A stretch of DNA of 64,000 bases from Straminergon stramineum (taxonomy: Eukaryota > Streptophyta > Bryopsida > Hypnales > Calliergonaceae). The stretch lies in assembly GCA_963920665.1 (NCBI GenBank), contig OY987263.1, positions 37,250,547 through 37,314,546 of the forward strand, written 5' to 3'. The translations under genes were made by a program, and so were the position numbers. The notes beneath the pieces were generated by a model, which saw nothing but the letters and a program-made list of their open reading frames with translations, was not told the origin of the DNA and ran no database searches. Below are positions 1 through 64,000 of the stretch, one piece after another. Every line of letters begins with the position of its first letter. The stretch's first letter is position 1.

Positions 1-54
1 GAAATATCAGAAAATAGCAACAGAAAATCGACCTAATGCGGCGTGGACACTGAC

Positions 55-1154
55 CTGCAGTGCCTTTCACTTGGGTTGACACATGAGTGGCCCCGGCATC
101 GGTGGACGGCCCAACGCGGGAAAACCCGAAATCAGCAACCTTCGCCCGACACTTGTCCGTGAGGAGAATGTTGGACGACTTGATATCCCTATGTATGATT
201 GGTCGATCGGCATACAGATGTAGATATGTCAATGCATGTGCAATGTCTATCGCAATATCTAACCGAGTGCTTATGTCGAGTGGTTTCCCGTATGTCCCAT
301 CTATATGCTCACCGAGGTTGCCATTCGATACGAACTCTACGACTAGAATACGTTCCGAGCCTTCTTCCAAATAGCCGATCAGTTTCACGAGGTTCAAATG
401 ATCCACCTGCGATAAAAAAAAGCATTGGTTAGACCACTTCGTTACACTAGCAAATGGCAAAGTTATATTGAACGCTTCTTCAAATTTTCATACTTAGGTC
501 AACTGGGTCAACTAGGTCAATGAGGTGACACTAGAAGTCACTGGGACAAATCTAAACATCGCACTTGTTTCAAAAAATGAAAACCTCGAAATGAGTAGCA
601 GGAGCTGCACAATAGAAATGCCACTTTTCAGAAATTTGTGTACTATCAACTCAAAAGGCAGAACACTCAAAAGAAAAAGACTCTTTCGGTCTATGCTTTT
701 GGAAGCTCTAGCATCAATCCAGACCTATTCTTTAGAACGGGAAACAAACCTGAGACAACATTTCCACCTCTGTCCGGAACTCTGCGGACAGCCGATGCGC
801 ATAAGCGTCCTTCCTGCCGCGCTTGATAGCCACCATTCTTCCATCCCTAAGTTTGCCTTTATACACCATACCAAATCCTCCCTGGCCGATTTTATTCGAC
901 GTAGACCAATTCGAAGTTGCGTAGTTCATCTCTGCCATTGTGAAAGTCTCCGCTCCCGGTTCGTGCGACTCCGCCTTGGTCGCGTTTCCAAACGCATTTT
1001 GATATCCATTTCGGCTGCTGCGCAGAGATCCAGTCTCCGAAGAAGGTGTCGAGCATTGCTCGAAGACTTCCTTGAACTGCTCCTGGCCCTTGAAGTCTTT
1101 GAATTCGTTCTCCTTCGACTGAGATCGACAGCATGAAAAACACCACGCCATCAA
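55..1154 (-). CDS. Receptor-like cytoplasmic kinase, CRCK-type (5' part; runs off the left edge)
   Basis: This is the N-terminal half of a plant Ser/Thr kinase of the calmodulin-binding receptor-like cytoplasmic kinase (CRCK) type. Two exons join in phase 0: 750-1154 (135 codons from ATG at 1154) and 55-406, which ends in phase 1 at a GT donor at 53-54; the rest lies off the window. The glycine loop IGQGGFGMVYKG is at about residues 89-100, the VAIK lysine at 111, an alpha-C glutamate in EFRTEVEML, the HRD loop IHRDIKSSN at about 206-214 and DFG at 227-229. The DFG is followed by FSRVGPS...THVSTQVKGTAG, the usual activation segment of this family. There is no signal peptide or membrane segment. 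Cysteines near the start (CFSCC) could be lipidated, which is inference. Calmodulin binding is a family property and is not seen here. Confidence 0.85.
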
Positions 1155-1550
1155 GTACGCTGTCCCGAATCAGAGGTTCTATCTCCAACTGAATCAAAGT
1201 CACGGACATAAAGCCTAGCACACCAGAAATTTATGAAGGCCTCACCGGCCACACAAGGAAGCTGAACCACCACCATACATGGCACGACCTACCCGATCGG
1301 CCACAATTAATGTTGCAGACCAGTATCAAATCGAAGATAGGGAGCGAGCGATAGCGGCAATCCGCCTTTTCCGAAGAACTAATTAGAGCCAGCCCAGCGA
1401 CTTCCTCGTTACGACACGATGTTCCTTGCCATCCAAAACCATCAGTTCCTGGCAATGGCGGTCTCACTGAATTTCTAACAATGTGCTTGTGCCGTTTTGA
1501 ATCCTCCTGAGAACTACACTAACTCAAAATATCCTCCTCTTTCTATCTGC

Positions 1551-1692
1551 AAAGAACATGCTCGGAGCTAAGACTCTCTAAAGAATACATCTGTGCGTCC
1601 GGATCGAAACTCTCTTTCGAATCCCGTACTAAGAACTACAAGGAAATTTGAACAGCCTTCTCTTTTGAAGAACATGCTCGGAGCCAAGACTC
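1551..1692. repeat. Diverged tandem duplication, period about 115 bp
   Basis: The stretch GAACATGCTCGGAGC(T/C)AAGACTCT occurs near 1554 and again near 1669. Both copies are followed by CGGAAC/CGAAACT-like sequence and a TTCGA(A/T)-containing segment. The two copies are in the same orientation and clearly diverged. Confidence 0.6.
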
Positions 1693-4249
1693 TAACAAGT
1701 TCATAGGTCTATCTCGATCGGAACTTTCAAACTCGATTCGGTGCCGAAAAGACACAACTTCACCTCAAAGGAACAAACTACGTGCAACAGGGGCAGATCT
1801 TGAGATAGTCTCATGACAATAGCGATTAGTGTCGCCTCTCCGAAAGAGCTAAGGACAAGAAGATTCTAGAGAGAAAAAGATTTTCGCACTTGTAGCAACA
1901 ATGAGAGGGATCTTCTCACGAACATCAACAAGGCGGATTGGCATCTGCAACAATCACATGATTGCGCAACACACACAGTGTAAATATTACTTCCCTTCCT
2001 CTTGCGCGTGCCTTTCCTTGTTTAGTTCTTTGAAAGAGAGCCGATTGGACGGACAGCGGTGGAAGATGACAAATCGGGGTTACAAGAGACCATACCACAG
2101 AATGCTCCCATCTCCGGAAAGAACTCTAACTTTACAAGCCGGAAAACGGACTTCATTTCCAGTCCTATGGACACGGACCTTACTTTATAAAGAACCTGTT
2201 GCTGCGGGGCAGCGCACCTCCTACAGCCGGAAAATTCTCAAAACGCGGGAACTTGGAAATTCAGAAATGATACTAAATCAGAACACCCATCGTGGCGGAT
2301 TTTCCGAAAATAAGTGAGGGATATCAGCAGGGCTTCCGGTCCCCGCACCTCGGCCGAATAAAATAGACCTTTTCCTGATGAAACTTATTATTTTAGTGCT
2401 CCGCAACTAAGTTAATGATAAATCCCTGGTATTCCTCTGCATTGGCTTTTGCCACAGGCGAAGCTATTCAAACGACACGTACAGATAGAATTCTGTTCAC
2501 AATTTCTTGACGAAGCTTCTGGCTCCGGAACTAACGGGTACCGCAACTCGCAAATCAAACAACCTCGCAATGGACCTAGCTCTACATGAACCGATTCGAG
2601 ATGCCAATATTGCCACGGATTTCGTGAGTATTTGTTAACATTTACGACCCTGACTGCCGCACGACTGGAAAATCTCTGCACAACGAAAACTGAACTGCTC
2701 CGACTGAAATTTGACATGCAGTTTCTAACTCCCACGCAACCGCAATCAGACGCAACCAGAACAAGAAATGTCGTCCTAAACACTCTCCGACAGCCACCCA
2801 GCTTCTTCCTCTTGCCACCTTACCTCACTCGAGATTCCTCTTCAAAACCTAATGTGGCTAAAAGTTTGATGCGATGCTCCACTGTTTCGGTTATCTGTGG
2901 AAAGAGAAATAATCGGCTTGTCGACATTCCTCTCCGGCGCCTCCATCGCTGTGGAACAACTTTACAACACAATTAAGGCTAAAAATGCCAACAACATTTA
3001 GGCAGTAACTCCCAACGCAAATTACGCGCTCATCAGATTCGCCGCATCGTGGCGCCCTTTCAAGAGCATGGATCGGGAAGGAATCACTGCGAGTCCAAGA
3101 ATACAAGACAAGAAATGAGAACTCGGACCTCCGTGGACGCGAATCATGTAATGAATTCTAGTATACGGAATGAATCTTACAGTTATAAATGCACAACCAT
3201 ACCATGACGGCAGCATTGAGTGACGCTAGTGAACACCAGCATTCACGTGATATCCACTTTTACAGTATTAAATGCATTTTCTCCGTGACGCGCTTTCAGC
3301 GGTGCTGATTGCTTGCTCCGACCTTCGGTTGCGAAATTCAAGATTTCAAGATGCGGACAAGCACAAAACTGATTCCGGACAGGCCAATCATTCATGTGCC
3401 TCGACATTCGTTGAACTGGAACAAGGTTCTATGCGTCTGACATGACTCTGTGCCCATTTCCTGCACTCTGGAACACTATTACACTCATGTTTTACTTGCA
3501 TGACTTGCGCACTTTGTATTTATATGCTTGTGCATGTTGCGCGATATTGTATTATTGCGAACCTCGATCCAACAATGCGGATACATAATGCATACGAGGA
3601 ATGCCCAGTTTTCAATGCAAATGAGAAGCTTAAAACCTGTTTTACTGAGTCAAGCGCACTGCTGCATTGGCCTCCACGCCGAACGGACGGCCACGCAGTG
3701 AGGCTTTTGGCGTTTGAAATAATATTTTCTTTTCATCTGGTACTTTTACAACTTAGTCTTCAAGATTGCTCAGGGTCTCCGACTAACTTAGGTCATATAT
3801 TGAGATCGGAGAAATTGAAAAGGAATGTCCACCACTCACTAGGCTTGATACTTGCTCCTGAGTTGAATAATGAAAGCAGGCTCTGTCAGTAGCCTCCAAC
3901 TGACGGTAAAACAGGAAAGAGTGATTCTCTGACTAAGTTCAGTACATCGCCAGTAGTTTAGATCAGAAGAGATCCGGTGTCTTGACGTCATGGTGGAAAT
4001 GGAGTCGAAGAGATGACGGCATATTATTGTCAACGTTCCGCGTAGTCTTGCTGCCAAACTTTTCCTATCTAACAACTTTTGGCTCTCTCTCCGATACATG
4101 ACAGCTTATTAAGAGTACTGGCGTGCAGAAAAAGGTAGAAAGACCTGTAGGCGCAACCATCTCATAATGCAGACAACATTATTCAAGTGTGTGTCGGAGC
4201 TGTGCCGCGAACGTCAGTGATTCAGGTGTTTGGATGATGCACGCCGGAT

Positions 4250-4750
4250 TTTTCGCTGCGGTGTTTATTGTTTATTGTGCAGCATGAGAGCACCTTACTT
4301 GCCTTCTGCGGTTTCAATGAAGCCAGGCTCCAGGTGCATCGATCGCGGGTTCTCGCTTTTTCTCTCAGGGCATGGCATAGCCATAGCTGGAAATAATGCA
4401 CAGGAGAGGTTGTAAGGACACAGAGAGAGAGAGGACGAGATCGTAAAGGACGAGCTGACACAATCCGTAAAAGCATAACGGCAGAAATCAGAAGGTTGCA
4501 TATGAAGTCAGAAGCAGACATTTTCTGATGCATGGCGAGGTTTCGCTCATGCTGTTCATTGCGAATTGCGCAGAGTGAGTGACGCCAAGCTCCACATACA
4601 TCGACTGCGCGCTAGCTCACACTTTCTAACTGGGCGTGGCCCCGCCATAGCCGGAAACATTGCAGGCAAGGACACTGAAGCAGAGAACGAGATGCGACGA
4701 TGCAATTGGCAAAAGTATAACGGGCAGTGTTCAAAAGGTTGTATATGTCC
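4250..4750. repeat. Diverged tandem duplication, about 250-bp unit
   Basis: The segment at about 4290-4505 reappears, diverged, at about 4570-4745. Shared landmarks in the same order are: GCCA(G/A)GCTCCA, a CATCGA(T/C)CGCG block, GGGC(A/G)TGGC, GCCATAGC(T/C)GGAAA(T/C)A, GAGA..GACGAGAT or equivalent, AAAAG(C/T)ATAACGG, and AGAAGGTTGCATATG versus AAAAGGTTGTATATG. It lies in the presumed 3' flank of the metal-domain gene. I see no coding function in it. Confidence 0.65.
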
Positions 4751-4965
4751 TGAACCAAACCTTTCAACCAATTCAAATATTTACAGAAGCTTTCCAACCA
4801 GGATTTCAAGTAATCGAGTAAAAGACACAAGCCATATTCATTTTACAGCCTAGGTCAGAATTCTATTTGAAAAAAGACGCTAGCGGTATCTACCAATTCT
4901 GTGTCATGCTAATTTTGAACATTCAAATTTTCTCTATCTTCAGCGGCAATTTTTCATATCAATCT

Positions 4966-5967
4966 TCAAAGCTGTCCATATTGCTTTCGGATGTATATTC
5001 TGGCACGCTTCTTGACCTTCTTGATCTCTTTCAAGATTTTTTCTTGGGCAGCGTTACCAGTGACAGTCACCTTCTGGTTGTGGAAGTCGACAATGACCTG
5101 ATCGACTCCTACATTTGCAATACATCTGTGAATGAGCCGGAGAACCAGCGAAGAACAAAAGTTGCATGAAATCCATCAGAGAATTAGTAAGAGACACTGC
5201 GCCGCACTCTTACCTTGTATTCTGTAGAGACAGTTCTTGATTTTCTTTTCGCAATCTGTTGAGCAGCACTGCGGTACACTGAGCTCTACAACCTGCACAG
5301 CAACGCAGAATCACGACGAAGGAATCTTCAGAAGCTTGTCAAATAGCTAAACCCGAAGGAGAAAATTACAGACTCGGAGTAAATAGAGCAGAGCAAGTGG
5401 CTATGGCTTGTAGTAACAGAAAGCGGATATGGCGTTCAGAGTAGTTGAAAACTTACAGAAACCGTGTAGGTGCTGTATTGATAGTCGCTGTGAACAAAAT
5501 CGTTCTTTGTTCGCGTGATCCAAGTAGGCTGCATGTTTCCATAAAAGAACTGCAAGAAACATAGAGCCACTATGTCACGTCATCACTCACCATACCGAAT
5601 CAAAGCAACGGCGACACCGACTCAAGTAAATTCTCAAGTGGCTTCCCAGCAGGAAAACTGAATTTCCTCTTGCTCGGGTTACAAATTCCAGCTACAATTT
5701 GAACTGCTTATCAGGTATTTCTGGATGTGTACTAACAGCTTTAAGAATAGAGTCTTCTAAAACAGAATTGAGAAAACGCAATGGGGAGAAAGCTAAGGGA
5801 ATTGTTCCGTTATCATGAAACTAAGTAAAGTGGCGCCTAATTGACAATTTGTAAAACCCCTAATTGATCAAAAACCGACGGACTAAAAACTTTTCTTGCA
5901 ATGTAGATGGAGCGAATTGAATTGAAGTGATCGTGACGATGCTACGTACATCATGAACAGACATCAT
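4966..5967 (-). CDS. Small heavy-metal-associated (HMA) domain protein, about 110 aa
   Basis: Four exons join in frame: 5950-5967 (MMSVHD), 5457-5549, 5214-5292 and 4966-5108. The last junction is split inside a glycine codon and uses the TAG acceptor just upstream of 5108. The product resembles the HMA fold of plant metallochaperone-like proteins: a beta strand (TYTVSVVELSVPQ), CC...C, a helix (EKKIKNCLYRIQG), a beta strand (VDQVIVDF), QKVTVTG, a helix (AAQEKILKEIKKVKKRARI), and a C-terminal end in QYGQL. The usual MxCxxC metal motif is altered to PQCCSTDC, so metal binding is uncertain. There is no C-terminal CaaX box, unlike the isoprenylated HIPP proteins. The start was chosen because a strong GT donor follows MMSVHD in phase and a TATA-like box lies about 120 bp upstream. 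Confidence 0.75.
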
Positions 5968-7770
5968 CGTGGCGATCGATGTAATGAATGCTCGCGCAGT
6001 TCGTGGCTTGCTCAGAAAGCTCAGTGCAGTTTGCAAACAACAATGAAAATGGAATTGGAAATGAAAGCGGAGGTGGAGATTTCAAACCTTTATAGGATTA
6101 AGAGATCTGGGAATGCCGTGTTGCGGAATGGGGGGAGCGTTGGAGGAGATGGGCGGCTGGGAATCTCGGGAATCTGTTGTAGAAGCGTTTCGAATGAGTG
6201 TCCCTGCTTCCGAATGTTCCTCGACTTAATAATCGCCAGGTAACTGCGCCTGTTCACTCTCATTTCCATATTTATTACCTACATACAGTACAACAGCTCC
6301 AAAAATTTTGATTTCCCTTTCAGCAAGTTTTGCAAGTAAATGATGTAGTTTTCGAAAGTTTTGCCTATTCTAAAACGTGTTTACTATTCTCACTGTCACA
6401 CGTCGGAATGTCATAAAGAATTACATAGTTACAACTGTGATAATAAGTGTCAGAAGGGTTCTACAGCATCTTCTTAACACCTACATCTCCCAAATAATTC
6501 AGCAATTTTCACACTCTTGAATGTCACAGTGTTTGAATGTCACAATTTTACAGGATATCCATGAATTTGTGAGAATATCCACCGACATTTTTTTGGTTTG
6601 GAGTGGTAAGTTGAGGTACGGTGGTGTTGAGTGAAGGGCTGGGTGTGAGGATGCAACAGGAGCTTGTAACTTAACTTACTGTATTAGTAGGAGATTTTCC
6701 GACCACGGCTTGTTGCAGACTTGGAGGAGACTTGTCAATGTATGGGCTCAGCAGGTTCCAATCTTCCAACCAGTGTTCAAAATTCTGCTAAATTTAGCAA
6801 GTGCTCTACTGTAGTCTACCCCCAAAATTTACAGCTACAAAAACTTCGAAAGCCATTAGAGTTTAATTGTAAGGGTCTTCCCAGTGTGTAACAGGGGTGT
6901 TTATAGGAAGGCTTAACTAAGAATAGTACAAAAGAAACACAATACCAACTCCATTAGATCTAGTTTGGGTGCTTCAAGGAGTTTCATCTTGTGTTTTTCT
7001 CAAACTTTGGTTCCTAGTCCCCTCATTTCACACACTTTACAATTAACTCTATTGATAGCACTTACAGGAGCATTTTCAATTGTTGTCAAAAATACATCTG
7101 GGACCTCTGTTCTAGTATTGGAAATCTAGTATTTGAAAACAAAAAATCAGGCCCATGATAAGCCAATCATAGGTGGTCTAAGTTGCCATGAATGTCTTCT
7201 AATCAATCCATTTCCTAGTCTACTCAAGGCAAATTAGACCATCTTTCTTTTAAAATTCCAATACCCTCTAAGGTAGTAACACTTTAAAGCAACAACTACC
7301 TAAGCTAAACACTAATTTTCTTGCTTCATAGCAAAACCAAATCTACATGTAAAAACTCCAAGTCTCTTGTTCATAACTTTAGTAGATTAGCAAAGTGGCT
7401 ATTTATGGGGTCTTTCTATTCATGCATTACTCATTGTTGTTACTTTCGAGGTTCCAAATGTATTATTTCCTACTAAGTCAATGATCCGTTATAGGAGCCT
7501 ATAGGTTCTTACTTTTGAAAATTCATAACATTTTCTCTAAGTAGTAGAAAAATCAAAGTTGACTTGCAACATTTTTCACTATAATTTGCTAATCAATTTG
7601 CTAGTCAATTTGAACCAAAATTGATTATATATGCAATCACAAAAAAAACAATAGAACTATTATACTATTGTTTTGAAGTCCTACTACCTTACCAGAAATA
7701 GGACCTAATGTTTGCCAATAATTAACCAAACAACCAATGAAGTCAATGGAAATAAAACATACTTTGGATC
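5968..7770. other. Promoter-proximal, then AT-rich intergenic DNA
   Basis: The first few hundred bases are the likely promoter and leader of the HMA-domain gene. After about 6250 the sequence turns AT-rich with no open frame of interest. I see no gene. Confidence 0.5.
6087..6096 (-). promoter_or_regulatory. TATA-like box upstream of the HMA-domain gene
   Basis: Read on the minus strand the sequence is CCTATAAAGG. It lies about 120 bp upstream of the proposed ATG at 5967, a spacing compatible with a short 5' UTR. The assignment is inferred from motif and position only. Confidence 0.4.
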
Positions 7771-8702
7771 TTAACCCTTAAAGGTTTTTGACTGTGTTTT
7801 CACCAAAAAGGGCTCCAAAATTACCATTTCTCATACAAGTTCTAAATTTTTTAAAAGGAAAATATTTTCAGACACATGTAACTACATGATCTTGTAGTAA
7901 GCTAGTTTGAGAAGATGTGGATAAAGTTTCAGAAATTTCCATTGTGTAGATTGCAAGATATTAGCATTTGAATTGACAAAAATCCTTTTTTTTGGCCTTG
8001 AAAAAAAATCAGGTAGGTCCACTTTACAAGGTCATGTTTGTATGAAAATTTTTTCCAAATGGTGGTGCTTCTTTGGATTGGTTCTTCAAAACAAGTTGTC
8101 TACATGCTTGAAAATTTTTAGATCATTTGGAATTGTACAATGTATAGGAAAAAAATTGTAAGTAGAAAGAAGTAGAGAATGATTGGCAAAATACTAAATT
8201 GATAAGAATTTTGTTATGGAATTGAAAAATGTCAATCCCAATGGTTGTAATGTTGTGATAAACAATCTACACCCACTATGTGTATTTTTTTCAAAAATAT
8301 TGAAAATTGAGTTAAATAAAGGACTTCAAAGTTTATTTCAAAGTAGAGAATTTTTAAATGCACTCAAACTAAAACTCCTCATAACTTTCATCTCATTAAT
8401 CAAAATGTAACGATTCAAAACTTTCCATGTATATATAAATCTAGAAAATCAATTTCCAATTTTTAATTTTTTTAAAGTAATTTTTTTTTAATTTTTTTGA
8501 GCTATTCGATGAGAATGACATATCATGCAATACCTTTTTTCCTTTGTAGTCAAAAGTTATGAAAATTATAAGGCCTTAAAGCTACTCCTCGGGCACATAT
8601 TGTGTGAAAATTTCAAAGAAATAAACTAAAAAATTTGTTCGTAGTGAACTGCCCCAAATTGCTATGTTGCCAAAAAACACAATTTAGAGCTTTAGGGATT
8701 AA
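7771..8702 (-). mobile_element. TTAA-flanked non-autonomous element, copy 1 (932 bp)
   Basis: It begins TTAACCCTTAAAGG and ends with CTTTAGGGATTAA, so both ends carry TTAA followed by an inverted CCC(C/T)TAAAG-type terminus. Its interior matches, in reverse orientation, the element at 18560-19490 and the split element at 48199-62738, for example near CATTTCTCATACAAGT and the GCCAAAAAACACA block close to the end. The length (932 bp) agrees with the other two full copies (931 and about 933 bp). It contains no transposase. TTAA duplication with CCC-starting ends is the piggyBac-superfamily pattern; assignment to that superfamily is inference. Confidence 0.75.
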
Positions 8703-9190
8703 TAATTTTTACTCTTAGATTATAACCATGGCTAAACATTCGGAACATGCAATAATTGCATGCATTTTTTATAGAAATCAAATTTGCACCACTTAAGGTG
8801 TTCATTTATGTTTGATCCCCTCTTTTGTCCATGAAGTTCATCTTTTTTGGTACCTACTCCAATTGGAAATTTGGAAAATTCCTAAAATTAAATATTTTAT
8901 TATAATTTGAACTTTGTGTGTATTTTCAATGTTTGTTAAATTCTGTTTATAGAATGATATGGAAATTTTTATTTGCACTATGTTGTTTTTCACTATTATA
9001 CATCTATTGTGAAATTTTTTAAGTTTTTGAGATAAGTTTTTATATGATATGATTTGATGAGGAGACATGTGATTTCATCTCTGAAAAATAAAAATAAAAA
9101 AACTCATTTGCATTTTGTTTCTAAATGGGAGTATTTAAGGTGAAGGAACTTGGCTTGCAACTCTATAAGAATAGGCCCAGCTTTTGAAGA

Positions 9191-10337
9191 TTAACCCCTA
9201 AGCACCCCAAGATCACCTAAAGTGTCCTCATATAGTTTGGAAGTCCAAATCAAAGTGTTGTAACTTTTGCATCTAATTTCCAAATTCAATAAAACTTGTT
9301 GGGAAATATGCAATGTTTCCTCTAGTTTGTGTGGTAAAATTTTTAGATCAATCCAAGATATGATTATTTTTTGAAAATCATTTGAAGTTCACAAGGGCAA
9401 TTTGAGTTCACCAAACTACATCTTGATGGCTGCAACTTTAGGAGCTTATATCTCCTTCATTCAATGTTTTTTTCAATAAAATTTGTTGGGCTATGTTCCC
9501 CTTGAATTCTAGATGTTGTGGTAAACTTATCATACCAATCCAAGAGTTGTTTTGAATGTTTGGGAGCAATTCAAAATTCAAAATCCAAATCTTTTTGGAT
9601 TATGGTGAACTTTGGTGGCTTGTTTCCTCTACATTGAATAGGGATATTAAGTGGAACAAAAAAATTGAAGGAACTAATTGTAGAAATCTGTAGATATTTG
9701 AAACATGATGTACATCCCCCAAACACTTCAATAACTACTAATGTACAATAAAGGTAGATATTTATATTGTGTGGAATGTCAATTTCCTAATATGGATCCC
9801 CTTAATACCCCTACTCAATGTACAAACAATGTCCATTTCCAATAATTACTTTAGGGATAGTTGCACATAATTACTAGTCTAGGTTGTGTGGGTTAAATTC
9901 TCATATCAAGTCAAGTTACTAGTAACTAAGAAGCATTTTAGTAGGAGTTTCAACCATAGATGTGATTTTTTGACATTTCAAAGTCATTTTGCGAATACAA
10001 TGAGTCAATTGAACAATATTTCCATTCACCAATTTATTTTTATGTTGGTTTTAAAGTACTTTATAGATTAAAATTTCTTCATTTAGGTATAGAAATCAAA
10101 TTTCATCTCCAAATGTGTTGCTAGGAAAATTTCAGCATCCTTTTTCAACTCTAAAATATTATAATCTTGCAATCTGTGTGGCCACATGACTCCACATTTG
10201 ATTCACATCATCTACAACACATACACTATCAAGATTGTACAGTTGAGATTTCTATACCATAGTGCCATTTAGACCTTTAATTCTTCAAAAGCAATGATGT
10301 TTTTAAAACCACAAAGGCCTTGAGCCTTTAGGGTTAA
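9191..10337. mobile_element. Possible longer TTAA-bounded element (1147 bp)
   Basis: The left end reads TTAACCCCTAAGCACC. The right end reads GAGCCTTTAGGGTTAA, whose complement is TTAACCCTAAAGGCTC. The interior is AT-rich and does not obviously match the 0.93-kb family, and no coding region is seen. It could be a related member or two overlapping remnants. Confidence 0.45.
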
Positions 10338-10913
10338 ATGTAAAAGAACATAATTTGGTCAAATTGAGTATAGCAAATCTGTAAATAAAATGACCGGCAA
10401 ATAAGACAACCAAAGACGTATTTGGTGTCCGTAGGACCTTTGTATGAGGTCTCGAAAGGACAAATCCACAACTCAAGCGAGTCTCAAAAAAAGAGAACGG
10501 AGTTCACGTTCTCATCTTTCCTTGTTCATTTGGGACATTTGCTAATTTTTCCCAAAGGCTAGGATACAAATAAGATGTGGAACCCAGGTGATGGCTGTAA
10601 GAAGGTCAGTGCCAGAAACTAGATACATGATTTTATACTTCGTTCTCACAACATTGGACCATTTTCTGCACATTGTAGGTGCATGAGGTTCGTACTCACA
10701 GGTCAAAGGAGTCACAATGACACCAGTAGACAGTCTCTTGAACTTCGCCCAGGGAGCAGTTCCAAAGTCCAGAAGAAGAGGTCATCTGTAACACATCTTA
10801 TATTCACAAGCACACGATATCTTCAACATCAAGTAGTGGCTTTTCAAACCTTCAAAAAGGCCCCCATGTTCATGTCATCTCGCACCTCCACCTACCGTGA
10901 AATGTGGTCTCTG
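10338..10913. other. Downstream flank of the SNI1-like gene
   Basis: Base composition shifts here from the AT-rich transposon block to genic DNA. It should contain the 3' UTR and polyadenylation site of the SNI1-like gene. No other feature is recognised. Confidence 0.4.
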
Positions 10914-13900
10914 CTAAGAGTTTATCAAGGCATTTGCTATGACCAGCGCACATTGCGCATGATGATGGATGTCTCTACAATCCCTGCAGCAACAAAAATT
11001 GTCAGGTCCACCAGGCCCACCAAAGACCAGACAGAACTAATAACTCAGTCACAACAAGTTGGTGTATACTTCTTCATCAAACACAAGTCTAGGAATTGTA
11101 GTATGCTTACATCTTTGTCTTCGAAGTATTCACTGCTGCTTGAAATGAGCTGCAAACTTCTCTCAAGGACCGGTCGTCACTTGTATGCGTCTCCAGAAAT
11201 GCCTAATGAGAAACCGAAGTCAAGTTGACATCATCCTCAATGAACATGTATCTAGAAGCATTTGAAAGGTCGACGAAGAGCGTGCAATGGGACTATACCT
11301 GAAAAGCTCCCGCCAGTAGAATTTGCAATTCATCTGAGTAGAAGCTCTTATGGATATTCATGTTTGATACACAATCGAACAATTGCTGTGCAGTGGAGAT
11401 CTCACGGAATTTATCTTTGGCAAACTGTATCCCAACACCCCACCATTTTCAAAATAGAGAAACTACCCGAAGCAAATATATATACCAAAACATACCATAG
11501 TCCAACACAAGTTCTATAGATTGTGGAGCATGATACAGGACATCTCTTGAACTTTAACTAAATCTGGAAGCAATAGGCGAGTTGATATACCCCTGGAGCA
11601 TGAGCGACAGTATACTTGAGAATCAGTTTAAACTTCAATTGTGGATTTTCCAGCACCTGCAAATTCACCATAACAATAACGTCTCAATCCGCAATGCACT
11701 ATTCCCACATCGCAAACAAGGACCTTCACAGTTTCGAGCCTGTTACTACATCACAAACAGAAAGACTTTAATGCCAGCACGTTTTAGATATTCCTTGCGA
11801 AGGACATAGGTGCCAGAAACTCATCAACGAATACCTCTGTAGAACATACAAACCACCACACACTAACTCCACTCTAGTTTCCATGTATTCCACCATCAAA
11901 GAGACATAGTGAGCAGAAGATGAAACTACGTTCAGTTAGGGTACGATTTGAACCTGAAGAAAAGGCCCAAGATATGAACTTCCATAGTCCAAGAGACCCA
12001 TAAAGGTCTCCACAATAGTCCCTCTGTTCAGATGGCAACCAAGAAGATCACCAACCTCAAAGATACACAAACGACATAAATTCTCTCCTTCCTATAAATG
12101 CAGAGCATCAGAAAGAAGCAGAGTTAGAAGTCGCATCCTCACATTGAGACCGCCTTCCTTGACGACACACGCTTCTGTTCACTTATATCCTTGAAATCCT
12201 CGAGTTCAAGAATCTGTTACCCACAGCTACCCACTCTCCAGTAAGAATTCTGAGGATAAGTGATTTACCGGGATTATTGCATCCCACGCCACACAAATCA
12301 TTCCAATTATGGAAATATGATGTAATTGCATCTACGCATTGTCAGAGGTGTGGCTTGTAAGTAACAACCACAGGCTGCTACAAAATAAACTTACAATCGA
12401 ACAGATGCATTTTTAGCTACCAGAAGGCTCCGACTGAAAAGAGAATATTAGAGTACCCAGACTGAAGAAATGCTGATGTCTGACTGCACAAATACAGGGA
12501 TCGAGAAATAGTTGGGCACGAAAGCATGGAGTGATGCGCTTCATTCACCATGGTCAAAAGAGTAGCTGCCAAGTGGGTAAAGTCTGTCTCTGTAACAAAG
12601 AATCCTGGGCTGGAAATGCCAGATGATGTCCCTGACGCTGTAGCATTCATTCCTGGATCTTGTGAGTCTGATCCATCTCTTGACACTTCCAACTTCAGCT
12701 CTTCTGAATTTTCGCCGTCCGATTTATCCAGCTCACCCGGCCTAGCTATTATACGCAACAAATATGACAAGATATCCTTCAATTTTGAAATTCCTTGTCT
12801 CTGCACCAGGCAAATATTTGAGATGAAAATGAGGTGTGGCTGTTCAAAAACATCATTGTAACTGATGCTCTCGATATACCAGATTTCAGAGAACAACCAA
12901 CTTGAAAGAAAGACAGTCGGAATATATCCTAACTAGTACTACAACCGTTGCAACATTCCCATCCACACACCCTTCACTAGAAACATAGTATTTTCATTAG
13001 TTTGCCTGAACTCGATTTTAAATAAGAATGCTTCCGATATTTGGATGAAAATGTGCAAAGATGAATGCATGACCATCCAAGTGGATGAAATCATGACAGT
13101 GGGTCGTGCCACTGTGCACTTAGTAGAGATACTTAACAGGGCAATAGACGAATTGTTCCCATAGCTATGAGTCAGCAGAGTGCGTATAATAACAAAAGAA
13201 GCAGGTGAATTGAGGTACAAACCATCAGGAAACGTAATATAAGGGATTCCTGCATCAACTCCGATTCCTCGGGATTTTCTGCACAGGAGGAAGGAACGGT
13301 TAGCTCAACACTGCGGCATGCGCTTTGATAACCTACAGAAAACTAGAACGGCATAATCATCCGCTGGGCACTTTGCCAACACATTACAATACACAAAGAT
13401 ATGACTCAACAACTGGAAGGTCAATCCAAATATATAAACGACCTGCACTTTGCTAAGGGCTGATGGCTGCAGCTAAAGAACCAGTGATAGTTTAAACTGC
13501 AGTTACTTGTGTCTGACATAAAGTCTCAGCTGAACGGATCACCACATGTAGTCGTGACTAAGTATGCTGCAGTACTACGGCATCCGTCTATAAAGATAGT
13601 CGGCAAGAGTAAGAAACCTTGAAATGCCTGCCGCCGTACATGAAAGTCGGAGTCAAGAAGACTAACCAACCACCGCATCATTAAATATTGCGCCAGTCTC
13701 TGTCAAGAACAGGTTGTTTTCCTTAGCTCGCATGAATGAAACACCGTATTTGATTATGCCGATAACCGAGAAGATTGCCAAGAGCGATGAAAAGAGAAGG
13801 CCTTAAAGCACAAGATTCAAGGGGACCACGTTCGAAGACTTACATTTATTGGATTTTTAGCAGCATTTTCGGTACCAGAAGAACCCCTTTTCTTTGAAGT

Positions 13901-16287
13901 TTGCTCTCCATCTAGGTCGGCGACAATATTGTCCAGCAAAATGTACAAGTCCTACAATTTCCCCCAGCGATTTTAATTCTGATTCATCCATGAAAAATAC
14001 GATTTTAAAATTGGGATGAACCACGCAGCAATTCGAACTCTGAAAGTGAGGGAATTCCCATCCAAAAATCCCTAATGATTAACGAAACACAAAGCATTAT
14101 AGCACGTACCATGCTAGTCTTAGTTGATTGTTTTGCGTTCTCAGATTTCTGCGCTGCGACCTCAAAAGGCGACCACACTTGCTCCTGCCAATTTCAATTA
14201 CTCAAATGAATGCATGGGGTAGTGGATGCCTAAATCCTAAGCAAAGTGGGTAGTGGACACAGTAATCGGAACAAAGATGTAAAAGGTACAATGGCAACAA
14301 ATGATTTCAAACCCTAAAACCTAAAAACAAATACAACATTAAACATAAAATCGTATATTACCTTGTTGTCCACGAACTCCTTCTTTCCTCCGGTTCCCTT
14401 ACTTTTCAAGTTGACTTGCGGATGACGCTGCAAACAAACGTATCCAAACCTTAATGAGTAACTTAAAGAGCCTATGTCCCGATCAGAAGCGGCGAGCCCG
14501 TTTTGCGTTCTGTTCTAAATGAAGAGGTACTAACCAGGTCGAGGTCATGAAGCAACCGAAAACTAGCCACTAATACTCGCAAAGACTTTGTCTCTTGAAT
14601 CCCAGACAGGATTTTCTCATACACGCCCCTGCAACCCAGCAATTCATTAGGATCAGTGTTCTGATGATGATGAAAGACCATAGAGGTTGGGTAGGAATAA
14701 GTCCACATTATACTGCATACCTAGCACAACATCAGCAACTCGTTGTGTTAAAAAGGAATATGATATGAGCAAGTGCACAAGTCCGCAGACAAAATGGAGT
14801 TGGCGATTGATAATGTACCTGGCCGGAACAACAGCAATATCTGGTACCACAGCGATAACCCGAACAGTGTCCAGAAATAACAACTCTGCAAAAATCCACC
14901 ATATTAATTCCCCTCATTCTTGATGAACCGATTGTGATCGACAAGACGAAGAGGAAGTTGGAACCTAGAGTACAGGGGATACATATCCACACCTAATGTA
15001 TCTCGAAGCAAGAATACAGATGTCTGGTCCTCCCCTCACAGACAGTTGAGTTTAAAATGACCTACTTGGGCCCACTCATTTATTAGCATTTTGTAACCAA
15101 GATTTGCATGATAGTGGAAATGAAATCCAAGCTCAACCATAGAATAATCTGGTTGAGTTGAGTTTTATGTAGGTCCTATGCATTAATTAGAGGTCCTACC
15201 ACAAGTTGGGTTTAATGACACTATTGAGACCACAAAGAATGAATTAGACCATAAAATAGAATGGTGACGAGAGGACCGTTATGCCTCATTCTCTTATCCT
15301 CTTATCCAATTGAGTTTTCAAACTCAATCTCGACTTGTAAAAAACTCAACTCAACCAAATACTAGCTCAACTGTCAGTGCCGGAAGATTCAGTTAATCTT
15401 GTCATGATTGTAGGAGTAACAGATACTGGCAAGTTCTGCTGCGGTTCTATATATTTCATCAATGAACAGCAAAGAGGATTTGGGTGATCACTCGAGCATC
15501 TGCGAGTATTAAAGAAGAAGAGATGATTCAAGAAGTAATACTCACGATCGGCATCAACGTGAATATCTTTCTTGACACCAAGAGTATCAGCGAGAGCAAG
15601 GACATTCGTCAAGAGGGAGGCTCCCATGACTCTCCGCTCCTTCCTTGCTTCCTCATCCCGGTGACTCGAATTGGCATTGAAGGTTCCAGTGCTCTGTCTT
15701 TTAGCAACCACCTCCTAGCATTGAACTCCCTCAGTGAGTAGGTTAAAGACGAAGTCCGGAAAAATCAAGAATAACAACTTAATAGGTCATTTCAATTACT
15801 TCCAGCCGCAGTACGATTTTTCCTACGAGAATATATTTATTAATGACTTCTCGGAGAAGAAAGAGAGTCTTCATTTAAATTTAAAAAGACTTCTCCCAGT
15901 AGTCAATAAAAAATATAGTCTAATAGAGAAATGCAACAAAAGACAATTAGAGTAACTTAAAGAATGAATTCTAGTAGAGAAATGCCATATAAACAATTGG
16001 TGCTTCTCGCAGCAATGAAAATAAACAAACAGGAGACACGCATCAGAAAGACGAAGGTAAGGTCGTAGTACCGGCAGAGACGATGACAATTGCGCTGCGC
16101 TCCTGGTGATCCGCCCCTGCGCGTGTCATAAACATTCGTTACGAGTCCGTGCGGATGAGGAAGACGGAGGAATGCACAAGGTTGCGATTAAAGAGAGGAG
16201 GTGTACCCGAGTGCGGGGCTGCGTCGCAATTTTGACATTATCAGATTGATCGTTCGTCCCGTCGAGTTTCTGCTTCTTTCGAGGCAT
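10914..16287 (-). CDS. SNI1: SNI1-like protein (SMC5/6-complex subunit, negative regulator of systemic acquired resistance)
   Basis: I recognise this by co-linear similarity to Arabidopsis SNI1, a helical-repeat protein of the SMC5/6 DNA-repair complex that restrains defence genes. Exons (minus), all phase-consistent: 16207-16287, 15546-15714, 14819-14885, 14535-14628, 14362-14427, 14110-14184, 13844-13951, 13667-13721, 13223-13278, 13133-13164, 12549-12900, 11954-12091, 11591-11656, 11299-11424, 11111-11202, 10914-10983; about 548 aa. Diagnostic segments are RRVMGASL, LLFLDTVRVIAVVPD, LRVLVASFRLLHDLD, EQVWSPFEV, QFVYCPVNW, VETFMGLLDYGSSYLGPFLQ, VLENPQLKFKLILKYT and LREVCSSFQAAV. Exon 11 may instead end at a strong donor at 12737 (RIIARPG|GTGAGC); the longer form adds an acidic Ser-rich insert that would make the protein longer than the Arabidopsis one (432 aa). 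The 32-base exon 13133-13164 is supported by the conserved Asn-Trp formed at its junction. Confidence 0.8.
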
Positions 16288-18559
16288 GATCGGTGATAGA
16301 AAAACCAACGGAGAGAGGAAAAACAGGAGAAACCGAGTGCGGGGCTAGGGTTTCAAAGAAGTTCCTAATGACAAACAATTGTACTATCTTACTACGAAGT
16401 TACACTCAAAGGAGATGCGAATAACACTCAAAATGACGGAGCCTATGATAATGTAGTCAGCGCATGCCCGACGGCGTGGTCCTCGAAATCCACAGCAACA
16501 CTTGAGAACTGTTCGGCTTCCGATTTTCAGAACACACCTGAGACCTTGCCACTCAGCATCTTCCAGCAACAAGTCATCCCAACCTGTTGCGCTTCATCTT
16601 TGATCTGGAGCTCGACCTTGCTTGGATCACCACATGTGTTGCCAAGCGAAACAAGCGCAACAGCCCTTGCGCAAAAGAGGGAAACACGGCATCGAAACAC
16701 CAGCTTCTGTGCATTTCAAGGGGCCGCTAAACAAGTGGAAACTAGTTAATAAACCATCCGACCTACCTTACTTTGGTAGCAAGTTCTACATTCGAAATTT
16801 GTGTAAAGCATCTTATTAAGTAGTTAATGTCCAATGTGTGAATATTCTTCAAGATTCATTGTTTAAGGAGACCAAAAAAATTCCTTTTGAAAAAACATCT
16901 TTGGCATTTTGTTTCAGAAAACCTTTTTTTTGAAAACATAATTTTTCTAGAAATTTTGAAAGGAAGAAATGTGGATTTCGAAAGAATATTTCTATTTTCA
17001 GCATCTGCTAGATTTGATTTTTCAACTTTAATTAAATATTTAGTATGAAAATGATTCGAATAGTCAGGGACAATATATGGTATGATAATTTTTTGACACA
17101 ATATCCCATGTAAAAATTAGAAAATAACAAATATGACTAGGGCTTTGCATTGCTATGAAACCCATCAGTAATTGTGTTGCAAGTAAGAGATATCAGTTCT
17201 TATTTATTACTCCCTTCGTCCCCAAAGGATCTTTTTATTGCAAAAATAGTTCTAGATTAAGGTTGAATTTATCATTTTTGAATCACTTGAGTGTAAGGTC
17301 ATTATTTTACGGGCAATTAGTATAGGCCCAAGCCCACGTGTGGACCTTTGTTCCGCCTTTAAGAGCTTCATTTCTTTCAATTAGGCAACACTGAAATCAC
17401 TCAAAGAGATGCAAAAAATAAGAATGAACAATTTTGATTGACCCCTTTGGTCATTTCATTTGTCTTTCAATTGATGATTGTATGGAGGGAGGGAGAACTA
17501 CTACTCAAAGTTATTTTGTTGGTCCTACATAACAATCAAAAGCCAAATTTAACTGATTTGCAATGTCACAAAGTACAACATGAAGATTATTTGGGGACAT
17601 AAAATTAAGGTTAACAAGAAGATCATTTGGGGATGGAGGGGCTATTTATCTTTAAAAAAATTCCATTGATGCCCACAAAGAAAGAGACATTGCAAACACA
17701 CTATTTTTCCCCCCAAACCATTGACATCAACCAAAGTTTCATATTTCAATCCAAGTAAACCCTCTCTAGCATAAATAGCATCAACAAAATAGAGATTAAT
17801 TTTACAATGTAAATATTAAGTGTCTCTCAAAAAATTTGTTCACCATACACAATGTCATAATTAATTTAAAAATTAGTTAAGCTACTATAACAAAATGAAA
17901 TTAGACATGCATTGGTACATTGAATACACCCACAAGCAAGCTTAAGAGAATACCAAACTAAAAATTGAGTTCAAAATCTTTAGATCTAATTTACACCTAT
18001 CTTTTATTTGGCCTTTGAAGGCCTGGGGTGTTTTTCAAGAGTACTTGTCATAAGATGCCATTTTTTAGTGCATTGGTCAATTTTTTTTTAAAATGATCGT
18101 TTTTGAACTTCATCCATAGAAAAAAGTTTAGACTATTATAACAATGTGTGGGAAAAAATTTAGACCATTTGACCCCATAGATTAAAGGATTGTAATGTTT
18201 AAAGTGGGAAAAAAAAACTTTTATTCATTCATGCAAAATGGGGTCAATGTTCTTTTAGTCATCTTGGAGTTAGAAAATTGATCTACACAAAATTTAGTCT
18301 TAATACCATCAAGAACTACATTTGATTAGTTACATTCATGCAAAATTTCAAGGGCAAATCAACGATTTTGTCATATTCTAAATCACCCTTCAATACAAGA
18401 AAGTCAAATAAACTAACAATCCTCTAAATCATTTTTTGATGATTTCTTATGAACTGAGAATATTTTGTGTTTGAAATCCAAATAGTGGAAGTTTAGAAAT
18501 AAATTTGAAATGTGGAAAAAAATTCAAGAATTTTTAAAGTCCGAATTCCATGTTTGTAA
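16288..18559. other. SNI1 promoter side, then AT-rich intergenic DNA
   Basis: 16288-16800 is of genic composition and should hold the SNI1-like leader and promoter. Short open frames on both strands there do not resemble known proteins. From about 16850 the sequence is AT-rich repeat-like DNA with no gene. Confidence 0.4.
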
Positions 18560-19490
18560 TTAACCTATAAATGACCAAGGTGTGTTTTTTGGCAATATAA
18601 CATTTTTTGGTAGGTACATGTGACTATACATTTCCATATCTTTGGCCCAAACTATAAGAGAAGGTATGGACGAATATCTTTCATGTGCACTAAATTTTAG
18701 GGCATTTGGAAATATGAGTCAAAAGTTATGGCCTAATATGTAGGTTGTTTCTCAACTCAGGCAGGCTGGGCAGATCTGAAAAAATCACTTTTCTCAAAAA
18801 TAAAAATTTGAAATTGGTTTTCTATATTTATATATACATAGAAAGCTTTGAATCATTACATTTTGATTCATGATGTAAAAGTTATGAGATGTTTTGGTTT
18901 GCGAGCAAGTCTGGAATCTCTATTCTAAAATAAACTTTGAAGTCCTTTAATTAACTCAATTTTCAATATTTAAAAAAATTAATAAAAACATTAGATATAG
19001 ATTGTTTATTACAACATTACAACCATTGGTATTGGAATTTTTCTATTCCATTAATAAATTGTTAAAAATTTGGAATTTTGAATCATTCTCTACATCTTTC
19101 TACTTACTATTTTTTTTCCTATATGTTGCACAATTCCAAATGATCTAAAAATTTTCAAGCATGTAGCCAACTTGCGTTGAAGAATGAATCTACAGAAGCA
19201 CCGCCATTTCCGACATTTTTTCATATAAATGTGACCTTGTGAAGTGCAACTACTCGTTTTTTCACAGGGCCCCCAAGAGTATTTTTGTCATTACGAATGC
19301 TAATATCTTGCAATCTACACGGTGGAAATTTCTGAAATTGTTTTCACATCTTTTTAATCTAGTGTACTACAAGATCCTACAGTTACATGCGTCCAAACAT
19401 GATATTTTTCAAAAATTTGGTACTTGTATTAGAAATGGCAATTTTTGAGTTTTTTTGGTGATAACATAGTCAAGGAACTTTAGGGGTTAA
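18560..19490 (+). mobile_element. TTAA-flanked non-autonomous element, copy 2 (931 bp; empty-site reference)
   Basis: It starts TTAACCTATAAATGACC and ends AACTTTAGGGGTTAA. It matches 48199-48776 and 62384-62738 across the whole length, and matches 7771-8702 in reverse. At 19131-19138 it contains GCACAATT uninterrupted, exactly where the large hAT element sits in the copy at 48.2 kb, so it shows the pre-insertion state. A reading frame of about 69 codons (19239-19448) recurs in other copies but looks like a by-product of copy similarity. Confidence 0.85.
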
Positions 19491-21129
19491 ACAAAAGTAT
19501 TCTTTTTTAAACTTGCCTAGCAAGATTGGTAGAATTTTGACTCCTCTTCAAATGATATTTTTGCATTAAAAGTAGTTTGCTCATTTTTGACATTTGCTTA
19601 TTATATCATGTTAGTTACATACAAGCCAAATTTAAAAAGTAAAAGAAGAATTTTGCAAAAGATGCATTTCCAAATTATCTGAACTACCTATATTTTTTGG
19701 GCAACAAAATTTTTGATTTAGGCATCTAATTTGATTTTTTTACATCACCACAAAAAATGTGAATCCCTCCATCTTGTGTCTAATTTTCAAAAACATCCAT
19801 TCAATGAATATATATATACACACACATTTAAATCTTTTAATTTTTTTACAAATTATGAAGAAGAAGACATAGAATATTTGTAACAAGTTTTCATGATTCT
19901 TAAACATTTTTAGAGTGGATTATAAAAATTGTAAATGTTTGACGTTACCACTTAGTCACAATCATTTCATTGAATAAAATTCATAATTTGTGAAAGTTTT
20001 GCCATATCAATGAAGAAATTATCATTTTGCTTACAAAAGAGTCTTGAAAATTTTGAATTTTTTCAAAAATATACATTTTCTAAGAAATTGATTGAATAAA
20101 GTATAAATTGAAAGTTGATTTAAAACTAAAGTAGATACATTTTTCACTTCTTGTAGCACATCTCCAAATTTCATTGAAAATTACTAAATTTTCACTATTA
20201 AGAAAATTTTGACAACTTTTGAAAGTCATTATATTATTAAAAAGGTTCTTTATAAAAAAATCTGATGAAATTCATTCATTTTCTATTATTAACTATATTT
20301 TTTGAAAAATTATAATTCACATTTGACTTACTACTGGTATAGTATTCTTATAAAGTTAAATAAGGCAAAAATGAGAATTAAAAAATATCTTTATTTTGTT
20401 TTGCATTTGTCATTAAGCAAACTCTCAATGCCAATCTCAAATTTTTCATTTGACAATATCATCTATATTTTCCCTCTATTTTCCCAGTATAATGATAGCC
20501 AACATCAAATCAAAAAATTTTGACAAAAAATTTGCCTAAATTTTAACCTTTAAACAAACTAAAAATCAATAAGACCACTTTCTTGTAATCATAATAAATC
20601 GTAATTACTCTTCTAAAATATCTATATCACTAATTCAAGTACAATATTAGTACATGGAGGAATATAATTACCTATGAGAGTCCATGGTAGAAAGAAAAAT
20701 GTAGGTGTAGAGCTTTCTACGAAAAATAAATTATGTCTTGAAAAGAATCCAAAAATAAAATCTTCATTCATGCAAGTTTTCCTTTTCTTCCCATCTTTAC
20801 ATGAACTAATTTAAAACCTTACACAAAAATCATGAAGCACCATGTGAGCATGCCACTCACATTCCTTAAGAAATGAACAAAAATTGATCTTCATCACACT
20901 TGGATGCACTTCATCCATTTTTAGTTACATGTTCACAATGACAACTCTTGAAGAATGAAGACATACAAATTCCATCGATGGACACCATAACTCACAAGGG
21001 TTTAATTAAATGAAATAGTAAACAAAATAGGTGTCTTCATCTTGCACTTGATTGCCACATAAGCAATCCGACTGCACCCACCAACCAATGAAGATTGATC
21101 AGATGTGGCACCACCCAACCTCAAAGTGG
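19491..21129. other. AT-rich DNA without genes
   Basis: The stretch is very AT-rich with only short open frames. No splice-supported coding region, RNA gene or clear element ends were recognised. Confidence 0.5.
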
Positions 21130-21600
21130 AAAAGTCGCCACGTTGGAAAAGCAAAAAGCAAAAAGCAAAAGCTACGCTTGGTTCAAATCTGCAACTCCGT
21201 TTGTTGCCCCATTCTGCCAACTTCCGTCCCTCCCGCCTTTGAAGTTCGAATCATCATCGGTGACGTCTTGACGTCGGTGACATGGAAACCTGACGGCCGT
21301 CCATTCCCTTCCCTTCCCTTCCCTTCCCATTGTTCCCAACCGAAACTGCATGTCGCCACTTCAGTTCCTTTAAGACAATTACCTTTGCCAAAAGATCAGA
21401 CGCCTGTACGTCGTCAGTGCTCTTCCAAAACCTGGAGCTATGGAGAAGCCACGTCCAACTATGGACCGTTGTCTCTCTCCACCTTCTCCACGTCGCCGCT
21501 TGTACATTCCCCTCTACCTCCACATGTCGATGATTTCTTTCCAGTCCACAAAAATCTGTGTGTGGAGTCTTAATTGAATCCGGCCTATTTAAGCCCGTTG
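21130..21600 (+). promoter_or_regulatory. ELIP promoter with six ACGT cores, a TTCCC repeat and a TATA-like box
   Basis: Six ACGT cores lie at 21140, 21263, 21271, 21408, 21451 and 21490. Two of them sit in a direct TGACGTC/TGACGTCG pair (21261-21276), and others are in CCACGT(T/C). ACGT cores are the binding sites of bZIP factors such as HY5 and ABA-response factors, which drive light- and stress-induced ELIP genes in plants. A run of TTCCC units lies at about 21303-21328. CTATTTAAGCC near 21584 is a plausible TATA box, implying a 5' UTR of roughly 340 bases. The factor assignments are inference. Confidence 0.5.
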
Positions 21601-21959
21601 CGAATGTGTTGGATTCAGTACATCATTGTTCGTGTCTGTCTTGGAACTCATTTATCAGTTATCTTGAAAACTACTACAGCGAGAATTGTTTGTGCACAGA
21701 GTTTGAGTATTATAAGAGATTTTCAATTCGTAGAGTGTCCGTATTTCAATTCTTGAAAGGTGTTTGTTCAGAGCTTTGTATCGAGATTGTAGTTTGAATA
21801 AAGAAATCAATTTCATTACTCGATCTTGCATTGCTCGTGCTGTGTTTGTGAATTGAAGAGCGTGACGTTGAAAGTAACTGCGGTAGAAATTGTGCATAGT
21901 GTTCGAGCGAAAGAGGAGCCACAGTTCAGATTTGTGGTTAGAGCGTAGTTTCGTTACCA

Positions 21960-22670
21960 ATGGCAGCGATGACGACGCAAATGCGTACCGCGGTGGCAGG
22001 TGCTATTCCCGTGCGCGGAGGGATCGCGTTGCCTTCTCGATCTGGTCGAATGGTGGCTGCTGCTCGCGTAAGTCGAAATTCGCTTGCTGTGCGGTGTGAT
22101 GCGTCCCGTGAAGATGGATTCGCCAATCCGATAGACCGCGCCACTAAGAAGACGATCACGAAGGAGGAGGTGCTGCAACACCAAGCAACCGACGAGTCGG
22201 AGCAGAGGTCGATCTTCGGGGAGAAGCCGACGGCCGGTTCCCCTTATGGCCGCCCGGAACTTGAGCGCCGTCCGGAGACAGGCGATACGTCTCCGTGGAG
22301 CATCTTTGCCTTCGACGGCGCCGCTCCGGAAACTATCAACGGGCGCCTGGCGATGCTGGGATTCGTGTGGGCCGTAATCGGAGAGAAGACTACCGGGTTA
22401 TCGGTCATCGACCAAGTGTTTAGCCCTGGTAGCACGGGCTTGATCTGGTTCGTTGCGTCCGTGCAGATAATTTCGTTTGGTTCTCTGGTTCCGATCTTCA
22501 ATGCCAAGGAATCCACGGACGCGAGGAGTTTCGGTCCGTTTACGGCGATGGCGGAGAGATGGAATGGACGGGCCGCTATGATCGGCTTTGCATCGCTTCT
22601 CGCCACCGAGTTGTTCATTCAGGGACCGCTATTTGTGAGACTGTTCAACAGCGGAGGCTATCCCCAGTAG
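21960..22670 (+). CDS. Early light-induced protein (ELIP), chloroplast LHC-family
   Basis: This is a single-exon gene of 236 aa. ELIPs are thylakoid proteins of the chlorophyll a/b-binding family that bind free pigment and protect against photo-oxidation under high light, cold or desiccation. The first 45 or so residues are rich in Ala, Arg and Ser and lack acids, as expected of a chloroplast transit peptide. PWSIFAFDGAAPETINGRLA opens helix 1 (about 123-142). Helix 2 spans about 158-181 (WFVASVQIISFGSL) and helix 3 about 199-221 (ERWNGRAAMIGFASLLATEL). The ExxNxR pigment/charge-pair motif is present in helix 1 (E124, N127, R129) and helix 3 (E199, N202, R204). No lesion is seen. Confidence 0.95.
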   Translation: MAAMTTQMRTAVAGAIPVRGGIALPSRSGRMVAAARVSRNSLAVRCDASREDGFANPIDRATKKTITKEEVLQHQATDESEQRSIFGEKPTAGSPYGRPELERRPETGDTSPWSIFAFDGAAPETINGRLAMLGFVWAVIGEKTTGLSVIDQVFSPGSTGLIWFVASVQIISFGSLVPIFNAKESTDARSFGPFTAMAERWNGRAAMIGFASLLATELFIQGPLFVRLFNSGGYPQ

Positions 22671-25162
22671 ACTGATCATTGTTCCAAATTTCGTGAGTAT
22701 TGAGAGTACGCAAATTTCGGCAAGATATGCGTTCACTTAGATGTTTCGTAGAGTTCGTTTTGACTCTAAACTCGCTATTCGAACACATTGTAGTGAGCTG
22801 CTGACTGATGTATATATCATTTATCAAAATTGATTACTGAAGACGTTGATGTCCTCATCATCGTTCCAATTTTTGCGAATGCTTTATTTCAATGTGGATA
22901 CATAAGAGTTTTATTGCTTCATGTTCGTTAAAGTTTTCACACGTTCCTTACATCATCGAATATATTATATTGGGTTGTTAACCAATCTGTGTTGTATATC
23001 CATCGAACGAAGTTGATGAAGAAAGACTTAATTTTTATTTCCGCATCGATGATTTCTGCGTATGGCAAGTACGTTAGGCAGTACTGACTATCATCTGTCA
23101 ATTTCAAGCTTTCTGTGATCTACTTTTTTATAAATTTCGCCAGGCATGCAATTCGATAAATCAACTTAGTTTTGTGTAATAGAAATCCAAGCCGAACTAT
23201 TCTGGCAAATGAGAAGTTGTTGCAAGGTCTCTTCTACCTGAACGATGTCGAAGTATGCAAATGTGTCTATGTACTGTTCGGAACGTCTGTCTTATTTTAA
23301 ATACTCTTCTGATGTATATAAAAGTGCCAATCGCCTTGGTTTTACATATTTCTTCACTTCTGCAGAGCAATTGGAATTGCATAAGGTAATCGAGCCTTTT
23401 GAAGCACAATTGGATATCTACTAATTCGATATTGCCCAATGAAAATATGAAAGAAACTCAATAGTCATTCAATATCGACCAAACGCGTTGTCAATATGTG
23501 ATAAGACACTTTAATATATTCGTTTTGGAAGTGCATAGTTGGTGAAGCAAACTCGTAGTACACTTTTTTCACTTGTTGATTTCTTGACTATTGTGTGCAA
23601 ACAATTTCCCGTGACAGAATGGAAGAAGAGAGTCGTGTAACATTTACGAAAGTTTCCGTATGCTACTGTCACATTAAGATTTTTGGGGACCTGCTACAAT
23701 GAGTAGGCATTCTCAATCATGTATTTTGACATTCTACTTGAGAGTAAAGTATATCTTATGAGAAATTTAGGGGGTCAGAATTGCAAAGGGCACAAAATGG
23801 AAAGAGGGAAGAAAATCTCCTAATTGAAGAGTCATGGCTTTCTTTTTTGCTTTTTTTATGAAGTGCCAAAGTGGAGGTATAAAGTGTTATTGTGGTGCTG
23901 AAAATCCCCACATACGTCCACATATTGGATAGAAAATATCACATTAGCACATATCATATCACTAGTAGTGATGTCCATAATTTTGTTTTCGTCCACAATC
24001 TATCGATTGCATCCAAGACTTTTTTTATTTCGGAATTTTTTGTCAAAAAACTTCATGTTCTTTTGCCATTTTTCATTTTTTAGCCAAATTATTTTTTTTG
24101 GTGCAATCTGGCACCAACCCACCAACCCACCCCCCAACCCCAACCCCCCCAAAAAAAGCCTTGGTTGAAGACACAGACTCAAATACCACCAAATGAACCC
24201 ATTCTGCCATTTTGAAAGCTCTCTTACTAACTTACTAGTGACAAAGCAGGGTGACTTTTGAGTTTTGAACTGGGACAATTTAGTCGGGTATGACACAACC
24301 GGGTATGGTACAGGTATCAAACGAGGTATCAAGTTTCGACCAAGTGAGGCCCCCCCACCCAAATGGTTGGAATACTTCACGACGGAGTGTTCCTCCGCTT
24401 TCCAGTCCTCCTAGAATTGCAAGAATTGCAGTTCCAGAATTGCAGATCCCACAATTGCAGTTCCAGAAATCATTCTAAGTAGGTCAGCAGGATTTCTAAC
24501 TTGGTATTACAAATTGAACCTCTTTTTGTACATTCATGTGCTCTGCTTTTCTGCTGAGAGGTTTCTGGTTTGGGCTTCTACAACTAGCTGGAGATTTTCC
24601 AATTCGTATGTAGGTAGACTATGAGAACTCCCCGTGGTTTTGTGCAACTGGGGTTCGCGTCTTCTTTACAGAATTTTGATTTTTCAACTGAATATTTGAT
24701 GGGGTGGAATTTTGGAGAGGCGGACATTTGGTGTGGTGTTTGAGCTAATTGTGAACTTGGGTTGTGCGAATTTCTATTGGAATCTATTTCATTGCCAGAA
24801 TTGACACCCTAGGGTTCTTTATTTTGTCGAGGGTGTTATTGGACTCGAGAGGATTTCTACACACGAAGGATCTTAAACCTCTTTTCGAATTGGAGACTGT
24901 AGTAGGCTGTAATTCTGCGTCTAGTTTTTCTGTTGGAACCCTAATTTCAAGACACTCCAATTGCATTTTCTATTCGTAGCTGTTTCTAGTACTGCGGTAG
25001 GGGAAAATTTTTCAGATTGTGATTATTTTTCAAGAAATGTGAATAGAACATTAGCTTTCGAAATTTCTTTAGATGACTTGAATTCATCAGGCGTTACTGA
25101 CACGATCAAAGATGTATGACTGAGTGGCCTAATTACTGTTCTAATGTGTGGCAGTTGGTGTA
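22671..25162. other. ELIP 3' flank and upstream region of the isochorismatase-family gene
   Basis: No gene is recognised. It holds a short C-rich patch built on ACCAACCC-like units near 24110-24150, ending in a C7A7 run. Near 24416-24475 there is a short run of GAATTGCA-type repeats (AGAATTGCA, CAATTGCAGTTCCAGAA). 24.6-25.16 kb may be the leader of the downstream gene. Confidence 0.4.
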
Positions 25163-27588
25163 ATGGCTGGAGTGGACGAAAATCCAGCGTCGAAATGGAA
25201 GAAAACTGCTTTGCTGGTGGTAGATATGCAGGTTGTTGTTACATCCTCTATTCCCTGTTCGTTGGCTGTTTTGACCAGGACTAATCTAGGTTTATGTTTT
25301 TCAGAATTGTTGTACCTTTGGGGTGATTTGAAGGTGATGCTAAGGTAGAGGATACGTCACTTTAAGCTTTTTAAAGTATGTGGGAATGTGCTTTCATTGG
25401 GAGATGTATAGAGCTATGGTGAGAGCTTTTGGTACAATAGTCCAATCTGTTAAATGTGATCATAATATATTTCTATGTATGAATTCTTATGCACTTTCGA
25501 AGTGGCAGATTGTGGACCACTATAAGTGACAGCTGACAATCCCATTTCCTTTTTAAGTTTCAGTGATCACAGAAATTTAGCCCAGTCTTGGTTACACCAC
25601 TTGCTAACAAGTCCAACCAAGTGTGTGAATGGATGAGTTGCTGTTGGTAAACGAGACTGGATCAGGTCGCAAACAATTTTAGTAACTTTAACTTTTTCAG
25701 AAATATTGTACCTTGTGGGAGATAGAAGGTAATGGTACAATACCTTTTTACCCGACTCTAAATTAGTGCTATGGTTGCAGAATGACTTCCTCAGTCCGGA
25801 GGCTGATTTGTTTGTAGCTGGAGGACCGTCAATCATTCCTGCTGTGTTGAAAGCGGTCGAAATCGCTCGGGAGAAAGGAGTCTTTGTTGTTTGGGTACTA
25901 CTTCTTTGTCACGTATTCATATGCTTAATTCTATTTGTTCCACGAGCTATTGGATCATTTTCGGGGCTATGTTTAACAAAGGAGGTTTTTTAGTCGTTGG
26001 TTACCGCGTCAGTGTTAGAGCTTCTCCTTGATCATTATCCATTTAAGTATGCCTTTTCTCATTACATTTTTTTGGTCAGCTTGACCTCCTTATACGAGCT
26101 CAGCAGTTTCTGACTCAAGAGCTAACCGCTCTGTCTTCTCAAAGAACTAATTAAGTCAGAACGCTAGTTTTTACTATAGAGGACCTAGATAACCAGGCCC
26201 GACGATTTGAAGACCCTTGCAGATGAAGATCCAGATCACAGATTCAGGGTGCTCTTTGAAGACCTTCGTAAATCACAACCCTTCTTGAGCGAATAGGGTT
26301 TGTGATAAGGATTCGAATCGTTAAATCAGGGGACCCACCTCACGCTACAAGGTGGCCTACTTGTGTTTTAGATGCTGCTCGTAAGTTGTAAACTCACTTG
26401 TGATACATTTGAGAAATTTGAGAAATGAATGTTGATTGAGCAGATTGTCCGGGAGCATCATGAGTCTGGAAGAGATGTTGAGTACTTTCGGAAGCATTTA
26501 TACGATGGTACAACTGGACCAACAACGAGAGGCTCAGGTGGTGCAACTCTAGCAGATGGTTTGGTCCCAAGACCTGGAGAGCACAAAATTGTGAAGTCGA
26601 GATTCAGTGCCTTTTTTGCAACGAATTTGGATCTTGTGCTTCGCAGGGAGGGGATTGATCACATTGTCGTTGCAGGTATATTTCATGCCGTACGGTGTTA
26701 GCTCATCTTCGAAATCTCTCGACGTGTCGCGAAATGAACCGATTTTGCTGCAATATCTCGGTTAATATATCTTCGGTGGTTTGTTGGTCTTGTCTAACAC
26801 AATCGCGACGCTAGAGTGAGCAAACACAACTAGAAATCATGTGTTGTTCCAGCGAAGGGAGTCCTGCAAATTTGGTTGGAATTGGTCACCAATGACGAGG
26901 TCGGTGGACTCAACTGATTGGAACAGGACATGATTTCCTTGTGTAATACGGAGTACTCGTATTGCATTTTTTAATTCTCTGGAGGAAATTCTGTGCACAT
27001 TCTGGTGCTGACCTGTAGTGAAAAGTACAAAGAAGGGAATGATTGTTGAGAATATGTTTTACATTGTCTTAGCCTGCTATCTTACACCACTCTCAATTTC
27101 ATCCTAAATTTGTCTCCTCTCCTCATCTTCAGCTTTAGAAGTCTACAGTAGATAACCTGAACCAATTCCGTTGCCATTCTAATCACTAATGCTACGCATC
27201 TTCACTTGCTGGCAGGTGTTCAGACCCCAAATTGCATACGTGCAACTGCTTTCGATGCTATTGCACATGACTATCCTTCTGTTGCGGTTCTTTCTGACGC
27301 AACGGCAGCCCAGAACGAGGCAATTCATTCTGGTACAAATTTCTGTCTTTAGAATTTGATATTAACTGCCACTCGTCTAACTTGTAAGTTACGTGGGTAC
27401 AGCTGTAGTCGAAGCCAGTCTGCGCTTACTTTTTAATTTTTTTTACTGCATATGCCTGAACGTGGATAAGACAAACCTGGCTACCTAAGCTTATTACGTT
27501 TACTTCGTGTAATTTTGCAGCAAATCTTTTGGATTTACGAAACGTGTCAATTGCAACTCCAACTGTGGCAAAATGGGCAGCATCCTAA
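25163..27588 (+). CDS. Isochorismatase/nicotinamidase-family hydrolase, 199 aa
   Basis: Five exons: 25163-25231, 25781-25894, 26444-26675, 27216-27332 and 27521-27588; all junctions are in phase, with GT/AG borders. The protein has the cysteine-hydrolase signature: Asp21 in ALLVVDMQNDF, Lys112 in HKIVKSRFSAFF, the cis-peptide/Cys segment VAGVQTPNCIRATAFDA with Cys145, then LSDATAA. Family members hydrolyse nicotinamide or related amides, but the plant group closest to this (Arabidopsis At3g16190-like, from memory) has no firm substrate. The catalytic triad is complete. The length fits the family. An in-frame GTG lies upstream, but the ATG at 25163 was chosen. A cytosolic location is likely since no transit peptide is seen. 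Confidence 0.9.
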
Positions 27589-28206
27589 GACGGTTTGAGT
27601 GAAGACTGCCAATTAGAATAGACATGAGACCAATGAGAGGTCTTGGTTCTAGCTTTGAACGTATCTTTGTATCCTTTTGTGAGCACTCTGACGGTCCTTT
27701 ATTTGTCATTTCTTTATTCTTTGATAGAAACTGTTGCATGAAAGGTGCATGAGCAAATGAGCGTGCTGTAACTTATCATAGTTTATAAGAATGCTTTTGT
27801 TTTTTGCCAACCTCGCTAGGTTTGACTCTATTGCAACCACTTCCTCCTCGGGTTTGAAATCATTCTATTCAAAATGTTTGCAGTTTCACTATTTTAGGAT
27901 GCACAAATTTTAGTGTGGGTACCATTAATTAAGATGGAACTAATTTCTTACCGCAACGATCTGCACATTTGAAATCACAAAATTTATTGAAATCTTATGT
28001 ATGTGATAATTTTGCAATCCATGATTTAACAACTAGATAATGTTTTTGTATCTCCATTGATTGTATTATATCTTTTGTAGGGCCGTAGAGTGTAAATGAG
28101 ATCTATGATCAGTGCAGATTTTACTACATTTTGAGTATTTTTGTGATTTTATAAAAAAATAAATTTAATAGAGTTAAATAATGCTTGTTTGGTAAATGAT
28201 GTTTCC

Positions 28207-29005
28207 TTAAACCCTAAAGGACCAAGGCACATTTTGGGCACAAATTGTAAAGAACACCTATTTTTCAGGGCAGGGAGAAAAAAATGAAAAAAAAGTTTAA
28301 GAAAAAAATTCAACCATACAAATTTGTACTAGACTACTATGGAAATGTGTGATAAAAATTTCACAAACTTTAACTCTACGGATTGAAAGATTATAATGTT
28401 TGAAGTTAGAAGATAAAGGTTTTTTTTTCCAACCTTGTCCAATAGGACTAGTAGACTTTAACTCCTCCTATAGCGAGATTTTTACACTATGTATGGGTTT
28501 TTTTAGGACATTTGCATCTTGTATCATATACAGAGTAAATTATATACCTTTCAAATTTTAAAATTATAGGAGTTTTGCGCATATTGCCTGGCTTGACTCC
28601 AAAATTCAAGGCAACATTAGAAGAGTTTGGGGGGGGGTCTAGAGGGCCATTTCAAGCCTATTCCCGGCGTTGTTCTCCCAGCAGTCTAGGAACGGTCATT
28701 TTCAGATTTTTTTTTAATTTTGAAAAATTTTAAATGTAAAAGAAAGTTGAAAAAAATTCAAAAAAGGAAAGAAAGTGACATGGCAGTCGTTGTGCCACAT
28801 CAAGCAGCTGCTGCAAGGTAGTTCTTAGGGTTTGAGAACCTAAAGGAACACGCAGCCCTCTAGACCCCCCAAAACTCCTCTAATGCATAACTTTTGATTT
28901 GGGTACCCAATATGGAAAAAAATTATATTCCAAATCAGATGATATACATTCACACTCAAAAATACTCATGTACATTCAATGGTCATTCAATCCTTTAGAG
29001 GTTAA
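28207..29005 (+). mobile_element. TTAA-bounded element of a second family (799 bp)
   Basis: It starts TTAAACCCTAAAGGACC and ends TCCTTTAGAGGTTAA. It shares its first 190 or so bases, in reverse, with the region at 38080-38275, and a GC-richer core (ACATGGCAG...TGTGCCACA near 28780) with 29748-30193. It carries no coding sequence. The ends are the same type as the 0.93-kb family but the interior differs. Confidence 0.6.
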
Positions 29006-29747
29006 AATATGTGTATTGTATCCATTGAAGAGATGTATTCTTTTATAATAGTCATTACTTAAAATTTTAAAACAATTTGCACTTGTAGGTTATCCCAACC
29101 CTAAAGATTGCAAGGAACTTCAAGATTTGTTATTAAAAAATATTTGAAAGATAAATTTATTAATAATGCTTGAAAAAAAGTTATTTAATATAAATTGTAG
29201 GTTCATTCATACCAATGTTCCGGGAGAACCATTAATTAGCTCATTGTTAGCTGGTGGAATTGGAAAAAACAACTAATTACAATTGGAAAACATTGGAAAA
29301 AATCCAATGAAAAATCTAAATAATTTTTGTTTGGAGTATGAAAACCAAAAATGGATTCAATACTTGAAAAACCGGTTCAATATAGAAATTATAGAAAAAT
29401 AGATGATAAAACTCAAGAAAATCCCTCATATTAATCCATATAGTGAAATATGCCGACATTATCACCAATAATTTTATATAAGAAAAAATTAAATAATTAT
29501 TATTTCAAAATTTGAATTTTAATAAAAATTTGACATTATCATAAATAAATAGTTTGCAAGCTTGAAATACATAATTCTTACTATAATATTTTTTTCAAAT
29601 TTAATTTTCACTTGCATTGTAAAAAAACTTGCTTTCATGATGCTTATAATTAAAGCCAACAAGTTACAAAATAATTCTTTTCTAAAATGAATAGAGGTAA
29701 TCTTACAAAATAATTTTCATAATTTTTATATTAGAAATATAGAACAA

Positions 29748-30193
29748 TTAACCATTAGAGGACAATTGAGGGCTTCAAGAGCCCGTTTTAGGGTTGTTCC
29801 CTACATTATTCCCTGTGCTTCCAGAAATTGGGAACCAAACCATAATGGGCTGAATTTCCAAAGTTTTGTAAAAAAAATGAAAAATTAAATTTCCTCAAAA
29901 TTCCTAAAACATACAAATAAAATTAAAAGTAAAATTTTTTTAAATTAAAAAAAAAATTTAAAAACAATTAAAAATAATATAATTTCTAGTATGGCAGTGA
30001 CTGTGCCATGTTATACTACTCATGTGGCAAGTTCCCACAGCTTGGGAACTCAAAATAACTTGCGGACTCTTTGTGCCTTCAAATTTCATCTAATTATATT
30101 CCTTGCAACAAATTTGAGTAAATGAAATAACAAATCTAAGTTGTAAAATCATTTTTTTTCTCTATGATCATCTTTACGGACATTAGGGGTTAA
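29748..30193. mobile_element. Short TTAA-bounded element (446 bp)
   Basis: The left end is TTAACCATTAGAGGAC and the right end is GACATTAGGGGTTAA, giving imperfect inverted termini. The core near 29990-30010 (TATGGCAGTGACTGTGCCAT) is palindromic and matches the core of the 28.2-kb element. It is probably a deletion derivative of that family. Confidence 0.55.
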
Positions 30194-33100
30194 TATAATA
30201 CTCTATGCTAGTACCAAACACTCCTAAGTAAAATTGAAGAACTACATTGTCACTTACTATTGTCTATAAACATGTTGATAATGTTTCTATTGTGATTGTG
30301 ACAAATTATAATACAAATTTATAGGTAAATATCCATTTTTAAAGTTGTTTTCCTTGTTTTAATTGACTTCTACAAACATAAACACTTTATGAACTAAAAA
30401 ATTATATATGATTAATTCTTACAAGAAGAGTATTGTTGTAGTTCAATATTTTTCTTACTATATTCAACAATATTAAAAAACCTTGTGCATAATATTATAT
30501 ATGATTGAAACATGTCTTCTCGTTAACTTTCATCTTATTGCATGTGTAGTATTTGCAAAGGCTTTGTTGATCAATATGCTACTTGTGATGATTGACTTAA
30601 AGTTTGGGGGTTTGAAGACTTTGTATATGGGAATTTTCAAATTTGTTATCAAATGGAAATTAGAATCTAGAAAGAATTTTAAATAATCTTTTAACTCAAA
30701 AAGTCCCAAGTGTCCTCTTAGGGACTATTCAAGCATAAAAAACAATTTGTTTGGTAGAAAAATGTAAGGAGGATTGAAAGTTTAAATGAAAAATTTTATT
30801 TCTTATAGATTATATTTTGTCTACATGAAAGCTTTTATTTCATCCATTTGGACTAGTGATATGAAAGTTATAGAGCTTTTTGTTCAAAAGACAATCATTG
30901 CATTCTATTCACAAAATAATTCATTGGTTTTATTTTATAATTCAATTTTCACAACTTTCAAAAAGAAATTCCACAAGGTTCAATTCTCCTTCTAGAATAA
31001 TTTCACATCTAGGATCAGCATATTTTAGTTCTATCTTAGAGCTATTAACAATTTAGATTTTCATTCTATCTTGTACCTACTTCTATTTGACAATTTTTAA
31101 AGAATGACAATAAGTTGTTATTTTTGAATTTACATTTTCAATAAGTACATTCTTATTTTTGGATATTTCACTCACTTATAATTGTAATAAAATATTTATA
31201 ACTCAAAGACCTTAACCCCTAAAGGACCAAATGTTCAAATTTTGAAAGATGGATGAATGTACACATATCTTAAGTATAGGAAATCTTTATTTTTTCATCC
31301 ATCTAAACATCTGCAAATTCTTGCCCCCTATCCATGATCATTAGATGAGATTTAGGTGCTTTACAAGACTACGAGTTCCCCTTTGTTCTTGGACTGTGGA
31401 GAACTTTGGGAACTGAGCCACATCAACAATCTGATCTAGCCGAAGTTTGGCCACATTAGATAATATTATTTAATTAATTATTTAAGAATTTTTAAATGAT
31501 TTTTTATTATAAATAATTTTTCATTTTTTAACAATTTTTTTTTCCTTTTTTATTATTAAAGTATTATAAACAATACTAGTTGGTTCATATAATAGTGAAC
31601 AACACTGAAACAATCTTCTAGAGGCCTAAAGAAACATCTAATGGCACAATTCCTTCTTGATTCCAACTTGAATTGCCCGTATATGCCTAGGTTGCCAAAT
31701 TATTGTATGTAAGCCATAAGATTTGAATCCTTTACCTATTGCTTGTTGTTGGTAATTATTGATATCTTTGGCAATAATTTTGACATTACTTTGATATTTT
31801 TTTAATATTCTTTTCAGCAATCTTTTTGGCATTACAATTTTTTGACATTTTCTTCAACATTGAAAAGGGAGGGGGGAGAATTCTATGTATTTTTTTAACA
31901 CATTTGTGTCAAAAAGAGTGTCACATTGTTGAAATTTTAGGGCAACTCATTTTTCAACACTTTACCATTGGAAAATTTTCAATCATAGAGTGTTTATTAG
32001 TAACTTGCCTTCCAAATAATAAAATTATAAGATCCCCATGCATGGAAAATTAGGTGATGATTTTTGAGTGAATGTTGAATACACATGCATGTTTCTTACA
32101 AATTCCACTTTTTCCTTACATTTGAAGTGTTGTTGGAAATTATTGATATAAGGAGATGAACTTTTGTGGTCAAAATTGTCTTTTCCAAAGAATTTTGCTA
32201 CTACAAACACTAATTTCCTTTAATCAACTAGTCAAATCAAATTTGTTTCTTCATGTTCTTTGAAATCAACCTAGTACTAAATCCAATTCTTTGATTATGA
32301 TATTCAAAAGAAAAATCATAGTATAGTATGAAATGATTTCTATATTTATTCAAAGTGAGGTTTATTGCACCAGAGTTGAATAAAAAATTCAATGCAATCA
32401 TTTCAAACAATTGGTGTGTTTTTATTAGTGTTACTTAAAAATAATTGGGACCATTTCATAAATATGCAATATATAAGTACAAAAAGCCTTCATTTTTTAC
32501 AATGAAATCCTATCCATTAAGGACGAGTACATATTCAATAGTCATATAGAAAGAAAATAAACTCCAACAGTCATTTCTTGTTGATGGTTAGTATAGATTC
32601 AGTTTCATCCAATGATCTTTGAAAAGACATTGTGACTGTATGAGTGGGACTATATATCTTCTTGAGAAGGATAAGATTCAAGTACAATGAAACTTTATCC
32701 ATTAGAAATAAAAAAAATACATTCTAGAATCATGAAGAGAGGGAATAAACTTCAATCATTTTCAAATACTGGTAATAGTTGGAGTACATTAAAAGTCAAT
32801 ACATCCTACATGGGGCCCACACTTGTCTTTGAAAAGACATTACGAGGGCTACTTGGAGTACATAGCTTCCTACAATGGATAAGCATCAAGTACATTAAGA
32901 ATCTTCACAAGACTCATGTACAAATACATTGAAAGTCTTTTCAAGAATTTATATCACAATCAAGGTATCATTAATAAGGATAGTACGATGCAACCCTCTC
33001 TTTTATCTTTCACAGTTGACTGAAGAACCTCGGGAGGACCACTAAATGTATAGGTAGAAAACTATGAAAAAACAAACTTAGTGTATCAAATGTACATTTA

Positions 33101-33743
33101 TATCTAAAAATTACAATTTTTTAGTTGTAAATAGGACTCCTTTATTTTGGTTGAAAAAATTAAAATAACTAGAGGTTAATGAAAAATAAATTGGTAGTTA
33201 TTACAGTAGATCCAATATATAGAAGGTGCCTTAAATTTTTTTTTAAATGGCTTGACAACCTACCACCTCATGGGATTTGAGGCTTCAGAACTCATGATCT
33301 AAGGTGGTTGAGATTTCAATCTAGCTACAAGACTAACAATTCACAATTTAACATGTTGAATGGAATTCCATTCTTTGGTCACATTGTCTTTATGTTGTGT
33401 AATCGCGATCTTCATATTGTTTGTAATTTGTTTTTAAGCTATGTGCAACTATGTTGTAAGTTCATATATATATATTCAACTTTTGTGTTTTAGATTTTGT
33501 GATTATTGTCTTCATTTTCTCTTTCATGCTATGTAAATGTCATCTTCATGATGTCTTCGAGTTTTATTTAGGTTGGGTGCATTATGTAGGTTCAAAATTT
33601 GTGACATTCTTGTTGTATAAGGGTTTGTAATACAAATGTAGTTGGATTGCATAAAGTTTTAGTGTTCATTTTTGCTTGTGTGTTTACACGGATTTCCTTC
33701 TTGCTTACTTAAATAGCTCATTCATCATAAATGTGCTTTGTTG
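30194..33743. other. AT-rich, transposon-derived DNA without genes
   Basis: A TTAACCCCTAAAGGACC end is visible at 31212, but I cannot place its partner confidently (a TCTAGAGGCCTAA near 31615 is a weak candidate). Short open frames do not resemble known proteins. Confidence 0.45.
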
Positions 33744-34388
33744 TTAACCCCTAAATGCCCAAGGCTTGTTTCAAGCTTCTTGAAATTTACTATAAATTGA
33801 ACAAAAAGTGAATATTTTCACAAGTTTTATCAATTTATTTTGAATTGTAACCATACAAATTCAAACTAGATATGTTAGAGATCACCTAGGAAAAGAAAAC
33901 ATAACAATATCACTTACAAATTGAAAGATTATAATGTTTGATCATAAGGGTGTTAAAACTGTGAAATTTTTTCAATTCTTTGTTTGCATGTCAATTCTAA
34001 AAAGTTGGTCACTAAAAAAATGTGAGGTTATAGGGTCTAGCATGCACAACCCCAATCAATTTACATTTTTTCAAAATCTATTCTACAATTTTTTTAAATG
34101 AATTTCTAATGTGATTTTTCCTCCAAGATCTAGTGTATTTGGGGCTCATTTCCAAGAGCCCTAAACACTATAGGAAGTCAAGATTGCAATGGGCATCCTT
34201 GCACAAAATCTTGAATAGGAAAATCTTAATCCTTCATTTTTAAAATCAGCTTTTTGATCCTAAAACTAGACTTCAAAAAGAGTTCTCCAAAAATATAAAC
34301 TAATAATAATAGCAATTTGGTTGGGTTTTACTTAACTTCAAAGTTTTTGAAACACCAGAATCTGGTGCCTTGGGCATTTAGAGGTTGA
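33744..34388. mobile_element. TTAA-bounded element with about 20-bp inverted termini (645 bp)
   Basis: The left end is TTAACCCCTAAATGCCCAAG. The right end is CTTGGGCATTTAGAGGTTGA, an almost perfect inverted match with one terminal TTAA changed to TTGA. The interior is AT-rich and non-coding. Confidence 0.65.
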
Positions 34389-34889
34389 AGATTTGTATGC
34401 TTTGTCATATGTGTAGTTTTCCAACTCTACTTCATTGTAATTAATGGAACTTCCTACAAAAGAAAAAAAAAATTTAATTATCGAAATGATATGGTTTAAA
34501 GAAAGGTTTTAGAAAATTATATAATATTAACTAGTGTCTAGTTTATATGTCTAACAAAAAATAATCCCCCTAGTAAGTATGGTTGGTCTCTTATAGTTAA
34601 TAAAAAATTTACTGCCTTCTAAAATGAAGAACCTATTCAAGATTCATACATACAAAATGAACTCTTCCGATTAGTTTGGAAAACATTAAGAGATAATTCA
34701 TCATGTGTCCCACAATTGTCCTTGAAAAGAGTGTACACATGACACTTAGACTACATAGCCTTTGGAAGAGCATCTCGTTAGTGAATGTGTAATGATCTTG
34801 TCAGGGTTGACAAATCCGAACGTCCGCCCCGAATTCACGTCCATTGTTCGGACGTTCGGACTCCAGCGGACGTAGCGTCCCTAGCGTTG

Positions 34890-34975
34890 TCCGCAGGCGG
34901 ACGGGCGGGGCGGACGGTGAAAGGCGGACGGGCGCGGCGGACGGTGGAGGGCGGACGGGCAGAGCGGACGGGGGG
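34890..34975. repeat. Subterminal GGCGGACGG(G/T) array of hAT remnant 1
   Basis: At least seven tandem GCGGACGG units alternate with short purine or GC spacers. Subterminal repeats of this kind are typical transposase-binding regions of hAT elements. The same CGGACGGG core, or its complement, occurs next to both ends of the 13.6-kb element. Confidence 0.7.
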
Positions 34976-35339
34976 TTAAAGGATTAGGCCGTTGAGTAAT
35001 GGGGTTCAATGTTTATTTATCAATGTTTTTACCAATTGCAGCATGTCATTTGAGCTTAGATTTTTGTTTTTCATATATTTCAATTGTCATGTAATGTAGT
35101 AGTGTATGTTGCTTCATTCAAAAGATAAAACATATTGTGCATTTTTAATTTTTCTATGAAATTTTAGTTTCATTTTGAAACAAAATCAAATTTAAAATTC
35201 TAATACACGAAGGAGATGTATATCATCAATAAACAAACAATTTTTATAATGAAATGATTGAACAATACATTCTCAATATGTGCTCAATATATCATGAGCA
35301 ACTAAGCAAAAAAATATTTAAGCTTCTAATCCTCAATTC

Positions 35340-37207
35340 CTATGGACACCAATCTTCATCTCCTTTCACCTCAACTCCACTACTCTCTCTGTTAGCTCTC
35401 CGTTCAAAATCTTCATTGTCCGAATCATCTTCCGTATCATCTGAATCAAGTATCGTGGTCTTCTTCAAGCCTTTCTTTAAAGTAGGTTTACTCCCTTCCT
35501 TCGAATTTAATTTCTTTTTTATTTACTTTCATAGAACCATGACGGGCTTTTTGAATAGGAACTTTTCTTTTGCTTCTATTGAAGGAAGCATTGACATCCT
35601 CATCAAGAGGGGTCTTTTTCTTCACCGGAGAGATAGCAAAAGGCTGCATATCTTTTTTAATTTCCCCCTTACTGGATTCTCGAACCACTGCTTTCGATTT
35701 GGAGTCGGCCTGTCCATGAACGGTTATCTCCACTTTGACTTTCTTTTGAAGTAGCGGAGTGCTGGTTGTTGCTTTGATGGGTTCTCCTACCATTCGTTTT
35801 TCTAAACGACGAGCATGCAACGTTACCAATAGTGGTTGATCACTATCCATATCAGTGAGGCATGTATGTGATGGCACTACTTTTTGTACATTACCGCCTG
35901 TAGAAATTTCTTTCGAAATGTTCATTAGACGTTTTCCATACCCAAAGCTTTGAAAACCCTCTAATCTTGTGATAGTTGGCTTCAACGCTATTGGTGGAAG
36001 AGTGCTAGATCTCTGTATCTTAGAAATTGACTTCATTGGCTCCTTTCCTTTATCATTGTCCACAATACTTGATTTTGTGAATGCCATCTTGGTTGAAGCA
36101 CTCTTCTTCTATACCTCAATATTTGATTCACCTTGTCGCCACTGTTTTGGCCCACATCTTTTGGGGACGTCCAACTCACTGACCTTGTGTCCTTTTCTAT
36201 CATTTTCTTCGACATTCTCTTCCACCATATCTAGTGCCACAGATCGAGATTTCGAAATTTGAACATCTTCATTTGTTCTGGCATTGCCAAAAGCATCCCC
36301 ATTCATTTCCACCTCCTCAACAATAACAACTCCCTTTTTCGATAGAACAGTTTCGCTACTCATGTATGCAGTTCCGTCGCAATATGCTGCTATTGAAGGT
36401 AGATTCTCCTCTACCCCTACTTCATCCTCATCTTCTAAAAAATCATACAAATCGTTCGCATTGCCTTCAACATTAGCATAGCGGTCATTACGATTATGAT
36501 ACGTATCATCCACCAAATTGGGAATGTCTTCCATAGCGTCTTCATCTTCTGACGGTGCTGCACAACACAAGTCATCCTCGCCATTTACTACTTTAAAGGC
36601 CCTTTCCAAATCCTCGTCATCATCCTCATTATCATCTTCGATTATCGGCCTATCCGAATCCTCTGACTCCACTGTCTCCATGTTATCGTCGTACCATTTC
36701 TTTTCATCTTTTTCTTTCGATGCATTTAGGACTTTGGAATTAGTATACACATACACCAAATCCGCTGCTCTCTCTGGCTTCAATCTGTTTCGCGATTTGT
36801 TGTGAACAAAAAAAATAGCTGCTCCAATTCCGTTCACATGAAGATGATGACACCAGTTGGGCCAATATCCTCTTTGCTAATGGAGCTATAAACTTGCCAC
36901 AAGCACCTTCAAAATCCCACCAAGCATGTGTCGACAACATTTGTTCTCCCGGATTCAACATATTGTGGAATGGAGGTTCCTTATGTCGAAAAGCCACGAA
37001 TTCTCGAACCACTGCTGCGTACTCATCCGGTTTACATATTTTCTCCAAAACACGCTTACATGTTGACATTGCATTTGCATCATTGGCTAGTTCTTTGTCA
37101 TGTAGAAGGTATAGATTCAAGAGAGCTGCGGCAGATTGGAGATCGTTAGCTACCATTTCCCTTCGCACATGAAAGGACTGTATCAATGGAATTGCCTTGC
37201 TCTCTTC
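35340..37207 (-). pseudogene. hAT transposase, C-terminal part with long charged tail (broken)
   Basis: The reading runs from the N gap leftwards. AAALLNLYLLHDKE, WWDFEGACGKFIAPLAKRIL and SSSCERNWSSY are the hAT C-terminal dimerisation region, followed by RNRLKPERAADLVYVYTN. The frame shifts at an A8 run (36808-36815), meets an in-frame TAG (36109-36111) and shifts again at a T6 run (35515-35520) before ending at 35340. After the catalytic region comes about 450 codons of disordered sequence, first strongly acidic, then Lys/Ser-rich. The N-terminal BED finger and catalytic core would lie in or beyond the gap. Confidence 0.8.
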
Positions 37208-37407
37208 NNNNNNNNNNNNNNNNNNNNNNNNNNNNNNNNNNNNNNNNNNNNNNNNNNNNNNNNNNNNNNNNNNNNNNNNNNNNNNNNNNNNNNNNNNNNN
37301 NNNNNNNNNNNNNNNNNNNNNNNNNNNNNNNNNNNNNNNNNNNNNNNNNNNNNNNNNNNNNNNNNNNNNNNNNNNNNNNNNNNNNNNNNNNNNNNNNNNN
37401 NNNNNNN
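37208..37407. other. Assembly gap (200 N)
   Basis: There are exactly 200 unknown bases. Sequence composition changes across it, from the transposase gene to AT-rich repeat DNA, so the true distance is probably larger and should include the 5' part of hAT remnant 1. Confidence 0.99.
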
Positions 37408-37479
37408 CAACATATGCAAGAAATCTAAGGTAATTGCTCACAAAGTCAATTTTAGTCCAATGTTCATAAAATTTTTAGA

Positions 37480-38275
37480 ACAAAAATTGTAAACTTGTAC
37501 CCCCTATAGTAGGAATATAAATATCTTTTTGAATGGGTGCCTGAATCAAAAGTTATATTGTTCAAAAAAATTTGGACAATTTGGATAGCTTTAGAGCACA
37601 CATTTGAAACTCCTCTTCTAATTCAAAAATTTGGCAAGTATGTAACTAATATGATGTAAAATGCAACTTGCAAAAATTTACACCCAATCATGTCATTGGG
37701 GGAGATTTGGGGAAATAAGGGACCGTTTCAGGTCTATTCCCCATATTGTTCCCGTAGTAGTGAGGGCATGGTTGATTGTTGTCACTCATCATAAATACTA
37801 AAAAAAATAAAAAAATAAAAAAATTTGGTCCTAAGATTGAAAAATTAAAATAAAAAAATAAAAAAATAAAAAAAATCTGACATGGCTGCCTCTCGACCAC
37901 ATCATCACATTGCAATGGTGTAGTTCACCAAGTTTTCCACTGCCAGGAACTCCTAGTCTTCTATTTGGGCCAGATCTCTTCTAGTTGTAGTGCAAAAATC
38001 TGAATCTATGAAGAATTAAAGTTTATTGACCTTAACATCTAAGTTAGATTGGAAAAAAGATTTTTTCCTAACTTCAAATTATAATCTTTCAATGTGTACA
38101 ATCAAAGTTTTAAAATTTTTCCCACATATTCATGTAGTAGTTTAGTACAAATTTGTATGGTTGAATTTCAAAATAAACTTTTTTTCCCATTTTTTCTCAT
38201 TGCCCTCAATAGTGGCATTTTTTTGACAATTTTTGTTTGAAATGTGCCTTAGTCCTTGAAAAGTAAGTCTTTGTT
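37480..38275 (-). mobile_element. Partial copy of the 28.2-kb TTAA-family element, reversed
   Basis: The right part (38080-38275) matches the first 190 or so bases of the 28207 element in reverse, ending in GTCCTTGAAAAGTAA where GGTCCTTTAGGGTTTAA would be expected. The core CATGGCTGCC...ACCACATCATC near 37880 corresponds to the core of the 28.2-kb copy. The left limit is unclear because of the gap. Confidence 0.5.
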
Positions 38276-39920
38276 TAGAGATCTATTCTTCACACTACCC
38301 AAAGTTGCCCCAAAAGTTCATGGTAGTATAAGTTTTGATTTAGGCACCCAATTGGGAAAAGAATTATATTTGCACTTTAGAAAACATGTTCACACCTAGT
38401 ATCAAAACTTGAAGAACATTCGTTAAAAAATGACTTCATACGCACCTACCCAAGATCACCTACATATGTTCAATAGTCATTAACTCCTTTAGAGAGTAAC
38501 ATAGAGATTCTCTAACAAAGCAAACAAACCAATTCTTGATATATAACTCTAGGCATCAAAGCCATATACTTCAACAAACAAACCTCTTCTATTTCTAGGC
38601 CCATAGCACTAATATGAAGTGACAATCAAATTTTTAAGGTCTAACTTCAATAAATCAACCTCTTCCTTTCTTGTACTCTATATCAATAATAGCAAGCATT
38701 AAACAAACATTTATGGTTTAATGAGATAACAATTCTAATAAATTTTTTGGTATAGTATCAAATTTCTATATTATACCTTTGGTAAGATAAGTGTATCCAT
38801 ATTATATACTATTGTTGTATATTTGATGTTCCTAACTTAATTATTTGTATATATAATAATAATTTTCTTAGTTAATTGATTTTGAGAATACTTAAAATAA
38901 ATCTTCACTTTAGATGATAGCACTACAATAATCATTCTTTTAATTTTCTAAGCAAAAATCACCTAAACATGAACCAAAGCAAACAAAGAGAGGTTTCTAA
39001 TGTCCAATTAGAAGCCTAACAAATTTTATTAATAAGTCTTTTTAACGAATTTGAGGGGCTGGCACTAATGCCATCCCCAGCTTATTAGGGGCCTTACGAA
39101 TATGACACCTGGAGAGGAAGGAATCTACGAAGTTTACATTTTCTATTTCTATATCTGAAGATGAGCAATATCTACAGAATACAATCAAGACTGAACTAGG
39201 GGTGCGATCTACTACATCCGATAAGATCTAGGAATTTGCGTTGATCCCGTTGTTCGTAGATTACAATTTTAAAGCGGGACTGTGAAAATCTACAATTCTA
39301 GTAAATAGATCTCTAAGATTTCCGTGAGGCTATGATATGGTTTAAGATATCTAGGTATATAGTAGAATTTGAGTTTCTGGAGAGGGAGGGAAGGGGGGGA
39401 AGGAGTTTGCCCCCGCGAGTTTTTACCTTCGGGAAGAACAGTCTTCGCCATAGCTGAAGTGTTTTCGCAGGTTTCGACGGATGTTTCCGATGATTCCGAA
39501 GGCTAAAATCCTTATTGAAGCGGTGCCAATGCTGAGCTCTTGAAGCGCTTCTGATTCATTCATTTTTCGCAATTTTTGGAGGTTTTCTTCGTGGGGAGCA
39601 AGCTAGTCTGTGCGTGGTTTTCTGACTATGGCAGGCTTGAAAATCTCGAGTATGAACGTGGTTTGTGCGCTTGCGGGGCTCGTTTGGGCTGGAATGGGAA
39701 GGTTAAAGGCTTGATTCATGAGGAGAAGGTTTGAGGTTTTCGACTTGCAGGGAGCAGAGGTTGAAGAAGAAGAAGACAGACGTTTGCAAGCGCCGCGCCG
39801 GCGAAGTGTCGAAGTGTCGAAGTGTTGAGAGGGATATTTTTTTTAATTCTCTGCTTTGCGAGAGAGAGAGATAGAAGAAGAAGAAGAAGAAGCTGTGACG
39901 GATTTATTAGTTCGACGGCA
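38276..39920. other. AT-rich DNA, then the leader of the EBS/SHL-like gene
   Basis: Up to about 39050 the sequence is AT-rich without genes. From 39050 the composition becomes genic. A purine-rich GAGAGAGA/GAAGAAGAAG tract at 39859-39891 is probably in the 5' UTR just before the start codon. No separate gene is seen. Confidence 0.45.
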
Positions 39921-42556
39921 ATGGCGAAGTCCAAAGGTGTCAAGAAAACTCTCGACTCGTATACTGTGAAAGGGACGCAGAAAGTCGTGAAAGGTGAGTA
40001 GTGCGGGAATTGATATACACTGCGCGACTGTTTCCGTGTTTTGAGCCTGATTGCATGCAAACAGACGTCGTTGGAATCACAGCTATTGCTTTGTCTGGTG
40101 AATGTGCGCATTATGATTTCTCTTTTCACAGTGCGTGATGTTCAAGGATTGTTGTTACCTATCGTTTTCTCATTGTTCGTTACTTTGAGCTGTTGGAGTA
40201 ATTTGAAATATAGCTCATCGGCAGAGAAATGCTGTACTTTTTACTGAGGAATGAGAGTAGTGCATTTCATGTCATGCATTAAAGGGTTTCCAACCAGTTT
40301 TCGATCGTTCGATCAGCCTGAGCTTGCACCTGAAGTAGTAACTGAGTATTAGATGGACTTTATGTATAATGCTAGTATCCTGTCCTCGAAATCATAGCCG
40401 GAGTATAGCTTTGACAAGCTAGGTGAAGAGTTGGTTTCCAGGTTTCGATAATCTCAGCACCGGTGGTTTTACTTCCTGAAACTTAGTGCGTTCTCCTAGT
40501 ATCTTCAGTGTACCCTCTGAAACTTGGAAAATATCAAGATATGAACTATCTGGACTGTGTTCTACAACAACGTAAGTCATGCCAAGAAAATGTTGAGGTA
40601 TTACGCGAATGCGTGGTGTGCAGTGCCTTCGTGCTTACGAATATGGGCAGTTATTGTTTCTTTAGGTCTACTTAGAACCTCAGTGGACTCGATTCTGGGT
40701 TAAACCCTGATCAGTTTGCTTTTGATAAAAGCCTTTCATTTGAAGGGTCAGGGCAGAGGGTCTCTTTACTCCTGAACAGTAGTGTCAACAATCTTTCACC
40801 CGTATGCCTTTCCTTTGGAAGATTATCTGCATTCAGTGAGCTCTGACTGCATTCTTCTCTCTGCACCCGATAATCATACTGGAATTTCTAAGTATATGCA
40901 TTTGCTACTAGCCTGTACATAATGTGTACTCTGCAGTTACGAAATATTTCGTGACTGTGAAGTGAAGACTTTCTCACAATGATAGTTTTCCACTGAAGAG
41001 AATGACCTTGGAGTGCTGTGAAATCATGTTTGATACAGCGGGAGATACCGTTCTGATGCGTCAGCAAGATCCGGATAAACCACCCTACGTCGCCAAGATA
41101 GAGAAAATCGAAGCCGATGCTAAAAATAACGCCAAAGTCCGAGTGCGATGGTATTATCGGCCAGAAGAGTCGATGGGAGGCAGGAGGCAGTTTCACGGTT
41201 CGAAGGAGCTTTTTCTCTCGGATCACTACGACATACAAAGCGCAGACACTATTGAGGGAAAATGCATCGTGCACACATTTAAAAATTATACAAAGCTGGA
41301 AAGTGTTGCTGCAGAGGATTATTTTTGCCGCTTCGAGTATAAAGCATCTACTGGCGGGTTCACTCCTGATCGAGTTGCTGTGTAAGCAATTAGTTTCTTC
41401 CATTTAATTAGCTCAGAGTTGGAAATTATGTTTGTCATGGTTCTGTTCATGATGTGGGTTATTTCTACCACCAAGGTCATGCTTTGCAACTCAGGTAACC
41501 CAAGTAAGCAGTTTAGACTGTGTGTTAGCAGCGAATATTGCTGTGAGGAATGTTCTGTTCAAAGGCAATTCTTCTTTGTAAACACGATAGATGGGTAAGT
41601 CCTGTGTTTTTTGATCCAAAAATACGTCTTTGTTGCGTGGTTATGTGTTTCTAATTGCGATGGGTGTTCTTTTGCTCCTGAATCCTGAGTGCAGTTACTG
41701 CAAATGCGAGATGCCATACAATCCTGACGACTTGATGGTGCAGTGTGAAATCTGCAAGGATTGGTAGGCTCTACATTTCCTCTCGCTTTGCAAGCGCAAT
41801 GAGTTGTTGAAGTTGTTGTACGCTGTTTCTTCTCTGCCAACGAGATGGGTGCTAGTTGCTAGCTGTGACTGACTTGGACATACATTTCAGATTGTTCTGC
41901 CAATGAAAGGCTGTACTTCTTAATTCGCGATGAAATAGGTAGTGTTCAATCTTGGGTTTGTACATGATTCAAATGCCCTGGAATTACAAGTTTCAGACTT
42001 CCAAAAATTTGTCTATTACTGCGTGTAGGTTCCACCCATCTTGCATGAGTTTTACACCAGATCAGGTGAAGAAAATGGAAAAGTTTATTTGCCCCGACTG
42101 CACTTCACAACCTGGAGAGAAGAAGGTGCGGCAGTCGTCTCCTAGAAGCTCACCTACTCCTGATCACGTCAAGGTACGCAATTTCTGCATTAGTTACTTT
42201 TGGTATTAATTGGAGGCATTTTGTGTTGCCAGGACTGCTTGCCTAGGTCGATCACTACGGTGTAGAGCGTTTACTTGGATTTTTACCATTCCTTTCTGTT
42301 GTGACACGTAATAAATGATTTTCCCACTTGAGCGGATGGAACGATTTGAAGAAAATTGAACAATGAGAAGGCTACATTGAAAATAGTTCTTTTAATGCCA
42401 CCTGACCACCTTTATGCTCATACTTAGGCATTCAAGCAGATATCTTGTTATGTTCTTTATCATTTGTTTTTGTGATATTTATCATTTCCAAACCCTCGTG
42501 ATATGACTCTTTTACAATTTGAGATGCAGCCTGATGCAAAGCGACGGAAGAGGTAA
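39921..42556 (+). CDS. SHL: BAH-PHD histone reader of the EBS/SHL type, 218 aa
   Basis: Five exons: 39921-39993, 41039-41381, 41695-41763, 42029-42173 and 42530-42556; all splice phases agree. The protein is the EARLY BOLTING IN SHORT DAYS / SHORT LIFE type, a chromatin reader in which the BAH domain recognises H3K27me3 and the PHD finger H3K4 methylation, controlling developmental switching. The BAH domain spans about 25-139 ([37 protein letters not shown]). The PHD finger is complete: C141, C143, C156, C159, H164, C167, C183, C186. The basic tail KRRKR is a likely nuclear signal. [18 protein letters not shown] is closer to Arabidopsis SHL, while some BAH segments are closer to EBS, so it may represent the undivided ancestral form; the symbol is tentative. 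Confidence 0.92.
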
Positions 42557-45500
42557 CACAATGAGCACGTACTTCAAGACTCTGGGGAGTTTGCACAATA
42601 TCTACACTCTTTTGTGTACAAGATATATTTCTGGGGGAGATGACGCAGCACTTAGGTTAGATTCTTGAAATTCGAAATGTGAAGACCAGCACTGTATGCA
42701 GAAGGCGATTGACATAGGAACTTTGAGGCTGGGGGCCATTTAATGCAGAACCTTGTAAGTCATATACTGTATAAGTGTTGCGGCAGGGCCCCCACTGCCC
42801 ATAACTGTTGGTTTTGGATTTTCCTCATGTCGTAGTAGATCAGATCAATCTTTAGCGCTTCTATTCCTTCACTCTGAGCGATTCCTCGTGTATGCCCCCA
42901 TGTCGTAGTAGATCAGATTGACAATCTGTTTTGGGTTGAAACTTCGATGTAGACGTATGTGGTGGAGGGTATGAAATGTTCCTTGACAGGTGAGGAGCAT
43001 TCTGTCAAACCACATGATGCAATGTAGCTCCAAAACTTGAATTTTCGTGCTTGGGTTCACACAATTGGATGGAGCACCTTCAGATTGGGTATGTGATAAT
43101 ATAGTTTGAGATACCAAGGAATCTATGCTGGTCACCAAAATCCTAGTGTTGTTCTTGTAAATTTTGAGGACCAAACAGTTTATTAATCTGGATCCTCAGT
43201 TTTGCTTTTAGGAGATCCTTCCATATTGTCTGACTGCAATGTAAGCTGAGACGAGTTCAATTTGGAGAGTGGTGCCCCCAGTATGGACTATCAGAAAACC
43301 TGCAGTAGCCAAATTATAGTAGAACTTCTAATTAGCAGTAGGGCCAACTGGTCTGACACATTACATTCGAGAGGTTATTACAATAGGGGAGGGTCATTTG
43401 CATTCATGGAGTTTGTATGGGGCCAAGGTTGGGATCAGCAAGCAATATTGTTCTAGAGAATGCTACTTATTAGAAGCTCTATTGTGTAGAGTAATGGTAG
43501 AACAAGGTCTTTTTGAATTATTGAAGAGTTTATTGATTTTCTTGATGTTTTATCTTTTGTAGAATAATCATGGTAATGCAAGGTGCATGAGTCTTGTACA
43601 AGCTTGATTCAAAGTGTGGTCAAGTTCAGATGTTTGGTGTGCTAATAAACAATATAATATGCAAAGTAAGCTTTGCATCTTGTACTTTTCATTGGATTTG
43701 AATTGTAGATTCACTTATATTACTAGTCCAACAAATAACGTCTTCCTTGAGCTCTTGGCTCAAAGCACTTAGATCTCATAAATGGTAAAGAATTTGACTT
43801 TTTGACTTTTGGTACATAGTATGCAAGAATATAAGTTGCTTATAGTTTTTCTCAAGAAAATCATAATTACAAAGTGACTATTTTGTACTTTTCATGCCCA
43901 AAGGCAAGATAATTTTCAAGAGTTATTTTCTAAAATTGAATGAGTATGACAAGCATTTTTTCTTTGTTGGAATTATATTTCATATATGCTAAGCACGTGA
44001 GTCAATCACTTAATGTAAATAAGGTATTTCAATCTACAAACAATGATTTCTAAATCAAATCTACTAAAATTGAAGTATAGTATATATGAATGAAATTTGT
44101 TTAGTTATATTTTTCACTAGTGAAATCATATAACGTAACATCAAGGCTCTACTTTTCTTTGTATTACTTGTAATGACTTGTTGGGGAATTTGGAATGTTG
44201 AACATTGAGATTTCAAAATTTTAAATTCTGGAATGGAAAATATGTGTAAATTGTAAACTATAAAGTTTGAAACTTGACATTTGTTGATTTTTTGTTTGAA
44301 ATTGATAGTCCATAAATTGAAAAACTGAAAAATTGAAAAATATATTTTATGAGAATTTAAAAATTTGTAGATTTATGTATTTTAGTCTTTAATTATTTCA
44401 GTTGTTGTATTGTGTTTTTTCAAATTTGAATTTTTATTAAAAAATGAAAAATATAAAATTTATAATATTTTTGAAAGAAAGATCTAACCAAATAAGTTAA
44501 ATTAGGGGTCATAGACCAAAATGCATTGTGAATAAAAAGAAACACAAAATATCAGGCATATAAGAGAATAACAAATCCTATATTGAAGCAATGCCATTGA
44601 CATGCATGATGGATCATGCAAGAATAGGCAATGACACCTATATAAATTGTGCAAGAATTGGAAGGATAGACAAATACAAAGTCCAAAAAATCATAGATTC
44701 AAAATTCTAGGGCCTCAAGAATGTCTTCTCACACTAGAATGCTAGAAAAGGACTTTGTCCTAAAAGTCATTATTATAATTATTACAAGGATAAAAAAAAT
44801 CCTTTGTAAATAGTGAAAGGCAAAATATTTTGTATTTGTCACACTCTTAACCATTGATTAATAAATAAATAAACCAAGAATCAACACTTGGATCAACTAC
44901 AATATATATTGAAGATACATCACCTTCATTGGACAATAATTTTATGAAACAATAAAAAAAATTCTAATTTCTATAATGGAGATTTGAATTTATTATGAAT
45001 TTTTTATAAAAAAAAGAAACAAAAATGATGTAAAATAAAGATTATCAAAAGAAATAGAAATTTTCTCTGCTAATACAAATATTTTAGTAGAAAACATCAA
45101 GTTAATAGTGTATTCCAAATTCCACATCATTCATTCTCTATTTCAATAAGCAATAGATCATCATTAGTGGTCCAAAATTGAAATGCCAATTGAATATTCC
45201 ATTCTTTTGCAATTTTTCAAATTTTTAGTTTTAGAATTTTCATCAAGATTTATTAAGCTTTGATTCATTAACTAAGATCAAGTTTAGTGATCAAATATTT
45301 TGATGGCTAAAATTAATTATGACCCAAAGCAAAAAAAACAAAAAGATTGCAATAGATAAATTTGATTTTGGTTTCTCTCCATGCTACTACTAGTGAACGA
45401 ATGACTAGCTTTCAAACTTTGGAGATTTTTCCATTTTCATATTCATACATTCTCCTATAATCAAACTCTAATTTTTTTTTAATGAGGATACTAATGACAA

Positions 45501-48198
45501 GTAAAATCTAACCCTCGTCAAGAGAAATTATTAGGGCTCTGTATCTATTTTGTGCTAGTAGTGACACAAATTGAAGATTGAAAATTTTGGAGCCATGTTT
45601 CTAGCTCAAGAGACCTTGGCAATGGAATTTTTACCCTCATATGGATGTAGGAACCTAGGAAGAGTGGTCTTCAAAATCAATTGCCTTCCTATGGAGAATA
45701 AGCATGCAATAGAACAATGAACTCAAAAAAAGTATGAAGTAAAAGCCACAATGGTCATGTAGGTGAGTTGATCATATGTGCCTATCAATTTCCATTGGAA
45801 GTGGGCATTGTTGAAGGTTAGATTTTGTGGTCTCAACAAAACTTTGCATCACTTACAATAGTTTCTTCACAATTCTAAATAAAAGCATTTGAAATTTAAT
45901 TATGATAAAAGTGATAATAAGATTCTTTCAACTTTCATCTCAATGCAAGCATCTTTGTAAATTTACTTTTCAAATTCACAAAATTTTTTATTTTATTGAG
46001 TGGATTTAGGTTTGTTCAAAAACCTTTGATTCATGCTATTTTGATTAAACCAATAACCTCTAAAGTCCCCAAGTGTCCCTTTAGGGTACAATTGAAGGTT
46101 CAATTTGGTTGGTATAATCTCAATTTTTGGCATAATTTTTTGAAATTTTTTCTTATTTAAGATAGAAAAATAGATTAGTGTTTTGGAAATATAATTTTTA
46201 TTTAAATGACCCCAGCCAAAATAATACTTTATGAAGCTCAAAATAGTCAAGCTTTGGCTGAAAAAAATCACAAAAATTTAGAATTGTTAAATTTTAAAAC
46301 TTTATTGCTTATATATTATATTTTTGTTTACATATGGCATGATTGATTGACTTCAATAATATTGCAATCACTCTTGGAAGTATGTTGACAACCTTGATGC
46401 CAATCCTCATAGTGTGACCCTTGTAGTGAATATTTTAAGCAATTTATAGGAAATCATGAATTGTTGCAATACATACTTTGACTTGCAATGCACAATATTG
46501 AAATTGGAGCATGCTTTTGCCATCCAATATGGTCAAGAACTAGAGGCAAGCATGGAAAAGGTTTGGTATGGGTAGGGGTTTATGCTCTCATGATTGTGAC
46601 TATGTGAGTGATTACCCAACCCCTAATAAATGAAATATTCTTACTCTTACCATTTGCAATAATACAATACAACACAATAAAATTTATTAATATAAAAAAA
46701 TGAATTTAGGGCTAAAATAATTCTTCAATTCTCAAAGGTAAAAATCATATATTTTTATTGAATTTTTACATCTTTATTGAATATATTACAATTGTGGTTG
46801 ATGTGGGTGAAGGGACATACAAATTTTGTGAAGCATTACTCTTGGTTGCACGTGTTTGGCTTCATTTTATGGCTTTCGTTGTGTAGCATCATGATTCCAT
46901 AGCCATGTTGTGGCTACATTTCATCATTTTATCCATTTGGCCTTATGACTCTATGGCCAAGTCATATCTAAGTGAGTGATTTTTCACACCTAATGCACCC
47001 TATTTTTGCCAATACAAAAATATATATCACCGAATGGATAAACCAAGTTCAATCTAAAGTTCATCACTAGAATAATGGAAATTTGTGTGCTTTTATCTCA
47101 AAAATTTACAAAACAATTTAGTTTGGATTTTTCTCTCGAGGATGTTCATATTATTTAATAAAAACAAAAACCTTTGTTTAGACCACTAACATAGTAGGGG
47201 TAAAAAACATAGCAATTTTAATTTCCCACTCCAATCTTCTAGTTTCAATTGTTGCAACTTATCATCATTGATGTAGTTGACAAACTGCCAAATTAGAATT
47301 CAATTAAAGTGTCTTAGAAGTAGTTGGACTAATGCATCTTGATTGTAGACTCTCTTGCATCCAATTGCAAGAATTGTGTGGTTATAGGTCTTTAGTTAGT
47401 GTACCTAGTCATAAACAACTATTTGAATTCCAAAGAAGATACGGAAGGAAAATGGGATGGATAAGATACAAATTATCTAGCAAGAGAGACCTTAAATCAA
47501 TTCAATTGCTACAAAGTCAAGTACCCTCACATTACTAAAAATTTTGAATGCTCAATTTGAGAGTTTCTTGAGAATGCTTTGGAAAATAATGATAAGATCT
47601 CATTGACAATAACTTATGTTTAAGAATTATGTAGCTAAAAATCTATGCATCCCATTGATGTGAAAGTATATGAAGTTTGACAGAGAAATATGCAACATTG
47701 AGTACATTAATGAGGTTTGTACTACTGAATACTTGTGACCAATGTACATTGTTTAATTTCAAACAAAATTTCTTATGTAGTACCTAAGACTAGCAAGAAT
47801 CCTTGTCCAATGGCCATCTACTACTCTAGGTCTTGCCATATTCCTTACACTTAATGTAGAAATGCAAATTGCAAGATTAAAGAGCAAATCTTTGGAATCT
47901 CTATAAAATGCTTAGAGCTGAGGGTATCTTTTGGACTCTCTTGCGCCTGTACATCCTTAAAAAAACCAAGATAGTTTGTTTAGATGTGCACAACATGTGT
48001 CTTCACTCAAGGACCAGTTGTCATTCTTTTCACAAACCAAAGCATATAAAAGAAAACAAGATGGAAGCACGTAGAAAAAGCCATTCAAACTAGTACTCCA
48101 ACCCTTTTTTTCAAAACGACCTATGTATCCTTTGGGTTTTAGAAAGAAAACACGGGTCTTTTTAAAAATAGAGGTAGTATCATCTCTCATTTAAAACC
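42557..48198. other. 3' flank of the EBS/SHL-like gene, then AT-rich DNA without genes
   Basis: Up to about 43.6 kb the composition is genic and should include the 3' UTR. After that it is AT-rich. A possible TTAA-family remnant (ACCTCTAAAGTCCCCAAG) lies near 46050. No supported coding region was found. Confidence 0.45.
42826..42918. repeat. Short direct repeat 3' of the EBS/SHL-like gene
   Basis: The 20-mer CATGTCGTAGTAGATCAGAT occurs at 42826-42845 and again at 42899-42918, 73 bases apart, in the presumed 3' flank of the gene. Confidence 0.8.
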
Positions 48199-48768
48199 TT
48201 AACCCCTAAAGGACCAAGGTGTGTTTTTTGGCAACATAACTTTTTTGGGTAGGTACGTGTGACTAGAGATTTCTATATTTTTGGCCCAAACTTTAATAGA
48301 AGGTGTGGACGAGGAATATCTTTCATGTGCACTAAATTTCAGGGCATTTGGAAATATGAGTCAAAAGTTATAGCCTAATATGTAGTTTGTTTCTCAACTC
48401 GGGCAGTCTGGGCAGATCTGAAAAAATCATTTTTTTCAAAAATAAAAATTTAAAATTGGTTTTCTAGATTTATATATGCATAGAAAGCTTTGAATCATTC
48501 CATTTTGATCAATGAGTCAAAAGTTATGAGATGTTTTAGTTTGCAGGCAAGTATGGATTCTCTACTCTAAAATAAACTTTGAAGACCGTTATTTAACTCA
48601 ATTTTCAATATTTTTTGAAAAAAATAAAATTATTAGATGTATATTGTTTATTACAACATTCCAACCATTGGGATTGGGATTTTTCAATTTCATTAGTAAA
48701 TTGTTAACAATTTAGTATTTTGAATCATTCTCTACATTTTTTTACTTACTATTTTTTTCCTATACGTT

Positions 48769-48789
48769 GCACAATTCATGGTTGTCATA
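48769..48789 (+). repeat. Left target duplication (GCACAATT) and left terminal inverted repeat of the giant hAT
   Basis: GCACAATT at 48769-48776 is followed by CATGGTTGTCATA. Inside this end lie CACCCGTCCGTCCG (48809-48822) and two CGCCCGTCCG copies (48825-48834, 48845-48854). Confidence 0.9.
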
Positions 48790-48989
48790 GTGGGCAGATG
48801 TCCGGTTCACCCGTCCGTCCGATTCGCCCGTCCGTTAGAGGTCTCGCCCGTCCGATACAATCAACACAAAGTTGACTTTATGAAAATAGAAAAATAAGCC
48901 ACGTGGATGCCACATGGATTTTGGAACATGCACGGCGCAGACGGGATCGTTAGGGCACGGACGGGATTTACATATGCTAAATTAATATG

Positions 48990-50270
48990 CTTTTACATAT
49001 TTCCATTTCATATTTCATATTCCATATTCCATATTCCAAGTCACTCCAACACTCCATTTTTTTTTTAATGTTACATCATATCATTGTAACACCCGAATCA
49101 TTTCCATATCCAAATCAATCCACCATTTCATATTTTTTGAGGGTATTAAATTACATCATTGTAACACCCAAACCACTTCCATCTCCAAATCACTCCACCG
49201 TTCCATAAATTTTTTGGGTGTTACATCATATCACACTAACACCCAAACCATTTCCATATTCAAAAGCACTACACCATTCATATTTCTTTTAATGTTAGAT
49301 TATATAACTCCTTAAAAATAATGAACAACTCTAAAATAAATTGGTATGCTTTTCAAAAGCTTGGGTCACTCCATCTCCCCTTTTGGACATTCATTTTTAA
49401 AGCACACTTCCATTCCAAGTCATTGCCCTTATTTTTTTGGTGGAATCATTCCCTTTCCTATTTTTTTGGCATCATTACCAAAAGTCTTGTATTTTAATTC
49501 AATGCCACTTATGTAGAGTGGAATGATTTTTTTTTCCTATTTTATTTTCCGTGATTAGCACAAATGTTCCATCTCTACCTAAGGCCATTTATTTATCATT
49601 GATCATTCCCATTCATTTCATTTTTTGCTTCATTAGCAAAACTCTTTCATCCCAAGTGAATTCCTTTTATTTTTTGTGGTATCCCAACTCTATCCGAATT
49701 TAATGATAATTTTTGGAGGGTGTTAGTTCAAATCATTTTGACACACTATTTTTTCACTTTTTGTGGACTTATCTCTCTCACAAAATTGTTCCATCCCAAC
49801 CCCAAGCCATTTTGTATTTGTTCCATCATTTCCTTTCCTATTTTTTTCCATTAATGAACAAAGCCCTTCCCATCCCAACTCTATGCCATTTGGGGGGGGG
49901 GTTGGATCATTCTCTCTCTTTTCGGGGGCTTCATTCCTAAAACTCTCCCATCCCAACTCATGGTTATTCTTTTCTAATTTGTTGAAACATTCCATTTTCT
50001 ATTTTGTTTTGGTTCATGAATTAGCAAGACAATTTTATTTGAACTCATAGTTTTGCTTTATTTGTTCAATCTTTCCCTTCCCTATTTTATTTTTGCTTAT
50101 TTCTAAAGTTCTTCCATCTAAACTCAAAGCCATTATTTTTATTTTTTTGTTCCATCATTCCCTTTCCTTTCCTTTTTTTCTTCATTCCTAAAATTCTTCC
50201 AATCTACTTCAATGTCATTCTTTTTTTTGTTGGATCATTTTTTTTAGGGGGCTTCATGAACTCCTAAAAC
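48990..50270 (+). repeat. Left minisatellite arm (T-rich strand)
   Basis: These are degenerate tandem units of roughly 70-80 bp. First come TTACATCAT...TAACACCC(A/G)AACCATTTCCAT-type units (49065-49290). Then come units built on CATTCCCTTTCCTATTTTTT, TTCATTCCTAAAACTCTTCC and CATCCCAACTC.ATGCCATT. The complement of the latter makes up the arm at 55250-56800, so the two arms are inverted relative to each other. Confidence 0.8.
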
Positions 50271-50563
50271 ATAGGCATAGTGAAAACATAAAGTGTATGT
50301 ATTTTTATACCAAACTATTGCATTCATTGTTTTTATTTAAGTTTTATCATCAATTCATAGAACTCATAAAAATGCAATGAGAAAGAACAATGAAATGGAA
50401 TATTAATATATTATGAGATTTTGAGTATAGAACATATCTGATTTTATATATATTTTGAGGTGTTTGGCAATTTCCAAGTAGGTACACATGGTCCTCTATG
50501 AGGATGATTTACCTTCTATGCCTAAACTATATGCTAAACTACACAAAGTGAAACAACTAAATA

Positions 50564-52133
50564 CTATGTACGATAACAACAAGCTGGCATAGTCCAACAG
50601 TGGGGGGCGTTTTTCAATGTGTTTAGAACATCTGGCACTGACGCCCTTTCACTCACATCCTCTTTTACGAGGCTTTCCAATTTGATCCTAAGGTTCTAAT
50701 ATTGCTCTGGATTCTTCGTTGTAAAGTATTTGGGGTTCCAGTCCTCTTTTCAAATTGCAGCTGCTATCCATCCTGCCGCATGTGCATCAGCAGCCATGGA
50801 GTACAAATGTGTTTTCTGCATGGCCTCAATTGAATTTGCTGAACCCTGCTCTTTGTATACATAAAACAATTCGGGGGCTGCAAACCTTCGCTTCTTCTTC
50901 TCCTTCACCAGAATCTCCATGCTGGGAAAGCCATACCTTGATGGCTCCTTCTCTACAACTCGGCTAGAAAGTCCCCAATCACATATCCCTATGTTCTTTC
51001 CAATCATCAAAATGGAGCAAAACATTGGATGGAGTTATGTCGTTGTGCATGTACTGTGCATCGTGGCATTTCCCCACAATGACAAGCAAGGAGAGTGCCA
51101 GGTTCACTCGGTTCTTTCGGTAAGTTGCAACCCATGCAAGCTCCTCTTTTGTCAACCCCGTACCTTGTTCACGCTCAATGTCATCCACATCCACTGATTC
51201 ACTCACTTTCGAATTGTATTTGGATAAGAAAGAAATTAGAGATCCTCCATTCCACCACAGCGTATAGCCTTCCATCGTTTTAGGGTGGAGGTATGCAATT
51301 CGAATGATGCCAGGATGTATCACTGGACACCCTCCTGCCTCATTGATGATTCCTTGGCGCTTCTCCTTTTCATTTGTGGTTTTCAAGCTCTTCCCAGCAA
51401 AAAATATCCAACTAGGAATGCTCTCAAGTTTTATAAGCATCACCTTCCTCACGGTCCCATATGAACCAACCGCACTCTGTTCCGGCATGGGGATGACTTT
51501 TACTGAACTTTCAAGCCACTTGAATGTTCCACTCACACAATGAGCCTTTATTGCATCTTCAATTGTCGCTTTCCATGGTGCTTGCTTTTTCTTACGCGAT
51601 GAAGAAAATTGTTGAGCAAAATTTTGAATGATTTTCAATTTTGCAACCAACTCTTTGTTCTGCATGTCCCAATCACTACCATCCTCTTTCTTACCCGTGT
51701 GGTAACACCAATTTGACACTATATTGGTTGTGAGGGCAACCACCTGTTTATCCAGCCAGTCTTGGTGCAACCAATAATCAGAGAAATTGTTGAATTTCTC
51801 AAATGCTTCAAACTTTGATTCCAGCTCCCTTCGCAAGTCCCTCGTCAGTTTGTGGTATCCTTCTTCGTTGTACACCACATACTCCCTGGTCAACATAGTT
51901 GTACCTCGACGAGTGTAGAACACCACAGCTATTGCTCTCCCTTCAACTATGAATTCATGTGGAGGCATTTGGGGATTTTGGGCTTTTTTGCGCTTCTTCT
52001 GGCTTGATGAGGAAGGATTTGATGAACCTGAGGACATCAATGTGTTCGTGGATGGAATTACCATCTCACCGACATCATCCAAATCTTTAAATATAGGACG
52101 TTTTTCCGTAGATCCACTTCCTTCCCCTGTCAT
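50564..52133 (-). pseudogene. Protein-kinase-like cargo gene of the giant hAT (one frameshift, two in-frame stops)
   Basis: The ATG is at 52133. The first 210 or so codons are a region I do not recognise (for example GRAIAVVFYTRRGTTMLTRE). A kinase domain follows: glycine loop VGSYGTVRKV, lysine in FFAGKSLK, glutamate in INEAGGCPVIHPGIIRI, catalytic loop MHNDITPSNVLL (HND instead of HRD, but the catalytic Asp and Asn are present), DWG instead of DFG in ICDWGLSS, APE as AAPELF, subdomain IX in ADAHAAGW, and a subdomain-XI-like LVKEDVSERASV. The frame shifts near 51000-51020, meets TGA at 50750-50752 and TAG at 50696-50698, and ends at 50564. Key residues would allow catalysis in an intact copy; the substrate is unknown. 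It is divergent from the RING-like gene and shares its promoter region. Confidence 0.75.
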
Positions 52134-52327
52134 AATGAAAAAAAATTGGTACGATGGGCCTCCGTATCTATCCAAAGGCACGAAAGTTAAAAAATTTCAA
52201 AAAAATCAGATCACATATGCGGGCCAAGCCCACCACCCACCAAACTCACTCACATAGGCCGCGGGGACGAACTAGTGTGTGAGGCATAGGGCGTGGACTT
52301 GGCAAAGAAATGAGGGCGGGGACTCGC

Positions 52328-52556
52328 TTTATATAGTCCCCCTGCTCACGTCCACGCCCTATCCCCTACCGTTCTCGCCCCTGTACATGGCGTTTCTGCC
52401 CCAACCGCGATGGCGTTCCCACCCCCACTATGGCATCCGCGCCCCCCACAACGGCGTTCCCGCCCCCCACGATGGCATCCGCGCCCCCACCACGGCGTTC
52501 CCGCCCCCCACGATGGCGTCCGCGCCCTGGCGTCCCCCACCTCCAACTATATAAAG
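52328..52556. promoter_or_regulatory. Bidirectional promoter: mirrored CTATATAAAG boxes around a GC-rich repeat array
   Basis: CTATATAAAG is on the minus strand at 52328-52336 (about 195 bp before the kinase-like ATG) and on the plus strand at 52547-52556 (about 130 bp before the RING-like ATG). Between them, at about 52385-52525, are 8-9 tandem units of about 18-21 bp alternating GATGGCGTTCCCGCCCCC and GATGGCATCCGCGCCCCC. The same CCGCGCCC core is repeated before the transposase gene. Confidence 0.75.
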
Positions 52557-52684
52557 CCGTTTCCGCCCCATTTGTGCCCGCCCTGCATACTCTCAGCCTT
52601 CCACCTCTCTGTTGAGCTGGTTGTGAGCGTTGTGTGGGGTCTACTTGATTGCCACATTGGAGGTTCTCGAATTTTTCTACAAAA

Positions 52685-54982
52685 ATGGCTATACCACCAA
52701 GAATGACCAAGGAGGAACGAGACAAGACCCGACTGCGAGCAGGAACCAAACATCGTAAGCGACTACATGTTCTACGTAACCCTGCCAAGCTTGCATTCAA
52801 GGGGTGGGAGGACGTGCTTGACCCATGGACTTATGATGACTGCACCAATTACATCGAGTGGTGCCACATTGACAAGGTCTTCCCGGAAGAGCGACATAAC
52901 TTTCATAGACGCTTCCACAAGGCAAATTTGAAACATTGCCTTGACAATGAGTTCACGAACCGATGCATTGAGGTGTTCCAAGTGTTGTACGATGTTCCGA
53001 ACGTCACACGCAATGAAGTGCATCTTTTCATTGCACGAGGGGTCCATGCGGAGGTGAAGTTGAATAAGAGAGTGGATTGGTCAACTTTGAAGACAATGGG
53101 GGAAAATGTCAAAATTCCTCCCCCAGAGAATGGATTCATTCCAAGGGGGGTAAAAAGATACCTAGAAGGTGGTCTATCGAAAAAAACTACGCAAGTTCAT
53201 GCACCACCAAACTATGACACTTCGGACTCATCTACGGACACCGACTCCAATGGATCTCATGTGCCAATTGTAGTCAACCATAGAACACAACAACAACGTG
53301 CTAAAAAGAGGAGGGCTGCGCGTGCAACTAATGAGGTTTTACCAGAAAATGTTGTGGAGGAACAAGTGCCACCTACTAACGAACCAGTAGTAGGAATTGT
53401 CGATGTTCCAGTTGCTGCAAACCGAATTCAGAGTTTCTTGATCGAAGTGAATGACAAGAATGAAGAATTGCGTTCTTTGTATGATGATGTTAACAAATTG
53501 AGGGAAGAAATCAAAGAGAAGGACAACATCATCAATCAACAACAACTTGAGATGGAGGTACTTCGACACGCTCTTGAGGCAGCAACATTGGCCAATCCTG
53601 GTCAGGATCCACGAGGGGAAGCGCAAGGGCCTTCAAATAATTCCCAAATTCCATTGGAACATGCAGAAGTTGGTGCAACAATGGGTACTCAAGAAGATTC
53701 ATTGTCCTTTGGAGAATTACCCACGAATGTAGTTGCAGCAATACCAGTTGACCAAAGCACCCAACTAACGGACGCGCTTGCAAACAATTTGAGATTGAAA
53801 AATCAATTGCATGCATTGATGGAGCAGTATTACCAATGGAAGATGGCATGCATCTTTAGTGTTGACAGAACTAGGCAAATGGTAGAAGAATTCAAAAAAA
53901 TTGACAACAATTACGGCGCACACAATCAAGAGAGGGTTTTTGGTTTGACATCGTGGGCCCTGGTGGATGATCTTTTCAACATGGATGAAATGGCGACCAT
54001 CAACATTGGTGGTGGACCAACAACCATCGATTGGTCCAAACATGCTTGGGATTTCAAGAATGCAGTTGGCTCTGCCATCGACCATCAAGGCAATCCATTA
54101 CTACTGTGGCCAAATCCTTCAACCTTCGTGCATGATGGAACTACATGTCCCATTTGTCTTAATCCATTTGGCCCGGAAGGTGGAATGCACCTAGGCACGT
54201 GCGAACATTTGTACTACCCATTTTGCCTAATTAGCTTGATGATTATTCGCCGACGTTGTTCATTGTGCAAGGCTCCTTTCTATGAGCGCTTGTATGAGTT
54301 GTTTGGATTAGTTCCCTACATGCCACCGCATTGGGAATTCAATGCTGAAAATGCCCCTAATCATTCTCAAAAGTGGGGAACAGACTTGGTATGGAGCTGG
54401 AAATTGAACATCCATTCATTGGACAAACAAAACCTTCGTACCGAATGGGGTTGGGAAAGAGATCCGGCTCAAATTGTGGAGGTGTGCCACCACTTGGTTC
54501 CACTAAAGGACAACTTCATCCAAGGAAGACGGAATTTCTTCTTCAAGTGCTTCAATGGGCATTGGAACGAAGCTGGACAATACTTCCAATTTGGACCTCA
54601 TCCTCGTGGATGGTTATGGGGCGTTGATGGAGTTCGCATTACTAACGACAATGGGATGCGGATGGGGGAAGACATTGGCATGCCAGACCCTGTTGAACTT
54701 GCACAACTATCGGAGTCAGAGTGGCGAGAAACCTTTCGAAATGAAGGGATGGACTATTTGTTGGAACAGTATAGCCCGGGAACTCTCCAATGTCTTTAGA
54801 GCCTCAAACAATCACAAATATTGAGGGCTATATTAGAGGAAGACGGACCAGCAAGGAGAACTCGATCCGCAGTTCGTAGACTTCGTTTGGGCTCAGATGA
54901 AGACCTTCCAGTCCACGCCGGGACACAGGACAATGAGGCTGGACCAAGCGGTAGTGCAAGTAGTCCAATGAACATTGACTAG
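52685..54982 (+). CDS. Coiled-coil and RING-like cargo protein of the giant hAT (704 aa to the first stop)
   Basis: ATG at 52685; the frame is open to TAG at 54797-54799. Coding character continues in the same frame beyond the TAG (LRAILEEDGPARRTRSAVRR...) to a second stop at 54980-54982, so the TAG is probably a mutation. An N-terminal basic and helical region of about 170 residues is unknown to me (KGWEDVLDPWTYDDCTNYIE). Then come a Ser/Asp linker, a basic KKRRAARAT patch and a coiled coil at about 245-305 (VNKLREEIKEKDNIINQQQL). A RING-like cluster lies at about 488-525: CPIC, TCEHLYYPFC, RRRCSLCKAPF. The spacing CxH-x5-C lacks one expected ligand pair, so E3 ligase activity is not certain. 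A Trp-rich C-terminal domain follows. No transposase or retrotransposon domain is present. Confidence 0.7.
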
Positions 54983-55249
54983 GTATAGTTTAGAGTGTTT
55001 TAGCTAGTGAGCTTAGGTTTTCTTAGAAGACTTACTTTCCTAGCATTATATAGGCTTATATACTTTCGTACTTTATATTACACTATGCATATGAAATATA
55101 TATGATTGTGTTTTGAATGGTTTTGCCCGAATTGACTTCGTTTATTTTTTGCACATACTCATTTGAAACGACTTGTCGACTTCATACATATTAAAATTAT
55201 TTAAACCATGAAATGAAATGTCATTGAAATGGAGTAAAATTCATTCCCA

Positions 55250-56800
55250 ATTTCCAATCAATGATCAAAATTAGGGAAGGACCACAAATGTCATTTAATA
55301 GGAAAAAAACGCTTTTGAAATGTCGTTAATGCAAAGGAAATAAGGAATAATGGAACCCAAAAAAAAATGGGATGGTAATAGGTACATATTTAATTGCAAA
55401 ATAATGAAATAGGTAAAGGAATGATGGAGAAAAGCAAAAAATAGGGAAAGAATGATATACCAAAAAATAAATGGCATTGAGTTGGGATAGAATGATCTTG
55501 CAAATCAAGCCCCAAAAAATTAGAATGGGTTCAGGGAATACAAAAATTAAATGCACTTGGGTTGACATGGAGCAATTTGCTAATCAAGCACAAAAAAATT
55601 AGGAAGGGAATGATCAATGAAAAAAAAATGGCATTGAGTTGGAAAAAATTTAGGAAGAGAATAATAATGCCATTTAGTTCTTGTATAACTTGGGATGAAA
55701 CAATTTTGCTAATCAAGCAAAAAAAATAAGAAAGGGAATGAATCCTACCCAAAAAATGGCATGGAAGTGTATTGTTATCCGAAGCACCAAAAATTGGGAA
55801 AGGTAAATGGGAATCATGAAATTGGGATGGAAATAGGTACATCCGTACATACCCAATAAAATGGTTACCAAAAAATGACCATAAAAGAAAATTGAAAACT
55901 TTAAATTAGGGAAGGAGGTAAAATGTCTTTGAGTTAGAATAGGATTTAATAAATAAAAAAGTTAGTGAAAAAAATGAAATGTCATTGAATTGGATTAGGA
56001 TTCAATGGGGATAAAATTTAGGTAAGGAAATGAAATGTCATTGAGTTGAAATAGGATTCAAATATTCAATGATAAAAAAAAAATTAGGTGAAGAAATGTA
56101 ATGTCATTGAATTGGAATAGGATTTAATGATAAAAACATTTAGGGAATGAAATTAAATGTCATTGAATTGGAGTAGGATTCATTTCCAATCAATGACGAA
56201 AACTAGGGGAGGGAAAGAAATGTCAATCCATTGGAATGTAAGTGCATTTTAAATGTTAATAAAAGCAAACAAATGTGAAAGAGATATCAAACAAATCTTA
56301 TTTTTTATTACCTATTTTTTCATATGAGAAATGGGAAGTGAATGGAAAGACTCCAATTTGGTACCATAAAAAACTTTTATTATTGAGTTGGGATGGAAGA
56401 ATTTTGCTAATGAGTAAAAAAAATAGGAAAGGGAATGATGGAACAAAAAAAAGCTTGCTTAAAGTGGGAATAAAAGAGTTTTAGGAATAAATGAAGGAAA
56501 AAAAATGGAAAGCAAAAAAAATAGGAAAGGAAATGAGTTGGATGAATAAATATTGGCATGGAGTTCAAATTAAAGGGTTTCAGGAATTAATGAAGAAAAA
56601 AATGGTGGAACAAAAAACAGAGGGCAAGTAGTTGAAATGGAAGTGTTTAAAGAGTTCATGAAGCCAAAAAGAAAATTGAATGATTTACAAAAAAATTAAT
56701 GGCATTGAGGTGGGATGGAAGAGTTTTAGGAATGAAGCCCCCCAAGATAGGAAAGGGAATGATGGAATTAAAAATTCAAGTGACGTATTGAAGGCCTAGA
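55250..56800 (-). repeat. Right minisatellite arm (A-rich strand), inverted to the left arm
   Basis: These are degenerate units of about 65-80 bp such as ATGGCATTGAGTTGGGATGG, followed by AATGATTTTGCTAATCAAGC and AAAAAATAGGAAAGGGAATG. They are the reverse complement of the units at 49.4-50.27 kb. A subgroup with AAATGTCATTGAATTGGA repeats lies at about 55920-56240. It is non-coding. Confidence 0.8.
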
Positions 56801-57229
56801 ATTTTTTTTTAACTCCCTACTATTTCTTTCATTTTAAACAAAATGCGATTTTACCCTTTTATCTAGTACACTACATTTCCAAAACATTTCCTAAATATTT
56901 CCTCAAAGTGTCCTAAACACTTTAGAATTTAGAGTCTTTTTTTTACACCCTAAACTATTTGTTGGTTCAATGTAGTTTGAAGTGTTACAAGAAGTAAGGA
57001 AAAACATTTTCCACCACAACGAAGGGGACATGCTGACATGCTCTTCCATGAAGTTTCTTCCAAATCTTAGTCAGTGGAGCTCTTTATTTGGCATCTTGCT
57101 TTCATTGTCTTGTCGGAATCCAAAACAAGTTGTTTAGGCTATAATTAATGGTTCCCCCGCTCCAAAAAAAGGAAGGATTGAAGGATGTCAAGCCCAAGCA
57201 CATTTCAAAGTCCTGCCTCCTGTGCTAAA

Positions 57230-57907
57230 CGAGCACGTCCACGCCTTGGAGTTCGCGCCCTGACTTCAAGTCCACGCCCTGGAATCCACGCCCTGACTTC
57301 AAGTCCACACTATGGAGTTTGTGATTCAGCTGCGCTCTCTCAAGTTCTTTCGCCTCTGTGAATTGTCCGCCCTGGAGTCCGTGCCCTAACACAACCCATT
57401 CAACGAAAACATTTTTGAGAGAAAGTATTCTTGTCTCTCCACGAATATGAGGACTCTAAAGCAAGGTGTGACAGCATTTAATGTTTCCCTCTTTCCATGA
57501 AAAGGGGGGACACCATCTTCCAAGACCATTAAATAGGAAGAAGGAGGGATCCCATGTCCAATGCATCCCCATGTGTGCACCCACATTTCTATAGTGGAGT
57601 TTCGCCCTGGAGTCCGCACCCTGGAGTCCGTGCCCTATTATGGAGTCCACGCCCTGAAGTCCACACCCTGTGATGACGTCCACGCCTTAGAGTCCGCGCC
57701 CTAACTTCAAGTCCCCGCCCTGGAATTCGCGCCCTACCTTCCTGTTCGCGCCCTGATGCCAGGGATTCAAGTGTGCGTTGTGAACATCCTCCAAAAATTC
57801 TCAGAGTGTACGTCCGCGCCCTACACTTTGGAAATGAAGAAGTCCGCGCCCTGCTGCCACGCACATCGGTGGAGTCCACGCCCCTGCATTCCCTAAGTAT
57901 ATAAAGA
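57230..57907 (+). promoter_or_regulatory. Repeat-array promoter of the hAT transposase gene
   Basis: More than 15 copies of a (G/T)CC(A/G)CGCCCTGGAGTCC-like motif cluster at 57235-57370 and 57600-57890, just before GTATATAAAG (57898-57907), about 260 bp from the transposase ATG. The GTCCGCGCCCTG core returns in the same orientation at the right end of the element (about 62060-62215). It may serve for transcription, transposase binding, or both; that is inference. Confidence 0.65.
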
Positions 57908-58165
57908 AAAGGAAGACCCAGCATTCCCCACATTTGTCACCTGGCCTCTATCTCTTGGACTTCAATTCATTTTGAGCTCTTTGTGAGTCTACTTAGGTGG
58001 CAGATGGCCCTAGTTTGCTGCTGAGGTGATGTCAAAATCAGTTCAAGCAGTGGATTAGCGCTAACTGCTGTTACTGATACTTTGTTTGGTATATCTATGA
58101 TCTTTTTAACTTCAATACGAAGGAGGAGGAAGACATTTGAAATTATTTGTGAACAGTTGAACGCA

Positions 58166-61100
58166 ATGGCAAGTCAAAGGAAGCAGACCAAAGAATGGGA
58201 ACCATGGCTGAACTTTACAGAGAATGGGATGAAGGTGACTTGTGTTTTCTGTGCTGGGACCTTCAGTTACAAACGTGAGCGTGCTTTTGCACATTTCAGA
58301 TATGGCTCAAAATCGGAGAGGTCAATTTGTCGAAGTATGCCTCGTCATGTGCGACATAGATTTTCCAATTGTACAGGTTTTGTCCCGCTACGAATGGATG
58401 TCGAGGACATGTATGAAGGAGAACCAATTCAAAGTGCACCATCTAGAGCAACTACACGTGCAAGTTCAAGTGAAGCCACTGAAAATGAGGTGACGGGTGG
58501 GATCAATGGTGGGAGAGCGGAAGAAGGGGCAAACGTTTTAGAAGGAAATGATATTCTACAATCGTCAAATAGTCTTGCTGGATTGAATTCTACAAGATTA
58601 GGATCACTACGTCAGCAACGCATGGCGGATGCATTCAACATTGCAAAGAGGAAGGAGTTGGATGAGAAGTGGGCAAGTTTTTTCTATGAAGCAAATGTGC
58701 CATTTAATGTGGCAAGGCATCCAGCCTTCATTGAGGCTGTGAAGGCAACCTCACAGGCAAGGTTTGAATATAGTCCACCTTCTTACCATCAGTTCAGGAC
58801 TAATTTAATTGAACCAAGGAGGTTGCAAATTGAGAAGCAGATTCAAGAAAAGGTTGGATTTGTTGTCAAGCACTATGGGGTGTCAATATGCACCGATGGT
58901 TGGGATGATGTCAATCGGAGGCCCCTCATGAATGTGATGATGTCATGCCCCACAGGTGATGTATTTTTGGGGTCAATTGATACTACCTTGCAAAAAAAAA
59001 ACCATGCACTACATAGCGGACCAAATGAAAGTGTACATTGAGAAGGTGGATCCTAGATATGTGACACAAGTGTGCACAGATAATGCAGCAAACATGCTTG
59101 GGGCATTGCAAGACATCACTCGAACATATCCGCACATTTTTGCGCAAGGCTGCATGGCACATGCACTGGATCTCATGTTGGAAGATTGGGCCAAAATCCA
59201 GGAATTTTCGGATTTAATTGGCAGGGCAAAAAGATTGTGCCAATACATTCGAAACCATCATACAACCATGTCGGTTTTCCGTGAGTTGAGTCCGAATCTG
59301 CAACTCGTAGTGCCTCGCGAAACTCGCTTCGCTTGTAATTTCCTCATGTTGCAGCGACTGGTGAAACTCAAAGGAGTCTTGGAGCGGTTAAATAACCACC
59401 TGCGTGTTCTAAATTACTTTGATACCCTATGAAACGAACAAAATGGACCGCAGGCAGCTACCACTTCACGTAATGTCAGAAGAACCATTCAAGATGTGGC
59501 TTTCTGGCAACGATGTGTGAATTACGTGTACATGACTGAAGACGTATTGAAGGCTTTGCGTGTGTTTGATGGACGAGAACCAACCATGGGTCGGGCATGG
59601 CTCGTAATGCACAATTTGCGAGGGCACGTGTATTCTTTAAGAGAACCACCTTTCAGCTTACGTGATGACATAGCAATCATTTTGGAAGCATCTTTCAATG
59701 AAAGATGGAACATGGTTTTTGAAGATACACACTACGCTGCGGCCCTTTTGAATCCATATCTCTTGGATAATGTGGCGCTCAAGGTGGATGGAACTGCCCT
59801 ACGTGCATTATATAGAGTCATCCGCAAGATGGCAAATTCAGTGGGTGTGAATTTTGATGATGTGTTGGCGGAATTAACAGAATTTGAGGAGGGTAGTGGA
59901 CCGTACAGTCCAGCTATGACATTCAACATCCGTGTGACACAAATGCTTCCCCACCAATGGTGGCACAGGGTTGGGGATCGCGCTCTTTCAAAAATTGCCG
60001 TGCTTCTTTTATCCCTCATGTGTTCTGCCAGCTCTTGTGAAAGGAATTGGAGTATGTATTCCTTTGTTTACAATAAGGTCCGAAATCGATTAGCCCCCGA
60101 AAAGGCACAGTCATTGGTATATATTTATACCAATAGCCGTGTACTTCAGCAGCGACCAGAAGCTAATCTAGTTCGTTGGTATGATGCAAATATGTACTCG
60201 GAGGATTCCGATCCAAATGCCCTTGGTCCACTCCCGACGAATGAACGCAATCGGGAATTCGACGCAATGCAAGCAGAGGAAGAAGCAGAGGTTGATGGAG
60301 AAGCTTATGGAGCACCTTAAGAGTATCCGGCAAACCCAGATCTTTGGAAGAGAGGAGCTGATCACCTCAAGGAAGCAAGGAACTACTATGGAGATGTTGA
60401 TGATGGAGAGGAGGAACTCCTTGATGGTCGTTGGGGTCCTTGGGGGCCACCCATTCCACCCAATCCACATCGCAACCCTTCACCTCCACTTCCTCAAAAT
60501 GAAGGGATTGTTGAAGTCCCTGCTTTGTCGTCTTCTTTAGAGACCGACAATCCAAATGACGATAACGTCGATGATGGTATTTCCCATAACAACAACGACG
60601 ATGATGACAACCTCCCTCCAAGAAATGGCGGTGGAAATGAAGATGGTGACGTAAACAGGGGGAGGAATGCAAATCCAAACCGTGGAGGATCTTCTCACAA
60701 TCGAGATGGCAATACAAGGCCTATAGGAGTGGGGCCACCAACTCGAAACATTAGAGCTATTCAAGGCCATCATGACATAAATGTTAGAAATGCAAGAGTG
60801 GCACGCCCTATTGCAAGAAACCAACCGGCTGGTAATGTGAGAAGGCCTTTTGATCCAGAGCATGTGGACCCTAATGATGTTTTTGCATTTGTAGAACCAC
60901 TAGAAGACCTTGCCCGTGTACCTGCTCTAGTTGAGGCCATCCTACTATTTCTGACCAGGGTATACAAACACCACATTCCATAGACCCATCTTCAGTAACA
61001 AATTCCAATGCCATCCGAAGACCTTCTTCAGCAGGGTTAGGCTCTCTGGGGAATGTTGATTTGACTCTGCAAAGCGTTTCACGTGGTACTATTGGTGGTA

Positions 61101-61654
61101 GACCACCTATGGCCCCTCGGCCCCCTGTTTGTCATGAACTAGGTCAATATCAACAAGGCCGTGGAAGGGCTGGAGGCCGTGGAGGAAGTAGAGGCCGTGG
61201 ACGAAGAGAAGGTCAACATATTAGAGAAGCATCATCATCAAGGCCTACTAATCATCTACTCCTTGGAATTGAGGCAAGAGATCCAAATAGGGTGATAGAA
61301 CCGTTCCTAAGTACATACGTACTAGGACCTAGTGGGTCAACCCCGGCATTTGTTGTTTCAACAATTCCAGGTGGGCCCACTATAAATTCTAATGCAGAAG
61401 ACCCCAACGCACAACGACATAAGAGGTTCAAGCGCAAACGTAGTCAAGGTCAAACTACAGTAGAACTTTGAAATGAAAACTCAGAAGTTGAGGGACATTG
61501 GACTACAGACAGTGGTGAAGTAGAAGATGAATATGACAGCAACGAAGATGCGAATAATGAGGCACCAGAGGATGATGATGTTGTTGTTCGAGATGCTAAT
61601 GCAGCGGATCCAAGTGCCCAAGAAGTTCGTAGGTCGAGTCGTTTGAATAATTGA
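58166..61654 (+). pseudogene. hAT transposase with BED finger and very long disordered C-terminal tail (decayed)
   Basis: ATG at 58166 (MASQRKQTKEWEPW). The BED-type finger VTCVFCAGTFSYKRERAFAHF is at about residues 25-50. The catalytic region has ICTDGWDDVNRRPLMNVM and QVCTDNAANMLGA. The dimerisation region has AALLNPYLLDN, HQWWHRVGDRALSKIAVLLL and SASSCERNWSMYSF. Lesions: an A10 run (58992-59001) shifts the frame, TGA at 59430-59432, TAA at 60318-60320, a frameshift between about 60960 and 61060, and TGA at 61469-61471. Coding character continues through all of them to 61654. After the transposase domain comes about 450 codons of Pro/Asn/Asp-rich sequence, an RGG-box-like GRGRAGGRGGSRGRGRR and an acidic end (RRSSRLNN). 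Confidence 0.85.
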
Positions 61655-62054
61655 GGTTATTGAGTTGCATCAACGATAGATCTCAGGTCTTTAAGAGTTG
61701 AAGAGAATTGTAGCAATTAGAAGAAAGATGGATGAGAAGCCAAAGGAATGTCTTAGATAACCTATGAGAAGGTGAGCGTATTTTGGAAGTATAGATTCAT
61801 TGTATTGTTATTGTACTTTGCAATGCATGAATTTTATAAACAGTTTTGGTTATCACAAACATTACAGCCTACTAATATTTCTTTTCTTTATTTTTGTGTT
61901 TGACGGGCATGTTGGAAACATTGGTGAGTGCAATTATGTAAAATATATTGCAGTTACTAGTTCTTTTTAATGCACTGGGGTCTCCCATTTGTTCAAAAAA
62001 TAAATTTATATATATATACATATATTGGATAACACCTAAGTAAAATTCACCATT

Positions 62055-62220
62055 TCCCGTCCGCGCCCTCATGTTGACGCTGAAGTCCACTCCCTGCCTG
62101 AACGAGTCCTCGCCCTGATGCTGACGCTAAAGTCCGCGCCCTGCCTGAAGGAGTCCGCGCCCTGCCGCTCACGCTAAAGTCCGCGCCGTGACGGTGGCAC
62201 GATGACATCCGCGCCCTACA
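62055..62220. repeat. Right-end array of GTCCGCGCCCTG motifs
   Basis: Six or seven degenerate copies (GTCCGCGCCCT, GTCCTCGCCCTG, ATCCGCGCCCT) alternate with TGACGCTAAA-type spacers about 150-300 bp from the right terminus. They have the same orientation and core as the array upstream of the transposase gene. Confidence 0.75.
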
Positions 62221-62362
62221 TCTTGCTGTCCGAGGTGACGTGTCATTCAAAAAAATTCCACAACTTTGAAAAATTGAAGCTGTCCAATGGGTCCAGACCG
62301 TCCATCCGTCCGGTCCGGTTCGCCTGAGCGTCTGGGACATCCGATGACCTTGACCCGTCCGA

Positions 62363-62383
62363 TATGACAACCCTGGCACAATT
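62363..62383 (-). repeat. Right terminal inverted repeat and target duplication of the giant hAT
   Basis: TATGACAACCCTG (62363-62375) is followed by GCACAATT (62376-62383). Inside are CCGTCCATCCGTCCGG (around 62298-62313) and CCCGTCCG (around 62354), mirroring the subterminal content of the left end. Confidence 0.9.
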
Positions 62384-62738
62384 CCAAATGATCTGAAAAT
62401 TTTCAAGCATGTAGCCAACTTGCCTTGAAGAATAGATCCAAAGAAGCACCACCATTTTGGACATTTTTTCATACAAATGTGACCTTGTGAAGTGCAGCTG
62501 CCCGTTTTTTCACAGGGCTCAAAAAATGATTTTTGTCACTTCAAATGCTAATATCTTGCAATCTACACGGTGGAATTTTCTGAAATTTTTTCCACACCTT
62601 CTCAATATAGTGTACTACAAGATCCTACGGTTACATTTTTCCAAAAACTATATTTTTCAAAAATTTGGTACTTGTATTAGAAATGGCAGTTTTTGAGGGT
62701 TTTTGGTGATAACGTAGTCAAGGAACTTTAGGGGTTAA

Positions 62739-63733
62739 CAATCATGGTGTATCTCACTAAAGTAGTGCTTGAATGCTAGTAGAGTGTACCAAACACCTTG
62801 GAACTTTGTCAAAAATTACGCACCTTAATCTCTTGAGCTCTCAATACAATCAATTTATGTTCAAAATAAGGAAGTTTGAAACTTTGGTTTCACTAACTTG
62901 TGCATGATTGAGTTTTTAGGGTTTAGGGTCATGTATAAGTGATGCTAAGGTAGGAGGCTTGAAAATGGCTCATCTAAGGGTTGATCGACCTTGTTTATGT
63001 AGTTCCTTCAATGAGAATATTTCAAGCTCATTTTTCAAACAAAGAGAAATAAATGTAGAATGTAACACAAGTGGTTTCAAATTTTTTGAAGCATTATTGA
63101 ATTAGTTATGAATTTTCAAACAAGTTTTGTCATAGGCCTTGATTTACGACCCTAGGTCTTCCATACATTGTTCACTAGGAACTTGTAAAGTGAAATGGGG
63201 AAAGCAAGGACAATGATTGGCTCTTGCAAGAAATTATAATTTTTTTCTTGATCCATTCAATGATTGTAGGGGTCAATTTTAGGACCATTTCATGTCCATT
63301 TTAGAACTTATTATAGGGACAATTTTAAGTGCCCAAACTGATTTCAAGCCTCCTACCTTACTTGGCTCAAGAACATAGATGAACAAGAATTCTTTTGAAA
63401 TCCCATCACAAGTGGTGATTGTTCCCTTCTTAGCTAGCCAGAAAATTATATGATTAGTACGTACCTTGCTTATGTACCACTTGTGCTTGTAGCTTAGTGG
63501 GCTGCAAAGTGCATGAGCTATTCAGTTGGTAGTTTGATGTGTACTAATCAATAATCTAGTATCGAATATATATATGTGGTTTGAAGTCAATGTATTGTAC
63601 ATGGGACTATATATGCATCAACATCTAAGGTTCTGTGCTCTTAAAGCGACCATTTAAGAGCTGATTGCCTTTATTGGAGAAGCTAAATTTTCAGTAAATT
63701 TTCTTAGGAAATAAAATGGAATTGGCATCTAAC
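62739..63733. other. AT-rich intergenic DNA
   Basis: No gene, RNA or clear element end is seen between the split TTAA element and the one that starts at 63734. Confidence 0.45.
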
Positions 63734-64000
63734 TTAACCCCTAAAGTTCTACAACTATGTTTTCACTGAAAATGCTTCAAAACTGCCATTTTTAGTACAA
63801 GTGCCAAATTTTTGAAATTTTTTTTTTGACACATTTAACCATAGGATGTTGTAGTATACTGACTTGAGAGCATGTGGTAAGAATTTCAGAAATTTCCACT
63901 GCATGGATTGCAAGATATAGGCATTTAAATTCACTGAAATCATTTTTCGGGCCCTGCAAAAAACAGGGCAGCTGCACTTCACAAGCTCACTTTTCTATGA
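63734..64000 (-). mobile_element. TTAA-flanked non-autonomous element, copy 4 (cut by the window edge)
   Basis: It starts TTAACCCCTAAAGTTC and matches the right end of the 18560 and 48199 copies in reverse (for example ACAAGTGCCAAATTTTTGAA and TTGCAAGATAT). About 670 bp would remain outside the window if it is full length. Confidence 0.75.

Follow-up and report, generated by a model that had tools for sequence, protein, structure and literature searches.

A decayed 13.6-kb hAT element in Straminergon stramineum carries kinase and RING-like genes kept across diverged hAT lineages

The window analyzed here, a 64,000-nt stretch of Straminergon stramineum contig OY987263.1 (positions 37,250,547 to 37,314,546), contains a hAT element of 13,599 bp that encloses a protein kinase gene and a RING-like gene in addition to its transposase gene. 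We consider it probable (roughly 0.78) that the window contains a decayed copy from an old family of giant hATs with several genes, autonomous when intact, in which the kinase and the RING-like protein are element-encoded accessory factors that regulate or protect the element. Besides a transposase, the gene set of this family comprises a kinase and between one and three RING-family genes; judging from the sequences, the kinase and the RING-like protein probably play an accessory role. Most hAT elements are a few kb long and contain a single gene, and a kinase and RING set travelling with a hAT is unusual for the superfamily. The copy in the window is itself defective and decayed. Its features, together with the related empty site, are the following (positions in the window, strand where assigned).

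18560..19494, + strand: uninterrupted host repeat (paralogous empty site)
48769..48776: left copy of the target site duplication, GCACAATT
48777..62375, + strand: whole hAT element of 13,599 bp (clade 1, subfamily A)
48777..48789, + strand: left terminal inverted repeat CATGGTTGTCATA
48790..48976: left subterminal CCGTCCG repeats
49023..50230: AT-rich degenerate repeat arrays, of which 49404-50230 is inverted relative to 55445-56779
50565..52133, - strand: protein kinase gene with a broken frame (limits approximate, aligned to open-frame copies; longest open stretch 50979-52196)
52134..52684: stretch separating the divergent kinase and RING genes; contains GC-rich tandem repeats and GTCCRCGCC at 52290 (-), 52350 (+) and 52518 (+)
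52685..54982, + strand: RING-like/coiled-coil protein gene (end approximate; stop at 54797-54799)
55192..56779: AT-rich degenerate repeat array, partly inverted relative to 49404-50230
57237..57882, + strand: array of eight GTCCRCGCC motifs that precedes the transposase
58166..61655, + strand: hAT transposase gene with DUF659, Dimer_Tnp_hAT and a long low-complexity tail (limits from the sequence and open-frame copies)
62059..62187, + strand: right subterminal region with four GTCCRCGCC motifs and tandem repeats of 47 bp
62363..62375, + strand: right terminal inverted repeat TATGACAACCCTG
62376..62383: right copy of the target site duplication, GCACAATT

The sequence-only reading that preceded our analysis had placed a 13.6-kb hAT element at 48777-62375, and its ends, the exact 8-bp target duplication on both sides and the uninterrupted copy of the host repeat were all borne out. 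The two halves of the interrupted host repeat, 48199-48777 and 62376-62741, correspond to 18560-19136 and 19128-19494, each with ~89% identity, and the two matches meet at GCACAATT; the uninterrupted copy does mark the boundaries, as claimed, and reaches 19494. A second uninterrupted copy lies in inverted orientation at 7759-8486. The insertion had also been called dated, which is true in a relative sense (the host-repeat copies had already split when it occurred) but gives no date beyond that. The 13-bp termini, CATGGTTGTCATA and CAGGGTTGTCATA (the right end as reverse complement), differ at one base, and this mismatch is a feature of the whole family: position 3 of the left end is T in all 11 clade-1 copies opened, and that of the right end is G in nine, A in two and T in none. 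The tips of clade 2 likewise read CATGG and CAGGG where readable. The CCGTCCG repeats reported at both ends were also confirmed, with five occurrences in the left 200 bp and two in the right 200 bp, far above the shuffle means of 0.03 and 0.04; the remaining 50.4 kb of the window contains nine.

Element-like end pairs are by themselves not rare in the window. When up to 2 mismatches are allowed, 11 pairs of inverted 13-bp sequences spaced 1-30 kb apart are accompanied by an exact 8-bp duplication. Besides the pair of the element, three of the ten others link the host-repeat copies that lie inverted to each other near 8 and 19 kb (CA...TG ends also occur in one of these three), and another links a different inverted repeat pair. 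The end pair of the element is distinguished by its empty site and by the existence of further copies.

Several frame breaks interrupt the transposase gene of the window. Pieces of it within 58025-60320 scored above the Pfam cut-offs for DUF659 and Dimer_Tnp_hAT, confirming that a hAT transposase lies inside the element, and an open-frame transposase matched PF05699 (the hAT C-terminal dimerisation domain; 30.8 bits, cut-off 21.4) and PF04937 (119.6 bits, cut-off 34.7). The open frames seen encode ~1,100-1,220 aa, with ~500 aa after the dimerisation domain in the one scanned. A relative of this transposase is present in Ceratodon purpureus. The window also holds a chlorophyll a/b-binding-type gene.

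The two additional genes had been described as kinase-like and RING-like. The kinase was recognized by Pfam in an open-frame copy (PF00069, 34.1 bits, cut-off 31.7) but fell below the cut-off in the decayed window copy. In a 22-row kinase alignment, some rows of which are fragments, K248, E265 and N370 are invariant and D365 is conserved at ≥90%; we take these four positions to be active-site residues. The structure model of the kinase (pLDDT 83) retrieved solved kinases in a fold search. For the RING-like gene, the zinc-ligand pattern C-x2-C, C-x-[HC]-x2-H-x2-C, C-x2-C is largely kept across copies, but the match to zf-RING_2 remained below the cut-off of 27.3 bits in the open-frame copy (23.0 bits), and RING was likewise below the Pfam cut-off in the window copy. 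The latter presents Tyr in place of the second His and an early stop at 54797-54799, and related copies run ~60 codons further. The structure model of the RING-like protein was poor (mean pLDDT 55.5).

These genes are linked across the 326-Mb genome, in which we detected at least 75 transposase matches with ≥83% identity. The kinase was found upstream and on the opposite strand at 73 of these 75 close matches, and the RING gene at no fewer than 60; among the 63 RING loci listed, 62 have a divergent kinase and 60 a same-strand hAT. The sequence-only reading had proposed to search the genome for the element ends, and reasoned that termini always enclosing only a transposase would speak against its interpretation. 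The left ends gave the opposite result: among the 40 listed, 32 enclose kinase, RING and hAT, five enclose kinase and hAT, three enclose none of these genes, and not one has a transposase without a kinase. The right ends were more mixed, since two of the 40 listed have a hAT with no listed kinase or RING gene and 12 have none of the genes. All 11 clade-1 copies opened, including that of the window, are flanked by 8-bp duplications (nine exact, two with one mismatch). A deletion derivative of 7.4 kb has lost the kinase, the RING gene and most of the hAT gene, and its 8-bp duplication is perfect. The extra 3 kb of the 15-kb copies contained no frame longer than 140 aa in the three copies listed.

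The same gene families were recovered in more divergent lineages. Protein identity to clade 1 is 54% (kinase), 48-49% (RING) and 64% (hAT) in the lineage that we named C8, and 28%, 36-38% and 40% in clade 2, whose elements are 17.9-21.8 kb long with rearranged genes. Two of the four clade-2 tip pairs have an exact 8-bp duplication, and no matching duplication was found for the other two. The C8 copy opened seems truncated; the RING piece at the usual place spans residues 13-316 only, a longer RING gene is inverted, and no ends were recognized when we looked for them in this lineage. Among the hATs listed at 51-72% identity, seven of 16 are accompanied by a diverged kinase that is placed as in clade 1, at a distance of 26 kb in one case. 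The nine others and all 42 hATs at 47-50% identity have no kinase upstream among the matches listed; both kinase and RING kinds were present in the two of these 42 that were opened, and neither was found upstream of one of the nine (63% identity) in the 9.9 kb opened, which start 1.6 kb from the match. Over the seven diverged loci, hAT and kinase identities showed no significant correlation (rho = 0.61, p = 0.14). Finally, no relatives were found in viral contigs, and bacterial and archaeal genome contigs yielded a single contig with a RING gene and a motif array: seven GTCCGCGCC motifs precede this gene, and the 1.9 kb upstream of it contains no kinase.

Comparing one clade-1 copy to the C8 lineage, we obtained dN/dS ratios of 0.17 for the kinase, 0.20 for the RING fragment and 0.15 for the hAT. 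These low ratios for all three genes, together with their recurrence in diverged lineages, suggest a long-kept gene set rather than passengers. The term cargo used in the sequence-only reading is better replaced by accessory genes. The GC-rich motif arrays that precede the genes (and, in elements whose right end was located, are present there too) are lineage-specific. GTCCRCGCC occurs 16 times in the window element versus once in the 50.4 kb of the window outside it; two clade-1 copies contain 16 and 27 of these motifs and two clade-2 copies none, and RGTCGCCC is absent from the same two clade-1 copies and occurs 52 and 58 times in the two clade-2 copies. A sense motif was found ≤1 kb upstream of 39 of 43 gene starts.

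It is possible to view the kinase and RING genes as host-derived cargo that benefits the plant and is kept by host selection, carried by the element as in fungal Starships. The low between-lineage dN/dS of both genes is compatible with this scenario, they are of kinds used in host signalling, and no hAT is listed within 35 kb of 18 of the 107 kinase matches. However, 15 of these 18 lone kinases are at ≤71% identity and all 18 have at least one internal stop. Moreover, each opened lineage that had any such genes presented the same families instead of a varying cargo, and the dN/dS of eight other 15-kb copies relative to the same clade-1 copy ranged from 0.36 to 1.50, values up to ~1 and above that look like decay after insertion. 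Host cargo is thus an unlikely explanation. DNA transposons can capture genes, and the high copy number would also fit an ordinary hAT that took pieces of host genes once and then amplified (Pack-type capture). This scenario appears very improbable, and is largely contradicted by the depth of conservation: the genes are whole, with long open frames and low between-lineage dN/dS, they accompany transposases 40-64% identical, and the lineages opened share the same gene families and do not carry host fragments that differ between copies.

The sequence-only reading had itself considered that the kinase/RING block might be an unrelated element nested in the hAT. Long AT-rich inverted repeats indeed surround the block (49404-50230 versus 55445-56779). 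We searched around it for inverted repeats of 12-14 bp with exact duplications of 2-11 bp and, among the pairs listed, obtained only pairs within repeat arrays or with poor repeats. Examples are perfect 12-bp repeats with a 5-bp duplication that pair 49446 with 56438 or 56762, but such pairs sit inside tandem arrays, and the 8-11 bp duplication classes came only with poorly matching repeats. Furthermore, the AT-rich left array is gone from the 15-kb copy compared, which retains both genes; the genes occur in three lineages, next to transposases ~64% and 40% identical, and are rearranged in clade 2; and the block shares its motif arrays with the transposase promoter and the right end. Nesting is therefore very unlikely.

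Our elements share with the hAT superfamily (Ac/Ds, Tam3) the 8-bp duplication, short CA...TG inverted termini, DUF659/Dimer_Tnp_hAT, subterminal repeats and an internally deleted derivative, but they differ in their size of 13.5-21.8 kb, their two to four further conserved genes and the ~500 aa past the dimerisation domain. VANDAL elements encode a Mutator-type transposase, whereas the transposase found here is a hAT and not a MURA, and we know of no VANDAL element with a kinase or RING gene. In Arabidopsis, the anti-silencing protein VANC is encoded by VANDAL MULEs, and its binding and demethylation activities were demonstrated; short motifs form same-orientation tandem arrays in non-coding parts of these elements and differ between related families (PMC5735166, excerpt). 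The likeness lies in putative accessory proteins and lineage-specific motif arrays, known in our case from sequence alone. In algae and fungi, giant transposons of the KDZ, EnSpm and Sola types are 15-30 kb long with accessory genes, one of them opposite to the transposase strand; their hosts have long haploid phases, most of the accessory genes are of unknown function, and four hAT families represent 0.05% of the genome tabulated there (PMC12477816, excerpt). Size, accessory genes, a gene opposite to the transposase strand and a host with a long haploid phase are alike, but these transposase superfamilies differ from hAT. ToxhAT (ToxTA) of fungal wheat pathogens, a 14-kb cargo transposon formerly called hAT-like, has a 2-bp TA duplication and 74-bp TIRs and was reclassified as likely Tc1/Mariner-type (PMC12506042, excerpt), and thus does not count as a giant hAT. 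For Starships, the same excerpt describes large eukaryotic transposons with extra genes and a tyrosine recombinase captain (DUF3435), without a hAT transposase; they resemble our elements in size and extra genes, but our elements encode a hAT transposase, and the element proteins scanned gave no Pfam match to DUF3435. We recognized no description of a hAT with kinase and RING genes in the open-licence literature, mostly titles and abstract beginnings, and one may still have been published.

In the reading favored here, intact copies would supply transposase in trans, which would cut and paste complete copies as well as internally deleted ones, as in Ac/Ds. The kinase and the RING-like protein would most likely act on the element's own control, either by modifying the transposase or by removing a host repressor or silencing factor. 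An element protein (the transposase or the RING-like protein through its N-terminal domain) may be directed to the motif arrays, as VANC is to VANDAL tandem motifs. By analogy, we tentatively raise the possibility that the elements possess a self-recognition and anti-silencing system of their own: an element protein would read the lineage-specific arrays, the kinase and a RING ubiquitin ligase would inactivate a host factor for silencing or repair at these arrays, and motif and protein would change together as lineages split. If true, the VANC strategy would have arisen a second time, independently, in hATs and with signalling enzymes.

These results place old hAT lineages of 13-22 kb with a kept kinase/RING set beside the giant KDZ, EnSpm and Sola elements of algae and fungi. 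Should the accessory genes influence silencing or the transposase, the family would offer a natural system, with exchangeable lineages of protein and array, for studying escape from host control, and it would also provide kinases and RING-like proteins of a sort that may be miscounted as host genes in plant annotations.

The sequence-only reading had placed a 13.6-kb hAT transposon at 48777-62375 and taken its borders from a host-repeat copy that is uninterrupted, the host repeat being the AT-rich repeat into which the element inserted. These borders are indeed fixed by that copy, and the inverted ends, the exact 8-bp duplication and the subterminal CCGTCCG repeats that had been described are present in the sequence. 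Inverted-repeat pairs with an 8-bp duplication are not rare in the window (11 by the criterion used), so the proof rests on the empty site and on other copies. The hAT transposase, kinase and RING-like genes claimed inside the element were all recovered, each of them damaged: the kinase gene (minus strand) is broken, the RING gene (plus) has an early stop and the transposase gene (plus) has several frame breaks, and the window copy is thus defective in all three genes. The host repeat is a dispersed family of about 0.9 kb with copies 74-89% identical.

Features of the window
7759-8486: host-repeat copy
18560-19500: host-repeat copy, uninterrupted
21957-22667, plus strand: single open frame encoding a chlorophyll a/b-binding domain (PF00504), ELIP-like by eye, a sign that the host is photosynthetic
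36109-37474, minus strand: remains of a second hAT transposase (C-terminal part, by eye) adjoining a run of N; a Pfam scan of one piece gave no match
48199-48777 with 62376-62741: host-repeat copy that received the element
48777-62375: hAT element
63733-64000: host-repeat copy

Ten further copies of this family (clade 1), selected by visible ends and genes, were opened alongside the window copy. The expectation of 8-bp duplications at other copies held for all 11 (nine exact, two with one mismatch), which share an identical end type and measure 13,452-15,706 bp. Position 3 of the ends is T on the left in all 11 copies, and on the right G in nine and A in two. The one-base difference between the termini noticed in the window is therefore a trait of the whole family and not peculiar to this copy. 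Two length groups were distinguished: A, comprising the window element and a copy at 9.18 Mb of sequence C3 (about 13.5 kb), and B, comprising nine copies (15.1-15.7 kb). In the one B copy aligned to the window, some 1.1 kb of the AT-rich array on the left is missing, which the aligned A copy retains, and about 3 kb of extra non-coding DNA precedes the transposase. Frames were listed for three B copies: the kinase frame, which spans 552 codons from stop to stop, is kept in all three; two keep a RING frame of 777 codons, and two a transposase frame, with 1,182 or 1,221 codons.

The genome search (326,016,511 bases, 59 contigs) gave counts that are lower bounds: at least 63 scored RING loci at ≥90% identity (from 1,690 first-look candidates), at least 107 kinase matches, at least 133 transposase matches (with a 295-aa piece as query), and at least 40 loci each for left and right ends. 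An opposite-strand kinase lies upstream within 35 kb in 73 of the 75 listed hAT matches at ≥83% identity and a same-strand RING gene upstream in 60; one match has RING without kinase and one has neither. Seen from the 63 listed RING loci, a divergent kinase is no more than 6 kb away at 62, and a hAT gene on the same strand no more than 35 kb away at 60. That the same three genes would lie inside the left ends was borne out at 32 of the 40 listed; five have kinase and hAT, and three none of the genes. For right ends, hAT lies within 6 kb of 26 of 40 listed (at two of which neither kinase nor RING is listed), two have kinase and RING with no near hAT, and 12 have none of the three genes. These 12 are possible additional non-autonomous or solo-end derivatives. 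Two pairs of copies with equal scores and stop counts (C10:1930819-1932930 and C10:7572265-7574376; C11:17321635-17322768 and 17356910-17358043, inverted and 35 kb apart) are segmental or assembly duplications.

One derivative of 7.4 kb (C5:24951500-24959300) is without the kinase, the RING gene, their interval and most of the hAT gene, and is flanked by a perfect duplication, CCTATGGC. Like Ds, it is stripped of nearly all coding parts, and the best reading is that it was mobilised in trans. It has kept the two ends and the non-coding DNA that separates RING from hAT, a hint that these act in cis.

Diverged relatives were found in the same genome. The C8 lineage, known from one opened copy, has a kinase at 54% identity (minus strand), a transposase at 64% (plus) and, beside the kinase, a RING piece at 48% (plus, residues 13-316); a longer RING match (49%) is in inverted position. 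The ends of this copy were looked for and not found. Of the 16 listed hAT loci of 51-72% identity, seven have a diverged kinase arranged in the same way, in one case 26 kb away, and nine have no kinase among the matches listed; one of these nine, when opened, had neither kinase nor RING in 9.9 kb upstream.

Clade 2 has a transposase piece 47-50% identical at no fewer than 42 loci, with an upstream kinase among the matches listed at none of 42. It was defined by its ends, using queries running across each of them. Matches to the right-end query break off between query positions 773 and 800 at the 38 other loci on the element side, 36 of them at 773-788; an additional locus aligns to the flank alone, from 779 on, like an empty site. 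Left-end matches begin at 177 in 38 of 39 other loci and at 172 in one. Six listed end pairs give lengths of 17.9-21.8 kb, a range that leaves out the 22.8 kb figure for the query copy, which includes query overhang. Of the four tip pairs retrieved, two are flanked by exact 8-bp duplications and have the ends CATGGTTGTTC and CAGGGTTGTTC; no duplication was found at the other two. Gene content is known from two opened copies, both with a full-length RING match (36-38%), a kinase (28%), two further genes sharing the N-terminal domain of the RING-like protein, and a transposase 40% identical over about 780 aa. The kinase and one RING relative are divergent, as before, and the full RING gene occupies the left end; thus, the gene set was kept while gene order changed. 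In a clade-2 copy at about 12.644 Mb of C10, the left tip is fused to clade-1 right-end sequence, as if the ends of two elements had recombined.

Selection was estimated as dN/dS (Nei-Gojobori) against one clade-1 reference copy. Ratios to the C8 lineage are 0.168 for the kinase, 0.196 for RING (the sole piece with computable dS) and 0.151 for the transposase core; silent sites are saturated in the remaining RING pieces, in the transposase tail and in every clade-2 comparison. The ratios are 0.36-1.50 for the eight remaining B copies and 0.32-0.49 for the two A copies, as expected from post-insertion decay mixed with older constraint. With ratios low between lineages and higher among close copies, the kinase and RING genes appear to be constrained like the transposase along lineages that keep moving.

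The motif in the arrays varies with lineage. The window element contains GTCCRCGCC 16 times, versus once in the remaining 50.4 kb of the window; two clade-1 copies contain it 16 and 27 times, and C8 and two clade-2 copies never. RGTCGCCC occurs 52 and 58 times in two clade-2 copies and is absent from the two clade-1 copies, from C8 and from 13.8 kb of flank of one clade-2 copy. The C8 motif is GTCCCCGCC, with nine on one strand. Gene starts were compiled from 13 element copies and a foreign contig, those of clade-2, C8 and foreign-contig genes being placed by hand. At 39 of the 43, at least one sense motif lies within 1 kb upstream; the sums are 172 sense versus 50 antisense, motifs of the kinase/RING interval being counted once for each of both genes. 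The contig CADCWO010000051.1, filed under a cyanobacterial MAG, carries a RING gene (39-40% identity) whose start codon is preceded, at a distance of 243-369 bases, by seven GTCCGCGCC motifs, so that RING gene and motif are tied together outside the window's genome as well. No kinase was seen on this contig.

The kinase model (pLDDT 83.3, pTM 0.78) shows a kinase fold together with a helical N-terminal region at 59-200, and matched kinases among solved structures (best E 2.8e-8). K248, E265 and N370 are invariant in the alignment and D365 nearly so; the conservation of these active-site residues suggests an active kinase. The RING-like protein combines a conserved N-terminal domain with coiled coils and a ligand pattern resembling that of RING fingers; its scores fall under Pfam cut-offs. 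Among the matches listed, other samples hold 18 RING, 24 kinase and 40 transposase relatives, the last including one Ceratodon purpureus protein. The closest (95-97%) may be of the same species as the window. Two relatives, P0020 (kinase) and P0076 (transposase), are filed under a Bacilli MAG; the relatives under cyanobacterial and Bacilli MAGs look like eukaryotic contamination of prokaryote genomes.

A plant hAT survey reports no moss hAT from Repbase or from its own homology search (PMC6027215). ToxhAT, a 14-kb transposon formerly termed hAT-like, has a TA duplication and has since been reclassified (PMC12506042). Algae and fungi are known to harbour giant transposons that belong to other superfamilies and carry accessory genes, and such hosts are noted to spend long phases haploid (PMC12477816). 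The closest published working model that we found is VANC of VANDAL elements, whose targets are short motifs arrayed in tandem in one orientation and differing between related elements (PMC5735166). The anatomy of the element argues for the kinase and RING genes being accessory genes of the transposon, and their proteins would influence either the transposase or host control.
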